Source of the DNA: Streptomyces sp. NBC_01235
GTDB lineage: Bacteria; Actinomycetota; Actinomycetes; Streptomycetales; Streptomycetaceae
Assembly (NCBI RefSeq): GCF_035989285.1
Contig: NZ_CP108513.1
Location: forward strand, 1 to 64,000
Direction of reading: 5' to 3'
Length of the DNA stretch: 64,000 nucleotides
Shown piece by piece: positions 1 through 64,000 of the stretch. Under the pieces are notes generated by a model. That model was not told the DNA's origin. It worked only from the letters and a program-made list of their open reading frames with translations, and made no database searches. Every line of letters begins with the position of its first letter. Within the stretch, counting starts at the first letter, position 1. Position numbers and translations under genes: made by a program.

Positions 1-230
1 ACCACATCGCTGCGCGATGTGCAAGCGAACAACCGCGCTGCGCGCGGTTGTTACGCACCCGCTCCGCGGGTGCGAACCCTGTTGCTACGCAACAGGGTTG
101 ACGGCGATCGCTGCGCTCCCGCTGCCCACGCGGTGCGTGGGCGGATCCCTTCGCTGCGCTCCAGGATCCGGTGGGGCCGGCCGCTGCGCGACCGGCGCAG
201 CGCGGCGGTACGCCGGTCGCCAACTGAGGG
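1..230. repeat. Streptomyces linear-replicon telomere (palindromes II onward)
   Basis: Consecutive inverted repeats, each with a three-base loop, fill this stretch: arms 3-10/14-21 (loop TGC), 28-38/42-52 (TGC), 54-62/66-74 (TCC), 75-85/89-99 (TAC), 124-131/135-142 (GGT) and 176-184/188-196 (TGC, one mismatch), plus an imperfect GGATCC-bounded repeat at 143-169. Order, spacing and loops match the archetypal Streptomyces telomere, in which such palindromes fold in the 3' overhang and are recognised by Tap and Tpg for end patching. The archetype starts with a palindrome of about 13 bases (CCCGCGGAGCGGG) that is absent here, so the sequence begins just inside the physical end. Confidence 0.92.
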
Positions 231-422
231 GCTGTCAGGTGCTGCTAGTCGGGTTTCTGTGCGGGAGTTGGGGAGTCCTGCGGACTCCTGGGCGGGTCCG
301 CTGCGCTCCCCCGCCTGACGGTCCTTCCGGCTGCGCCTCCAGAACCTTGGGGCCCGCTGGCGCGGGCCGGGCTTGCTACGAGGTGGTGGGGGTCGCTCGT
401 TCGTGTGGGTTCCAGTGTAGCG

Positions 423-443
423 GCTGCATCAGGTTGATGCAGC
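423..443. repeat. Last terminal palindrome before the first operon
   Basis: A perfect nine-base inverted repeat (GCTGCATCA and its complement) flanks a GGT loop, the same design as the telomere palindromes. It lies about 70 bases upstream of the first coding sequence. Between 230 and 423 there are further weaker GC-rich dyads, for example around 268-290 and 350-370, and no gene. The element may belong to the telomere or to the promoter region of the operon that follows. Confidence 0.6.
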
Positions 444-510
444 ATGTATCGTTGGCGGAAACATGGGACACCCCACAACCACTTGGGGCAGGTCTTGAAA
501 GGGGACGAAT

Positions 511-1797
511 TTGTTTAGCGTCGAAATACGCCTCAAGGTACGGGAGGAAATCCAGCGTGAGGTTACCGGATTGACGGCGGAACAAATCCACGAACTGTTG
601 GTGGCTGCGGGTGGCCTGGAAAGCCGCGAGGGTCACCCGAGGCCACTCAGTACGGAGGAGCGGCTGGCGGCGGTTCGGCGGAACGAGTTGCGGCGCATCT
701 GGACCTTGATGGGTGGCACGGCGTGGGACGCCTACTCTCCCGAGAGGGATGCTCAGGCGGACCGCTGGCACCAGGCGCTGCGGGACCGTCAGGAAGGTGC
801 GAGCGGTGGGGCAGTGGAGTCTGACTCCGGGCTGATCCGCTATCGGATCGTGGCGCAGCGGACTGACCCGGCGCATCCCGGGGCCTCGGTGGTGACGAAC
901 TACACCTATGCGCGGTCCGTTGAGGAGGCCGTGGCGAAGGTGCGCCGGGCGAAGGAGAAGCCGGGTGGCCTGTACGGGGACCAGGGCCTGTACCGCGTGG
1001 TGGAGGCCGTCGAGGAGAGCCCGCAGAGCGAGGCGCGTCAACTGCAGGGCGCTCGCGGGCGGTTCCTCACTGCGGTCATGGACGCCGCTGTTGCCGCCCT
1101 GGACGATCAGCCAGCATCTGCCCGCCCGGAGTTGATCGAGGCCCTGTCCGAGTTCTTCTTCGACACCGTCCTCACCCGCGCGATCGTCTCCCCCGACAGC
1201 GGAGAGGACAACGCTCAGCTGCACGCCCGGGACGGGGAGGTCCTGTCTCGCTTGCTACTGGCTCACCTCGCCGACCACGGCCTGGACCTGGTGGAGGCAA
1301 GCGCCGGCACCGGCGAACTGCACGCCCTGCCCGATCGGCACACGGGTGTCGGTCGGCCTTCCCTTCGTGACGAGGAGAGCGACGCGCCGGCGGAGCTCAT
1401 CGAGCGCGTCCTCGCCGTGTGCGAGCAACACTATGCCGCCGTGACCGGCACCACCTCCGAGCAGTGGGACCAGGAGTCGTCCCAGGAGCTCGTGGACATC
1501 GCCCTGCGGACCGTGCACCTGGCGGAGCCGGAGACCTACCCGCAGACGCTGGACGCGTACCTGCACGAGCACCGGGCGCGGCTGGAGCGGCTGTGGCGCC
1601 GCTACGGGCCGGGCGGCATGTTCGCGGGCGAGCTCGTGCTGATCGACCTGCCCGGGTCCTTCGCGCTGTGCGAGAGGATCGAGACGACCCCGCTCTGGCT
1701 CGAAGGGATCTGGACGAAGCACGGCCAGGAGGAAACCGCACTGGAAAGGCTTCAGAACAGCTGGCTGTACGACACGGGAGAGGAGGACGGGCGATGA
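511..1797 (+). CDS. Unknown protein co-transcribed with the telomeric helicase
   Basis: A 428-residue soluble acidic protein that I do not recognise. The TTG start is chosen because a good ribosome-binding site (AAAGGGGA) sits just upstream and codon bias is strong from there. The N-terminal ~50 residues are charged and helical, residues ~105-170 look like a small alpha/beta domain, and the C-terminal half is helical and rich in Glu and Leu. There are no membrane segments and no obvious catalytic motif. Its stop overlaps the helicase start (ATGA), so the two are translationally coupled. This implies a partner role with the helicase at the chromosome end, which is inference from context only. 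Confidence 0.75.
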   Translation: MFSVEIRLKVREEIQREVTGLTAEQIHELLVAAGGLESREGHPRPLSTEERLAAVRRNELRRIWTLMGGTAWDAYSPERDAQADRWHQALRDRQEGASGGAVESDSGLIRYRIVAQRTDPAHPGASVVTNYTYARSVEEAVAKVRRAKEKPGGLYGDQGLYRVVEAVEESPQSEARQLQGARGRFLTAVMDAAVAALDDQPASARPELIEALSEFFFDTVLTRAIVSPDSGEDNAQLHARDGEVLSRLLLAHLADHGLDLVEASAGTGELHALPDRHTGVGRPSLRDEESDAPAELIERVLAVCEQHYAAVTGTTSEQWDQESSQELVDIALRTVHLAEPETYPQTLDAYLHEHRARLERLWRRYGPGGMFAGELVLIDLPGSFALCERIETTPLWLEGIWTKHGQEETALERLQNSWLYDTGEEDGR

Positions 1798-4700
1798 GCA
1801 GGATTCCGCTCAAGAAACACCAGATCGACCAGAAGTCGAGTTTCCGTAAGTGGGTCGGATTCCCTGCAAGATCATCTGTGCCCCCACAGGGTGCCCGTGG
1901 CACGATCGTGTCAGCGACCGGATCCGGCAAAACGATCATGGCCGCCGCGAGCGCGCTGGAGTGCTTCCCCGAGGGCCGGATCCTCGTGACCGTGCCGACC
2001 CTGGACCTGCTCGTGCAGACCGCCCAGGCCTGGCGGGCGGTGGGCCACCGCTCCCCCATGGTCGCGGTGTGCTCGCTGGAGAACGACCCGGTGCTGAACG
2101 AACTGGGAGTGCGCACCACCACCAACCCGATCCAGCTCGCCCTGTGGGCAGGGCACGGGCCCGTCATCGTGTTCGCCACGTACGCCTCTCTCGTGGACCG
2201 CGAGGACATCGACGCACCCGAGGGCCAGCGCAAGGTGCGCGGGCCGCTGGAGGCCGCTCTGGCGGGCGGAGAGCGCCTGTACGGACAGCAGATGGACGGT
2301 TTTTCGCTCGCCATCATCGACGAAGCCCACGGAACCACTGGCGATCTTGGGAGGCCGTGGGCGGCGATCCACGACAACGCCCGGATCCCGGCGGACTTCC
2401 GGCTGTACCTGACCGCCACCCCGCGCATCCTCGCCTCGCCCCAGCCGCAGAAGGGCGCCGACGGCCAGGAGGCGGAGATCGCGAGCATGGCCGACGACCC
2501 GGACGGCACGTTCGGCGCCTGGCTGCCTGGGGCTGAACTCGGGCTCTCGGAGGCGATCGAGCGGGAAATCCTCGCCCCGTTCGAGATCGACGTCCTGGAG
2601 ATCCGCGACCCCTCCCCGGTCCTCGGGGAATCGGAGGAGGCGCAGCGAGGCCGGCGCCTGGCCCTGCTGCAGACCGCCCTGCTGGAGCACGCGGCGGCGT
2701 ACAACCTGCGCACCGTCATGACCTTCCACCAGAAGGTGGAGGAAGCCGCGGCGTTCGCGGAGAAGCTGCCGGAAACCGCTGCCCAGCTGTACGTCACCGA
2801 GACCGATGGCGAGACCATGGTCAAGGCGGAGAAGGAGCTCCCGGCGTCGTCGATCGACGCGGAGTTCTACGGCCTGGAGGCCGGCCGCCACGTACCCCCG
2901 GACCGGGTGTGGGCGGCGTGGCTGTGCGGCGACCACCTCGTCAGCGAACGCCGGGAGGTGCTGCGACAGTTCGCCAACGGCATCGACGCCAACAACCGGC
3001 GCGTACACCGCGCGTTCCTCGCCTCCGTGCGGGTCCTCGGGGAAGGCGTGGACATCACCGGCGAGCGCGGAGCGGAGGCGATCTGCTTCGCCGACACCCG
3101 CGGCTCCCAGGTGGAGATCGTCCAGAACATCGGCCGCGCGCTCCGGCTCAACCGCGACGGCAGCACGAAGATCGCCCGCATCATCGTGCCGATCTTCCTG
3201 GAGCCCGGCGAGGACCCTACCGACATGGTCGCCTCCGCCAGTTTTCGCCCTCTTGTAGCGGTTTTGCAGGGCCTACGCAGTCATGATGAACGACTCGTTG
3301 AGCAGCTCGCTTCCCGTGCCTTGAGCAGCGGGAAGCGCAAGGTGCACGTCCAGCGCGATGAGGACGGCCAGATCATCGGGGCCGGCGGCGAAGGTGACGG
3401 TGAGAACCAGGAGCAGGACGGCACCGACGCCGCTGCCGAGTCGGCCCTGCTCCACTTCTCCAGCCCGCGCGACGCGTCGACCATCGCGGCCTTCCTGCGC
3501 ACCCGGGTCTACCGGCCGGAGTCCCTGGTGTGGCTCGAGGGCTACCAGGCCCTCATCCGCTGGCGGGCCGAGAACGAGATCACCGGCCTCTACGCCGTTC
3601 CCTACGACACAGAGACCCAGGTCGGGGTGACGAAAGATTTTCCGCTTGGGCGATGGGTCCACCAGCAGCGGAAGGCCCTGCGGGCCGGGGAGATGGAGCC
3701 GCGGCGCAAGGAGCTGCTGGACGCCCCGGAGGCCGGAATGGTGTGGGAACCGGGCGAGGAGGCGTGGGAGTCCAAACTCGCCGCGCTGCGCTCCTACCGG
3801 CAGGCCACGGGCCACCTTGCTCCCCGCCAGGACCAGGTGTGGGGCGAGGGCGAGGCGATGGTGCCGGTCGGCCAGCACATGGCCAACCTCCGCCGCAAGG
3901 GCGGCCTCGGTAAGGACGCGGAGCGGGCGGCGAAGCGGGCGGAGCAGCTGGCGGCCATCGACCCGGACTGGAACTGCCCGTGGCCGCTGGACTGGCAACG
4001 CCACTACCGCGTCCTCGCGGACCTGGTCGACGCCGACGGCAGCCTGCCCGAGATCCAGCCGGGCGTGCTGATGGACGGCGATGACATCGGGCGGTGGCTC
4101 CAGCGGCAGTCCCAGCCGGCTACTTGGGCGCAGCTGTCGACCGAGCAACAGGAGCGGCTGTCCACGCTGGGCGTGAAGCCCGTCCAGGCGCCGTCTCCGG
4201 CCCCTGCTGCTCCGCGCGCGACGAAGGGCCCGGGCAAGGCGCAGCAGGCGTTCCAGCGGGGCCTGGCGGCCCTCGCGCAGTGGGTCGAGCGGGAAGGAGC
4301 CCACCGGCCTGTACCGCGCGGCCACAGTGAACAGATCGCGGTCGACGGCGAGACCGAGCCGGTGATCGTCAAGCTAGGCGTATGGACATCGAACACCCGG
4401 GCGAGGTGGGACAAGCTCACCCCCGAACAGCAGGCCGCCGTCGCCTCCCTGGGCGTGCCCTGGGCGAAGGCAGCGGTGCCGGCCCCGTCCAGCCCGGCAT
4501 CGGTGGACGACGGTCCCCTCCAGCCCGCGCCATCGGACGCACAGGCGCAGAAGGAGCACGACCAGGGCGACACCGTGACGGACGGCGAGGCTCAGGCGGC
4601 GGGGGGCAGGGCGCGGATGTCGCGCATGAACGAGCTGATGCGCAAGCACACCAAGGCCGAACTGCTGCGCATGGCCTACGCAGGCGGCCTGGTGAACCAC

Positions 4701-4943
4701 AACTCCCCCGAGAAGTGGCGCAAGGACGAAATCGCCTCCGCTGTCGTGGACATCGAGTTCCGCGCTGCCGACCAGACTGCCCCGGCCCGACCCACCGCAC
4801 TCAGCCCGCGGCCCGTTCCCGCGAAGCCGCTGCTGGAGCGAGACCACCATGACAAGTGCGAGAAGGAGTCGTACGAAGGCGGCACCTGCACCTGCGACCT
4901 CATCGAGCAGTACGGACCGCCCTCCGAACGGGACGACTACTGA
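1794..4943 (+). CDS. TtrA-like telomere-linked DEAD/DEAH helicase with helicase-associated (HA) domains
   Basis: A 1049-residue superfamily 2 helicase starting at the ATG that overlaps the upstream stop. The N-terminal core has Walker A (TGSGKT, residues ~43-48), Walker B/DEAH (IIDEAH, ~170-175) and a LTATP motif (~206). The second RecA lobe carries VLGEGVDI (~417) and a QNIGRALR box (~446), the Q..GR..R arginine-finger motif. The C-terminal third holds repeated helicase-associated segments typical of actinobacterial HA proteins (~645-900), then a SAP-like helical stretch and a tail with three cysteines. Helicase-like genes of this kind sit at the ends of many Streptomyces chromosomes and linear plasmids, where TtrA has been linked to conjugal transfer of linear replicons. 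Its position 1.8 kb from the end fits. The exact role here is inferred. Confidence 0.88.
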   Translation: MSRIPLKKHQIDQKSSFRKWVGFPARSSVPPQGARGTIVSATGSGKTIMAAASALECFPEGRILVTVPTLDLLVQTAQAWRAVGHRSPMVAVCSLENDPVLNELGVRTTTNPIQLALWAGHGPVIVFATYASLVDREDIDAPEGQRKVRGPLEAALAGGERLYGQQMDGFSLAIIDEAHGTTGDLGRPWAAIHDNARIPADFRLYLTATPRILASPQPQKGADGQEAEIASMADDPDGTFGAWLPGAELGLSEAIEREILAPFEIDVLEIRDPSPVLGESEEAQRGRRLALLQTALLEHAAAYNLRTVMTFHQKVEEAAAFAEKLPETAAQLYVTETDGETMVKAEKELPASSIDAEFYGLEAGRHVPPDRVWAAWLCGDHLVSERREVLRQFANGIDANNRRVHRAFLASVRVLGEGVDITGERGAEAICFADTRGSQVEIVQNIGRALRLNRDGSTKIARIIVPIFLEPGEDPTDMVASASFRPLVAVLQGLRSHDERLVEQLASRALSSGKRKVHVQRDEDGQIIGAGGEGDGENQEQDGTDAAAESALLHFSSPRDASTIAAFLRTRVYRPESLVWLEGYQALIRWRAENEITGLYAVPYDTETQVGVTKDFPLGRWVHQQRKALRAGEMEPRRKELLDAPEAGMVWEPGEEAWESKLAALRSYRQATGHLAPRQDQVWGEGEAMVPVGQHMANLRRKGGLGKDAERAAKRAEQLAAIDPDWNCPWPLDWQRHYRVLADLVDADGSLPEIQPGVLMDGDDIGRWLQRQSQPATWAQLSTEQQERLSTLGVKPVQAPSPAPAAPRATKGPGKAQQAFQRGLAALAQWVEREGAHRPVPRGHSEQIAVDGETEPVIVKLGVWTSNTRARWDKLTPEQQAAVASLGVPWAKAAVPAPSSPASVDDGPLQPAPSDAQAQKEHDQGDTVTDGEAQAAGGRARMSRMNELMRKHTKAELLRMAYAGGLVNHNSPEKWRKDEIASAVVDIEFRAADQTAPARPTALSPRPVPAKPLLERDHHDKCEKESYEGGTCTCDLIEQYGPPSERDDY

Positions 4944-4983
4944 GACAGTCACCCGATCGGGGAGGCACGTTCGGCGCCACGGC

Positions 4984-6129
4984 TCAGGCGAGGCGCCGCA
5001 ACGCGATCAGCCGGTTGGTCAGCTCTACCGTGGCGAGGTACCACCAGAAGATCCAGTCGAGGAATGCTTCGTCGTACTCGCCGCGCTGGTCGGCCCGGCG
5101 GTGGCGCAGGTCGAAGCGGTTGGCGATCTCGAACAGCGCGCCTTCGTCCTTCCCGAGGTGCTGCTTGATCAGGGCACGGCGTTCCTCAAGGATGCGGGCG
5201 AGGTTGAAGATGGCCGATCGCTTGCTCTCGGCTGACGTGTCACGCCCTCGGAAGAGGGCGATGGCGTGGCGGACACCGGCGGTGGTGTCGGGTGGGCTGT
5301 CGTTGAGGGCGCGGTGCACCAGCTGGCTTCGGGCGTCGTCGGTGACGGCGACCAGGCGCCCGAGGTCCTCACCCTCGGCGGCCAGTTCGTAATCGATGCC
5401 GGCCTCGCGCAACAGCTGGTTGACTTTCCACCGGTACAGGACGCGTGCCGGGCCGTTGTGAAACTCCGAGTGGTGCCATCCGCAGCCGCTGTAGGAGTGG
5501 AAGCGCCGCGTACGGGGGCGGCTCACCAGGTCGTGGAACACCTCGATCAGCCCATAGAAGGTGTCTTCGCCCCACGCCTCCGGCGCCAGCGGCCACAGAT
5601 CAGGGATGCCAAGTCGCCTGTCGATCACGTCGGAGGGGTCAGGCAGCTCGCTGTGATCGTCGATGCATTCCTCGCCGAAGACTTCGACCAGGTAGCCGTT
5701 GTCGGCGAACTCGCCGATGAGCCGCGCGAAGTCCCGTCGGGTGTCCCGCGCGGTACTGCCATCGTGAGCGAGTCCGTTGCCGCGGCGCTGCGGCCAGTAC
5801 GGCCGGGGCGCGGCCGCATGCCTGAGCTCGGGCGCCCGGCGGATGAGTTCGGTGAACCAGTCGTGCTGGTCCATCACGGCCCGTTTGGTGCCCCAGCCGG
5901 TGGCGGTGGTCGCCCAGGGATCGGATGTCGGCGCGGTGTGGTTGGGCAGATCCTCGAAGTCGGCGACTGCAGTTGTGCCGGTCAGGGCCTCCGTCATGAG
6001 CCAAATAGCCCGGTCCTGCCAGGAGCCTGTGGACCGGAGCACGCGCTCGCCCTCGGATATGAACAGCGATGCGGGCCAGAGGAGTTCGTAATTGCTCAGG
6101 TCCAGACTCACTACAACATCATCACCCAT
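4984..6129 (-). CDS. Unknown soluble protein with HEPN-like C-terminal region
   Basis: About 381 residues from the ATG at 6129; the frame is open further upstream, but codon bias there is poorer and it would overlap the preceding gene. No ribosome-binding site is obvious, so translation may be coupled to the small gene 38 bases upstream. The N-terminal part is mixed alpha/beta and Trp-rich. The last ~110 residues are helical, with a block reading RFDLRHRRADQ followed by an amphipathic Trp-rich helix. That layout resembles C-terminal domains in accessory-island proteins of unknown function. A HEPN or abortive-infection role is possible, but I see no clear catalytic R-x4-6-H motif. It converges on the helicase gene, 40 bases apart. 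Confidence 0.7.
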   Translation of the reverse strand: MGDDVVVSLDLSNYELLWPASLFISEGERVLRSTGSWQDRAIWLMTEALTGTTAVADFEDLPNHTAPTSDPWATTATGWGTKRAVMDQHDWFTELIRRAPELRHAAAPRPYWPQRRGNGLAHDGSTARDTRRDFARLIGEFADNGYLVEVFGEECIDDHSELPDPSDVIDRRLGIPDLWPLAPEAWGEDTFYGLIEVFHDLVSRPRTRRFHSYSGCGWHHSEFHNGPARVLYRWKVNQLLREAGIDYELAAEGEDLGRLVAVTDDARSQLVHRALNDSPPDTTAGVRHAIALFRGRDTSAESKRSAIFNLARILEERRALIKQHLGKDEGALFEIANRFDLRHRRADQRGEYDEAFLDWIFWWYLATVELTNRLIALRRLA

Positions 6130-6167
6130 AGGAGATGTGTCCCGACCCTGGGCGATGAATTCCCGTC

Positions 6168-6389
6168 TCAGTCCCGGATGAGCTCCTGGAACTGCGGACA
6201 TCCCACCGCATGCCACTCCCTGACGAGGACTTCCCCGGCAACGACCACGACCTCCGCGTACCACGGCAGACAGTCGTGGCACGCACGGATCTCGTACGAG
6301 TTGCCGTCTTCGTCGAACGCCTTGAGATCGACGGAGCCGACCGGCGCCCGGTAGGTGACGTCCTGCTGCGGATCGGAGCCTTCTGCCAT
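6168..6389 (-). CDS. Small unknown protein
   Basis: A 73-residue ORF from an ATG, in good Streptomyces codon usage, immediately upstream of and in the same direction as the 381-residue gene (38 bases apart). It looks like a small beta-rich domain (YEIRACHDCLPWYAEV) with a CxxC pair and a third cysteine near the C-terminus, so metal binding is possible. Size and position suggest a partner, antidote or regulator of the downstream protein, but nothing in the sequence proves that. It starts back-to-back with the CHAT gene, about 195 bases apart. Confidence 0.6.
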   Translation of the reverse strand: MAEGSDPQQDVTYRAPVGSVDLKAFDEDGNSYEIRACHDCLPWYAEVVVVAGEVLVREWHAVGCPQFQELIRD

Positions 6390-6390
6390 G

Positions 6391-6415
6391 GCGGCCAGTA
6401 TCTACCAGCGCTCAG
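6391..6415. repeat. Degenerate copy of the island 19-bp motif
   Basis: GGCCA and AGCGCTCAG, the two ends of the motif found intact at 9117-9135, are both present but nine instead of five bases apart. The site lies in the divergent promoter region between the 73-residue gene and the CHAT gene. Support is weak on its own and rests on the better copies at 7726-7787, 9117-9161 and 12965-13006. Confidence 0.35.
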
Positions 6416-6584
6416 ATGGCCTTCGGGGCAAGGAACGTGACCCGTCCGCCACGATCGTCAGCGGACCCGCACAGGACTGCCCGTCTTGCCGCCACACCTG
6501 CAGGAACGCTGTGGGAAGCGGCGAGGGGCGTTGTCAGTGGGTGGCCATAGCCTGGCGAGACGGGAACCGCAGAGAGGCACGCCC

Positions 6585-7646
6585 ATGAACGCCAGTTACT
6601 ACCGGAGCCAGCTGGACAGAAAGAACAAGGCTCGCGCTGACGCGGAGAAGAAGGTCGGCGAGTTCCGCAAGAAGGAAGCCGACAAGCGCGCGAAGGCCAC
6701 GAAGGAGAAAGCCGCAGCCGCCAAGGCGAGCAGCCAGGGCACCGTCAACAGCAAGCAGCGTGCTGCCCAGCGGTACGAGAACGAGGCCAACAAAGCTGGC
6801 CAGGACGCCAGCACGTGGAGCGCCAAGGTCGGCAAGCTCTCCAAGGAGGCAGCTGACCTGTCGGCCAAGCTGGCGAAGGCGGAACAGGTTGAGCGGGCCG
6901 CCGCAGAGAAGGCTCGCCAGCGTGAACAGCAGAAGACGGAGCGTCATGCCGCAGCTGAGCAGCAGAAGATCGAGAGCCGCCTGTCGGCGACGGAGGGCGA
7001 GGTGCGCACAGTGCTGAAAGAACTGCGGGCCCCGAAGCCGGAGAAACTGCGAGTGCTGCTACTGGCAGCCGCCTCCGCCGGTGACCTGCGAGTCGGCCAG
7101 GAACAACAGAGGATTCGTGCGGCCGTGCAGAGCGCCACCCATCGCAACCTTGTCGAACTGGATGTCCACCCTGCTGCGACGGCGGACGTCTTCCTGGACG
7201 CGCTGACCCGGTTCCGTCCCCACGTCGTGCACTTCTCCGGCCACAGCACACAGGACCTGATCGCTTTCGAGAAGGGCGAGAACGGCTTCCACGAAGGTGC
7301 CATCGTCAGCGCCAGCGCCTTCGCCCGGGCCATCGCCGCCGTGGACGACAAGCCGCTGCTGGTCCTGCTGAACTCCTGCCACTCCGCAGCCCAGACCGGG
7401 AAGCTGGTCGGCACCGTGCCGTTCGCCATCGGAATGTCCGACACGATCGGCGATGTCGACGCCATCACCTATGCCGCCCGGTTCTACGCCGCCGTCGCCG
7501 ACGGCCAGTCCGTCCAAGCCGCCCACCTGCTCAGCCGTGTGGCCATCGAAATGAACGGCCTGCTCGACCGCGACCTCCCGACCCTGGCCTGTGCAGCGGA
7601 CGTCGACCCGAGCACTACAAAGCTGGTGACGCCGCCTCCGGAGTAG
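6585..7646 (+). CDS. CHAT-domain (caspase-like) protein with N-terminal coiled coil
   Basis: A 353-residue protein; the ATG is preceded by GAGAGG at a suitable distance. Residues ~1-150 are extremely rich in Lys, Ala, Glu and Gln and should form a long coiled coil. Residues ~160-345 match the CHAT protease fold: a beta strand (LRVLLLAAA), the catalytic histidine in HVVHFSGHS (~225) and the catalytic cysteine in VLLNSCHSA (~269). CHAT domains are clan CD cysteine proteases (caspase/separase relatives), often used as bacterial effectors of cell death or defence, activated by an associated sensor. The Streptomyces island context fits defence or signalling. The coiled coil could mediate oligomerisation or sensing. 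The substrate is unknown, and no gasdermin-like gene is adjacent. Confidence 0.82.
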   Translation: MNASYYRSQLDRKNKARADAEKKVGEFRKKEADKRAKATKEKAAAAKASSQGTVNSKQRAAQRYENEANKAGQDASTWSAKVGKLSKEAADLSAKLAKAEQVERAAAEKARQREQQKTERHAAAEQQKIESRLSATEGEVRTVLKELRAPKPEKLRVLLLAAASAGDLRVGQEQQRIRAAVQSATHRNLVELDVHPAATADVFLDALTRFRPHVVHFSGHSTQDLIAFEKGENGFHEGAIVSASAFARAIAAVDDKPLLVLLNSCHSAAQTGKLVGTVPFAIGMSDTIGDVDAITYAARFYAAVADGQSVQAAHLLSRVAIEMNGLLDRDLPTLACAADVDPSTTKLVTPPPE

Positions 7647-7725
7647 GACGTGGGCATCTCGTGCATGAGCATCCGATCCCCTGCCGTGGATACGCCTGCG
7701 AGTCCGGACCCGATCGGCCCTGTGA

Positions 7726-7787
7726 CTGGGCGCCATAGTTGGCGAGCCTGAGCACCACAGTTGGGACCCTGAGCGGGCTGCAGGGGG
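7726..7787. repeat. Tandem ~19-bp motif upstream of the HNH-ATPase gene
   Basis: Units begin at 7726 (CTGGGCGCCATAGTTGGCG), 7748 (CTGAGCACCACAGTTGGG) and 7769 (CTGAGCGGGCTG, first half only). They are direct repeats 21-22 bp apart, two helical turns. The same motif occurs at 9117-9135 and, reversed, at 9141-9161, 12965 and 12986. The array ends about 60 bases before the HNH-ATPase start, so an operator array is the simplest reading. Confidence 0.65.
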
Positions 7788-7845
7788 AAGCCGACCAGTC
7801 CCCGGACTATGGTGCCTCTTCGTTGAACGAACGAAGGGAGATGCT

Positions 7846-9048
7846 GTGGACTCCGAGCAGTCGGGTCGACGGGCGAACTTCACGGATAAGACCAAGGGCA
7901 CACTGGCGCTGAGGGCAGCTTACCGGTGCTCCAACCCAGGCTGTGGAGTGCTAACCATTGGCCCAGGATCGGGCAGCGCGGACTTTGAGCTCACAGGCAC
8001 GGCCGCCCATATCTATGCTGCAGCGCCCAACGGCCCCCGGGGCACCGGCGGCCTGACCGACACCCAACGCAGCGCTCCTCCCAACGGAATCTGGCTATGT
8101 GCCCGTTGCGCGCGTCTTGTCGATACCAACGCTGGCGGGGCCTATCCTGCGTCACTACTACGAGGGTGGAAAGACCTCCATGAGACACGAATCCGCATGG
8201 AGCACGGCGGCATATCCCGCCCTTTCGGATGGATCCACTCCATCGACATTCTCAAGGATATCTGGCTAGCGGAGCCGACGACCGTACGGTTCTCGCGATG
8301 CAATCTTTTCCTCGGCGGAACGGGTATCGGCAAGACTCACTTCATTTCACTCCTGTCCGGTTTGTCCTCACCTTCAATTATCATGGATCGCCGGGACCGA
8401 TCGGATTCGACAGTGCACGCGGCGATCAACTGGTACGACCCCCAACCACGCCGAGCCGAGTTCAGAGCCGAAGGCGAGCAACTGCTCTTCTCGGCTGACG
8501 GAACCGCTGTGCCGTTTCTCTCCCAGCCGTATCGAATAGTCACTCTCCCGTCGGTTTGGGCATATGCGCCTCGAGATGTGCGCGAGCTAGGAAGGCTGCT
8601 CGGGCTGGATCATTGGGCCGTTCGAAATCTGATCACGGAGTTGCCAGAGATCGTTCGCGGAGCAGTCAAGCAGATACGGATTGTGGAAGATCAGATTCAG
8701 GCCGAGTACACCCTGGGTGACAAGGTCATTTCAGATCGAGGTCACGATAGATCGCTGGATAGGAGCGTGGTACTTGAGGTCCTCGTAGCCCTCGCGGAGA
8801 CCTATGCTCGTACACAGCCAACACTCCTGCTGGTCGATGAGCTCTACGGCGGCGGCAATGCCGATTTCGAACAAAACGTTACGGAGCTTCTCAGCTCGTC
8901 AATCCGAGGGTTTCAGACCGTAGCCACTTCTGTATTCTCACCGCTCGTCGCCCCAGAATGGACGGTGACTCGCTTTGTATACGCATCAGATGAGGCCCGC
9001 GGCCGTAAGCATTGGGCACGGCTGGTCCAAGACGATGTTGAGGGGTAA
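7846..9048 (+). CDS. HNH-like zinc domain fused to an SMC/RecF-type ATPase
   Basis: A 400-residue protein; the GTG start follows AAGGGAG. Residues ~25-115 form an HNH-type module: a CSNPGCG knuckle, an AHI histidine, the PPNGIWLC core and a second CxxC. The usual histidine after the last CxxC is alanine here (CARCARLVD). Residues ~150-395 form a P-loop ATPase with Walker A (GGTGIGKT, ~163-170) and Walker B (TLLLVDEL, ~325-332), arranged as in RecF/OLD/PtuA-like ATPases. HNH plus ATPase is the architecture of defence nucleases such as Septu, where the two parts are usually separate proteins. GC content is visibly lower than in its neighbours, which suggests horizontal gain. A defence role is inferred; cleavage activity is doubtful given the missing His. 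Confidence 0.78.
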   Translation: MDSEQSGRRANFTDKTKGTLALRAAYRCSNPGCGVLTIGPGSGSADFELTGTAAHIYAAAPNGPRGTGGLTDTQRSAPPNGIWLCARCARLVDTNAGGAYPASLLRGWKDLHETRIRMEHGGISRPFGWIHSIDILKDIWLAEPTTVRFSRCNLFLGGTGIGKTHFISLLSGLSSPSIIMDRRDRSDSTVHAAINWYDPQPRRAEFRAEGEQLLFSADGTAVPFLSQPYRIVTLPSVWAYAPRDVRELGRLLGLDHWAVRNLITELPEIVRGAVKQIRIVEDQIQAEYTLGDKVISDRGHDRSLDRSVVLEVLVALAETYARTQPTLLLVDELYGGGNADFEQNVTELLSSSIRGFQTVATSVFSPLVAPEWTVTRFVYASDEARGRKHWARLVQDDVEG

Positions 9049-9116
9049 GGCAGCCGGACCACGCTGGCCACTTGAGCATGGTGGGGCACAGGACCGATCA
9101 TGCCTCCGCACGCAAA

Positions 9117-9161
9117 CTGAGCGCTGTAGTTGGCCCGACCCGCCAAGTACGACGCTCATTC
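9117..9161. repeat. Inverted pair of the ~19-bp motif
   Basis: CTGAGCGCTGTAGTTGGCC (9117-9135) faces a copy beginning CGCCAAGTACGACGCTCAT (9141-9159), with a five-base spacer, forming a large dyad. It lies just downstream of the HNH-ATPase gene and about 100 bases before the next gene. The opposed arrangement differs from the tandem arrays at 7726 and 12965. Confidence 0.65.
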
Positions 9162-9243
9162 CCTCGGGCGTGGCTGCTGGGCGACGTAGTAGCACCCCTA
9201 CCGTGTTCCCACCGAGCGTCGTGTCGGCTGGCTGCCGATTCGA

Positions 9244-9249
9244 TACGTT
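9244..9249 (+). promoter_or_regulatory. Candidate -10 box for a leaderless transcript
   Basis: TACGTT matches the TAnnnT -10 consensus of the principal Streptomyces sigma factor and ends six bases before the ATG at 9256. No Shine-Dalgarno sequence is present, so transcription would start at or next to the start codon. Confidence 0.4.
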
Positions 9250-9255
9250 GCCGAG

Positions 9256-12200
9256 ATGGACGAACGCTCTGACCACTGCCTCCGTTTGAGCAAGGCGCCC
9301 GAGCTGGCTGACGGGTCCCCCCTCTCTGTCGCGTTGACCGACCTGGGCGAACCAGGAGTTCGTGCCTTGGGTCTGTTGCGGTCGGCAGACCGGCTGCTGA
9401 CAGAGGAGCAGGAGTGGGAGCGGCGGAGTGAGATCGTGATCTCCTGCTGTCGCGGCGCGGTGGAGGGTCTGCTGAAGCTCGCCGGCAAGGAGTCAGAGTT
9501 CATCGGCACAGGGAGTACGGGGCGGGAGCTCTCCGCCAGGCTCAAGGTGCTGCTGAACGCCCGGAGATCCTCCGGGGCGCTGGAGAAACTGGAGGCCGAG
9601 CTCGACGCGCTCGGCAGTCTCCCGGCCGAACTCACTTCGAAGGACGCCCTGTTCACCAAGCTGAAGGCTGTGGTGGCGGCGCGGGGCCAGCACAAGGCCC
9701 CGGTAGCGAACCCGTCAGCCGTGTTCGAAGCGCGGGCTGCTCTGGCGGCTGAGGTCGATGCCTTGGATGCCCTTCCGGACCGGTTGTCCGAAGGCGACGC
9801 GGTCTTCGTCAGACTCCGTGAACTGTTCGAAGCCCGCAAGGCCCATGAGGCCTTCCTGCGGGACGCTCTGGCCGCCGAGTTCGAGGCGGTCGAAGAAGCA
9901 TTCGCCGCGTTCACGTACGAGCAGGCCAACGGCTGGGAGTTCCGGGCGCGGAAGGTCAGCAAGCTGGTCCATCAGCAGACTCGCCGGGAACCGGGCGCTG
10001 TCGAACTCCAGGCCATCAAGGCATGGTCGGACTTCTACCAGGACGCCAACGTGACGGTGCATGGCGAATCCGCCGACACCGAGCTTGCCGCCTCGACTTT
10101 GCACAAGATCATCGCCGCCGTCGAGCAACTGTTCGTAGACCTTCCAGCCCGGGCGCCGCGGCTACGCGAACTCGTCAACCTCTCCCAGCCCACTCAGGAA
10201 GAGGCCGACGAAGTCTCAAGGATCACCGACCCCAGAGCCAACAGCTACTTCTTCGAGAAGGCCACCAGCTCGGCATGGCTCGACCTGCTCCCGGAGAACA
10301 GGCTGTTGCCGGAGAGCGACAGGTGGACCGCTGCCTCGTATTTCGAACGCCTCGCGGCTAAGGATCCCGAACGCGTGCTGGCATGGCTCGATGCCAGACT
10401 CAACGCGATCACGAAGCTGGGGCCTGCCGCTACAGCGCAGACAGTGCGCCTGGCCCGAGTGCTCGGCGCCGCCGCGAGCGCGTTCGTCCTGCGGCTCGTG
10501 AAGACCAGCGAGACCGATGGCTTGCTGCTCGACATCCACTACTGGGCTGTTGACGTTCCTGCGCGGGAGCGGAACGGACAGTGGGTCAGCGTGGTGACCC
10601 GCGTGCTGAAGAGCGCCGCAGCCACCAGCTGGCTGGATCCCTGGGAGGCGCAGCAAGCACTGGAGCATCTCAAGGCGGCCGGGGCCCGGCCTGAGGACGG
10701 CGGGCCAGAGATCTCGGTGGCGAATCTGGTGCGACAGGGCCTGGCGGAGGTGATGGCGGCTGGCTTGAATTCTCCCGACGGTGTCGGCGAGTTCGAGGTT
10801 GAGAACGACCTGCGGTCGGTTGGCGCCACGCATCCGGGCGACTCGCTGGTGCGGTTGATCGCGCGGGCGTGCTTGGACTTCGCACGGTACGAGGCGGGAT
10901 ACGGACTCGCTCTCGGTGTCCGTACAAGGCAGTGGTCCAGTGGGCTTCCCGCAGGACCGGTGCTCGACCGGCTGGTCGCGGTGCACCTCTTGGAGGTCCC
11001 ACCGGGGAACGAGTCGGACGTCTGGTGGGAGGCGGCGCTCGGAGTCATCTCACGGATTGGAGCCATGCGGAGGACGACGGCGGACCTCGCGGACTTCCTG
11101 CGCGCCGTGAACAGCGCCTGCTCCGAGGCGCGATCGCCTCAAATGGAGGCCGCGCTGGCGAATGGTCTTGGCGCCCCGCCGGACGCGGCCGGTCTCGAAG
11201 CCGGCCTCCAGGCACTCAAAGATCGCAAGCCGCTGCCCACGGTCCGGACCTGGTTCATGGTGTGGTCGCTCTCGCCCATCCTGCCAGCGTCCGTCCTCGC
11301 TCTCTGGCAGCCCGTCCTCGATCTCTTCGCCGAGCGGTTCGGCACTCCGCCGGAGCGGCCCGCACCACGATGGGAAGTCGTCTCGGTGGAGCGGGTACCC
11401 GAGGACGGATTCGCCGAGCTGTCCGCCGCGGCTGGCTCCGACGGAGCCGTCGCCGCCGCCCGCATGCTCGCTGCGGCGGCAGAGCCGGGCGACACCAGTC
11501 GTGAGCGGGACGATGAGGAAGTCCTGCTGTCCACCCTGGTCAGCGAGGCACCTGAGACCTGGATGGCCGACCCGGAACAGGTGTCGGCCGAGCTTGTGGA
11601 CCTCCACCTGCAGGCCGCCTACTTCGCCGCCCTGGAGAACCAGATCACCGCCGGCCGGACGTCCGCCGACGCTGAGACCATCCGCCGCATGGTTCTCGCT
11701 ATGTGGGACCTCATCCCTGTCGCGGATTCCCCTGCAGGGGACGCCGAAGCGGCCCAACGCCTTGAGCGCAGCTTCTGCCGTCTTCTCCATACCGCTTGGT
11801 CCCGCGACGTCGATCTCGGCGAGACCGCGGCCGAGGTCGCCGTCTGGCTCGACGGTATCGTCGCGGCATGGACCGCTCCCACTCAATCGACGGCAGACCC
11901 TGCCGACGTGATGTCGAACTCGGTCGGGGGCCTCGCGCTACTTGCCCTGATCCGTTGGGGTAGCCATCGTTCCCGTGTTGAAGGCGCGCCCCCCGTGGAG
12001 ATGACCGCACGCCTCGACGCCATCCTCGACGCCGCCCCAGACGACCGAGCGCTGGCCGCTATCGGGTGGGCCCTCACACCGCTTCACCGACATGCCCGCC
12101 GTTGGTTCGCCGACCATCGCGCCGAGCTTCTCAGCCTCGACGATACGTGGCGGCCCGCTCGCACCTGGCTCAAGCACCTGCCGGTCAACGTGGATGTGTT

Positions 12201-12843
12201 CGGCCAGATCGACCCGGACCGGCTGCAAGCTCTCCTGTGCTCCCCCGACATCGACCAGGAAGCATTTCGGTGCGCGCACGCCTTCCTCATCGCCCCGGAC
12301 GTCCTCGGACCGATCGAAGGCTTCGTATCGGCCTTGGCTCAGCGAGCCGCCGGCCCAGCTGCGGTTTCGCGCCTACTCTCTCGGACAGCGAGGATTTTAC
12401 CCAAGGACGGTAGCGGGGAAGACCTGAACGACAACGCCTTCCGCTTCTGGCGGGCCGTGCTCGCCCTGGAAGTACCGGAGGGCCACGCTCACCTGCACGG
12501 TGCAGGCGCCTTCTCCTTCGCCGTGGGCCTGGACGACCAAACATGGCTGGACCTGACCCGGCGCACGGTGGAACAGACTCCACTCGTGGAAGCGCCGGAC
12601 CACGTAGCCCGGCGGGCCGCCCGGCATCCACAGTCGACGGACGCGCGGGCCATCCTGACAGGCCTCCTCCCGCTTTACGACGGCGCTGCGCCCTCAGACC
12701 TTGCCCCGTATCGCGGAGGCGAGATCGTAAGGAACGCGTTCTCCGCGTGGCAGGCCAGTGCTCCTGGCAGCGAGGGACGGAAGGCACTGGGCGAGGCTCT
12801 CGCCCGCCATGGCGGCATCGTCGACGCCGCCATCGACGAGTAG
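9256..12843 (+). CDS. Giant alpha-helical protein of unknown function (1195 residues)
   Basis: An uninterrupted 1195-residue protein with strong codon bias; I do not recognise its family. It appears almost wholly alpha-helical, with Ala-, Leu- and Glu-rich repeats through residues ~50-250 and a HEAT/TPR-like succession of short helices from ~330 to the end. There is no P-loop, no membrane segment and no signal peptide. A block around residues 255-285 (FYQDANVTVHGES) resembles helical HEPN-type segments, but the match is weak. Size, isolation and position in a presumed defence island, bracketed by the 19-bp motifs, suggest a scaffold or sensor. The function is unknown. Confidence 0.8.
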   Translation: MDERSDHCLRLSKAPELADGSPLSVALTDLGEPGVRALGLLRSADRLLTEEQEWERRSEIVISCCRGAVEGLLKLAGKESEFIGTGSTGRELSARLKVLLNARRSSGALEKLEAELDALGSLPAELTSKDALFTKLKAVVAARGQHKAPVANPSAVFEARAALAAEVDALDALPDRLSEGDAVFVRLRELFEARKAHEAFLRDALAAEFEAVEEAFAAFTYEQANGWEFRARKVSKLVHQQTRREPGAVELQAIKAWSDFYQDANVTVHGESADTELAASTLHKIIAAVEQLFVDLPARAPRLRELVNLSQPTQEEADEVSRITDPRANSYFFEKATSSAWLDLLPENRLLPESDRWTAASYFERLAAKDPERVLAWLDARLNAITKLGPAATAQTVRLARVLGAAASAFVLRLVKTSETDGLLLDIHYWAVDVPARERNGQWVSVVTRVLKSAAATSWLDPWEAQQALEHLKAAGARPEDGGPEISVANLVRQGLAEVMAAGLNSPDGVGEFEVENDLRSVGATHPGDSLVRLIARACLDFARYEAGYGLALGVRTRQWSSGLPAGPVLDRLVAVHLLEVPPGNESDVWWEAALGVISRIGAMRRTTADLADFLRAVNSACSEARSPQMEAALANGLGAPPDAAGLEAGLQALKDRKPLPTVRTWFMVWSLSPILPASVLALWQPVLDLFAERFGTPPERPAPRWEVVSVERVPEDGFAELSAAAGSDGAVAAARMLAAAAEPGDTSRERDDEEVLLSTLVSEAPETWMADPEQVSAELVDLHLQAAYFAALENQITAGRTSADAETIRRMVLAMWDLIPVADSPAGDAEAAQRLERSFCRLLHTAWSRDVDLGETAAEVAVWLDGIVAAWTAPTQSTADPADVMSNSVGGLALLALIRWGSHRSRVEGAPPVEMTARLDAILDAAPDDRALAAIGWALTPLHRHARRWFADHRAELLSLDDTWRPARTWLKHLPVNVDVFGQIDPDRLQALLCSPDIDQEAFRCAHAFLIAPDVLGPIEGFVSALAQRAAGPAAVSRLLSRTARILPKDGSGEDLNDNAFRFWRAVLALEVPEGHAHLHGAGAFSFAVGLDDQTWLDLTRRTVEQTPLVEAPDHVARRAARHPQSTDARAILTGLLPLYDGAAPSDLAPYRGGEIVRNAFSAWQASAPGSEGRKALGEALARHGGIVDAAIDE

Positions 12844-12964
12844 ACCGACGATGGATCAACTGCCCCGAACGGTTGGACGTTGTCGTGCACCTTGATCCCG
12901 AAAGGAGTTACCCAACGCCTACACCGACCGGCTCGCTACCTCCCTCGATCACCAGCGCTCAACT

Positions 12965-13006
12965 CCGCCAAGTACAACACTCACTCGCCAAGTAAAGCGC
13001 TCAGTC
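12965..13006. repeat. Two tandem copies of the ~19-bp motif
   Basis: Units begin at 12965 (CCGCCAAGTACAACACTCAC) and 12986 (CGCCAAGTAAAGCGCTCAG), 20-21 bp apart, in the orientation of the copy at 9141. They lie between two convergent genes (the 1195-residue gene and tpg), where a promoter operator is not expected. This favours a boundary or recombination role over simple transcriptional control. Confidence 0.65.
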
Positions 13007-13042
13007 ACAGGTCCGGGCTCGCAGGCTGTTCGGGCGCGGTTG

Positions 13043-13600
13043 CTACAGGTCGAACTCGAGGTGCTCGATGTCCGTGAAGCGGACCTCCTCCAGCTGGCCG
13101 GCGCGGCGGCCGTTGTCCTGGAAGTACATCTCCTTGAGTGCTTCGGCGGCGATCCGCTGGAGCTGCCGGTCGGTGGCGCCGGCCTCCTGGGCGTCGAAGA
13201 GGCGGGCGGCGTAGCGGGGCGGCAGCGCGACGGTCAGGTGTCGAAGGCGGTCCTCGTCCGTCGTGCCGATTGGTGCGGTGTAGCCGATGCGGGCGCGGGT
13301 GTCAATGACGATGCCGCCGGTGGTCGCCGCCTTTTGCCGCGCCTGGGCGCGGATCTGCGGCTGCCACCGCTTCTTCACCTCCCGCTCCAGGCGGGCTGCG
13401 AGGTCCGGGCGGGGCTTCTTGATCTGGTTCTTCACGTACCGCTCGACCGTGCGCTGCGAGATCCGCAGCATCTGGGCGACCGCCTTGGTGCTCTTGAGCT
13501 GCTTGACCAGGTACCGCATCTGCGCGGGCGCGCTCTTGGGCGCTGGGCGGGTGAACGCCTTGTGCACTGCGGCGTCCAGGCCGTTGCCGAACAGGCTCAT
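13043..13600 (-). CDS. tpg: Telomere terminal protein Tpg
   Basis: A 185-residue protein with the start (MSLFGNGLDAAV), the central helix-turn-helix (AQMLRISQRTVERYVK, ~38-53) and the C-terminal block ending IEHLEFDL that are highly conserved in Streptomyces Tpg. Tpg is covalently attached to the 5' ends of linear replicons and primes fill-in of the telomeric 3' overhang. Length equals the usual 184-185 residues. It lies 10 bases downstream of tap in the same direction, the normal tap-tpg operon. A GGAGTAGG-type ribosome-binding site lies within the tap-tpg junction. Confidence 0.97.
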   Translation of the reverse strand: MSLFGNGLDAAVHKAFTRPAPKSAPAQMRYLVKQLKSTKAVAQMLRISQRTVERYVKNQIKKPRPDLAARLEREVKKRWQPQIRAQARQKAATTGGIVIDTRARIGYTAPIGTTDEDRLRHLTVALPPRYAARLFDAQEAGATDRQLQRIAAEALKEMYFQDNGRRAGQLEEVRFTDIEHLEFDL

Positions 13601-13610
13601 CGCGCTCTAC

Positions 13611-15830
13611 CTACTCCCCGGTGTCCTGGTCGGTGACGGTGCCGTCCTTGATGTACCGCGCGAGGTTGAGGTCCGGGGCGTCGAACCGCTCGCGAACGCC
13701 CTCGCCCCACAGCACGCTCTGCGTGCCCTCCCACTTGACGAGGCCGGGGTTCACGCCGAGCTTGAAGCCGCCGGGCAGGGGCTTGCCGTCCCGGTAGGGC
13801 AGGAAGTCCAGCGGCGACGGCCCGTCGGAGGCGTAGACGGCGCAGTCCGAGAGGACCGCGACCGGGTACTGCCCGGTGAACGCCGCGTGCTTGACGATCT
13901 TGCGGTGCATGTTGATCCGCGTGCGGGAGATGACGGCGGCGCGGATGTCCGGACGCCACGTCGGCCGGGCAAGGGCCCGCCACGGCTGCCCGGGCTTCCA
14001 ACCCTCCCCGCGCGGACGCTCACGCAGCTTGCCGATGCCCCCCTTCACCGTCGCCTTGACCGCGGACACCACGATCGCCAGTTGGGGGTCACGCTGCCGG
14101 TAGCCGTCCATCGCCGCGAGGAAGTCGGCCGGCGACAGGCCCGCGTGCACGCCGAGGTCGGCCATCGTGGCGAGGTACGCGTCGCGCAGCCGGTTGTACC
14201 AGCCGTCCAGGTAACGCCCGTTGTCGTAGCGCACCCACGCCTCGACCGGGCGCACCTCGTAGCCCAGTTCGACCGCGTACGCGACGGTGGGCGTGGCGTA
14301 CCAGGCCGGCCCTTCCGGGCGCTCGCCCTTCGGCGTGAACGGACTGGGCAGCAGCCCGGCGTCCAGCTGCGCCCATTTGTCCTTGGCCACCTTCACGCGG
14401 GACAGGTCGACGTGGCTCAGGTCGACCAGCCAGGAACCGGGCAGTTTCGGATCGAAGACGGGGTTCTTGACGTGCGTCGGCGCCCCAAGGCCGACCGTGA
14501 GGCCGTTCGCGCCAGCGGCGAAGGCCATGTTCACGTCGATGCCCACCAGGTGAGGGCGAAGGCATTCGGCGTCGGTGAGCGGGCGCGCCCAGTCGTACGC
14601 CTCCTCCACCAAGACTTCAGCCGGGGTGCGGTGGTGGAAGCGCGGCAGGTCTGCGACCAGCGGGTGCCCGTCGGGGGCCTCGCACGGTGCGCAGTCCACC
14701 GGATCCTTGCCCAGAGAGCCGGGGTTGTGCTCGGAGTGCCGCTTGCCCGTTGCGTCCGGTTCGGAGGCACGGGTCGGCGGGTGCAGGGCAGTCATCAGCT
14801 CCAGGCCGGTCACGGCGGTCGATCCGCGCGGCGTCATCACGCGGGCCGCATACGTGCCCAGCAGCCGGGCCAGGTCCGCCGGCGGCAACTGCCCTGTGTC
14901 GGCCCAGTGCCGGGTGTCGAGCGCGTCCCACGACGGGATGCACAACTGCACGCAGGAGCGTTCCGAGCCCTGCGCGGGGCGGTAGATCCTCGCCCACGGC
15001 CCAAACCCGCGCTTGGTCAGCTGCCAGTCGGCGCGCGTCAGCTGCTTGATGACCTTGTGGCCCTCCGGGATCCGGCCGGCCAGGCGCTCCTCCTTGGTGA
15101 GCGTGACGGGCAGGCCGTAGCGCTCCAGCGCGGCGTCGGTCAGCACGAGCAGCGGGTCGGCGTCCTTGCCTGGCCCGGACAGCTTCGGCTGACCGAGCCG
15201 CCCCTCGCTCAGCATCCACTCCACCAGGGCCGCAATCGACTTCGCCGGTACGTCAAGTACCAGGCCGCCGACGCAGTACGCCAGCACCTGACCGTCTTCG
15301 ACGTCGACGACCGCGAGCGGCCCGTTCTCGAACCGCGCATCGGCACCACCGGCTGGGGTGCCAGCCGGGGCGGCCTTCCGCGCGGGCGACCGACGCGACG
15401 TCAGCCTGGTCGTGGCCCCCGGATGCGGCACAGTGGCAGGGCGCAGCGCGGTGTTCTCAGAAGCTGGCTCCTGGATCGGTGCTGTGGGTTCGGTGCGGGC
15501 TTTGGCCGGTTCAGCTCCCGTTGGCGCAGGAGCGGCTGGGGGGGCAGGCGTCTCGGGGGCCGCCGTGTCCTCAGAGGGCACCGGGGCGTTGGCGGGGTAG
15601 AGCTGGGCGAGCTGCTTGAGCATGCGGGCATAGGCGTCGCGCTCCGGCGGCCGAGGCTCGGTCTTACCGGCCTCCCAGCCGCCGACCGTCGCGCGCCGCA
15701 CCTGTAGTGCGGCGGCCACCTCGTCCAGCGTCAGGCCGTGCGCCTGGCGCAGCCGCCTGCGCTCCGCCGGGGGCGGCAGCGGGGAACGGGACGCGATGAG
15801 CGCGTCGACCGCGTCGAACAGCTCGGACAT
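13611..15830 (-). CDS. tap: Telomere-associated protein Tap
   Basis: A 739-residue protein from the ATG at 15830, which has GGAGGTG seven bases upstream; the reading frame is open 90 bases further but without a site. Residues ~20-75 form a Cro/C1-type helix-turn-helix (LTLDEVAAALQVRRATVGGWE). A Pro/Ala-rich linker follows (~80-190), then a large C-terminal region with basic patches. Tap binds the folded telomeric overhang and recruits Tpg; the two are normally encoded together, as here. Length equals the classic chromosomal Tap. Its presence 14 kb from a telomere supports a self-sufficient replicon end. Confidence 0.95.
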   Translation of the reverse strand: MSELFDAVDALIASRSPLPPPAERRRLRQAHGLTLDEVAAALQVRRATVGGWEAGKTEPRPPERDAYARMLKQLAQLYPANAPVPSEDTAAPETPAPPAAPAPTGAEPAKARTEPTAPIQEPASENTALRPATVPHPGATTRLTSRRSPARKAAPAGTPAGGADARFENGPLAVVDVEDGQVLAYCVGGLVLDVPAKSIAALVEWMLSEGRLGQPKLSGPGKDADPLLVLTDAALERYGLPVTLTKEERLAGRIPEGHKVIKQLTRADWQLTKRGFGPWARIYRPAQGSERSCVQLCIPSWDALDTRHWADTGQLPPADLARLLGTYAARVMTPRGSTAVTGLELMTALHPPTRASEPDATGKRHSEHNPGSLGKDPVDCAPCEAPDGHPLVADLPRFHHRTPAEVLVEEAYDWARPLTDAECLRPHLVGIDVNMAFAAGANGLTVGLGAPTHVKNPVFDPKLPGSWLVDLSHVDLSRVKVAKDKWAQLDAGLLPSPFTPKGERPEGPAWYATPTVAYAVELGYEVRPVEAWVRYDNGRYLDGWYNRLRDAYLATMADLGVHAGLSPADFLAAMDGYRQRDPQLAIVVSAVKATVKGGIGKLRERPRGEGWKPGQPWRALARPTWRPDIRAAVISRTRINMHRKIVKHAAFTGQYPVAVLSDCAVYASDGPSPLDFLPYRDGKPLPGGFKLGVNPGLVKWEGTQSVLWGEGVRERFDAPDLNLARYIKDGTVTDQDTGE

Positions 15831-15850
15831 GCAGCACCTCCAGTCCCGCA

Positions 15851-15891
15851 ACTCTAGCGTGAAGCGTACGTTTCGCGTACCAAACACGTAC
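15851..15891 (-). promoter_or_regulatory. tap promoter with putative operator
   Basis: On the minus strand TAGAGT (15851-15856) is a good -10 box about 20 bases upstream of the tap start. Immediately upstream is a perfect dyad, GTACG at 15866-15870 and CGTAC at 15876-15880, with a third CGTAC at 15887. Repeats overlapping the -35 region suggest repression, possibly by the helix-turn-helix of Tap itself; that is inference. Confidence 0.45.
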
Positions 15892-16101
15892 GGATGGCGT
15901 AAATGGCGGTGGGGGTTCACGGTTGCTTCGGGAAGGGTGTTCTCGGGCTTGGGTTACTGCTGGCTCTCTAGCCGAGGGCCTGCGGTGGTGTCTTGGCTAT
16001 GCCTGAACTGACCGGGGAGAGCGGCTTGGTGTGAGAGATCTGGGAGAGCAGACCGCCGCCGTGCACCAGCCATCGCGGTGGCAGAACGCTCGGGGGCGGG
16101 C

Positions 16102-16656
16102 ATGGGTGAGATCGTCAAAGGGCTCGAGCGGGCGTTGCTGACCCGTCCCGTGCCTACGCGGGATGCCGCTGTGCGTTTCCTGCTCAGGGCGGAGAAGGGC
16201 TCCACGATGAACGTGGCTGTCCTCCTGGGGATCTCCCAGCGCACGGTCCAGAGGTGGGTCACCACCCGGCCGGGAATGCGCCGCCGTCCCAGTGCCGTGC
16301 ATGCGGGGTTGATCGATGAGGCTGTCAGAGCACGGTGGCAGCCCCTGGTGCGCGCCCGCCGGCGGGCCCGGGCCGAGGCCGACGGGTTCGTCTTCCACAC
16401 CAGGGCGCGGTTCGGATTCGCCGCTCCGGCAGGCTCGTCGGACGATCCACGAGTACGGCTGATCACCCAGTACTTATCAGGAGAAGTGGCCCGCGAGCTG
16501 TTCGCCGCCCGGGATGCCGGCGGGGGCGAGCAGCAGCAGCTGGTGATCCTCGCCCGGGCTTTGGGGCATGCCTATTTCCGGGACGGAGGCCGACGTGCTC
16601 ACGGTCTCGGGATCGCCTTCACCGACGTGGAGTTCGCCGATTTCTCCATCGACTGA
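16102..16656 (+). CDS. Second, divergent Tpg-family terminal protein
   Basis: A 184-residue protein collinear with Tpg over its whole length: N-terminal MGEIVKGLERALLTRP, a central helix-turn-helix (VAVLLGISQRTVQRWV, ~37-52), RWQPLVRAR, an FHTRARFGFAAP block matching the IDTRARIGYTAP block of Tpg, and a C-terminus ending FTDVEFADFSID. The ATG at 16102 is preferred over an upstream GTG at 16078 because it aligns with the Tpg start. Identity to the neighbouring Tpg is clearly partial, so this is an ancient paralogue rather than a recent duplicate. It is divergent from tap and convergent with the transposition module (20 bases between stops). Codon 125 is TTA (16474-16476), which in Streptomyces makes translation depend on the bldA tRNA. 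Confidence 0.88.
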   Translation: MGEIVKGLERALLTRPVPTRDAAVRFLLRAEKGSTMNVAVLLGISQRTVQRWVTTRPGMRRRPSAVHAGLIDEAVRARWQPLVRARRRARAEADGFVFHTRARFGFAAPAGSSDDPRVRLITQYLSGEVARELFAARDAGGGEQQQLVILARALGHAYFRDGGRRAHGLGIAFTDVEFADFSID

Positions 16657-16675
16657 CGTGCGCCTGGGGCCGGGT

Positions 16676-17779
16676 TCAGGACGAGGGCGGGATCTGGTGC
16701 CGCGTCAGCATCGCGTCATAGCACTGTGCTTCCTTGCGTTCGCGCCAATCCCACTGGATACCGCCGGTGCGCGGGCCGGCGGACGGCTGGGGCGGGCGGA
16801 GCCTGGCCGCCTCCGCTACGCGCAGCAGGTGGGCGCGGTCGTGAGGGCCGGCCAGCAGATGCTGGTCCTGGCCAGGAGCGAGCCGAGCGAAGCAGACGGC
16901 GGCCTTCAGGAAGACGCGCGCCCACGACGGCACACCGTAGGTAGCGCAGCCGTCGGTGTAGCGGGTGCGGTCGTGCAGGGCCAGGGTGGCTGCGGTGTCG
17001 TCGTAGTCGCCTGGGCGGGCGGTGGCGAGCTGTTGGAAGGAGGCGCCGGTGAAGAGCGCGGCGGCGAGGGCGGCGGCCAAGCGGGGGTGGGCGGTCACGG
17101 TGGCCAGGCGTCGGGCGATTTCCCGGGCTGTCTGCTCGGTGAACGGTGCGGGTGGCGGGCGGTGCCGGAAGGTGATCACTGGCGGCGTGCACGGGGCGGT
17201 ACATGGAGCGGGGCTGTCGTAGGAGACGAGGCGGTCCAGCACGGGCAGGGTGAGCCACCGGTCTGCCGGCCGGGCGGGTTCGTCAACAGGCTGGGGTACG
17301 GGTGCGGTCGTGCCGTAGTAGTGGCGGCGGGCGGCCTGGAAGTCGGTGGTGACGGCGTAGTCGGCCGTCTGCAGGGCCTGGTGCAGGGCGGCGGGCAGGT
17401 GGGGGCGGTGGCAGATCAAGGTCAGGTGGATGCCGGTGAGGGCGCGCAGTTGCAGGAGGCGCATTGTGCGGCGGGCGGTGAGGCGGTGGGTGCGCAGGAC
17501 GGTCAGCCGGGTGACGGGCAGGGCAGTGATCCAGGCGGTGGCGGCTTCCCAGGCGGGCTGACGGCCGGCGGGGAAACGCCCCGGGAGCAGGGGCGGTTTG
17601 CCTAGGGCGGCGAGAAGGTCGTGGGCGAGGCCGGTCTCGCTGGTGGTGCCCGGGCCGGGGTGCAGGGTGATCCGCCCGGAGGGCGGATGGTGGGCGGCCA
17701 GGGCAGTGTGCGTGTGGACCGCGTCGTCGCCTGGGTCGATGACCACGGCTACGGGCGGCGGGGGCACGGCGGGCGGCAT
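16676..17779 (-). CDS. Last gene of the transposition module: degenerate ATPase-like half plus unknown C-terminal half
   Basis: About 367 residues from the ATG at 17779, 14 bases after the TniB-like stop; the frame is open to 17839. I do not recognise the family. Residues ~30-140 line up by eye with the core of the neighbouring ATPases: a DLLAALGKPP helix matches their ALxLPxR region, and RLTVLRTHRLTARRTMRLL occupies the place of VLVVDEAQRLPVPCLEYLQ. The Walker A loop and the Asp-Glu pair are gone. The C-terminal half (~210-330) vaguely recalls a tyrosine recombinase body (LFTGASFQQLATARPGDYD) but lacks the catalytic R-H-R-Y set. Its place after tniA-tniB is where Tn5053-type elements encode TniQ, yet no TniQ zinc fingers are visible. 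It may be an adaptor for target choice. Confidence 0.65.
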   Translation of the reverse strand: MPPAVPPPPVAVVIDPGDDAVHTHTALAAHHPPSGRITLHPGPGTTSETGLAHDLLAALGKPPLLPGRFPAGRQPAWEAATAWITALPVTRLTVLRTHRLTARRTMRLLQLRALTGIHLTLICHRPHLPAALHQALQTADYAVTTDFQAARRHYYGTTAPVPQPVDEPARPADRWLTLPVLDRLVSYDSPAPCTAPCTPPVITFRHRPPPAPFTEQTAREIARRLATVTAHPRLAAALAAALFTGASFQQLATARPGDYDDTAATLALHDRTRYTDGCATYGVPSWARVFLKAAVCFARLAPGQDQHLLAGPHDRAHLLRVAEAARLRPPQPSAGPRTGGIQWDWRERKEAQCYDAMLTRHQIPPSS

Positions 17780-17792
17780 GGCGACGTGGTGG

Positions 17793-18536
17793 TCAGGCGA
17801 GGCGGCTGAAGGCCCAGCGCAGCAGCTCCTGATCCACACGGGAGCGGCCGGTGCGGGCCAGGGCGGTGCGGGTGTGGGCGGTCAGCTGGGCCCAGGCGCG
17901 GAAGTTGCCGTGTGCGGCGTGCTGGTCGGCGAAGGCTATGTCGTCGGGATCGGCGTCGGCCCACACCGGGTGGAACAGGGGAATGGCCTCCAGGACCTCG
18001 CCGGGGGTGAGGCGGGTGAAGTGCTGCCAGATGAAGATGCGGGAGGACAGCATCGGTTCGCGGCGCAGCACGGTGTGGCAGCCCTCCCCGCCGACGAAGA
18101 TGATCGCGAGCTGGGTGGCAGGTTCGTCCCACAGGTAGCGGAAATATTCGAACGCCTCCCCGTTGAGCCACTGCGCCTCATCGACCAGGAAGGTACGGGG
18201 GCGTTCGGCCAGGGCCATCTTTAGCAGACGGTCGAATTCACTGGGGTGGCGCGGTGGTTCACCGGCCAGGTCGAGCGCGGTGAACAGTTCGTAGCGCACC
18301 GCGCGGGCGGTGGGCCGGGCCCGGAAGGTGATCTTGCGGACGTCCTCGCCGGGTTCGAGTTCGCGCAAGCAGGTGTTGACGGCAAGGGTCTTGCCGAAGC
18401 CGGCGCCGCCGTGGATGCACATCATGGCGCGGGCGGCGACGGTGTCGGTGATGTTCTCCCGGGCAGTGAGCAGGGCGCGGGTTGTGACCACGGAGGCGTC
18501 GGGCAGGTCGACGTACTGGTAGGTGGCCGCGGTCAC
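17793..18536 (-). CDS. TniB/MuB/TnsC-like AAA+ transposition ATPase
   Basis: A 247-residue AAA+ protein; the GTG start overlaps the transposase stop (GTGA). Walker A is GGAGFGKT (~43-50) and Walker B is TFLVDEAQ (~118-125), followed by a sensor-like segment IIFVGGEG (~150) and an arginine-rich C-terminal lid. Such ATPases form filaments on target DNA and deliver the DDE transposase (MuB for Mu, TniB for Tn5053, TnsC for Tn7). It is the only plain ATPase of the three in this operon and the likeliest direct partner of the transposase. Confidence 0.85.
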   Translation of the reverse strand: MTAATYQYVDLPDASVVTTRALLTARENITDTVAARAMMCIHGGAGFGKTLAVNTCLRELEPGEDVRKITFRARPTARAVRYELFTALDLAGEPPRHPSEFDRLLKMALAERPRTFLVDEAQWLNGEAFEYFRYLWDEPATQLAIIFVGGEGCHTVLRREPMLSSRIFIWQHFTRLTPGEVLEAIPLFHPVWADADPDDIAFADQHAAHGNFRAWAQLTAHTRTALARTGRSRVDQELLRWAFSRLA

Positions 18537-20314
18537 GAGGCGTCTCCGTCTTTGTCGGTGGTGGGACGTGCGGCCCGCCCATCGGGGCCGTCCGGAGCGG
18601 GAACGGAATCACGGCCGGACGGGAGCGGGGTGGGCCGGTCTGGCGTGGTCAGCGCGGCCAGGGAAGCAGGGGTACGCCACCCGGTCGGCGGCGCGGCGGG
18701 CGGGATGAGGTCCGGCAGCGACAGCTGCGACAGGTCGGTGTCAGCGGCCTGGGCGAGTTCGGCCTCGGCCTGCGCGGTGGTCAACGCACCGAGCCGCTGA
18801 GGGGCCTCGGGCTGGTTCACGGCGGCGTAGCGCTCGCGCTGGGAAACCTCCAGGTCCTTCTTGAGGCGGCGGGTGCGGGCGGCCCGTGCTCGCCGTACGG
18901 CGCTGACCTGTTCCTCGGTGGCCCGGTCGGCCAGATCTGCGGGACCGAGGTAGCGGCCGGTGACCGCGTGGTAGACCTCGATCCGGTGGTCGTGGTGGGG
19001 CATGTAGCGGACCCTGACCTGGATACCGGCCTGACCGGTCATCCACGGGCCCACATAGTCGCGTCTCCTGAAGCGGATGCCGCGGGTGGTCAGCGTGCGA
19101 GTGCCGGCGTCCTCCAGGGTGAACGTCCACAGATCCGTCGCCGGCACGTCCCTCAGCGGGGTCGGATCCTCCTGCCACGCCTCAAGCGGCGTCTTGCCCC
19201 GCAAGGGCGCGGGGCGATGCTCGGTGTTCCACCAGAGCGTCCAATCCAGCAGCCTGGCGGTGAAGTCCTCGAAACCGAGCAGCACTTCGTCCTTCGGGCG
19301 GGAAGCCCGCTTGCCGGGACGCGGCTGGCGGGCGTAGCCGGGCAGCGCGGCCAGGAACATGCTCTCCACCGCCCGGTTGAGACCCTCCACGGTGCCCTTG
19401 AGGTGGGGGGTGTAGGCGGGCAGGTCCTCCACCGTCACGTCCAGGAGATCGAACGCGGCGGTCACCGTCCTGGACAGGAAGTCCTTGCCGCGGTCCACCC
19501 GTACTTTCTCCGGCAGGCCGCCGAACGGGCCGTAGGGATCCTCACGCAGGACCGCGGAGCGCAGCGCGGAAAGCACCGACTCCCGCGACGGATCCCCCGG
19601 CGTGACCGCGACACCCGTGATCGCGTTCGTCGCGCAGTCGGTGAACCACGTGATCCACGGCCTGCGGGCGGTGCCGTCGACGTCGACCAGCACCGCCGCT
19701 TGGACGTGGTCGGTCTCCCACACCTGGTTGCGCCAGCCCCGCGGCCGGGCCAGGAACACATCATGCTTGCGCGCCGCCCGCTCCCCTCCCGCGAGCCCGG
19801 CCCGCTCCCCCGGCGTCAGATCACGGCGGATCGCGCGATGCAGCGTCGTCAGCGACGGTGCGTCTGCAGGCGGAGACTTCCGAGCGGCACGGAGGACCAG
19901 TTCGCGATGGACGGCCCGCACGTTCCCCTTCCACAGTGCCAACAGCCCACGGACTTCAGGCGTGATCGTGAACGTCGCACCGGCCCGGGGCGGGGCACCA
20001 GGGCTGGCGGCCGCGGCCTCATCACCCTCAGCCGCGGCCAGCCACCGCCACACCGTGCGCTCCGCCACCCCCAACGCGTCTGCAGCCACCCGCACATGAC
20101 CCGCTGTCAGCTTCTTCCCCGCCCGCAGAGCGAGCAGCCGCCGTACCGCCGGACCGCGCAGTGCCCTCCTCGATGCCGCGGGCAGCCCGCCGCCTGCACG
20201 GACGGCGTCACCGTCCTCCATGTCAGCTCCCCTCCCGCGGTGGGACATCGTGTGCGTGCCGGGTGCCGAGCGCCTGCAATCGCCCTCCCGCCTCTTGCAC
20301 AGCGCTTGGTTCAT
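18533..20314 (-). CDS. Mu/TniA-type DDE transposase
   Basis: A 593-residue retroviral-integrase-superfamily transposase. The start at 20314 is set by an ATGA overlap with the upstream stop. Residues ~55-155 contain two DNA-binding parts: a helix-turn-helix (ADALGVAERTVWRWLAAAE) and a second helical unit ending LTTLHRAIRRDLTPGE. The DDE core spans ~205-400: first Asp in WETDHVQ, second in VRVDRGKDF, Glu in KGTVEGLNR. A Mu-type beta-barrel (~430-490, ending YHAVTGRYLGP) and a basic helix (RAARTRRLKKDLE) follow, then a Pro-rich tail. Length and order match TniA/TnsB/MuA proteins, which cut and join element ends. All catalytic residues are present, so it could be active. Confidence 0.92.
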   Translation of the reverse strand: MNQALCKRREGDCRRSAPGTHTMSHRGRGADMEDGDAVRAGGGLPAASRRALRGPAVRRLLALRAGKKLTAGHVRVAADALGVAERTVWRWLAAAEGDEAAAASPGAPPRAGATFTITPEVRGLLALWKGNVRAVHRELVLRAARKSPPADAPSLTTLHRAIRRDLTPGERAGLAGGERAARKHDVFLARPRGWRNQVWETDHVQAAVLVDVDGTARRPWITWFTDCATNAITGVAVTPGDPSRESVLSALRSAVLREDPYGPFGGLPEKVRVDRGKDFLSRTVTAAFDLLDVTVEDLPAYTPHLKGTVEGLNRAVESMFLAALPGYARQPRPGKRASRPKDEVLLGFEDFTARLLDWTLWWNTEHRPAPLRGKTPLEAWQEDPTPLRDVPATDLWTFTLEDAGTRTLTTRGIRFRRRDYVGPWMTGQAGIQVRVRYMPHHDHRIEVYHAVTGRYLGPADLADRATEEQVSAVRRARAARTRRLKKDLEVSQRERYAAVNQPEAPQRLGALTTAQAEAELAQAADTDLSQLSLPDLIPPAAPPTGWRTPASLAALTTPDRPTPLPSGRDSVPAPDGPDGRAARPTTDKDGDAS

Positions 20315-21597
20315 AGCGGCGGCGCGACCCTCCTGAACAGCCGCCTCAGCAAAGCCCGGTCGACGGCCGCGTCAGCGGTGGTCAGCAGCGCGTTCTGCAG
20401 GTGGGCAGTCAGAGCGGCCCACATGCGGAACGCGCCGTGGGCGCACGACTGGTCGATCCACGTCAGATCCGGGGCCGCGACGGTGCGCCACAGCGGATGG
20501 AAGCCGGTCACCACGGCCGCCACTTCCGCTGCAGCCAGGCGCGGAACCTCCTGCCACCCGCCGATCCGCGATGCCAGCTGCGGCAGCCGGGCCAGCGCCC
20601 GCTCGCTGCCCGACCCGCACAGCACCAGCGTGATCCGCGTGCCGGGGTCGTCCCACAGGCTCTGCAGGTACTCCAGGCACGGCACAGGCAGGCGCTGCGC
20701 CTCATCGACCACCAGCACCCGCGCCTCACCCAAAGCCCCCACGACCGCGGCGTCGGCCAGCGCCGACGTGTGCGGGAAACGGCCCGGCAGCGCCAAAGCA
20801 TCGAACACCGCCCGCCTCATGCCAGACACCGACGGGCGCACCGGCACCGGCACCCACGTCACCTTCCAGCCCGGCGGGACCTCGTGGAGCGCCATCCGCA
20901 CGGCCGCGGTCTTGCCCCGGCCCGGGTCACCGAACACACACACCGCGCCCTCCGCCGCCATCGCCTGCCCGACCGCCTCGGCCACCGCCCGCACCGACGA
21001 CGTCCGCACCAGCTGTGCTCCCGCCGGCAACGCCACACCCGCCATCGCACCGCTCTCCCCCGACGGCAGGACCGCGGACGCCGCCGCCGGCGCGGGGTGC
21101 GGCGGCCGGCGCGCCACCCCCTTCGCCGCGCCGCCCTCACGCATCCCGGCCAGCGCAAGGTCAACCAGCGCCTGCCGTGTCCGCTGCTCCTCCCGCTCCC
21201 GCCGCACCACCACACGATCCGGCAAGACCCTGCCGGCCTCCAGGTCCCGCCGCACCACCCGGTACAGCGACGCCAGCGACGGCACTTCTCCCCCGGCATC
21301 CTTCAAATGCCGGTGCAGCACCGACACGTTCCCGCCCGCCTGTGCCAGCACCTCCCACACCTGGTCGGACAACTCCAGCCGGGCCCGCGGCCTGCGCTCC
21401 ACACGGCCCTCCGTCCGCGCCGCATCCAGCCAGCGCCACACCGTGCGCACATTCACCCCACCGACCTGCGCGCCCGCACGCACGTGCGCCGTGGTCAACG
21501 CCCCCGCCGCCTCGAGCTCCAGCAGCCGCGCAACCAGCACCGGCCTGGACACCCTCAACCCCGCCGCGACCTCACCCCACACGCCCGGCTCCCCCAC
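20311..21597 (-). CDS. AAA+ ATPase with transposase-like N-terminal DNA-binding region (copy 1)
   Basis: A 428-residue protein; the GTG start at 21597 follows GGGAGGG by six bases. Residues ~20-130 repeat the layout of the transposase N-terminus: TTAHVRAGAQVGGVNVRTVWRWLD, then SLASLYRVVRRDLEAGR matching SLTTLHRAIRRDLTPGE in the transposase. A Pro/Ala linker (~155-195) leads to an AAA+ domain with Walker A GDPGRGKT (~231) and Walker B VLVVDEAQRL (~292-301). A TnsC/MuB-like ATPase able to bind element ends itself is unusual, although MuB has its own small helix-turn-helix. It is the first gene of the transposase operon and is coupled to it by ATGA. Roles as a second target-delivery ATPase or a regulator competing for end sites are both possible. 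Confidence 0.82.
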   Translation of the reverse strand: MGEPGVWGEVAAGLRVSRPVLVARLLELEAAGALTTAHVRAGAQVGGVNVRTVWRWLDAARTEGRVERRPRARLELSDQVWEVLAQAGGNVSVLHRHLKDAGGEVPSLASLYRVVRRDLEAGRVLPDRVVVRREREEQRTRQALVDLALAGMREGGAAKGVARRPPHPAPAAASAVLPSGESGAMAGVALPAGAQLVRTSSVRAVAEAVGQAMAAEGAVCVFGDPGRGKTAAVRMALHEVPPGWKVTWVPVPVRPSVSGMRRAVFDALALPGRFPHTSALADAAVVGALGEARVLVVDEAQRLPVPCLEYLQSLWDDPGTRITLVLCGSGSERALARLPQLASRIGGWQEVPRLAAAEVAAVVTGFHPLWRTVAAPDLTWIDQSCAHGAFRMWAALTAHLQNALLTTADAAVDRALLRRLFRRVAPPL

Positions 21598-21675
21598 CCC
21601 ACACCCTCCCGACGCCCAAACCCGACGCCGACCACCGTGCCGCCGACCGGCCCTCGAAGGATCAGAAGTGCCGTT

Positions 21676-21750
21676 CCCATGACAGCGGAACAGGGAAGGG
21701 TGTAGCGCCCCATGACAGCCACGACGGCACCAGACACCGCCCCATGTCAG
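21676..21750. repeat. Phased CCCATGACAGC repeats upstream of ATPase copy 1
   Basis: CCCATGACAGC occurs at 21676-21686 and 21709-21719, and CCCATGTCAG at 21741-21750; the starts are 33 and 32 bp apart. The same word recurs upstream of ATPase copy 2. TGACA/TGTCA is also the terminal word of Tn5053/Tn7-class elements, so these may be transposase-type binding sites, serving either as internal element ends or as operators. Confidence 0.7.
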
Positions 21751-21763
21751 TGACTCCCCACGC

Positions 21764-23167
21764 TCAACACCCCACCAACAGCGAAAACACCCTGACCTGA
21801 CATGCCGTCACTGACACCACCCACTGACACCACACCGGCACATCGCAGCCAAGACGCGCGCAGGCCTGCTCGATCAGCTCCCCATCCACCCGCCGTACGG
21901 GATCGCGCTCACGGGCCGCGTAGACATGCGACGTGATCTTCGCCCAGGTGCGGAAATTGCCGTGCGCCATCTGCTCGTCCACCCGCGCCAGGTCGTCCGG
22001 GTCCGCCTGCGCCCACACCGGATGGAACAGGCCCAGCGTCTGCTGCAGTTGAGACGGCTCAAGCCGGCCGACCTGGTGCCAGGTCAGCACCCGCGAGCGC
22101 AGCGCCGACGCCCGCGCCACAGCGCGTTCGCTTCCCGCCCCGCACAGCACCAGCGCCGCCGCGCAGCCCGGCGCGTCCCACAACTGCCGCAGATAGTCCA
22201 GCAAGGGCGGCGTCAGCCGCTGGGCGTCATCGACGACCAGCACACCCGGCTCGGCCAGAGTCCGCTCGAGAGCCTGACCGGCCGGCCCGGCCCGGTGCGT
22301 CAGCGCCCCCGACGGCAGCCCGAGCGCCTCACACAGGCAGGCCCGCAACTGCGGCAGACCGGGCGCGACCCCGGCCACCGCCCGCCACACCGGCACCCGG
22401 CCCGGCAAAAGACGCAACGCCTGCTCAACAGCGACCGTCTTGCCCAGCCCCGGATCCCCGTACACACAGCACATCCCGCGCGCCGCGACCGTATGACCCA
22501 CCGCCTCCACCACCCCGGCCACCTGCCGCGTCGACACCAGCCGCGCCCCCGGCACGTACAACCGCACCCCACCGGCCCGCACCCCCGCATCCGCGGCGTC
22601 CTCCGGCACCGGCACGTCGGCGGGCGGCCCGTCGACAACAGCCGGTCCGTCCGCCCCGTCCGCGAACCCCAAGTCCGCCAGCGCCCGGTCATACGGACTC
22701 GGCTCCACCCCGGCGCGGGCCCCTGCCGGACGGGCCACCTCAAGCACCCGGCCCGCCCCCAGATCCCGCTTGATCACCCGGTGCAACGTCGGCAGCGACG
22801 GCACACACTGCGCACCCCATTCCTCCAACGCCCCCTCTTCCTGCGCCCGGAGCATCCTGCGCCGCAACTCCGCAACATTCCCGCCCGCCTGAGCCAGGAC
22901 CTCCCACAAGGGATCACTCAGCGAAAACCCGTCCTGCCGCGGCCTCGCCTCGACATGGCCCCGGCGCCCATCGGCCAGCCACCGCCACACCGTCCGCTCC
23001 GACACCCCCGCCAGCTCCGCCGCGATCCGCACATGCAACCGCGACAGCGTCCCCTCCTCATCCACCGCAAGAAGCCGCCGCACCACCACACCCCGCGCCA
23101 ACGACACACCCACCGGCGGCACCACACCAGCCGACCCCGCCCCAGCCCCACCCGCCGAAACCGTCAC
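21764..23167 (-). CDS. AAA+ ATPase with transposase-like N-terminal DNA-binding region (copy 2)
   Basis: About 467 residues from the GTG at 23167; the frame stays open to a TTG at 23233, but that start would lie inside the repeat array. Residues ~30-150 repeat the transposase N-terminal layout (AAELAGVSERTVWRWLADGR; later SLPTLHRVIKRDLGAGR). After a variable linker comes an AAA+ domain with Walker A GDPGLGKT (~263) and a Walker B variant VLVVDDAQRL, in which the usual Asp-Glu is Asp-Asp; this could slow hydrolysis. It ends in a hydrophobic tail. It is a paralogue of the downstream ATPase, separated from it by 167 bases that hold the phased repeats, and is probably expressed from its own promoter in the region 23168-23290. 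Confidence 0.78.
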   Translation of the reverse strand: MTVSAGGAGAGSAGVVPPVGVSLARGVVVRRLLAVDEEGTLSRLHVRIAAELAGVSERTVWRWLADGRRGHVEARPRQDGFSLSDPLWEVLAQAGGNVAELRRRMLRAQEEGALEEWGAQCVPSLPTLHRVIKRDLGAGRVLEVARPAGARAGVEPSPYDRALADLGFADGADGPAVVDGPPADVPVPEDAADAGVRAGGVRLYVPGARLVSTRQVAGVVEAVGHTVAARGMCCVYGDPGLGKTVAVEQALRLLPGRVPVWRAVAGVAPGLPQLRACLCEALGLPSGALTHRAGPAGQALERTLAEPGVLVVDDAQRLTPPLLDYLRQLWDAPGCAAALVLCGAGSERAVARASALRSRVLTWHQVGRLEPSQLQQTLGLFHPVWAQADPDDLARVDEQMAHGNFRTWAKITSHVYAARERDPVRRVDGELIEQACARLGCDVPVWCQWVVSVTACQVRVFSLLVGC

Positions 23168-23217
23168 ACGGCCCAGCCCACCCGACCCCGCCAGCCCCTC
23201 ACACAGGAACAACGAAA

Positions 23218-23283
23218 CCCATGACAGCCACAACCCGAGCTGCTAACCGCCCCACAACAGCCGCTTGGTCACCCCATGACAGC
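23218..23283. repeat. CCCATGACAGC repeats upstream of ATPase copy 2
   Basis: Exact copies lie at 23218-23228 and 23273-23283, with a two-mismatch copy (CCCACAACAGCC) at 23251-23262, again 33 bp from the first. Both exact copies are followed by related CACAACCC words. They lie at the right margin of the module, where one end of a Tn7/Tn5053-like element would be expected. No matching inverted copy was found at the left margin. Confidence 0.65.
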
Positions 23284-23405
23284 GACCACAACCCGGTCCC
23301 AGAACCACTACCAGGACCTCCACACCGCGATTCCGCTGACGCCCACCCACTGCCGCCCCACCGCCCACTCACACCAGCCGCCGCCCCGTACACCAACAAG
23401 CCCCC

Positions 23406-24257
23406 CTCCGAGCGTCACTCGAGCAGGAGCTCGCCAAGGGGCCGGTCGCGCACGGCTGGCCGGACCAGACGTGGACGCTGACCCGGATCAAGACGCTGAT
23501 CGGGCGCCGGTTCCACAAGAGCATGACGTTGTCGGCGATCGCGCGGATGCTGCACCGGCACGGCTTCAGTCACCAGGTCCCGGCCCGCCGCGCGGTCGAG
23601 CGCGACGAGGAGGCCGTGGCGGGCTGGGTGAAGGAGACCTGGCCGCAGGTGGAAGGTCCGTGGCGGCGCTCGACGCCTGGCTGTGCTTCGAAGACGAAGC
23701 CGGCTTCTCGATGACGCCGCCCACCGCACGGACCTGGGCCCGGCGCGGACGCACACCCGTCATCCGGGTCCGGGGACGCTCCCAGCGCCGCTTCTCCATC
23801 GCCGCTCTGGCCTGCTACAAACATGGTGAACGCTCACGGCTGATCTACCGGCCCAAGCGGCATCTCGATCACAAGCGCGGCGGCAGACGCAGTTTCACCT
23901 GGACCGACTACCGCGACCTCCTCATCGCCGCATCAGCAGCTCGGCGCACCCATTGTGCTCGTGTGGGACAACCTCAACGTCCACAAGGACCGCCGACTGC
24001 GGGAGTTCATCGACACCCACGACTGGATCACCTGCCACTTCCTGCCGGCCTACGCACCGGACCTCAACCCAGTCGAGGGCATCTGGTCCCTGCTGCGGCG
24101 CAGCAGCCAGGTCAACACCGCCTTCACCGACCCCGACCACCTCATCAGCACGCTCCGACACGGCCTCCGCCAGATCCAGTACCGCAGCAACCTCATCAAC
24201 GGATGCCTCGCCGAAACCCGCCTCACCTTGACGACATCACGGCGACAACGTCAGTAA
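23406..24257 (+). pseudogene. IS630-family transposase remnant, frameshifted
   Basis: Three frames join to give one IS630 transposase lacking its N-terminus. The first part (23406-~23665) has a winged-helix block ending GWVKETWPQVE, the second (~23665-23940) contains the first catalytic Asp (LCFEDEAGFS), and the third (23940-24257) contains the VLVWDNLNVHK Asp and the PDLNPVEGIWS Glu. Shifts occur near 23660 and 23940; the second looks like loss of two bases within a CAH-QQL stretch. IS630 elements can use programmed frameshifting, but two shifts plus the missing start indicate decay. The 5' part is lost next to the transposition module. Confidence 0.85.
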
Positions 24258-24932
24258 CTGGTCGCGGGCGGGATCTCCTGGCGGGCGATGCCCGCGGACT
24301 TCCCCGCATGGGCCCGGGTCTACGCCTTCTTCCGCCGCTGGCGCGAGCACGGGCTGATCGCCGAGTTCCACGACCGGCTGCGCGGGACGCTCCGTGAGCG
24401 CGAGGGCCGCGAGGCCGAGCCCACTGCGGGGATCATCGACGCGCAGTCGGTACGGGCCGCCGCGACGGTGCCTGCCGCCTCACGCGGCTACGACGGCGGG
24501 AAGAAGGTGCCGGGCCGCAAGCGGCACATCGTGACCGACTGCCTCGGCCTGCTCCTGGCCGTCGCGGTCACCGCCGCGAACATCGGCGACCGGGACGCCG
24601 CCGCGGGCCTGCTGACCCGGCTGCGCCGCCTGCACCGCGACATCACCCTCGTCTGGGCCGACGGCGGCTACACCGACTCCCTCGTCGGCTGGTGCCGGGA
24701 CAAACTCGCCCTGACCTTGGAGATCGTCAAGCGCACCGACGACATGGCAGGGTTCGTGGTGCTGCCCAGGCGCTGGGTGGCCGAGCGCACGTTCGCGTGG
24801 CTGATGAACTCCCGCCGTCTGGCCCGGGACTACGAGACCCTGCCCGCCACCAGCGAGGCGATGATCCGGTGGTCGATGGTCACGCGGATGAGCCGGCGTC
24901 TGGGACGGCCACGGTCCGCCGGCCGGCACTGA
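24258..24932 (+). pseudogene. IS5-family transposase, 5'-truncated
   Basis: About 215 residues of a DDE transposase of the IS5/IS427 kind: GISWRAMPADFPAW near its left edge, the first Asp in GIIDAQSV, GRKRHIVTDCLGL, the second Asp in VWADGGYTD, and the terminal ERTFAWLMNSRRLARDYE Glu block. The N-terminal ~70 residues are missing where the frame runs into the IS630 remnant, so one element inserted in or recombined with the other. The remaining catalytic core is intact, but no proper start with a ribosome-binding site remains. Confidence 0.85.
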
Positions 24933-24939
24933 ACGCCCC

Positions 24940-25083
24940 CGATGCCTCCAGGAGGAGCCACCCGCGCTCCGCCAGGCGCCGGGCTTTCGACCGCAGTCCC
25001 CCGACCTTCGCCGGCATCGCGTCAAGGCCCAGCTCCACCGCGATCTCCTTGGCCCGAAGCGGTCCGTGACCCGTGGATCGCAA
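24940..25083 (-). pseudogene. Helix-turn-helix protein fragment
   Basis: About 45 residues in a convincing frame (GPLRAKEIAVELGLDAMPAKV...RLAERGWL) resemble the winged-helix end of a small DNA-binding protein often found near Streptomyces IS elements. The frame then runs into the IS5 3' end and stops at 24880, so the protein is truncated. No function can be assigned. Confidence 0.35.
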
Positions 25084-25101
25084 ATCAACGGATCACGTTC
25101 G

Positions 25102-25212
25102 GTTGAGATACGGCTTCTCAAGGATGTCCCCACCGACGGACGCCCTCAACTGGTTGACCTCGGCATGCCCGTCTTCACTGACGACGCACCACCGCCTCAG
25201 CCAGACGAGTAG
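25102..25212 (+). pseudogene. C-terminal fragment of an unknown protein
   Basis: A 36-residue in-frame tail (EIRLLKDVPTDGRPQ, then a Pro-rich end before TAG at 25210) has coding-like composition but no start. It appears to be a leftover cut by the neighbouring insertion sequences. From 25213 to 25498 I see no convincing gene. Confidence 0.3.
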
Positions 25213-25498
25213 GTGCTTTTCTTCCTAGCGCGTTGAAGCACGGCGCTCCGAGATCCAGATGGTCAGCAGATCGAGCTTGCTCATTGCGACGGATCGTCGT
25301 TGCGGAGGGCTGGTGCCCGAGGTCACAATGCGTGGAGGTGCCGGGTGGTCATCCCGGCGAAGTGTTGGAGGCGCTGCTTGTGAACACAGCACCGCAGTGC
25401 GCCTCGCCATGCGCGCCAGACGCTGACCACTTCGCTTCGCCCACCGGCTGATCTGCTTCATTCACGGTGGGCGCTTCCCCTTATGGGAGACCACCGTA

Positions 25499-26800
25499 GT
25501 GTCCGAAGACTTCGGGACGGTTGATCGCCGTCCTCTGGCAACGGTTCTTGCCGCCAACCTCGTTTCGATCGCAGGGAATTGCCTTACGTACATGGGCGTG
25601 CCGTGGTTCGTGCTGCAGAGTACGGGCAGTGCCGCCGAAGCTGGGATCGTGGCGTTCTGCACACTGCTGCCCGCAGTGCTCGCTGCGCTCGTCAGCGGTC
25701 CGGTCATCGATCGGATGGGCCGACGGCGGGTGAGTGTCGCCTCGGATCTCGCCTGCGGGGTCGCCGTTGCGGCGATCCCGCTTCTGCAGTTCGCCGGCAT
25801 CCTGCAGTTCTGGATGCTGTGCGTGCTGATGGCGATGACAGGGTTGTTCCGTTCGCCGGGTGAAACCGCTCGCGGCGTGCTGTTGCCCACGCTTGCCGAA
25901 AGCGCCGGAATGCCGCTGACCAGGGCTGCCGGGCTGTACGACGGTGCGGCACGCTGCGCGGCGCTGACGGCATCCGCTCTCGGAGGTGTGCTGATCGCCG
26001 TACTCGGAGCCGAGAACGTCCTGTTGGTGGATGCCGCGACCTTCGCCGTGGCCGCGCCACTGTTCGCGTTCGGAGTGCGCGGCCTGCCCGAGGCACAGCC
26101 CCAACGACGGGCCGAGCCGGCGTCGCTGCGAGCCTACCGTCGTGAACTCGCGGAAGGCTATCGCTTCCTGGCGGCCACGCCGCTGCTGCTGGGCCTGTGC
26201 CTGATGACGCTGGTCACCAGGGGCCTCGACCAGGGGTGGAGCGCCGTGCTCCTGCCCGTGCATGCCCGTGAGGAGCTTGATGGTGCCGTCGATCTCGGTC
26301 TGCTGAACGCGGCGTTCGGAGTTTGCGCTCTTACGGGGGCGCTGGTCTATGGGGCGGTGGGCAGCCGCTTTCGGCGGTGGCCCGTGTTCACTATCGCCTT
26401 TCTCATCGGGGGCCTGCCGCGCTTCGTGGTGGCCGCCTTCACCGACACCTCCACCCCGCTGGCCCTGACCATGGCGGTAGAGGGTCTCGCCTTCGGCGTA
26501 CTCAACCCCATCATGGCCACCGTGACGTATGAGACGGTGCCGGAGGAACTACGCAGCCGCGTGCTGAGCGCGACAACGGCCTCGGTCCAGCTGGTCACTC
26601 CGCTGGGCGGACTGGCCGTGGGCTTCCTCGTGGATTCGGCCGGCCTGCCCTTCTCGCTGCTGGCGGTGGGTGGTGTGTATCTGCTCGCCACGCTGTGCCC
26701 GGTGATCTTCCCGGCCTGGAGAAGGATGGACAGCACTGGTTCTCCCCACGACAGGACGGAGGACTCGCTGCCGCAGCGTACGGGGGCGAAACGGATGTAG
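25499..26800 (+). CDS. MFS exporter
   Basis: A 433-residue membrane protein of the major facilitator superfamily, EntS/drug-efflux type, with about 12 hydrophobic segments. The GTG start (MSEDFGTVDRRPLA) precedes the first membrane helix (~15-35). The conserved inter-helix 2/3 loop GPVIDRMGRRRV (~67-78) is present. A charged segment around residues 200-220 is the usual central loop, and the C-terminus is hydrophilic. The substrate cannot be told; no regulator or biosynthetic gene is adjacent. It is the first intact gene after the insertion-sequence scar, so its original neighbours may be lost. Confidence 0.88.
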   Translation: MSEDFGTVDRRPLATVLAANLVSIAGNCLTYMGVPWFVLQSTGSAAEAGIVAFCTLLPAVLAALVSGPVIDRMGRRRVSVASDLACGVAVAAIPLLQFAGILQFWMLCVLMAMTGLFRSPGETARGVLLPTLAESAGMPLTRAAGLYDGAARCAALTASALGGVLIAVLGAENVLLVDAATFAVAAPLFAFGVRGLPEAQPQRRAEPASLRAYRRELAEGYRFLAATPLLLGLCLMTLVTRGLDQGWSAVLLPVHAREELDGAVDLGLLNAAFGVCALTGALVYGAVGSRFRRWPVFTIAFLIGGLPRFVVAAFTDTSTPLALTMAVEGLAFGVLNPIMATVTYETVPEELRSRVLSATTASVQLVTPLGGLAVGFLVDSAGLPFSLLAVGGVYLLATLCPVIFPAWRRMDSTGSPHDRTEDSLPQRTGAKRM

Positions 26801-27337
26801 TCACGAGATGGCTGTTTCGGCGCTGCTCACGAACACCTGACGTCGGTGCTCCCCGTCGTGCTCAAGCGGGGGGCCCGGCCTTCTCAGTCCGGAAAAGTGC
26901 CGCGGTCACGGCCATGGCGCTGCACGCCGTCGTCTGCGGCGACGTCGAGCAGGCCGCCTAGTACGGCCTCACCGAGTCGGCTCAGGCGTTCGCCGACCGG
27001 GACCTGGTCGTGAAGCTGACCCACCGTGACCTCGCACGGCCCGTCGTCCAGCGATGACCTCCACGGTGCGAGAGACGGCCCGCCCGAGGCCTTCCGAACG
27101 ACGCCGGTGGCGCGCTGCCACCGGCCGGGCGACCACTCCCGACCAGCGTCCAAACCGCTGCCAGCTCTCCGTGCCGCACCGATCCCCACCGGACCGGTGC
27201 TCTGCGGAGGACCGGCCAGACCCTGACGGCCCGCAATCGCGGCGATCGCCGCCCCCACTCCTGCACGTGCGCCGGTTGGGCAGACCGGACCCCGTGTCGC
27301 GTGCACAATCCGACCGCTCCTTCACCAGGAGGACTTC
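26801..27337. other. Gene-poor stretch with gene debris
   Basis: No intact gene is convincing here. At about 26911-27056 the plus-strand frame shows coding-like residues either side of a TAG at 26959 (ALHAVVCGDVEQAA, then YGLTESAQAFADRDLVVKL), which looks like the ruins of a short protein. Long minus-strand frames in 26970-27325 have unnatural Arg/Gly-rich composition. Confidence 0.4.
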
Positions 27338-27452
27338 GTGCCCATCACCAGTGAGCCCGCGCTCGCCCCCTCCCCCTGTCTGACGGCCCGTTCCTGGCCG
27401 CCTTGGTCGGCGCGGGAGGTAGCGGCAAGAGTCGCATCGCCCGCCCTGGTGA
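27338..27452 (+). pseudogene. P-loop ATP/GTP-binding protein remnant
   Basis: A GTG with a perfect AGGAGG five bases upstream starts MPITSEPALAPSP. A shift around 27375 then moves the frame to LSDGPFLAALVGAGGSGKSRIA, a classic Walker A motif. Homology ends soon after, about 40 residues in total. The rest of the kinase or ATPase is missing, so this is a truncated, frameshifted gene start. Confidence 0.5.
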
Positions 27453-27504
27453 GTGGTGGACGGTTCGTGCTGTACACCACGTTCAGGCGCGCGATCCTGG
27501 AGAT

Positions 27505-27831
27505 ATGGAGATAGAGGTTCTCGTGGTGTCAGGGTGTCCCCACCAGCAGCTTGCCGAGGAGCGGCTGCGGCAAGCGCTGGACGGTGCCGGGCTGCCCGGC
27601 GAGACCTTCACCACCAGGGTGATCGCGGATCAGGCTGAGGCCGAGCGGTCGGGCTTCACTGGTTCCCCGACAATTCTCATCGCCGGCCGCGATCCGTTCA
27701 CCGAGCCGGACTCCTCGCCGTCGGTGGCCTGCCGGATCTACCGCACCCCGCATGGCCTGGCTGGTGCGCCCGAGACCGACCAGCTCCGGGAGGCCCTGCG
27801 CGATGCCGCTGACACGGGCGGCGGAGTGTAA
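27505..27831 (+). CDS. Thioredoxin-fold small protein (alkylmercury-lyase-like)
   Basis: 108 residues from the ATG at 27505. A beta strand (EVLVVSGCPHQQLAEERL) carries a Cys-Pro-His motif where thioredoxin-like proteins have CxxC. SGFTGSPTILIAGRDPF is the typical cis-proline segment, and a C-terminal helix follows. Short actinobacterial proteins of this type are often annotated as thioredoxin-like or alkylmercury lyase. Only one active-site cysteine is visible (a second Cys, near residue 75, is in SVACRIY), so thiol-disulphide exchange would be monothiol-like. It precedes a redox-flavoured gene block (MauE-like, radical SAM). Confidence 0.7.
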   Translation: MEIEVLVVSGCPHQQLAEERLRQALDGAGLPGETFTTRVIADQAEAERSGFTGSPTILIAGRDPFTEPDSSPSVACRIYRTPHGLAGAPETDQLREALRDAADTGGGV

Positions 27832-27863
27832 GCGGGATCACCGTCGGGAGGCTGGTCGGCGCC

Positions 27864-27869
27864 TAGCGT
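27864..27869 (+). promoter_or_regulatory. Candidate -10 box (TAGCGT) for the DUF427 operon
   Basis: TAGCGT would place the transcription start near 27876, giving a ~35-base leader with GAAGGTGG before the DUF427 ATG. A 12-codon ORF (27877-27915) overlaps that start by ATGATG; it may be a leader peptide or chance. Confidence 0.4.
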
Positions 27870-27911
27870 CGTCGGCATGAACCACAAGGATCTCGTCGAA
27901 GGTGGCCAGTC

Positions 27912-28217
27912 ATGATGCGCGCCGTGTGGAACGGCACCGTGCTCGCGGAGGTCGAACAGACCATCGTGGTGGAGGGCAGTCACTACTTCCCGCCCGAGTC
28001 GCTGCACCGCGAGTACTTCACCGTCAGCCGGACCAGGTCGCTGTGCTTTTGGAAGGGGCTCGCCCGCTACTACACGGTGACTGCCGGTGGGCAGACCAAT
28101 GTGAACGCCGCCTGGTACTACCCGCGCCCGAGCCCACTGGCCCGGAAGATCAAGAATCACGTCGCCTTCTGGAACGGCATCGTGGTTGAGGAAGTCGCCC
28201 CGCGGGTGAGCCGGTGA
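27912..28217 (+). CDS. DUF427 protein
   Basis: 101 residues matching the compact DUF427 beta fold: MRAVWNGTVLAE at the start, HYFPPESLHREYF (~28-40), CFWKGLARYYTV, and WYYPRPSPLARKIKNHVAFW near the end. The family is common in actinobacteria and cyanobacteria; its biochemical role is unresolved, and plant and cyanobacterial members have been discussed as small-molecule-binding folds. The ATG follows GAAGGTGG. Its stop overlaps the next start (GTGA), so it is translationally coupled to the SRPBCC gene. Confidence 0.88.
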   Translation: MMRAVWNGTVLAEVEQTIVVEGSHYFPPESLHREYFTVSRTRSLCFWKGLARYYTVTAGGQTNVNAAWYYPRPSPLARKIKNHVAFWNGIVVEEVAPRVSR

Positions 28218-28795
28218 GCGCCGCGCGTCGTCTGCGCATGGCGGCCTGGGCTGCCGGTGTGGGCGGGTCGCTGGCTGCCGCCTACCTGGGACTGGTGACC
28301 GGTGCCGTCCCGGTCGATGTCGGTGTGGGCCGCCGGACTCGGCCGCTGGGCCCGCAGACGGTCGACATCGCGGCCCCTCGAGAGACGGTGTTCGACGTGG
28401 TGGCCCGGCCGTATCTGGGCCGCACGCCGCGGGCGATGCGAGAGAAGCTGAATGTCCTGGAACGCGGCAGCGACATGGTTCTGGCTGAGCACTACACACC
28501 GATCGCCGACGGGCGACTGAAAGCGGTGACCGTGGAGAGCGTGCGCTTCGCCCGACCCGAGCGCATCGACTTCCGGCTGGTGCGCGGCCCGGTGCCGCAC
28601 GTGACAGAGTCCTTCGTGCTGAGCGAGACGACGACGGCGACGCGGCTGGTGTACGAGGGGGAGCTGGGCACCGATCTGTGGCGGCTCGGCCAGTGGTGGG
28701 GCACGGCGGTGGCGGCCCGCTGGGAGGCCACGGTCGCTGCCTCGCTCGCCTCGGTCAAGGCCGAGGCCGAACGCCTTGCCGCATCGCGCCGGTGA
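28214..28795 (+). CDS. SRPBCC (START-like) family protein with N-terminal membrane anchor
   Basis: 193 residues. Residues ~8-32 are a hydrophobic helix (AAWAAGVGGSLAAAYLGLV), probably an anchor or uncleaved signal. The rest fits the polyketide-cyclase/START-like fold: VDIAAPRETVFDVVARPY at the first strand, alternating strands with a hydrophobic core, and a long C-terminal helix (ARWEATVAASLASVKAEAERL). Such domains bind hydrophobic ligands. The GTG start overlaps the DUF427 stop, implying joint expression and possibly joint handling of a lipid or membrane-bound ligand, which is inference. Confidence 0.8.
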   Translation: MSAARRLRMAAWAAGVGGSLAAAYLGLVTGAVPVDVGVGRRTRPLGPQTVDIAAPRETVFDVVARPYLGRTPRAMREKLNVLERGSDMVLAEHYTPIADGRLKAVTVESVRFARPERIDFRLVRGPVPHVTESFVLSETTTATRLVYEGELGTDLWRLGQWWGTAVAARWEATVAASLASVKAEAERLAASRR

Positions 28796-28848
28796 GCGCG
28801 CGGCCGGTTCGGTGAGCGCGCTTACAGTTCCCCTCGCCTCGACGCCCG

Positions 28849-28854
28849 TAGCGT
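28849..28854 (+). promoter_or_regulatory. -10 box for a probable leaderless MauE-like mRNA
   Basis: TAGCGT ends seven bases before the ATG at 28862 and no Shine-Dalgarno sequence lies between, the pattern of leaderless Streptomyces transcripts. It sits inside an imperfect GACGCCCGTAGCGTC dyad. Confidence 0.45.
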
Positions 28855-28861
28855 CACGGGC

Positions 28862-29317
28862 ATGATCCTCCGTCTCGTCCTCGGCACGGTCTACGCGGCG
28901 ATGGCCGTCGGCCAGCTCACCTCGATCACCGATATGCCGACGGTTCTCGGCGCGTACGGTCTGGTGCACGGCGCCGCGGCGGGCGTACTCGCCGCGGGGC
29001 TGATCGCCGGGGAGCTGGTGTGCGGGGTGTGGTTCCTGACCCGTCCGCGGTCGACGGCCATCACCCCCGGGTGGGTCTACACCGCCGTGTCCGTCGTCTG
29101 GACGGTGCTGGCCGTCCAGGCGTATGCGCGGGGGCTGGCCGTGGACAACTGCGGCTGCTTCGGGAACTACCTCACCCAACGGCTGAGCTGGTTCGTCCTC
29201 CTCCAGGACGGTTTCACGCTCGTGTACGCCGCCGTACTGCTGCGCACCACCCGTACAGCCGCTGCGAGGGGGACGACCGGTGGCGTGGAGGTGGATCGTG
29301 ATGTCCGCATCCCGTGA
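28862..29317 (+). CDS. MauE/DoxX-like membrane protein
   Basis: A 151-residue integral membrane protein with four hydrophobic segments (~1-20, ~38-60, ~70-90, ~110-130). A conserved Cys pair, DNCGCFG (~97-103), sits at a membrane boundary and is the signature of MauE-type proteins, which supply or shuttle electrons for disulphide formation in periplasmic partners. The upstream thioredoxin-fold protein could be such a partner. The last ~15 residues are polar. The stop overlaps or precedes a small Cys-rich frame. Confidence 0.82.
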   Translation: MILRLVLGTVYAAMAVGQLTSITDMPTVLGAYGLVHGAAAGVLAAGLIAGELVCGVWFLTRPRSTAITPGWVYTAVSVVWTVLAVQAYARGLAVDNCGCFGNYLTQRLSWFVLLQDGFTLVYAAVLLRTTRTAAARGTTGGVEVDRDVRIP

Positions 29318-29607
29318 ACGCTGCTGCTTCGGTGGGACCGTCGCCGTTATCGGGACCTGTCCGGCCATGGTCATGTGCCGCCCCGGTCCGCTGCTTATGG
29401 GCGGAGTGGTGCTGGGCGCCGTCGTCGGCACGCTCGCGAATCCGTGGCCGATCATGCTCGACGATGGCTGCGCTTCTGGCCGGCACCGCCTGTGCCCTTT
29501 GGTGCCGAGGCCGGTGTCGCCGAGGCGCCGGTCCGGAGGACTGCTGCCCGACCGTGGGCGGAGCCGTACCCCAGCGGGACGACCCCCAGGACCGCGACGT
29601 CCGCTGA
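29301..29607 (+). pseudogene. Small Cys-rich membrane protein, frameshifted
   Basis: From the ATG at 29301 the high-GC3 frame reads MSASRERCCFGG, then a membrane segment (GPLLMGGVVLGAVVGTLANP). Near 29460 coding character switches to another frame, reading MAALLAGTACALWC and a Cys-rich tail ending at the TGA at 29607. Together they would make a ~100-residue two-helix protein with about ten cysteines, overlapping the MauE-like 3' end. Either a true frameshift mutation or a sequencing indel breaks it. Confidence 0.4.
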
Positions 29608-29642
29608 CTGTTTGAGACTGCCCCTGTGAGAGGAGTTGTGCG

Positions 29643-31217
29643 ATGACCCAGGCACCGGCGCCGAGGCGCAAGGTGGACCGGGACGAGGTGTTCGTGGAGT
29701 TCACCAAGTCGATCTGCCCGCTGTGCAAGACCCCCATCGACGCGCAGGTCAACATCCGCCAGAACAAGGTCTATCTGCGCAAACGCTGCCCCGACCACGG
29801 CGAGTTCGAGGCCTTGGTCTACGGGGATGCCGAGGAGTATCTGTCCTCGGCCCGCTTCAACAAGCCCGGCACCATCCCCCTCACCTTTCAGACCGAGGTG
29901 AAGGAGGGCTGCCCGTCGGACTGCGGGCTGTGCCCGGAGCACAAGCAGCACGCCTGCCTGGGGATCATCGAGGTCAACACCGGCTGCAACCTGGACTGCC
30001 CGATCTGCTTCGCCGACTCCGGCCATCAGAGCGACGGATACGCGATCACTCATGAGCAGTGCGAGCGGATGCTGGACGCGTTCGTGGCCTCCGAGGGGGA
30101 GGCGGAGGTGGTGATGTTCTCCGGCGGCGAGCCCACCATCCACAAGCACATCCTCGACTTCATCGACCTCGCCCAGGCCCGCCCGATCAAGAACGTCAAC
30201 CTCAACACCAACGGCATCCGCCTGGCCACCGACAAGAACTTCGTCGCCGAACTCGGCAAACGCAATCAGGTGCCGGGCAAGTCGGTGAACATCTACCTGC
30301 AGTTCGACGGCTTCGACGAGCGCACCCATCGCGAGATCCGGGGCCGGGACCTGCGGACGTTCAAACAGCGTGCCCTGGACAACTGCGCCGATGCCGGGCT
30401 GACCGTCACCCTGGTGGCGGCCGTGGAACGGGGTCTGAACGAGCACGAACTCGGGGCGATCATCGAGTACGGCATCGACCATCCCGCTGTTCGCTCGGTC
30501 GCATTCCAGCCGGTCACCCACTCCGGTCGGCACGTGCCGTTCGACCCCCTGAACCGGCTCACCAACCCCGACGTCATCCGACTGATCAACGAGCAACGCC
30601 CGGGCTGGTTCCAGAAGGGCGACTTCTTCCCCGTACCGTGCTGCTTCCCCACCTGCCGCTCCATCACCTACCTCCTGGTGGACGGCGAACCGGGAAACCG
30701 CACCGTCGTGCCGATCCCGCGGCTGCTGAACGTCGAGGACTACCTCGACTACGTCACCAACCGGGTGATGCCCGACGCCGGGACCCGCGAGGCGCTGGAG
30801 AAGCTGTGGTCCGCCTCTGCCTTCATGGGCACCGCCACCACCGAGGAGAAGCTGCGGGCCACAGCCGAGGCCCTGGACTGCGCGGACGCCTGCGGCATCG
30901 ACCTGCCCCAGGCCGTCAAGGACCTGGACGACAAGGCGTTCATGATCGTGGTCCAGGACTTCCAGGATCCCTACACCCTCAACGTCAAACAGCTGATGAA
31001 GTGCTGCGTCGAGGAGATCACCCCCGACGGGAGGCTCATTCCGTTCTGCGCGTACAACTCCGTCGGCTACCGCGAACAGGTCCGCGCCGCGATGTCCGGC
31101 GTGGCCGTCGCCGATGTTGTTCCGAACGCACTGCCGCTTGCCGACCGGCTCACGGTTACCCCGTACGGCTCCAAGACCGCCCTCACCGGGCCCACCGTCG
31201 AGGAAGACGCACGATGA
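29643..31217 (+). CDS. Radical SAM enzyme of the Mj0619/Tes type
   Basis: A 524-residue protein; the ATG follows GAGAGGAG. The N-terminus carries a rubredoxin-like knuckle (ICPLCKTPI, ~19-27; RCPDHGEFE, ~49-57), then CPSDCGLCPEH (~87-97). The radical SAM cluster motif is CNLDCPIC (~115-122), CxxxCxxC. MFSGGEPTIH (~158) is the GGE SAM-binding motif, and further C-terminal cysteines include FCAYN (~474). This layout is shared by the archaeal tetraether-lipid synthase/methyltransferase family and bacterial relatives that join or methylate unactivated carbons. The methyltransferase gene overlaps its stop, so both probably modify one substrate. A lipid or arsenical substrate is conceivable; the sequence cannot decide. 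Confidence 0.87.
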   Translation: MTQAPAPRRKVDRDEVFVEFTKSICPLCKTPIDAQVNIRQNKVYLRKRCPDHGEFEALVYGDAEEYLSSARFNKPGTIPLTFQTEVKEGCPSDCGLCPEHKQHACLGIIEVNTGCNLDCPICFADSGHQSDGYAITHEQCERMLDAFVASEGEAEVVMFSGGEPTIHKHILDFIDLAQARPIKNVNLNTNGIRLATDKNFVAELGKRNQVPGKSVNIYLQFDGFDERTHREIRGRDLRTFKQRALDNCADAGLTVTLVAAVERGLNEHELGAIIEYGIDHPAVRSVAFQPVTHSGRHVPFDPLNRLTNPDVIRLINEQRPGWFQKGDFFPVPCCFPTCRSITYLLVDGEPGNRTVVPIPRLLNVEDYLDYVTNRVMPDAGTREALEKLWSASAFMGTATTEEKLRATAEALDCADACGIDLPQAVKDLDDKAFMIVVQDFQDPYTLNVKQLMKCCVEEITPDGRLIPFCAYNSVGYREQVRAAMSGVAVADVVPNALPLADRLTVTPYGSKTALTGPTVEEDAR

Positions 31218-32035
31218 CCGACCGGAACCCGTTCCCGTCCGGCCCGACCGCCGACGAGCTCAAAGCCTGCTGTGCCGCCGCGTACTCCTCGGACGTGGTC
31301 GCACTGCTCCTGGGGGACTCCTATCATCCCGGCGGCACCGCCCTGACCCGCCACCTCGCCGACTGCCTGGCCCTGGGCGAGAACCACCGCATGCTCGACG
31401 TGGCCTCCGGCCGCGGCACCACCGCCCTGCTCCTCGCCGGCACCTACGGTGTTCAGGTCGGCGGCCTGGACTACTCGCCGGCCAACACCGCCCTCGCCCA
31501 GGGCGCAGCCCAGGCCGCGGGACTCGCCGAGCGAGCCGAGTTCACGACCGGGGACGCCGAACAGCTTCCCTACCCAGATGGCTTCTTCGACGCGCTGGTC
31601 TGCGAGTGCGCCCTGTGCACCTTCCCCGACAAGGCCCAGGCCGCCGCCGAGTTCGCCCGCGTCCTGAAACCCGGCGGCCGACTTGGCATCACCGACGTCA
31701 CCATCGACCCTGCACACCTTCCCTCCGAGCTCACCGGCCTCAGCGCCCGCATCGCCTGCATCGCCGACGCCCGGCCACTGGAGGAGTACAGCCAGATCCT
31801 GGCCGCCGCAGGCCTACGCACCCGGCGCACCGAGCACCACGACCAGGCCATGCTGCGCATGATCAACCAGATCGAAGCACGGCTGAACCTGCTGCGCATG
31901 ACCGCACCGGACAAGCTCACCGACGCCGGCGTCAAGCTCGACGCCGCCCCAGTCGTCCTCGAAGCAGCCCGCACGGCGGTCGCGGACGGTGTCCTCGGTT
32001 ACGCCATGCTGATCGCCGAGCGCGTAACCGAGTAG
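31214..32035 (+). CDS. SAM-dependent methyltransferase (ArsM-like)
   Basis: A 273-residue class I methyltransferase; the ATG overlaps the radical SAM stop (ATGA). The N-terminal LKACCAAAYSSD contains a Cys pair. SAM-binding motif I is MLDVASGRGTTALLLA (~61-76), then GLDYSPANTALAQ, and VLKPGGRLGITDVT closes the fold (~155-168). The CC pair and overall order recall arsenite methyltransferases, and radical SAM plus ArsM pairs occur in organoarsenical pathways, but no arsenic resistance gene is nearby. A methylation step on the radical SAM product is the firm inference. Confidence 0.85.
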   Translation: MTDRNPFPSGPTADELKACCAAAYSSDVVALLLGDSYHPGGTALTRHLADCLALGENHRMLDVASGRGTTALLLAGTYGVQVGGLDYSPANTALAQGAAQAAGLAERAEFTTGDAEQLPYPDGFFDALVCECALCTFPDKAQAAAEFARVLKPGGRLGITDVTIDPAHLPSELTGLSARIACIADARPLEEYSQILAAAGLRTRRTEHHDQAMLRMINQIEARLNLLRMTAPDKLTDAGVKLDAAPVVLEAARTAVADGVLGYAMLIAERVTE

Positions 32036-32177
32036 GGGGTGTGAAGACGCGCCAAAGGGGCAATGCGGGCAGGTGTGCCCTGTCTGAGCCGACCACCCGG
32101 CGCCTGTGGGCCGGGAGGTCGGACGGCCCAGCGCCCCTCATCCCTGACGCCCCCCAGTTCCGAGGAGGACGGCAGCC

Positions 32178-32854
32178 TTGTCCGCCGAACGGCCGGTAGT
32201 ACTGATCTTCGACGTCAACGAGACCCTCAGCGACCTGACCCCGCTGCGCGGCCGGTTCCAGGAGATCGGCGCCCCGGCGGACCTGATGCCGCTGTGGTTC
32301 GCCGGGATTCTCCGCGACGGGTTCGCGCTTGCGGCAGCCGACGCCTACGCGGACTTCGCCGACCTGGCCCGCGACAGCCTTCGCGGACTGCTGACGGGAA
32401 CAGGGAGCCAGCCCACTGATCTGGAGACCGCGGTCGGCCACGTCGTGTCCGGATTCTCCGAGCTGGACGTGCACCCAGATGTGCCGGCCGGAGTGCGGGC
32501 ACTACGCGCGGCCGGATACCGACTGGTGACCATGACCAACGGCAGCACCGCCCACACCGACAGACTCCTGGACAGGGCAGGCCTCCGGGACTGCTTCGAC
32601 GCGCTGTGGGACGTCGCCGGTCCTCGACGTGGAAGCCACACCCCCGCGCCTACCGCTACGCGGTCGAACACGCCCGTGTTCGCCCTGAGCAGGCGATGCT
32701 GGTCGCCACCCACCCGTGGGATGTCGACGGCGCCCAGCGGGCAGGGTTGTCCGGCGCCTGGCTGCGACGCGGGCGTACCGCCTACCCGAGTTCGCTGACC
32801 GAGCCCGCCCTCGCCGCGGAGGACCGGGCAGAACTCGCGCGTCTCCTCGGCTGA
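32178..32854 (+). pseudogene. Haloacid dehalogenase type II (HAD), frameshifted
   Basis: Starts at TTG with GGAGG at 32163 and reads the HAD motif FDVNETLSDL (~13-22, nucleophile Asp) and motif II LVTMTNGS (~115-122). Near 32625 the protein changes frame: the expected continuation TWKPHPRAYRYAVEH and the motif IV region MLVATHPWDVDGAQRAG are in another frame, ending at 32854. The pattern equals loss of one base. Without it the protein would be ~225 residues, normal for (S)-2-haloacid dehalogenases. It may be a real lesion or a base-calling error. Confidence 0.75.
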
Positions 32855-33131
32855 CTCGCGTGGCGGCCATCGCCACGTGGGCGGTGCAGGTCGAGACGGC
32901 GGACGCCGTCGGCATCTATCCGCAGCACCATGCCCGACCGGGCCTCATCTGCTGGGCACGGCCACCGCGCCGCAGGCCATCCGTCCCGTATCACCACCGG
33001 CATGTGCTGCCGCTGCCCTGCGCGGGGTCCTTACAACGTTCCCCCGGGGAGCGGGGGCAGCCGGACGTGGGCCGGCATCGATTACTGGCGTGTAGGTAAG
33101 GGCGGTCACATACCGGCCCGAGCCATGCGAT

Positions 33132-33137
33132 CTAGCG
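33132..33137 (+). promoter_or_regulatory. Candidate -10 box (TAGCGT) for the membrane protein gene
   Basis: TAGCGT would start transcription near 33143, giving a ~42-base leader that contains GGAGGAG (33170-33176) before the ATG at 33186. From 32855 to 33131 I see no gene. Confidence 0.4.
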
Positions 33138-33185
33138 TCGGCGGTGAAAGAGACAGAGCGAGCTCATCCGGAGGAGATGATCAGC

Positions 33186-33671
33186 ATGGCCACTGCAGCG
33201 CACGTATCCCCCAAGACCGCCGAGATCCCGATCCACGCCGTCTGGGGCGCCGCAGCCGGGCTGGTCGGCGGCATCGGCTTCGGCATCTGGATGTCGGTCT
33301 CCCGGCCGATCATGGACACCGCGATGATCACCATGGTTGCGGGGCTGCTCGGCTCGACGAACGCCTTCGTTGGCTGGCTGGTCCACCTCGCGATCGCGCT
33401 GTTCGCCGGCACTGCCTTCGGTATCGTGTTCGGTCACCTTGCGCAGCGCCTCGCGCCGGCCGTCGTTCTCGGCCTGGTCTACGGCGCGGTGTGGTGGTTC
33501 CTCGGGGCCCTGTGGATCATGCCGGCCAACCTGGGCATGCCGGTCTTCGAATGGCACGACGTCACCGCCTCCAGCCTCGGCGCTCACCTCGTCTTCGGCC
33601 TCCTGGCCGGTCTCACCTTCTTCGGCATTGCCCAGATGGCGGGCAGTCGGACCGGCCGGCCCGCAGCATGA
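33186..33671 (+). CDS. Four-helix membrane protein of unknown function
   Basis: 161 residues. The ATG at 33186 is nine bases after GGAGGAG; ATG at 33177 and GTG at 33144 are in frame but too close to or upstream of that site. Four hydrophobic segments are clear (~16-38, ~45-75, ~85-110, ~125-150), rich in Gly and Ala, with short loops. No recognised motif is present. It lies between the broken dehalogenase gene and a Crp-family regulator on the same strand. I do not recognise the family. Confidence 0.7.
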   Translation: MATAAHVSPKTAEIPIHAVWGAAAGLVGGIGFGIWMSVSRPIMDTAMITMVAGLLGSTNAFVGWLVHLAIALFAGTAFGIVFGHLAQRLAPAVVLGLVYGAVWWFLGALWIMPANLGMPVFEWHDVTASSLGAHLVFGLLAGLTFFGIAQMAGSRTGRPAA

Positions 33672-33832
33672 CACCGATACCACCAGGGTCATCGCCTCTC
33701 CGGGGCGCTGAATCCCTCCCCGGCGTCCCGGAGGACTACTGTCTGGCCAACAGCGCGGGCGCGCTGGCCAGCCCGGCGTGGGGAGCCGCACCCCCGCCGT
33801 GGGCACCGGGACGACGCGAGGAACCACATCAC

Positions 33833-34546
33833 ATGAACCACACCGGTGACGATGTCGAGAAGACCTGGTGCATCTCCGAAGTCGACATCTTCCGCGACCT
33901 GAGCGACGCGGAGATGGACGCCATCGCCGCCGCGGCACCGATGAAGACCTACAGCACAGGCGAGCTGCTGCACTCACCCTCCCAGCCCTCCGAAGTGCTG
34001 TTCATCCTAAAAAGGGGCCGGGTGCGGATCTTCCGGGTCTCCGCCGACGGACGCGCCCTGACCTGCGCGATCATCAGCCCGGGCACCATCTTCGGCGAGA
34101 TGGCCCTGCTCGGGCAGCGAATGTACGACAACTTCGCCGAGGCCCTCGACGAAGTTGTCGTGTGCGTCATGAGCCGCGCCGACGTGCAGAAGTTCCTGCT
34201 GTCCGACGCACGGATCGCCGCTCGCATCACAGAGATCCTCGGCCAACGCCTCGCCGACCTTGAGCAACGCCTGTCCGACAGCATCTTCAAGTCCGTTCCC
34301 CAGCGCATCGCAACCACGCTGACCACCCTCGCTACCCGCTCCGACACCCCTGTAGGCAAGCTCCGGCCAGGCGCGCACCATCCGCAGATCGCCCTGACCC
34401 ACGAACAACTCGCCGCCCTGGCCGGCACCTCCCGCGAAACCACCACCAAGGTCCTGCGCGAGTTCGCCGACCACGGCCTGCTCCGCCTGGCCCGCGGTCG
34501 CATCACCGTCCTGGACCCCGCCCGCCTGCTCGATGAGGCCGGGTAA
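33833..34546 (+). CDS. Crp/Fnr-family transcription regulator
   Basis: A 237-residue protein from the ATG at 33833. The N-terminal cyclic-nucleotide-binding beta-roll spans ~15-135 (VLFILKRGRVRIFRVSADGR, ISPGTIFGEMALLG). A dimerisation helix and a C-terminal winged helix follow, with recognition helix LAGTSRETTTKVLREF (~196-211). FNR-type cluster cysteines are absent, and the cAMP-contact Arg-Ser pair is not evident in the phosphate-binding loop (GEMALLGQRMYDN), so the ligand is unknown. It may control the adjacent membrane protein or the radical SAM block. Confidence 0.86.
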   Translation: MNHTGDDVEKTWCISEVDIFRDLSDAEMDAIAAAAPMKTYSTGELLHSPSQPSEVLFILKRGRVRIFRVSADGRALTCAIISPGTIFGEMALLGQRMYDNFAEALDEVVVCVMSRADVQKFLLSDARIAARITEILGQRLADLEQRLSDSIFKSVPQRIATTLTTLATRSDTPVGKLRPGAHHPQIALTHEQLAALAGTSRETTTKVLREFADHGLLRLARGRITVLDPARLLDEAG

Positions 34547-34707
34547 TCCTGTCGAGACCGACGCCGACACTCTGGACACGGCGGCACCGTCCCGGACGCC
34601 TGCTGCGGCACCACCGCCTGCTCACGCCCGAGGAAAAGGCCGGCGCCCCATCCCAGACCCCGAGCGAGACGAAGGTCGCAGCCGGGTGCGCCTGCGGCAC
34701 TGAACCG

Positions 34708-35201
34708 CTACCTGACGAACGGGGCCTGCGTCGGCAGGACACGCACGACCGCATGGCGGTCGGCGAACTGCTGACGCAGGTGACTGTTCTCCACTGTGGC
34801 CTGATGCAGGGAGCCCACCAGCGCCTCGACATCCGCTTTCAGCCGGGCGACCTCCTTCGCGTCGGCAGCCCGGAGCTCCTTGAGCCGCCGGACCTGCTGG
34901 CGTAGACGCCGCTCGCTGTCCGGCACCCCGCCCCGGGCACGGACCCTGCCGTAAAACTCCGCCTTCAGGTCCGTGTGCCGCTGGGTGAGAGCGTTGCGCG
35001 GCACACCGGCTTCGAGTACACGCCCGGCTGGCGCGCCGGGCGCGATCGTTGCAGCCAGACGAAGAACTCCGCGAGGTCCTCGAGGCCCAGGTGCCGGAAG
35101 TCGGCGTCGCGTTGGCTGGTCCACTCGAAGAAGTCCCGCAGATCGTGCGCGTACGCCTCCACGGTGTGGGGCGAGCGTCCTTGATGCTGTCCGCTGTCCA
35201 C
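34708..35201 (-). pseudogene. Deletion-fused Tn554-type remnant (integrase start joined to DUF6262 end)
   Basis: Reading leftward, 35201-~35040 encodes the SAM-like core-binding domain of a tyrosine recombinase (TVEAYAHDLRDFFEW, LGLEDLAEFFVWLQ). From ~35010 to 34708, in a different frame, is a coiled-coil DUF6262 protein (GVPRNALTQRHTDLKAEFY, RRLKELRAADAKEVARLKAD). The DUF6262 part is nearly identical to the copy at 42697-43071. A large internal deletion has removed the catalytic parts of the integrases. Confidence 0.75.
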
Positions 35202-35231
35202 GGCTGAACGCGCTTGGGGCCCTCCATATTT

Positions 35232-35248
35232 CGTGGGCCTAGCCCACG
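35232..35248. terminator. Short perfect hairpin
   Basis: CGTGGGC (35232-35238) and GCCCACG (35242-35248) around a CTA loop. It lies between the integrase remnant and the histidine kinase gene. It may be a weak terminator or the end of the lost mobile element; no T-tract follows. Confidence 0.35.
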
Positions 35249-35313
35249 GCTGTCGGCCTCGACGGCCATCGTGAGGCGATGGTCTCCTGAGCGGTCAGGC
35301 CCGCGAGCCTGGT

Positions 35314-35319
35314 TATGGT
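35314..35319 (+). promoter_or_regulatory. -10 box for a probable leaderless kinase mRNA
   Basis: TATGGT ends six bases before the GTG at 35326, with no Shine-Dalgarno sequence between them. Confidence 0.4.
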
Positions 35320-35325
35320 CGGGGC

Positions 35326-36492
35326 GTGGATCGCTGCAGCAGACAGTCGGACGACGTGTTCGCCGGGGTAGCGCGGGGAGAGGTGTCGCCCCGGGCTGCC
35401 CGGGCGCTGTGGTGGGGGTCGGCCAGTCTGGTGCTCGCTGTCCTCGGCACCTCGGTGCTCGTCGCCGGCGCGGAGCGCGGCTGGCGACTGCCCGTGGCCG
35501 TGGCCCTGGTTCTTGTGCAGGTCTGTGCCCTGAGGTGGCAGACGCGTGCCCCGGTTGCCGTACTAACCGTGAATGCGGCGGCGGGGCTCGCGGTGTGGGC
35601 GTTGCTGCCTGCGGTGACCTTGACGGGAGCGCTGCTCGCGGCGCAGGTCTCGTTGTGCGTGCTGTCGGCCACCAGGCCGCGGCGGGTGTCGGTGGGGGCA
35701 CTGGCGGCGATGTGCCTGCCGGCGCTGCTGGCGTTCGGGGTGGGCGGCCTGGCGGGTCTGACGGTCTATCTGCTGACGGTGGTTTTGGCGTGGACCGCGG
35801 GGCAGTGGCGCAGGGCGCAGCAGGCGCGGATGAGGGCGGAGATGCGCCGGGCTGTGGTGGAGGAGCGCGCGCGGATCGCCCGCGAGGTGCACGACGTCGT
35901 GGCGCACACCCTGTCGGTGATGGTCATTCAGGCGGGCGCCGCCGGCGACGTGTTCACCCAGCGGCCCGAACAGGCCCGTCAGGCGCTGCGGGCCATTGAG
36001 ACGGGCGCCCGCTCGGCGCTGGGCGAGCTGCGCCTGCTGCTGCGGGCGTTCCGGCCCGACGCGGGGGAGGACGGAGCCGGGAAGCAGCGGGAGCCGGGAC
36101 CCTCGCTCGCCCGCCTGGACGAGCTGGCCGACACCGTGCGCGCGACCGGGATGACCGTGCATGTGCACCACGAGGGCGCCATCGAAGGGCTGCCGGCCAC
36201 GGTGGACCTAGCGGCGTACCGGATCGTCCAGGAGGCCCTCACCAACACGCTGCGCCACGCGGCCGGCGCCGACAAGGTGAGCGTGCGCGTGACAGTCGAA
36301 GGGGAGTGTGTGAAGGTTGCGGTGGTCGACAACGGGCGTACGCCGCAAGGCCGTTCGGCCGCAGCGGGGGCGGGGCGAGGTCTTGTGGGGATGAAGGAGC
36401 GCGCACGGCTCGTGGGCGGCAGCCTGCGCGCCGGTCCGCTGCCTCAAGGCGGGTTCGAGGTGGCGGCGCAGCTGCCGGTGGAGGGCGCGTGA
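35326..36492 (+). CDS. Sensor histidine kinase (NarL/DesK-type, HPK7)
   Basis: A 388-residue membrane kinase. The N-terminal ~150 residues contain four to five hydrophobic helices with short loops. The dimerisation/phosphoacceptor region is RARIAREVHDVVAHTLSVM (~182-200) with the HPK7 His in EVHDVVAH. The ATPase domain follows: the N-box is YRIVQEALTNTLRHA (~295), then VVDNGR and GRGLVGMKERARLVGG near the C-terminus. The small sensory part suggests membrane-stress sensing, as in LiaS/DesK/VraS relatives. Its stop overlaps the response regulator start (TGATG). Confidence 0.92.
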   Translation: MDRCSRQSDDVFAGVARGEVSPRAARALWWGSASLVLAVLGTSVLVAGAERGWRLPVAVALVLVQVCALRWQTRAPVAVLTVNAAAGLAVWALLPAVTLTGALLAAQVSLCVLSATRPRRVSVGALAAMCLPALLAFGVGGLAGLTVYLLTVVLAWTAGQWRRAQQARMRAEMRRAVVEERARIAREVHDVVAHTLSVMVIQAGAAGDVFTQRPEQARQALRAIETGARSALGELRLLLRAFRPDAGEDGAGKQREPGPSLARLDELADTVRATGMTVHVHHEGAIEGLPATVDLAAYRIVQEALTNTLRHAAGADKVSVRVTVEGECVKVAVVDNGRTPQGRSAAAGAGRGLVGMKERARLVGGSLRAGPLPQGGFEVAAQLPVEGA

Positions 36493-37151
36493 TGACGCTG
36501 CGCGTGGTGGTGGCCGACGACCAGGCCCTGGTCCGTACCGGATTCCGCATGATCATCGACGCCCGGGACGACCTCGAGGTGGTCGGTGAGGCGTCCGACG
36601 GCCAGGAGGCGGTGCGGCTGACGCGGGAACTGGCGCCCGACGTGGTGCTGATGGACGTACGCATGCCCGTCGTGGACGGCATCGAGGCAACCCGGCAGAT
36701 TGCGGAGTCGGGTAGTGGGGCCCGGGTGCTCGTGCTGACCACCTGGGACGTGGACGCGCACGTGGTCGCCGCCCTGCGGGCGGGGGCGAGCGGCTTCCTG
36801 CTCAAGGACATGCGCCCCGCCGAACTCGTCGACGCGATCCGCCTCACCGCGCGCGGCGACGCGCTGCTGGCGCCGACCGTGCTGAGCCGCGTCCTCGACC
36901 GGTTCCTGCGCACCACGCCCGACCCGGCGCCACCGCCCTCCCTGGGGAAGCTCTCCGGCCGCGAGCGGGAGGTGCTCACCCTGATCGGGCAGGCGCTGTC
37001 GAACGCGGAGATCGCCGAGCGGCTGCGCCTGTCGGAGGCCACCGTCAAGAACCATGTCACCGCGGTGCTGCGCAAACTGGGCCTGCGCGACCGCGTGCAG
37101 GCCGTCGTCGCCGCCTACGACCACGACCTCGTGCAGCCGCGCCGCCCCTGA
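36492..37151 (+). CDS. NarL/LuxR-family response regulator
   Basis: 219 residues. The receiver domain (~1-125) has the acidic pair VVVADDQALVR, the phosphoacceptor Asp in VVLMDVRMP (~54), and a Thr/Lys switch (LTTWD, FLLKDMRP). A linker leads to a LuxR-type helix-turn-helix (LSGREREVLTLIGQALSNAEIAERL, then SEATVKNHVTAVLRKLGL, ~150-205). Overlap with the kinase stop shows a two-component pair. Nothing in the flanking DNA identifies the target genes. Confidence 0.94.
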   Translation: MTLRVVVADDQALVRTGFRMIIDARDDLEVVGEASDGQEAVRLTRELAPDVVLMDVRMPVVDGIEATRQIAESGSGARVLVLTTWDVDAHVVAALRAGASGFLLKDMRPAELVDAIRLTARGDALLAPTVLSRVLDRFLRTTPDPAPPPSLGKLSGREREVLTLIGQALSNAEIAERLRLSEATVKNHVTAVLRKLGLRDRVQAVVAAYDHDLVQPRRP

Positions 37152-37177
37152 CCGCCGCCGCCTCCTCCTCGTCACAC

Positions 37178-37197
37178 CCTCCTCCTGAAGGAGGAGG
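37178..37197 (+). terminator. Terminator after the two-component operon
   Basis: An eight-base stem (CCTCCTCC / GGAGGAGG) with a TGAA loop, 26 bases past the response regulator stop. U-less stems of this sort are usual terminators in Streptomyces. Confidence 0.55.
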
Positions 37198-37283
37198 CCG
37201 GGCCGCGATCCTCCTGTGTTCCCAGTGCCAGTCCGTTCCCGTGGCCGATCCGTGGCCGGGGTAGTCGGCCATAGCATCGAGGT

Positions 37284-37922
37284 GTGACCGACGACCTGGC
37301 CTGCCTCATGTATCTGCTTGCCTACGACGACGCGACCGAAGGCCCCTACGACCGTTCCCGCACGGAGCTGCTGGTCCGTGCCGCCGCCCTGGTCGACCTC
37401 GCGTTGCGCGGCCGTCTGGGGGAGGTGGACGGCACGGTCACCGTGTCCGGCACGCAACCCACCGGCGACCTGGTCCTGGACGGTGTGCTGCGCGACGCCG
37501 CCGCCGGGCACGGCTGGAAGCACCTCGTGCGCCGCCACCGCAAGCGGACCCTGACGCAGGTGGAGGACCGGCTCGCTACGGCGGGACTCCTCACCGTGAA
37601 GGCGCCCCGCACCCGCTTCGGCACACGGCGGCTGACCGTGAGCGACCGCGCCGTGCCCGCCGCACTGCGGGCCCGCGTGTCCGTGGCACTGCACGGGGAC
37701 GGCCCCGTGACCGAGATCCACGCCGGCGACGCCGCACTGCTGGCGCTGGCCGCGGTGGGCGGCATCCGCTCGGTTGTCTCACGGCAGGACCACAATACCT
37801 TCCGGGCCCGTATCGACGCCTGCACGGGGCATCTCGCCACCTTCGCGCCGGGCCTGGAGAAAGCGGTACGCACACTGCCGACGACCATGATCGCCGCGCA
37901 GGGCGGCATGGGCGGCAGCTGA
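37284..37922 (+). CDS. GPP34-domain (GOLPH3-like) protein
   Basis: 212 residues beginning at the GTG, preceded by a TAGCAT -10 box at 37272-37277 and no Shine-Dalgarno sequence (probable leaderless). MYLLAYDD at the start, the helix LVRAAALVDLALRGRLGEVDG (~34-54), TGDLVLDGVL and a basic block (HLVRRHRKRTLTQVEDRL) are hallmarks of the GPP34 fold. Eukaryotic members bind phosphatidylinositol-4-phosphate on Golgi membranes. Bacterial members are common in actinobacteria, with unproved membrane-associated roles. It is followed 14 bases later by the secreted esterase gene. Confidence 0.88.
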   Translation: MTDDLACLMYLLAYDDATEGPYDRSRTELLVRAAALVDLALRGRLGEVDGTVTVSGTQPTGDLVLDGVLRDAAAGHGWKHLVRRHRKRTLTQVEDRLATAGLLTVKAPRTRFGTRRLTVSDRAVPAALRARVSVALHGDGPVTEIHAGDAALLALAAVGGIRSVVSRQDHNTFRARIDACTGHLATFAPGLEKAVRTLPTTMIAAQGGMGGS

Positions 37923-37936
37923 CCGAACGGGAGACC

Positions 37937-39499
37937 ATGAGCATGCACCGCATCCTGACCACCCTGGGCTGCGCCTTGACCGCCGTGCTCGCGACGGCCT
38001 GGTCCGCAGCGCCACCGACCCAGCCCGCCCGGCCCCCCGTCACGACGGTACGTATCCACGACGGCCCGGTGCGGGGCGCCGCCCACGACGGCTACCGCAC
38101 CTTCGAGGGCATCCCCTACGCGGCGCCCCCGGTCGGCAGGCTGCGCTGGGCGCCGCCCCGCCGCGCGGCCCCCTGGTCCGGGGTACGGGACGCGACCCGG
38201 CCCGCGAGCGCCTGCCCGCAGCCGGCCGGCGAGGTGCCCGGCGGCAGCACCGACGAGGACTGTCTGCACCTGAACGTCACCACGCCCGACGGTGCGGGAC
38301 GGGCTCACCCCCGGCCGGTGGTCGTATGGCTGCACGGCGGCGGCTTCACCTCCGGAGCGGGCAGCTCCTACGACGCCCACCGCATGGCCACCCGCGGCGA
38401 CGTCGTGGTCGTCACCGTCAACTACCGCCTCGGGGCCCTCGGTTTCCTCGCGCACAGCGGGCTGCCCGGCTCCGGCACCTTCGGCCTGGCCGACCAGCAG
38501 GCGGCGCTGCGCTGGGTCCGCGCCGAGATCAGCGCCTTCGGCGGCGACGCGCACAACGTGACGCTGGCCGGCGAGTCGGCGGGCGGCTACAGCGTCTGCG
38601 CCCAGCTCGCCTCGCCCGCTGCCGCGGGGCTCTTCGACCGGGCGCTCATCGAGAGCGGCCCGTGCACAGGCCGCCCCGACCGGCCGTTCGCCCCGTCCTC
38701 CGTTCCCCTGTCCGCGGCGCGCGCCGCGGGCGCGGGCCTCGCGGCGAAGGTCGGCTGCGGCTCTGCCCGCGACGTGATGGCCTGCCTGCGGCGTGTGGAC
38801 GTCTCGCGTCTGCTCGCGTCTCAGGACACCGATCAACAGCCCGCGTACACCACCCCGTTGCTGCCCCGCGACCCAGCAGCGGCGATCACGGACGGCCGCT
38901 TCCACCGCGTCCCCGTGCTCATCGGCAACAACCACGACGAGGGCAACGGCTGGGCCGCCGGGATTATCCAGGCCAGCCATCCCGTCACGCCCTCCACCTG
39001 GCCCGATGTCGTGGCCGCCTTCTTCCCCTCCCCGGGGCAGGCGAAGGCGATCGTCCGCGAGTACCCGGTGCATCGCACCGACGGGGGCCCGGTCTTCGGC
39101 GCAGTCATCGGCGACGCCGACTTCGCCTGCCCGACGGCGCGCACCGACGGCCTGCTCACCGCCCATGTGCCCGTCTGGCGCTACGAGTTCGCCGACGAGC
39201 ACGCCCCACCGCTCACCCCGGGCACACCGCCGTTCCCGCTCGGCGCACCGCACGCGAGCGAACTGCCCTACCTGTTCGACCTGGGCGGCCGCCCCCGCGA
39301 CCTGACCGCGGCACAGCACCGGCTGGCCGACACCATGATCGACTACTGGACCCGCTTCGCCCGCACCGCCGACCCCAACGGCCCGTCGTCCCCGCACTGG
39401 TCCCGGCAGACGGTGCTGTCCCTGAAGCCGGACCACATCGTCCCCACCCGCACGGCACAGCCCCGCCACCACTGCACGTTCTGGAACGCCCTCGGATGA
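37937..39499 (+). CDS. Secreted type-B carboxylesterase
   Basis: A 520-residue alpha/beta hydrolase. A signal peptide is evident (TTLGCALTAVLATAWSAA, ~8-25). GxxRGxxxxGYRTFEGIPYAAPPVG is the family start block (~38-62). The oxyanion motif is WLHGGGF (~133), the nucleophile Ser is in AGESAGGYS (~215), and the acid and His lie in the C-terminal half (PYLFDLGG region; SPHWSRQ near the end). Secretion and family imply hydrolysis of carboxylic esters of external substrates. It forms an apparent operon with the GPP34 gene and is closed by a strong terminator. Confidence 0.93.
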   Translation: MSMHRILTTLGCALTAVLATAWSAAPPTQPARPPVTTVRIHDGPVRGAAHDGYRTFEGIPYAAPPVGRLRWAPPRRAAPWSGVRDATRPASACPQPAGEVPGGSTDEDCLHLNVTTPDGAGRAHPRPVVVWLHGGGFTSGAGSSYDAHRMATRGDVVVVTVNYRLGALGFLAHSGLPGSGTFGLADQQAALRWVRAEISAFGGDAHNVTLAGESAGGYSVCAQLASPAAAGLFDRALIESGPCTGRPDRPFAPSSVPLSAARAAGAGLAAKVGCGSARDVMACLRRVDVSRLLASQDTDQQPAYTTPLLPRDPAAAITDGRFHRVPVLIGNNHDEGNGWAAGIIQASHPVTPSTWPDVVAAFFPSPGQAKAIVREYPVHRTDGGPVFGAVIGDADFACPTARTDGLLTAHVPVWRYEFADEHAPPLTPGTPPFPLGAPHASELPYLFDLGGRPRDLTAAQHRLADTMIDYWTRFARTADPNGPSSPHWSRQTVLSLKPDHIVPTRTAQPRHHCTFWNALG

Positions 39500-39513
39500 C
39501 CACGGACAGGTCA

Positions 39514-39540
39514 GGGTCCGCCGACCAGGCCGGCGGACCC
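39514..39540 (+). terminator. Terminator after the esterase gene
   Basis: A perfect ten-base stem (GGGTCCGCCG / CGGCGGACCC) with a seven-base loop begins 15 bases past the stop and is followed by TTAGCTTG. It also sits at the 3' end of the convergent small gene at 39541. Confidence 0.75.
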
Positions 39541-39720
39541 TTAGCTTGACTCCATCGGGGATCTTGGATGGTCGGCCTGGCCTTCCGGCACACCCAACTC
39601 GTCCAACCGCTGGTCTAGTTCGGCGAACAAGGAGATGAACTCCCGCATGAGCGCCGTCGCCTCGCGAGGCCAAGGCCGCCCCCGGCGAGTGAAGTGCACC
39701 CGCCATCCTGCGATCGACAT
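39541..39720 (-). CDS. Small unknown protein
   Basis: 59 residues from an ATG (a TTG at 39732 is also in frame): MSIAGWRVHFTRRGRPWPR, then an amphipathic helix (ATALMREFISLFAELDQRL). Composition is protein-like and codon bias fair. No family recognised. From 39721 to 40084 no other gene is evident. Confidence 0.4.
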   Translation of the reverse strand: MSIAGWRVHFTRRGRPWPREATALMREFISLFAELDQRLDELGVPEGQADHPRSPMESS

Positions 39721-40084
39721 GGGGCCGGACAATAGTCCGTGGACAGCTCAACAGCGCATAACCGAAGTGGGACGGATTCCGGGCGCTGGTCTCCGTCGAC
39801 GCGGGGCAAGTGGTGCTGCGCTCCAGGCGCGGCACCGAGATGGGGCCGTTTCTCTCTCGACTCTGTTCTGTTGCATGCAGAGGGTCCTGTGCCAGGAAAC
39901 GCGCAGGCAGTCACCCTTGCCGATCTGACAGACCGGACAACAGGGCGGAAGCGTTCGGCGCCAACTGCTCTCGAACGTTGTTGGCCCCAACCGAGACCCT
40001 GAGGAGAGGGGGTCGGGCCGGTTGCCCCTCTCGCTGGGGGCGGACCGTGGCAGAATGCCACCATGGTTCTGATCCGAAAGGGCG

Positions 40085-40501
40085 ATGCCGCGTAGGCGTC
40101 CGAAGGCCGTCCGCGCCGAGCGGTGGCGGCCACCCAAGCACCTGCCGGTCCGTCGGATCTCGGGCGTATCAGCTCGAACTCGGGCAGCGGTGCGACGTGT
40201 TGAAGCCGAATACCTGTGGCCGGACGCAGTTGCTGATGCTCTCAGCCGGTTCGAATGGGCTTTCAGGCAGCCGGGACGATATCTGATTGGTCCTGGCGAG
40301 AGTCCCGGCATCGAGATCGAGGACGGACGAGATGACCTAGAAGTCGCCCTGCTGCATCTGCCCAGAGGAGCCCGAGCAGATCTGGGCCGCTTGGTGGAGC
40401 GAATCGATGTGGAGTTCGAACGTCGGACTCTTCCGAACCCGGGTTGGGTGAGCGGGTGGACGGCGGGGCGCTGGTGGTGGTGGCGCATTCGGGAACGGTG
40501 A
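40085..40501 (+). CDS. Unknown basic protein
   Basis: 138 residues from an ATG. The first 45 residues are very basic (MPRRRPKAVRAERW). A central part (~40-110) looks like a small helical domain with acidic patches (PDAVADALSRFEWAF, IEDGRDDLEVALLHL), and the tail is Trp-rich. Codon bias is moderate, weaker than in neighbours, consistent with a foreign or drifting gene. No family recognised. Confidence 0.5.
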   Translation: MPRRRPKAVRAERWRPPKHLPVRRISGVSARTRAAVRRVEAEYLWPDAVADALSRFEWAFRQPGRYLIGPGESPGIEIEDGRDDLEVALLHLPRGARADLGRLVERIDVEFERRTLPNPGWVSGWTAGRWWWWRIRER

Positions 40502-40657
40502 TGCCGGCGTCAGTGGGACCCGGGTGGTGTGTGGGGTGGGCTTTGGTCACGCCGGGACAGAAAGCCATGCGTGGGGAGTCGGGAAAGGCCGAGGCCGCCC
40601 CTTTTGTGGTGCCGGTGCCCGGCTCCCCCGGTGCGGGGCGGTGTCGAACGAGGCAGC

Positions 40658-41146
40658 ATGATGCCCGTCATGGGCGACACAGGCGAGAAGATCAAGGTCT
40701 GGTTCCGGTTCGTTCCTCGCGAGGGATGGTTTCCGCAGGACACCGAGGGTCTATGGGGGACGAAACTCAGCGAGGACACTGCCAGGGTGCGGAACGTCCC
40801 TTTCCTCCAGGACGGAGTGGCTGAGGGCGACGTGGTGCGGTTCGCCACCGATTCCGATGGACTCCACTGGGCTGTGGGACGGGTCAGCGCCTCTGGCAAC
40901 TGCACCGTTCGCGTTGTGCCCGTCCCCGACGGACCCCTGGGACGCAGCCCTCATGCGGTACACCAGTGCCTTTCAGCGTTCGGGCTCGGAGGGGAGGTCT
41001 TCAGCGAGGAGTTCCCCATGGTGGCCTTCACCGTTCCCGCTGGGGCGGACTTCGCCGGTGTCAAGGCGCTCCTGGCTCAAGGTGAAGGAGAAGGCTGGTG
41101 GCATCATGAGGTCGGCTGCGCCAACGACGAGTGGTGGAACGCCTGA
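40658..41146 (+). CDS. DUF4265-type protein
   Basis: About 162 residues from the first of three in-frame ATGs (40658, 40661, 40670). It starts IKVWFRF and has VPFLQDGVAEGDVVRFATDSDGLHWAVGRV (~43-72 in two stretches), a pattern of the DUF4265 family, and a WWHHEVGCAN tail. These are small soluble beta-rich proteins common in Streptomyces, without known function, often encoded near mobile or competition loci. It lies just before a Tn554-type scar. Confidence 0.7.
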   Translation: MMPVMGDTGEKIKVWFRFVPREGWFPQDTEGLWGTKLSEDTARVRNVPFLQDGVAEGDVVRFATDSDGLHWAVGRVSASGNCTVRVVPVPDGPLGRSPHAVHQCLSAFGLGGEVFSEEFPMVAFTVPAGADFAGVKALLAQGEGEGWWHHEVGCANDEWWNA

Positions 41147-41174
41147 CGCGCGCGCCCTGACTGTCCACCGGCCT

Positions 41175-41594
41175 TCAAGGGGAAGCTCCCGGCCGCGGTA
41201 GCGGGACTACGGACGCGTTTGTGGCGGAGGCGGCCAGGGCTGCGTTCTCCAGGGTCAGGAGGCTGATGGCAGTCGCGTAGCTCTTGAGGCGTTGTTCGAG
41301 CTCAGCGCAGTGCTCGATCAGCTTGGCACGCTTGTCTTTGAGGTCATCGTGTTCGCTGAGCCGCGCGGCGAAGGCCTTCGGAGTGGCTGCTGCGGACTGT
41401 ACTTGGGCCTGGAAAAGCTCCTTGAGGTCCAGGTGCTGATGGGTGAGATGCCAGCGTTTGACGCCGGCCTCGATCGCCAGCTGCGAGACGCTGAGGCGTC
41501 CGCTGGATCGCAAGGGGGTCGCGTCCAGAAGGCGGTCCATCGCGGCGAGGATCGCCTCACGGATGGGGTCGGCAGCGGGTGCGGTGGCTGTCAT
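41175..41594 (-). CDS. Transposon-associated coiled-coil protein (DUF6262/TnpC-like)
   Basis: 139 residues. The ATG overlaps the stop of the upstream integrase fragment (ATGA). The N-terminal half has a helix-turn-helix-like block (SVSQLAIEAGVKRWHLTHQHLDLKELF in two adjoining stretches, ~33-58); the C-terminal half is a coiled coil (KDKRAKLIEHCAELEQRLKS). It is the third-gene type of Tn554-family elements. Intact in itself, but its two partner integrases are missing or truncated. Confidence 0.72.
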   Translation of the reverse strand: MTATAPAADPIREAILAAMDRLLDATPLRSSGRLSVSQLAIEAGVKRWHLTHQHLDLKELFQAQVQSAAATPKAFAARLSEHDDLKDKRAKLIEHCAELEQRLKSYATAISLLTLENAALAASATNASVVPLPRPGASP

Positions 41595-41845
41595 TCTTCG
41601 ACGTCTCGTTCGTGCTCGTTGACGATGCGGTCCGAGCGCCGCAGCTCGTGGAGTTCGCGTGCGTATCGAATCGGGGGCGCGAGCCGATCGGCGGTGGCTT
41701 TCAGCAGATCGTCGCGCTCGGCTTGGACTTGTTCGATGTCGCGATCGGTGCGGGCGATGTTGCGGCAGCGAGGGCTGCAGTCGTCGATGTCGGGTGTGAC
41801 GAGCGGGTCGTTGGCGGTCCCTACGTGCGGCGCAACCCCGGCCCC
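41591..41845 (-). pseudogene. Tn554-type integrase, C-terminal fragment
   Basis: About 85 codons of the end of a TnpB-like integrase (DIDDCSPRCRNIARTD, then a charged helix ending at TGA 41591). The two CxxxC-spaced cysteines also occur in the copy at 42440-42470. It is cut at ~41845, where an oppositely oriented relative begins. Confidence 0.65.
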
Positions 41846-41849
41846 TGCC

Positions 41850-42657
41850 CGCTGACCACACCATCCCGCGTGACCGCGTCTCCACCGGCCGGGTCTTCGG
41901 CCACGAAGCGATGCGCCACCGGATCGAGGACTTCGCTTCGTGGTCCTCCCAGCTCGCCCTCCACCTGGACTGCCGGCACGAGATCGTTCCCGACGACCCG
42001 CACGGAACGATCGGGGTACCACGCTTCCGGCGGTCGCTGGCCTGGCGCATCGCGCTCCGCCCGGGCGGATTGGTCGCGCTGGCCATCCAGTACGGGCACA
42101 TACGCACTGCGATGAGCGCCGGATACGCCGCCCGCGGCCGCGGCGGCATCCACGAGCTGCTCGACATCGAAACCGCACGGGCCACCGCCGACACTCTCAC
42201 CACCCTCCACGACGACCTCGCCGCCGGGACCGGAATTTCCGGCCCTGCCGCCCGGCGCGCGATCCACGCCGCCGCCCAGGCCCCGGCCTTCGCCGGGTCC
42301 ATCCGCACCCACCGCCAGGCCCGGGACATCCTCGGCAACCCGGCCCTGACCGTCTACGACAACCCGCAAGCGTTCCTGATGTGCGTCTACAACCGCGACC
42401 GGGCACTCTGCCACCGCCTGGACATAGCCGACACCCCACAGCTGGACCGATGCCAGCCGTCCTGCGCAAACGTCGCGCGCGCCGACCACCACGCCGACCA
42501 ACTCCTGCGGCAGGCAACGAGCTTGGAGAAACAGGCGGCCTCCGAGGCACTCCCCGGCCCGCTCGCCGACCGGCTGTCCCAGCACGCCGAAAAACTGCGC
42601 GCTCTGTCCGACCGTCACCATCACGACCGCCTCCACACTCAGGAGCCGACCTCATGA
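41850..42657 (+). pseudogene. Tn554-type tyrosine recombinase, C-terminal half
   Basis: About 265 codons without a start: FGHEAMRHRIEDF, then the catalytic area VPRFRRSLAWRIALRPGG and QYGHIRTAMSAGYAARG, in which the R, H and Tyr nucleophile positions survive, then an accessory tail with a CQPSC pair. The N-terminal half is missing at a head-to-head junction with the minus-strand fragment. Its stop overlaps the ATG at 42654 of the DUF6262 gene. Confidence 0.72.
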
Positions 42658-43071
42658 GCCCCGCCCCCGACGAGCGCCAGCGCATCCGCGCCCGCCATGG
42701 ACCGCATCCTCAGCGGCACACCCGAGCACTCCAACGGCGCCCTCACGATCGTCGCCCTCGCCGTCGAATCCGGTGTCCCGCGCAACGCACTCACCCAGCG
42801 GCACACTGACTTGAAGAACGAGTTCTACGAGAAGGTCCGCGCCCGCGGCGCCACCCCGGACAGCGAGCAGCGCCTGCGCAAGCAGGTCCGCCGACTCAAG
42901 GAGCTACGAGCTGCCGACGCGGAGGAAATCGCCCAGCTCAAGGCCGACGTCGAGGCACTGGTGGGCGCTCTGCACCAGGCCATGGTGGAGAACGGTCGCC
43001 TGCGCCATCAACTGGCGGATCGTTCTTCGGTAGTCCGCACACTCCCGGCGCAGGCGCCTTTCCCCCAGTAG
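42654..43071 (+). pseudogene. DUF6262 transposon protein, possible one-base frameshift
   Basis: The coupled ATG at 42654 reads MSPAPDERQRIRA and then loses frame near 42692; the conserved body restarts at an ATG at 42697 (MDRILSGTPEHS, GVPRNALTQRHTDLKNEFY, a long coiled coil, ending PAQAPFPQ). One extra C in a CGCGCCCGCC run explains the shift. The 124-residue internal product could still be made. It is closely related to the fragment at 34708-35010. Confidence 0.68.
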
Positions 43072-43127
43072 CAGCCAGGTGTAAAACCCGTTGATGGGCG
43101 CGCCGCCCAGCCGCGACGATCAGGCGC

Positions 43128-44375
43128 ATGTCTGCCGCCCTGGCGCCACTGCGTCACTGCCCGTTCCGTCACCTCTTCATCGGTACGACGGCCAACCTGC
43201 TCGGCAACGGGGTGGCGCCGATCGCCCTGGCATTCGCCGTGCTCGACGCCACTGGCTCGGTCGGCTCGCTCGGGTTGGTGGTCGGCGCCCACTCCCTCAC
43301 CAGCATCGTCTTCCTGCTGTACGGCGGGGTGTTGGCGGACCGGCTGCCGCGCGGCCCGCTGCTGGTCGGCAGCAGCGTGGTCAGCGCCGCGAGCCAGGCG
43401 ATGGTCGCCGCCCTGGTCCTCACCCACAGCGCCACCATCCCCATACTCATGGTGCTCGCCGCGGTCAACGGGGCGTCAGGTTCCTGCTACCAGCCCGCCG
43501 CCCAGGCCCTGCTGCCCCAGACCGTGCCGGTCGAGTCCCGCCGCGCCGCCCTCGCGCTCTCCCGGATCGCGGGCAGCAGCGCGATGATCGTGGGTGCCTC
43601 GCTGGGCGGTGTACTGGTCGCCGCGGTCGGCCCCGGCTGGGGCCTGGCCGTCGACGCGCTCAGCTTCGCGCTCGCCGCCGCGTCCTTCGCGCTGGTCCGC
43701 GTCCAGGTCGCGCCGCCCGCGCCCAGCCCCGGCGTAGTGCATGAACTGCGCGTCGGCTGGCAGGAGTTCACCTCCCGCAATTGGGTGTGGGTGATCGTGG
43801 TGGCCTTCTGCTTCCTCAACGCCGGCATCACCGCCTCGTTCACCGTCCTCGGCCCGGCCGTCGCCGACACCACCGGGATCGGCCGCACCGGCTGGGGCCT
43901 GGCCGTCGCCGCGGGCTCGCTCGGCGCGGTCGCCGGCGGCGTACTGTCGCTGAGATGGCGGCCCCGGCGCGCGATCCTGGTCGGCTGCGCGCTGATGGGC
44001 CTGACGGCGATGATTCCGCTCCTGCTCGCGCTCGCCCCGTACACCTGGGTGCTGGTCGTGGCCAACTTCGTGGCGGGCGTGGGCATCGAGCAGGCCGGCG
44101 TCGCCTGGTACTCGACCCTCAACGAGCAGATCCCCGAGGACCGCCTTGCCCGCGTCTACGCCTACGACGACCTCGGCTCCTACCTCGCGCTCCCGCTCGC
44201 CCAGTTCGCCGCCGGACCCGCCGTACTCCTCCTCGGCCTCCATGCCACCCTCTACGCGGCCGCCGCGCTCATCCTCCTCGCCACCCTCACCATGGTCGCC
44301 ACCCCCTCCATCCGCGCGCTGGCCCCGAAGACCGCAGAACCGCTGCCCGCCTCCGAAGATCCGGTGCCTGGCTGA
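43128..44375 (+). CDS. MFS exporter
   Basis: 415 residues with about 12 membrane helices. The start MSAALAPLRHCPFRHLF is typical of actinobacterial enterobactin-exporter-like MFS proteins. The loop 2/3 motif is GGVLADRLPRGPLL (~66-79), and a cytoplasmic segment lies between halves (~195-215). The C-terminus is short and polar. No substrate is deducible. It is bounded on the left by the Tn554 scar and on the right by a strong bidirectional hairpin. Confidence 0.88.
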   Translation: MSAALAPLRHCPFRHLFIGTTANLLGNGVAPIALAFAVLDATGSVGSLGLVVGAHSLTSIVFLLYGGVLADRLPRGPLLVGSSVVSAASQAMVAALVLTHSATIPILMVLAAVNGASGSCYQPAAQALLPQTVPVESRRAALALSRIAGSSAMIVGASLGGVLVAAVGPGWGLAVDALSFALAAASFALVRVQVAPPAPSPGVVHELRVGWQEFTSRNWVWVIVVAFCFLNAGITASFTVLGPAVADTTGIGRTGWGLAVAAGSLGAVAGGVLSLRWRPRRAILVGCALMGLTAMIPLLLALAPYTWVLVVANFVAGVGIEQAGVAWYSTLNEQIPEDRLARVYAYDDLGSYLALPLAQFAAGPAVLLLGLHATLYAAAALILLATLTMVATPSIRALAPKTAEPLPASEDPVPG

Positions 44376-44537
44376 GCTCGACTCTGACGTAAAAATAGCC
44401 ACAGGTGGGCACGATGGTGCGCCCAGCAGATCCGTGCCCGCTGGGTTTCGTCCCGGTGGTTCGTCCGGTGTTCTCCATGGGGTCGAGGGTGACCCGGTAT
44501 CGGTACGTCAGCCGTTTCACCAGGTGCGGAACGGACT

Positions 44538-44596
44538 GAATCCGAGGTGTTCGCGGCGCCCGGAGCCATCCCGGACGCCGCGAACCCCTCGGATTC
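44538..44596. terminator. Long hairpin, probable bidirectional terminator
   Basis: Arms of 21 bases (44538-44558 and 44576-44596, one mismatch) around a 17-base loop that can itself pair CCGG with CCGG. It lies between convergent genes and ends ten bases from the nitrilase stop. A terminator shared by both operons is likely; an IS-derived MITE is the alternative. Confidence 0.65.
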
Positions 44597-44606
44597 TGCC
44601 TCTGAG

Positions 44607-45449
44607 CTAGAAGGCCGCTGTCCGGTCTTCGCTGCGCGGGTCGCTCACCTGATGCTCCGTGTAGATGCCCGCGCGCGCCTCACGACGCCAGGGACGCCCG
44701 TAGGTCACTGCGTCGGCGGCGGCCTCGGAACTGTCGTCGAGGTTCACGACGGCTACCGATGGCGAGTCGTCCGCGGGGCACCGCGCAAGCCAGTCGCCGT
44801 TGGGAGCGACGATTCCGGACGGCGCGGTGGCGCTGTGCTGTGAGGGCACTGACAAGCTGACCCAGTAGCTGTTGACCGTGGCGTGACCTTGGGCTTGGGC
44901 AGCGGTGTTACCCGGAGTGCCGCTGGTGGAGAACAGGACGCCATCCAGCTTCTCGTATTCCGCCCACAACTCCGGGTAGTGGATCTCCATGCCGAGCAGG
45001 CAGCCGAAGCGCACACCGTCGACCTCGAAGGTCACCGGTGAGACGCCCGGCGAGTACATGTACGAGACCTTCGTCTTCGACAGCAAGCGCTCGTCATAAC
45101 GCGTGACGACCCCGCCGCGATCGGAGATGACGTAGAGGCTGTTGTGTGGACGGTTCGGGCCGGTCAAGCGGTGCACCGATGCGATCACCGTCCACAACCG
45201 CAACTCGCCAGCCAGCTCGGCGATCGCAGCCAACTCCGATTGGAGCACCGGCCACTCGCACCGATCCCAGTCCGCCGGGCCGACCGCGTCCGGGCCGTCG
45301 ACGGACATGACGAACTTGCTGGGAAAGCAGATCGCGCCTTCCGGAAAGTGCACGATCCTCGCTCCCTGAGCACTGGCCTCGCGCATCAGAGCACGGACCT
45401 CACGCCCGCTTTCGCACAGCGCTTCCGCTCGAGCCCCAGCTGTGGTCAA
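44607..45449 (-). pseudogene. Carbon-nitrogen hydrolase (nitrilase) homologue, truncated and lacking catalytic Cys
   Basis: The frame gives 280 residues, but true nitrilase homology begins around 45405 (GREVRALMREASAQGARIVHFPE), so the first strand and helix are lost at the junction with IS256 debris. Of the Glu-Lys-Cys triad, Glu (FPEGA) and Lys (LLSKTKV) are present. The Cys position is Gly: FGCLLGMEIHYPE instead of the usual FGxxICYDxxFPE. GGC could arise from TGC by one change. The Cys two residues into the segment is out of register. It is probably inactive and decaying, or it was a modified amidase of the polyketide cluster. Confidence 0.8.
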
Positions 45450-46389
45450 GAAGCGTCAGCGGCGTCTGGGTGGGGTGGACGAGATGGTCCTGTCGCTGTC
45501 GGCAAAGCGGCTGACGCATGGGGAGATCTCCGCGCATCTCGCCTAGGTGTACGGCACGGAAATCTCCAAGTCCACGATCTCCACGATCACCGACAGTGTG
45601 ATGGCCGGCATGACGGAATGGCAGAACCGCCCGCTGGACAGCGTCTACCCGGTCGTCTTCATCGACTGTGTGAACGTGAAGGTCAGGGACGGGCAGGTCG
45701 CCAACCGGCCCGTCTACATGGCGGTGGCGGTCACCGCCGAGGGGCATCGGGACATTCTGGGCCTGTGGATCGGCGACGGTGGTGAAGGTGCGAAGTACTG
45801 GCTCCAGGTCCTGACCGAGATCAAGAACCGTGGCGCGGCCGATGTCCTGATGCTGGTCTGCGACGGCCTGACCGGTCTTCCCGACGCCGAGAATACCGTC
45901 TGGCCTGCGACGATCGTCCAGACCTGCGTCGTTCACCTGCTGCGGAACAGCTTCGGTTAGGCGGCCCGGCAGGACTGGGAGAAGATCGCGAAGGCGCTCA
46001 GGCCCGTCTACACCTCGCCGACCGAGGAGGCCGCGTTGGAGCGGTTCGTGGAGATCACCGACGCCTGGGGCGGGAAGTATCCGGCGATCGTCCGGCTCTG
46101 GGAGGCGGCCTGGGCGGAGTTCGTGCCCTTCCTCCGATTCGACGTGGAGATCCGCAAGATCGTCTGCACCACGAACGCGATCGAGAGTATCAACGCGCGG
46201 ATCCGCAAGACCGTCCGGGCCCGGGGGCACTTCCCCACCGACCAGGCCGCTCTCAAGTGCGTCTACCTGGCCGTCATGAGCCTGGACCCGACCGGCACCG
46301 GACGTAAACGCTGGACTATGCGCTGGAAGGCCGCGCTCCAAGCCTTCGACATCACCTTCGACGGCCGGCTCACCGCCGGACGCCGGTGA
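45427..46389 (+). pseudogene. IS256-family transposase with two in-frame amber stops
   Basis: One continuous frame encodes an IS256 transposase from VVKKRQRRLGGVDEMV to FDGRLTAGRR. TAG codons interrupt it at 45544-45546 and 45958-45960. The DDE residues are recognisable (FIDCVNVKVRDG, MLVCDGLTGL, CTTNAIESINARIRK). The N-terminal ~70 residues are missing at the nitrilase junction. No clear terminal inverted repeats are seen. The element is dead. Confidence 0.85.
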
Positions 46390-46538
46390 ACAAAACCGCC
46401 CGAGTTCCACCGTTCGCACAGACCCCGCTCGAGCGGGGCCCCAGCGGCTTCCGATCGCCCAGTGGGCCCAGACCCATTCGGCAGCCTTTCTGTCTACCCA
46501 AGGAAGATCGTCCGGGTCAGCTGGCCCGGCCCGTCCGA

Positions 46539-46700
46539 CTACGACACGATCAACGGCAGCGACTTGCGGTGCGCGTCGTCGTAGCCACCGGCGACGAGCT
46601 GTGGGACGGCGGACAGCTGGCGGCCCAGCCAGTCGCCGTTCGGCACTTTCATGGCGTCCGCCAGGATTCTGAAGGGCGAACGGTCGGGGACCGGAGCCAC
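46539..46700 (-). pseudogene. Possible nitrilase C-terminal fragment
   Basis: The frame shows FRILADAMKVPNGDWLGR before its stop, sharing PNGDWL.R with the truncated nitrilase (VAPNGDWLAR). It may be debris of a second nitrilase copy lying between the KAS III gene and IS256. The rest of 46390-46705 contains no gene that I can support. Confidence 0.3.
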
Positions 46701-46705
46701 AGGAG

Positions 46706-47755
46706 TCAGACGGTCGCTCCGGACCACTGCGGCTCCGCCACGATCTCCAGGACCGCACAACCGAAGGTGTACCCGTGACCGAGGCTGGACAAGACGACCT
46801 TGTCGCCGGGCCCTACCGCCCCGGACTCAAGCAGGTGGGTGAGACCGGCGATCTGGTCACCCGCCCCCAGGTGTCCAAGCCTCCGGCCCAACTCCCAGTT
46901 GGTCTGGTCGACATGGATACCGGCGACCTCCTGGACTACGTCCCAGTCGACGACCGTCCGCCCCGCATGCGGGTACACAAACCGCGCGACGTCCCCCAGG
47001 CCGACACCCGCCTCGCCCATTGCCATCTCCATGACCGTCTGCTGACCTACCGCCAGTGCCTTGGCGAGGTCCTTCACGTCCACACCTGTGCCCAGATACT
47101 CCTTGAGTCGCCGCCGCATGTCGATCGGCCAGCCTCGCTCACCCGCCGCCGCGGACCAGGGCCCCGTGCCCCGGTACACGCCTTCGTGGGTAACGTCGGA
47201 GATCACCGCGGTGGACAGCAGTCGGGCCACGCCCGGGGCACGGGTCAGTACCAGGGCGGTGGCGCCGTCGCCCCGGGGCAGCCCCTTGTCCGAGCGGTAA
47301 CGGTCGAACATCGGCAGCTGGTACTTGTCGCTGGTGGTGATGAGCGCCGCGCCGGCCTGTGGCCGTGCCGTCAGGTGCGCCGCGACGAGGTCGACAGCCG
47401 CAACACCGCCGTTGGACGCCTGCTGCATCTGGATCGCCGTGGCCTGGCCGCCGACCGTGCGGGACTGGATGTACGAGGCGGGCGACCAGTGGTCCAGTCC
47501 CTGGAAGCCGGAGCTGGTGACGTGCACGACGAGACTGAAGTCCTCATGGGCGGCCCGGCTGCGGTCGAGGGCAACCCGGGCCGCCTCCACTGCCATGTCG
47601 GCCTGGCTGGTGTCGTCCATCACGCTGACGCTCACCAGGTCGTCGGCCGCGCACTCCTCGGCGTCATAGCGCCCCTCGGCCACCGCTCGCCGTACGTCTT
47701 CACGCCGTCCCAGCCGAGCTGCTGACGCGTCGACATAGACCTCGTTCCATATCAT
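46706..47755 (-). CDS. KAS III-like acyltransferase with Ser in place of the active-site Cys
   Basis: A 349-residue thiolase-fold protein; the ATG at 47755 has GAGAGAGG upstream. It has the FabH layout: MIWNEVYVDASAARLG, a middle block where FabH has the nucleophile Cys in a C-A-G context (here MQQASNGGVAAVDL, ~115-128, Ser at the Cys position), His in PHAGRTVVD (~267) and a C-terminal SSLGHGYTFGCAVLE glycine block. The KAS III His is retained; the Asn of the usual G-N-T motif is not obvious. Similar Ser or otherwise modified KAS III proteins (DpsC, CerJ and relatives) choose starter units or acylate cluster products. It is read in the same direction as the PKS and probably serves the same product. 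Confidence 0.82.
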   Translation of the reverse strand: MIWNEVYVDASAARLGRREDVRRAVAEGRYDAEECAADDLVSVSVMDDTSQADMAVEAARVALDRSRAAHEDFSLVVHVTSSGFQGLDHWSPASYIQSRTVGGQATAIQMQQASNGGVAAVDLVAAHLTARPQAGAALITTSDKYQLPMFDRYRSDKGLPRGDGATALVLTRAPGVARLLSTAVISDVTHEGVYRGTGPWSAAAGERGWPIDMRRRLKEYLGTGVDVKDLAKALAVGQQTVMEMAMGEAGVGLGDVARFVYPHAGRTVVDWDVVQEVAGIHVDQTNWELGRRLGHLGAGDQIAGLTHLLESGAVGPGDKVVLSSLGHGYTFGCAVLEIVAEPQWSGATV

Positions 47756-48028
47756 TGCTGGCGCCTCTCTCATCGGCTCGGCCAAAGGTCGTCGCCCGGG
47801 GCGGGGCCATGCCTCCCGTGTGGACGGCGTACCGGTGCGGGGCACACGCACACTGCGAGGGTGGCCATTGGCGACCAACCGTTCCCGCAGGCGCTCCCCC
47901 GTCGCTTCTTCGAGGACGCGTGCGCTGCGCTACCGGCGCCCTCCATGATCCCCCCGCACGCTAACACGCTGCCCAGAGTCACAACACTCCTTCGCCCCGC
48001 ACCCGCCGGTACGGGAGCAGTCTTTAAC

Positions 48029-49471
48029 TCAGCTTTGCGGACGGCCTGTTGGGCTTATGTCCGTCGTCTCAGGTGCCGCTGACACCTTCTGCTGAGTGGA
48101 CCGCTCGCTGGCGACGAGCAGCAGCATGGGGGCGATCGCGCACAGGCTGATGGCCAGGGTCCACCAGAAGGCCGTGCCGAACGCGGACGCCTGCATTGCA
48201 CTCGTCGTGGCGGTGTCGAGCCTGCTCTGCAGCACCACGGCGAGTACAGCCGTGCTGAGCGAGCCACCAATGCGCTGAAGCACGTTGAGCTGAACCGTGG
48301 CGTCGCCGATGGCTTCGGGCGGAACGGCCCGGTAGGCCGCAGTCATGATCGGCACCAGAATGGCACCGACGCCGAAGCCCCGTACGACCATGGCGGCAGC
48401 GAGCCACCCATAGGAGGTATGCGCGCCTATGAGGGCGAACGGGATCGTGGCTGCCACGCTCAGCACCCCGCCGAGCAGCGCAGCCCGCCCGCTGCCCACG
48501 GCGTCGACGAGTCGTGAGCCGCATCCGACGGCAAACGCGACGCCGATACTCTGCGGTATGAGCAGCAGCCCCGTGGCGACGGCGTCCTGGTGGCGGACGA
48601 CCTGGAAGTAGAGCGGCATGAGGATGACCGAGCCGAACAGCACCGCGCCCAGGCAGAAGTTGGCAAGGGAAGCCGCCGCGTAGCCGGGCCTGCGGTACAG
48701 GCGCAAATTCATCAGCGGTGTACGGGCCCGCAGGGCGTGGACGACGAAGACCGCCAGGAGCACCACCCCGCAGACGATCCATGGGAGCACGGACTCAGAG
48801 GTGAACCGGCCCGTCTCGCTGAATTCGGTGAAACCGTATGTGACCCCGACGCAGCCCAGCGCGAGCAGCGCCAAGCCGGGTACGTCGAGGCGGCCCGCGT
48901 CCTCCGCCTCGTCGGGCGGCAGCAGCCGCAGCGCAAGCACGACAATGAGCACACCGATGGGCACGTTGACCAGGAACGTCCAGCGCCACCCTGCGTGCTC
49001 CAGGAGCAGTCCGCCCACGGCCGGGCCGAGGATCGGGGCGAGGACGGTGGGCACACCGGTGATGCTCATTACCTTCGCCATCCGCTCGGGCCCCGCGGCG
49101 CGCACGGCGATCATCTGCGCCACAGGGGTGGCCATCGCCGCAGCGGCGCCCTGCACGACGCGGAACGCGATCAGCTGGTCTGCGGTGTCGGCCAGGCCAC
49201 AGGCGAGCGAGCCCAGAGTGAAGGCCGCGATGGACAGCACGTACACGCGCCGGGCGCCGAAGCGGGTTGCAGCCCAGGCCGACACGGGCAGCACGGCGGC
49301 AAGGGCGAGGAGGTAGGCGGTGACGAGCCACTGGATGGTCGCCAGGGGCGCGTCGAAGCGCTCGGAGAGAGTTCTCAGCGCCACGTTGATGATGCTGGTG
49401 TCGAGGAAGGCGAGAAATGCCCCCAGCGTCGTCACCGTGAGCACCCGTCGCAGCTGCGGGGTGAAGGACAT
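48029..49471 (-). CDS. DHA2-family (EmrB/QacA) MFS exporter
   Basis: 480 residues from the ATG at 49471; a GGAGACGG site is upstream, and the frame open to 49750 lacks coding bias. Fourteen predicted membrane helices; motif A-like and the first-helix signature LAFLDTSIINVALRTL (~20-35), then TYLLALAAVLPVSAW and the motif C region GPAVGGLLLEHAGWRWTFLVNVP (~145-167). This is the usual exporter of antibiotic clusters and probably pumps the polyketide product. It lies 20 bases after the small ORF following the P450. Confidence 0.92.
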   Translation of the reverse strand: MSFTPQLRRVLTVTTLGAFLAFLDTSIINVALRTLSERFDAPLATIQWLVTAYLLALAAVLPVSAWAATRFGARRVYVLSIAAFTLGSLACGLADTADQLIAFRVVQGAAAAMATPVAQMIAVRAAGPERMAKVMSITGVPTVLAPILGPAVGGLLLEHAGWRWTFLVNVPIGVLIVVLALRLLPPDEAEDAGRLDVPGLALLALGCVGVTYGFTEFSETGRFTSESVLPWIVCGVVLLAVFVVHALRARTPLMNLRLYRRPGYAAASLANFCLGAVLFGSVILMPLYFQVVRHQDAVATGLLLIPQSIGVAFAVGCGSRLVDAVGSGRAALLGGVLSVAATIPFALIGAHTSYGWLAAAMVVRGFGVGAILVPIMTAAYRAVPPEAIGDATVQLNVLQRIGGSLSTAVLAVVLQSRLDTATTSAMQASAFGTAFWWTLAISLCAIAPMLLLVASERSTQQKVSAAPETTDISPTGRPQS

Positions 49472-49491
49472 GCGAATTCCGTCTCCGTTCG

Positions 49492-49647
49492 TCACCGTCG
49501 AGAGCCAGCACAGACGTGCGCACAACCATGGACCGGACCGTATGAAGGCATGCACCGCGGCAGGCTCTCGCGTAGCTCGAGCGCGCGCAGCCCTTCCACG
49601 GGTCGACGTTCGCTCCTTCCGTACGCATCCGTCTTCTCGTTGCTCAC
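49492..49647 (-). CDS. Small ORF coupled to the P450 gene
   Basis: 51 codons beginning GTG at 49647, overlapping the P450 stop (GTGA) and ending 20 bases before the exporter. The peptide (VSNEKTDAYGRSERR..., three Cys near the end) is not a ferredoxin, the usual small partner of a P450, because CxxCxxC-type spacing is absent. Codon bias is only moderate. It may be a real small protein or a coupling relic. Confidence 0.35.
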   Translation of the reverse strand: MSNEKTDAYGRSERRPVEGLRALELRESLPRCMPSYGPVHGCAHVCAGSRR

Positions 49648-50867
49648 ACGCTGATCGGCAGCCGCGCCGCACCGCGCAGGCTGAGGAGGCCGTTCCACTC
49701 GACCTCGCCGTTGAGGGCCAGGGCTGGGAAGCGCCGCACCAGTTCGCCAATCGCCACCCGGCCCTCTATGCGGGCCAGCGCCGCGCCCAGGCAGTGGTGG
49801 ATTCCGCCGCCGAGGGAGAGCTGTTTGCGGGCGTTCTCCCGGTCCAGGCGCAACTCCTCCGCGTCCGGGCCGAAGAACTCCTCGTCCCGGTTGGCGCCTG
49901 CCAGGTTGGCGAGTATGAACGAGCCCGGGGGAATCTCGAACCCGCCGACCTGGTACTGCTCGAGGTTGATCCGCCTGCTGTTGTGCACCGGCGCGTCGTA
50001 CCGCAGCATCTCCTCGACGGCGTTCTCGATGAGTTCCGGCTTGGCACGCAACAGTTCCAGCTGGTCGGGGTTGCGCAGCAGGGCGAGCGTGCCGCCGGAG
50101 ATCAAGTTCACGGTCGTCTCGTGGCCCGCGACGTAGAGCATGGTGACCTGGGCGACGAGCTCGTCGTGACTGAGTACGTCCCCGTCGTCCTCGACCGCGA
50201 TGAGCTCGCTGAGCAGGTCGTCGCCGGGGTTGTCCCGCTTCCAGGTGACGGCCTCGCCGACGAGGTCGAACAGTTCCGCGTCGGCCGCCTCGACGGCCCT
50301 CATCACCTCGGGGTCCGTGGTCGGTTCGACGGAACGCATCAGCATGCCGGTGAGGTACCGCATGTGCTTGGTGTCGGTCGGCGGCATCCCGAGCATCCGC
50401 GATATCACGGTGAACGGCAGCGGGAACGCCAGGGATTCGACCAGGTCACCGCCGCCGGCGGCGGAAACGCCGTCGAGCGCCTCGTCGACGAGGGCCTGGA
50501 TCCGCGGCTCCATGGCGTAAATGGCACGCGGGGTGAACGCCTTGGAGACGAGCTTGCGCAGCCGGGTGTGGTCCGGCGCGTCCCGGTCCAGCAGGGCAAG
50601 CCCCTTCAGACGCGGCTCATCCGTGACCCCCGCGTTCGTGTACGCGTCGCGGAACGGGCCGGGGGCGACATGGCGCTGCTCGACGGAGAGCCCGGAGCGC
50701 AGCAGCGCGTCCACGTCCGCGTAGCGGGACAACATCCAGAAGCCGCCCGGGTGTTCGTGTACCGGAACCTCTCGGCGCAGCTCCGCGTAGTGCGGGTACG
50801 GATCGGCCATGAATTCCGGCGTGAACGGGTTGAAGATCAGGGGCTCGCTGTGCGGCACCGTGCTCAT
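49644..50867 (-). CDS. Cytochrome P450 (tailoring type)
   Basis: 407 residues from the ATG at 50867, which follows AGAGGAG. Bacterial CYP landmarks: DAPDHTRLRKLVSKAFTPR (~94-112), I-helix oxygen-binding motif VAGHETTVN (~240), ExxR in EEMLRYDAP (~284), and the haem ligand Cys in LGGGIHHCLGAALAR (~350). The usual Phe at the first position of the haem signature is Leu. Soluble, with no membrane anchor. Location and direction suggest hydroxylation or epoxidation of the trans-AT polyketide. Redox partners are not encoded in the sequence shown. Confidence 0.95.
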   Translation of the reverse strand: MSTVPHSEPLIFNPFTPEFMADPYPHYAELRREVPVHEHPGGFWMLSRYADVDALLRSGLSVEQRHVAPGPFRDAYTNAGVTDEPRLKGLALLDRDAPDHTRLRKLVSKAFTPRAIYAMEPRIQALVDEALDGVSAAGGGDLVESLAFPLPFTVISRMLGMPPTDTKHMRYLTGMLMRSVEPTTDPEVMRAVEAADAELFDLVGEAVTWKRDNPGDDLLSELIAVEDDGDVLSHDELVAQVTMLYVAGHETTVNLISGGTLALLRNPDQLELLRAKPELIENAVEEMLRYDAPVHNSRRINLEQYQVGGFEIPPGSFILANLAGANRDEEFFGPDAEELRLDRENARKQLSLGGGIHHCLGAALARIEGRVAIGELVRRFPALALNGEVEWNGLLSLRGAARLPISV

Positions 50868-50966
50868 GGTGAACTCCTCTGCCGAGCGCGCTCGCGTCGG
50901 CATTTGTGTACCGGTGACAGGGGGACGTCTTGTTGGTCGAGCGATCCGCGGTGGGACGGGGGCTTC

Positions 50967-51083
50967 TCAACCCGTCGTACGCCGCGCCCGACTCGGTTTC
51001 GTCGGCAGGCAATCGGCGCTGGGGGGAGGTGGTCCCGGTTGCTGCGATGATGCCGGTGGTGCCCGGCCGGGACAATTGATCAT
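50967..51083 (-). CDS. Short ORF with a strong ribosome-binding site
   Basis: 38 codons (MINCPGRAPPASSQQPG...) preceded by GGAGGAAAGGAAG, 100 bases upstream of the P450 start. It is Pro/Ser-rich with a GPPPP run and two Cys. It may be a leader peptide, a truncated gene start left by the IS1634 event, or chance. Between 50868 and 51240 no other gene is seen. Confidence 0.3.
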   Translation of the reverse strand: MINCPGRAPPASSQQPGPPPPSADCLPTKPSRARRTTG

Positions 51084-51240
51084 CGTAGCTTCCTTTCCTC
51101 CGTCGCTCCGGTCCCGGATTTCGCACGTGCCTCGTTCGGTTGGAACGGGACGTGTGTCGTGCGGAATGAGTTGTCGGCTCGTTGACGCGATGTGCCGATG
51201 TTGTCGCGTGCCACGCGGCCATGGACGCACGGTCCACAGA

Positions 51241-51730
51241 TGATTGTGGAGATCGCACCGATGGTGGAGAGGCGTCTGGGTGCTCCGCCTGCCTCTGCCG
51301 AGTTTCTGCGCGAACTGGACGTGACCGGGAACATCGACGTGCTGTGCCCGGTTCGCGAGGTCGCGCATGTGGCGCACGGTTGGGTCATCACAGTCCTGGT
51401 CCCCAACCGACTGTCCGCACCCGCTCCGCTGGTGCGGGTCGCCGACTGGGCTCGGGAGTGGGCAGTTGGAGGAAGCCTTCGGGATCGAGGCGGACCCGGA
51501 AAGGCCCGCTCGCCGTGGCCCCGGTCTTCTTGCACCACGACCGACGCACCGTCTTCCTCATCACCGTGATCTGCCTGGCCCTCCAGGCGTTCTGCCTCAT
51601 CGGACGCCTGCAGGGCCAGGCCCTCGGCAACGACCGGCCCACGCTCGGGCTCTGTCTCGACAGCCGGGCCCTCCAGCCGACCGGACGCCTGCCCCTCTCC
51701 CACCTCGCCGGCCTCCGGATCCCGACCTGA
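51241..51730 (+). pseudogene. IS1634-type transposase with internal deletion
   Basis: The start reads IVEIAPMVERRLGAPPASAEFL and VLCPVREVAHVAHGW, continuing to LVRVADWAREWAV (~51460). Then the frame changes (EEAFGIEADPER), and from ~51495 the C-terminal block GPLAVAPVFLHHDRRTVFLITVICLA follows in a third frame. The catalytic centre is absent. The remnant separates the P450 from the trans-AT gene. Confidence 0.7.
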
Positions 51731-51858
51731 ACAGCCACAGGCCCGCCAACCATTCTGATCACCCACGCCGTTCAAGCCCATCTCCTCGAACTACTCGGCA
51801 TCGACGAAACTCGTCCGCGCTGGCTGAAGACCTCAAAGCCCATGTGGGAGATCCGGGT

Positions 51859-54800
51859 CTAGCTCTTCCGTACCGGTTGCAGGGCCCGCAGCCGGGCTGT
51901 GACGTGAGCGGCGGCGCCGTCCATGAGGAAGTCGGCAATGGCCTCGAGGGTGCGGGCCCGCCAGGGCTGCAGACTGGTCCCGGCGACCGCCTGGTTGAAC
52001 GCGCCCATCGCCGGTCCGCAGTTGACCAGGTAGTCCACGGTGGACTGCTGGTCCCCCGTCACCGCGAGCCGGAAGCCGCGCCGGAAATACGCCCGGAACA
52101 CGGCGGCCAGTTCCGTCTTGGGGTCTGAGCGCTGGTCCGGGTCCTTCGCCGTGGCTGCCGGGTGCTCTCCCCCCAGGTATCGGTCGAACACCTGCTTCCT
52201 GGTGGCGTCGTCGAGTTCGGCGACGGACCCATGCCGGCGCCAGAGGTCGTGCAGCCGGGACGCCCTGGCCGGAAAGAACTGACCACGCTTCAAGTAGCGT
52301 GCCTGGACCCCGTGTTCGAACCCCTCACTCCAAGGTGCCGTGTCCACGTCGTACTCATGGGACTCCTGCAGAAGGTCTTTGACGGCAGCGCTGGTGGCCG
52401 CCTCCACGGAGCACTGGTTGACCGAGCCGGTCAGAACGAAGTCGGCGCCGATCAGGAATGCCGCTGCGGCCGCCTCCGGGGAGCCGATTCCGCCCGCGCA
52501 CCCCACGTGCACCCGGTGTCCCGGCAGTGCCGCCTCGTCCCTGAGCCTCAACACCGCGGGGAGCAGGGAGAGCGGACCTGCCGTGCCGGTCAGCCAGCCG
52601 CCGTCTGCCTCGACGCACAGATCGTCCGCCATGGGGCGCCCGGCAGCTGCGGCAGCCTCCTGTTCCGTCACCGATCCCTTGGCGAGCAGCATCGCCACGT
52701 GCTGCTCCGGCGGCGGTGCGAGGAACGCGGCGGCCAGATCGGTCCTGGACACCTTCGCAAGGATCCGGCCGCCCTTGAGCCGGAAGCGGACCAGTTCCTC
52801 GGTGACGAAGGGGTAGCCGGACGCCTCGACCAGGCCGACGCCATGCTGCAGCAGCGCGTCGACGAGCGGGGCCTCCTGTTCCGGTGCCCGGTGGAGGTAG
52901 AGCAGGTTCACTCCGTGGCCGTGGAGACCCAGTTCGTCGGCCAGGCCGTGCAACTGCCGCTCCACCTCGTCCCTTGGGAGCCCTCCGATGCCGAGGAAGC
53001 CGAGCAGGCCCGCCTTGGACGCCGCGCGCACCAACTCCCGGCCGGACACCCCGCCGTACATCGACCCCACGACGTAGGAGCGCCGCAGCCCGTACCGTTC
53101 GCGGAAGCTGCGGGCGCCGAGCGCCTCGGCGTCGAGCGTCGGCTCCTCGCCCCGTGCCCCGGCTCCGGCCGGCGCCTGGGCGGCCGCCCGGTCGGTGGGC
53201 GAGGGGGCCGTCGGGAGCGGTTCCGCGGCCTCTCGGATGCGCGCCACCAGTTTCGTCAGGACCCTGCCTGGTCCTAGCTCCGTGAACTCGAAGTCGCCGT
53301 AGGCCATCAGGGTGCGAACCGTGTCGGTCCACCGGACCGGCGAGTCGATCTGTGACGTCAGGCGCTCTCTGACCGTGTCGGCCGTGTACGGCCGGGCGTC
53401 GACGTTGGCGAGGACGGGGATCTCCGGCGGGTGCAGGGTGACCCCGTCGAGGAAACGGCCGAACTCCTCTGCGGCCGGGCGCATGTATCGGGAGTGCAGC
53501 GGGGCGCTGACGTGCAGCCGGACTGTGCGGGCACCGGCGGACTCGAAGGCTGCGCAGGCTGTGTCCATCAGCTCGCCGGGGCCGGAGACCACGAACTGGT
53601 CCATAGCGTTGTAGTTGGCCAGGTCCAGCTCACCGAGGCCCGATTCGGCGAGAACGCGCGTGACGGTTGCCTCGTCGACGCCAACGACCGCGGCCATCGC
53701 TCCACCTCCGGCGGCGGCCATGAGCTCACCACGCCGCCGCACCAGCCTCAGTCCGGCCGCGAAGTCGAAGACCCCGGCGGCAAACAGCGCCACGTACTCG
53801 CCGAGGCTGTGCCCGATCACGTGGTCCGGCGGCACCGGGTCCTGGGCGAGCCGGTCCAGATAGGACAGCGCACCGACGACGTAGAGGGCGGGCTGGGTGA
53901 ACTCGGTGCGGCCGAGCCGTCGTTGCGGGTCGGTGACGCAGAGTTCCTCGATCGAGTAGCCGAGCACCTCGTCGGCGATCGCCGTCTCCTCGGGGAACCT
54001 CTCGAACAGTCCCCTGCCCATCCCCCGCCGCTGAGATCCCTGGCCCGGGAATCCGTAGACCTTCATTGCGTGCGCCTTCCGTGGTGTCGTCGGGGCAGCG
54101 TGCCTGCGGACCTCGTCCAGCAGATCGGTGTCCTTGGCGAACTGGCTGAGCAGCGGCAGCGATCGGGCGCCCGAACCCGTGGGGAGCAGCGCGCGGACGA
54201 AGTTGTGCAGGCTTCCCGATGGACCGAGGTCCAGGTAGAGGAAGTCCCCGCGTGCCTGCAGACCGGCCATGGCGCGCTCGAAGTCGATCGTCCGCCGTGC
54301 CGCGTGCCAGAAGTGCTCCGCGGTGACGTCCTCGACGAGTCCGCCGCTCACGCAGGTGACCCAAGGGATGCGCGCCGGTGCGAGCTCCACGCCCTCGAAG
54401 CTGCTCCGGCACGCCCCGACCACCGGGTCGAGCAGCCGGGAGTGGAAGGCGTACTCGACGGGCAGCCGCAGGTGCAGCACGTCGGCGGCGCGCAGCGCCG
54501 CCTCGGCTGCGGCCAGCTCGTCCTCCCGGCCGGCGACCACGAAGTTGCCCGGGTAGTTGCGGGCGGCGACCTCGCAGGCGCGCAGTTCGGGCACCGTGTC
54601 CGTGATCTCGGGCCTGGCCAGCACGGCGAGCATGCCGCCGCGGGGGCTGCCGGCCATGATGCCGGCCTGTCGGACCAGCACGCGCAGACAGTCGTCCGGG
54701 GACAGACTGCCCGCGACGACGGCCGCCGCGTACTCGCCGAGGCTGGAGCCGAGCACGTAGTCGGGCTCGATGCCCTCAGTCCGCAGGGTCTCCGCGAGGG

Positions 54801-55073
54801 CCAGCTCGATCATGACGATCGCGGGATGGGTGATCCGGGTGTCGGTGAGGGGGTGGTTCCTGGGCTTCGTGGGATCGAAGACCCGGTCGACGACCGACTC
54901 TCCGAGGTGTTCACTGACCACGGCGTCGAGGCGCAGCAGCGCCGTGCGGAACACTTCGTTCGTGTCGAAGAGTTCCTTGCCCATGCCGTAGTACTGGGAG
55001 CCCTGCCCGGAGAACATGAACACCACCGGCAGCGTCCCCGGCTCGGCAAGACCGGGGGCGGGCGCCGTGCCGC

Positions 55074-55077
<4 letters not shown>
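51859..55077 (-). CDS. Trans-acting AT-AT-ER protein of a trans-AT polyketide synthase
   Basis: 1072 residues; the ATG overlaps the PKS stop (ATGA). AT1 (~18-325): FSGQGSQYYGMG, nucleophile Ser in LGSSLGEYA (~110), His in YAFHSRLL. AT2 (~338-640): FPGQGSQRRGMG, GHSLGEYVAL (~423), LRLVRRRGELM with the malonyl-binding Arg, His in APLHSRYM. ER (~690-1045): a PfaD-type FMN enoyl reductase with GSMYGGVSGRELV and HVGCAGGIGSPE. In trans-AT systems the second AT loads malonyl onto all AT-less modules, the first often acts as a proofreading acyl hydrolase, and the ER works in trans. AT1 here lacks the Arg before Gly (RQAGIM), fitting the hydrolase role. Confidence 0.95.

Positions 55078-64000
<8,923 letters not shown>

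Follow-up and report, generated by a model that had tools for sequence, protein, structure and literature searches.

Telomeric transposons of linear bacterial genomes, reportedly described by Hsieh et al. in Science in 2025 (eadp1973), are said to have one specific transposon end, to use the telomere as their second boundary and to be present in Streptomyces. The shared tip segments and terminus junctions described below fit that kind, and the locus analysed here, a telomere-carrying, one-ended element, is of this published kind, a frame that the preliminary description of this DNA had missed. The gene set of Tn5053/Tn402 consists of TniA, TniB, TniQ and TniR. To our knowledge, no helper ATPase has been described whose extension derives from the transposase's own DNA-binding region. 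According to a passage of PMC12669027, which cites that study, a variety of CAST without TniQ-TnsD is associated with one class of these transposons, and an excerpt of PMC10293859 mentions an additional tnsC operonised with tnsB at some loci.

Two stacked elements at the chromosome tip

The block of genes under study is located in a 64-kb window (the whole stretch of 64,000 nucleotides analysed) and lies within the terminal inverted repeat of a linear 11.09-Mb chromosome of the Streptomyces type. The edge of this repeat is at position 23376, so that the terminus of RE-A lies 3 bases inside it. As shown in Table 1, the window holds a stack of two elements, with a newer B-type element outermost and what is left of an older A-type element further in. 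From its inner edge to the tip, the B-type element is composed of its right end, a fused ATPase, a TnsB-like transposase, TniB, orf5 and tap/tpg, and its right end abuts the final codons of the A-type element's fused ATPase gene.

Table 1. Features of the chromosome tip and the evidence used to assign them.
Feature	Position	Strand	Evidence
Whole B-type telomeric element as proposed, from tip to RE-B	1..21847		Inferred
Helicase with helicase-associated domains near tip, presumably ttrA-like	1419..4943	+	Domain search
tpg-like gene	13043..13600	-	Domain search; position in relatives
tap-like gene	13611..15920	-	HTH domains; adjoins module in several relatives
Second tpg-like gene, divergent from orf5	16078..16656	+	Domain search; same place in many relatives
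orf5 ("orphan" protein)	16676..17839	-	Predicted fold
TniB-like ATPase	17793..18536	-	AAA_22; likeness to fused ATPases
TnsB-like DDE transposase (HTH_23, rve, Mu-transpos_C)	18533..20314	-	Domain search, PDB profile match
Fused ATPase B: N-region, linker, AAA+	20311..21597	-	Domain search, sequence comparison, predicted structure
RE-B, right end of B-type element	21598..21847	-	Terminus comparison across loci; genome-wide pattern search
Fused ATPase A: transposase-type HTH N-region, TnsC/MuB-like AAA+	21764..23167	-	Sequence comparison
RE-A, right end of older A-type element	23220..23373	-	Same terminus with different flanks elsewhere; inverted-repeat edge

The block had been proposed to be one transposition module containing three ATPases, of which two have a DNA-binding region like that of the transposase fused to them. 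The fused ATPases are real and accompany the transposase, but a single element with three ATPases was rejected because the B-type right end interrupts the A-type fused gene. In other loci, each element has a single fused ATPase together with TniB, L109 having a second, distant fused-type gene, and fused A directly followed by fused B was found in no named locus with downstream sequence, barring short overlapping fragment matches (L107 and L164). In our preferred reading, to which a probability of roughly 0.6 is assigned, the block represents the RE-proximal section of a Tn7-like telomeric transposon of type B, joined to what is left of an older one of type A, end-tethering by the fused ATPase included. 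Judged from sequence, each stacked element looks like one that carries the chromosome end along and has a helper ATPase fused to the apparent end-binding part of its own transposase.

Both a TnsB-like DDE transposase and a TnsC-like AAA+ regulator, as expected of a Tn7-like element, are present. The best PDB match of the transposase was TnsB of 7svw (E 1.7e-13), which we take to be the ShCAST structure. A split or recoded transposase was considered, as one TGA is listed in many distant relatives, and was rejected; several of those listed have single open frames through both domains, and the TGA is taken to be a natural stop.

The fifth protein, orf5, had been regarded as an orphan; its residues 24-168 adopt a TnsC/MuB-like AAA+ fold in the predicted structure, lacking the Walker A lysine and the Walker B acids. 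Its assignment as TniB by sequence was discarded (profile comparison probability only 3.2), its profile found no match in the PDB, and AAA_22 was detected in 1 of 40 orf5 members (E 0.048). The C-terminal half was modelled with low confidence; a weak recombinase-like hint there (XerA, Foldseek E 0.16) falls where confidence is mostly below 64, and no recombinase was among the 50 fold matches listed for orf5.

The three genes so labelled in Table 1 are tap-like and tpg-like, and the helicase near the tip is presumably ttrA-like. According to a passage of PMC8743542, ttrA is found at most replicon ends.

One specific right end and the replicon end

Both right ends have TGTCA-type repeats and a terminus 5'-TG[TC]GA and are situated directly before a fused ATPase gene. 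The terminus of RE-A, reading down from 23373, is 5'-TGTGAGTGGGCGG, with two CTGTCATGGG repeats, and that of RE-B, reading down from 21847, is 5'-TGCGATGTGCCGG, with six TGTCA/TGACA. A density of at least 5 TGTCA per 250 b was reached at one place only in the 64-kb window, and no left end with repeats like those of the right end was found there by a like-repeat search, which a dissimilar left end would escape. Genome-wide, the exact RE-B terminus pattern was detected only here, in the mirror copy at the other tip and at one unrelated internal site of another sequence. The repeat scan of the window and the RE-B terminus search thus gave a single transposase-recognised end. Relatives of the block genes do occur together, and other genomes show a defined end as well, but only one.

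Across loci, junctions at the right-end terminus were found with 30 different flanks. When left and right flanks were compared by eye, no 5-bp duplication was seen; a one-ended element need not have one. Locus L046 was examined as a two-ended element and rejected, its arms matching past the right end over 5.2 kb at 97%, as in a palindrome or fold-back.

Within one genome, separate replicon ends were found to carry the same tip-to-right-end segment with differing inner flanks, and elements present at one tip only were also seen, both of which indicate the replicon end as the second boundary. When 18 replicon sets were compared, the shared edge lay within 10 b of a terminus in 8 (including G051 and G101, in which the termini are not independently defined and there is no fused gene), 5 had longer shared tips, 2 ended elsewhere or unclearly and 3 shared none. 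In several sets, the terminal inverted repeat stops where a transposon ends. It is very improbable that these are ordinary two-ended Tn7-like debris near tips, with shared tips arising by homologous recombination between arms and a right end of no special role: the longer shared tips (5/18) would fit, and Streptomyces is known to exchange chromosomal arms, as stated in an excerpt of PMC5869714, but the junctions occur at the terminus with so many flanks and between replicons of one genome, some elements occupy one tip only, and no second end was found in the window or by the genome-wide RE-B terminus search.

In the telomeric reading, transposition would join the right end to new DNA, the recipient gaining a new telomere and losing what lay beyond. 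The B element would have joined the last codons of the A-type fused ATPase, leaving the right end of A and that gene as the inner layer.

The fused ATPases and their possible roles

The N-terminus that had been described as common to the transposase and both large ATPases proved real. In BLASTP comparisons, with E-values referring to a set of seven segments, the N-region of the transposase was 39% identical to that of ATPase A over 122 aa (E 2e-15) and 39% to that of ATPase B over 127 aa (E 3e-15), and A and B were 51% identical over 120 aa (E 3e-29). The transposase as a whole-genome query recovered both fused ATPases (E 3.6e-12 and 1.7e-10), and the N-region profile had no significant match in the PDB. 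The AAA+ domains claimed for the ATPases were likewise borne out: AAA_22 is present in all three, and the AAA+ halves of both fused proteins are 39% identical to the separate TniB (E about 1e-50). PF05621 (TniB) matched fused ATPase B weakly (E 0.012, below the family cut-off). The sole PDB match of the fused-ATPase profile was MuB (E 3.2e-8), and the predicted fold is nearest MuB and TnsC, of the TnsC/MuB type with Walker A and B. The model of fused ATPase B shows a helical N-region with two HTH-like units (about 10-125), a low-confidence linker (149-193) and the AAA+ domain (194-428).

In fused ATPase A the frame reads ...ACARLG and continues with 27 foreign residues read from RE-B, compared to a native C-terminus of ...LGP plus two residues in 38 of the 40 relatives listed (the other two, P0020 and P0025, are truncated). 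The listed ORF of fused ATPase A opens with a TTG at 23233; relatives such as P0001 start near 23167, the start given in the preliminary description. Walker B is DE in fused ATPase B and DD in fused ATPase A, where Asp replaces Glu. With this DD and the foreign tail, fused ATPase A may be dead.

From 179 relatives, 78 distinct loci were kept. There were 82 fused C-domain matches, of which 2 without 700 b downstream were excluded; a transposase was found within 600 b downstream in 73 of the remaining 80 and was missing there in 7. Two of the 73 matched the catalytic part of the transposase only, one A with A and one B2 with A (L107, an overlapping fragment). The fused ATPase type equalled the transposase type in 71/71 pairs scored, which are partly non-independent (L097 and L098 are one genome). 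The fused gene sits between the right end and the transposase gene, and the order from right end to tip is fused ATPase, transposase, TniB, orf5 and, in many loci, tap/tpg. The fusion arose once, according to trees that included one duplicate pair (L037 and L132) and one fused-type gene of L109 labelled TniB. Of 150 genomes, 16 had the fused ATPase and 48 the transposase family; therefore, many elements do without the fused ATPase. In an order-wide draw, 34 of 197 genomes gave a match to it at E 1e-40, some of these being TniB only.

Of 119 sequences, 41 had all parts intact and 37 were used for co-variation after removal of 4 duplicates. In B types, the fused ATPase co-varies with the DNA-binding region of the transposase (r 0.95) compared to r 0.01 for the catalytic part and -0.03 for TniB. 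As the fused gene adjoins the transposase N-domain, a recombination point inside the transposase gene would produce this by linkage alone. Across the 14 A loci, co-variation of the fused N-region with the catalytic part (0.81) is no weaker than with the transposase N-domain (0.72).

The fused ATPase is most likely tethered to the right end. Its HTH region would bind the same right-end repeats as the transposase, thereby placing a TnsC/MuB-type ATPase domain there, and the protein, together with TniB and with orf5, which lacks Walker motifs, would help to pair the single right end with target DNA and a partner end. It could instead be mainly a repressor that competes with the transposase for binding to the repeats, so that transposition stays rare, and whose ATPase domain titrates TniB. 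This is unlikely, even though it is the first gene after the repeats, which lie just upstream of it, shares and co-varies with the transposase N-region and has a DD Walker B in A-type members: B-type members retain Walker A and DE, and the transposase N-domain is tracked by the AAA+ half as closely as by the fused N-region (0.91 vs. 0.86), a match that a pure competitor does not need.

Traces of older elements on the inner side of the right end were concentrated within 1 kb (5/30 loci, the window included), with 2/29 at 1-2 kb, 1/26 at 2-4 kb, 0/25 at 4-6 kb, 0/23 at 6-8 kb and 0/1 at 8-10 kb. Such clustering would be expected of a target selector that, sitting on resident right ends, draws newcomers into or beside resident telomeric elements, where only another telomere module is lost. 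We regard this as distinctly unlikely, since survival alone predicts near-tip landings, because insertions further in would delete host genes; moreover, landings fall inside older genes at no fixed distance from the older right end, and the newcomer in the window is of another type than the resident. A role in target immunity, in which an existing right end is sensed and TniB cleared from nearby DNA, is improbable: the newcomer landed about 1.5 kb from the older right end, though of the other type. It would suit a built-in end sensor, which could do the job in one protein, and a passage of PMC11406308 states that Tn7-like elements inhibit further insertion close to a copy already in place.

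Under end-tethering, a wider and doubtful proposal is that the one-ended telomeric transposons of Streptomyces evolved an end-tethered TnsC, that the right end, the fused ATPase and the DNA-binding region of the transposase make up a single specificity cassette that can be exchanged and that marks each right end as donor and preferred landing place, that replicon ends trade telomeres right end by right end, and that orf5, a Walker-less TnsC paralogue, replaces TniQ. The locus offers a handle on telomere trading among linear bacterial chromosomes.

Comparison with known systems

The module resembles Mu (MuA/MuB) and IS21 (IstA/IstB) in having a DDE transposase and an AAA+ helper. As given in a portion of PMC11208146, IstA has two HTH DNA-binding domains in an organisation resembling MuA and TnsB, and the N-terminal extension of IstB differs from those of TnsC and MuB. 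With Tn5053/Tn402 it shares a transposase and a TniB-like ATPase, but no TniQ was found among the proteins scanned here and no resolvase among ten of them, and the element is terminal and, on present evidence, one-ended.

As in Tn7 and CAST (TnsB, TnsC, TniQ), the transposase is of TnsB type and the ATPase folds are nearest MuB/TnsC. Unlike them, no TnsA or TniQ domain was found in the five module proteins; PF06527 had no matches genome-wide, but its control likewise matched nowhere, and a tpg-like protein matched TnsD weakly (E 0.072). A further difference is that the TnsC-like ATPase here has a transposase-type HTH region, a fusion that may be new, and is joined by another TnsC-fold protein without Walker motifs. 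A helper ATPase with the transposase's own end-binding region would give the Tn7/Mu superfamily a new way of linking the choice of target to the recognition of ends.

Elements stacked at the chromosome end

The genome of Streptomyces sp. NBC_01235 is a single contig of 11,090,044 bases, of which the window covers bases 1-64000, and a genome search revealed identical second copies of the transposase and both fused ATPases (TnsC/MuB-like AAA+ domains with a transposase-type N-region) near the opposite chromosome end. From the inside to the tip, the genes for fused ATPase A, fused ATPase B, a TnsB-like transposase, a TniB-like ATPase and the Walker-less orf5 follow one another; tipward of orf5 lie a second tpg-like, a tap-like and a tpg-like gene, and a helicase that carries helicase-associated domains is encoded close to the tip. 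These terminal genes we take to be Tap, Tpg and TtrA. Genes of this kind sit at replicon ends, according to passages of PMC8743542.

A right end precedes each fused gene, 233-290 b upstream of the fused N-domain match, and starts with 5'-TGTGA (A) or 5'-TGCGAT (B types). Among 78 named loci plus the window, 31 right ends matched the terminus patterns, two of them in the window; flank sequence was present for 30 of the 31, and every flank was different. The six bases CCCAGC precede the B terminus in L156 and at both NZ_CP106794 tips (L178, L179), through flank carry-over or chance.

The preliminary description had rightly seen that both large ATPases share a transposase-type N-terminus; its single module with three ATPases was not borne out. 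In the window, the reading frame of fused ATPase A meets the B terminus directly after ...ACARLG; of the relatives listed, 38/40 end in ...LGP plus two residues. Fused ATPase A is therefore cut by the B terminus, meaning that a B element joined the A element inside this gene. Judged from sequence, the A element survives as a right end and fused gene with the B element attached. Comparable layering was detected at other loci, where orf5, tpg or transposase pieces lie just inside a right end.

Coordinates of features in the window and in related loci
Feature	Record	Position	Observation
Chromosome inverted repeat	window	21-23376	99.996% identical
Open frame	window	9256-12843	1195 residues, no Pfam match; located between the helicase and the tpg genes; may be cargo
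orf5	window	16676-17839	
Fused ATPase B	window	20311-21597	
Fused ATPase A	window	21764-23167	
B right end	window	21847	
A right end	window	23373	
Fragments of other transposase genes	window	23276-24932	DDE_3, DDE_Tnp_1 matches; immediately inside A-type right end
Two A-type elements	L046 (G083:C1)	about 41-50 kb	tail to tail; palindrome, 97% over 5.2 kb
Second helicase with helicase-associated domains; TnsA-like, Mu-transposase-C, ATP-binding and TniQ genes further in	L178 (Streptomyces cynarae plasmid NZ_CP106794)	10901-19974	inside telomeric element
Second, distant fused-type ATPase	L109 (Streptomyces sp. CG 926)	13994-15088	downstream of TniB, same element

The L046 palindrome extends past the right ends, as fused ends or an assembly fold-back would. 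Further in on L178, TnsA-like, Mu-transposase-C, ATP-binding and TniQ genes are annotated, perhaps representing another, TnsA/TniQ-bearing telomeric element underneath.

Distribution and co-variation of the fused ATPase

A scan of named genomes yielded 179 relatives, from Streptomyces, Kitasatospora, Streptacidiphilus and Embleya, of which 78 distinct loci were retained. The transposase lay within 600 b downstream in 73/80 cases, and pairing by N-domain followed type (A with A, 41; B types with B, 30; crossed, 0). Of 150 genus members drawn, 48 have the transposase family (E 1e-20); the 16 genomes with the fused ATPase (E 1e-55) all belong to these 48. Plasmid records matched in 97 cases, with the best match <20 kb from the record end in 19/25 listed; a search of phage records gave no match.

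Pairwise distances of the fused N-region were correlated with those of other parts over 37 distinct loci, giving 0.86 for the transposase N-domain, 0.59 for its catalytic part and 0.22 for TniB. In the 21 B loci, analysed separately, these values were 0.95, 0.01 and -0.03, so the fused ATPase and the transposase DNA-binding region co-change, whereas neither the catalytic part nor TniB changes with them. The 14 A loci (0.72, 0.81 and 0.39) lacked this pattern. Shared end specificity would predict the B-type co-variation, but the same pattern would also result from linkage, given a recombination point within the transposase gene.

In the tree, fused N-domains formed one clade (UFBoot 100), and the fused ATPase halves, including one mislabelled fused-type gene, grouped next with the second tniB of two-tniB elements (UFBoot 97). 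Such elements, at L065 and L066, have two tniB genes and no fused gene, their second tniB being the one that groups with the fused-protein ATPase half.

Alongside the observed anatomy, type pairing and junctions, the most likely role of the fused ATPase is to bring a TnsC-type domain to the right end for end and target pairing. We infer that it and the transposase would both recognise repeats of the single right end; this would place the TnsC-type domain there, where it could form an assembly with TniB and orf5, helping the right end to pair with a partner end and target DNA. Rival explanations are that it acts as a repressor, as a landing selector or as an immunity factor.

Shared tips and the published telomeric transposons

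The inverted repeat of the chromosome has its edge 3 b beyond the A terminus, with unrelated sequence past it. About 11.9 kb is common to four replicon ends in G067 (edge 0-2 b from the terminus), 10.8 kb to ends of the large and 365-kb contigs of G140 (≤2 b), and two contigs of Streptomyces sp. NBC_00154 have an identical stretch of 12,056 b that begins 1 b before the terminus and reaches the contig ends. Three additional genomes were taken as a fresh check: in G191 about 13.98 kb is common to large- and small-contig ends (edge 0-5 b), the two large-contig ends having 847 b more in common, and tip sharing extends past the element in both G302 and G223.

Over 18 replicon sets, five of them linear plasmids, the shared edge fell ≤10 b from the terminus in eight (G000, G067, G051, G140, G101, G191, NBC_00154 and the S. 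cynarae plasmid, at 6 b), counting G051 and G101, which are without the fused gene and whose termini have no independent definition. The G101 edge lies 9 b out, with 2 kb more in common in one of three pairs. Shared tips were longer in five sets (G049, G129, G302, G223 and the NBC_00846 plasmid), the edge was elsewhere or unclear in two (G088, inside the fused gene, and G117), and three, all plasmids, had no shared end. No left end was found among repeat clusters of the 64-kb window or with the RE-B terminus genome-wide.

Telomeric transposons have reportedly been described by Hsieh et al. in 2025, and both the tip-sharing junctions and the failure to find a left end fit them. No description of a fused ATPase with a Walker-less neighbour was found in the literature searched, the full text of Hsieh et al. 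2025 lying outside the comparison. As a telomeric transposon, the host element belongs to a published class, of which the fused ATPase and the adjacent Walker-less protein represent a variant.
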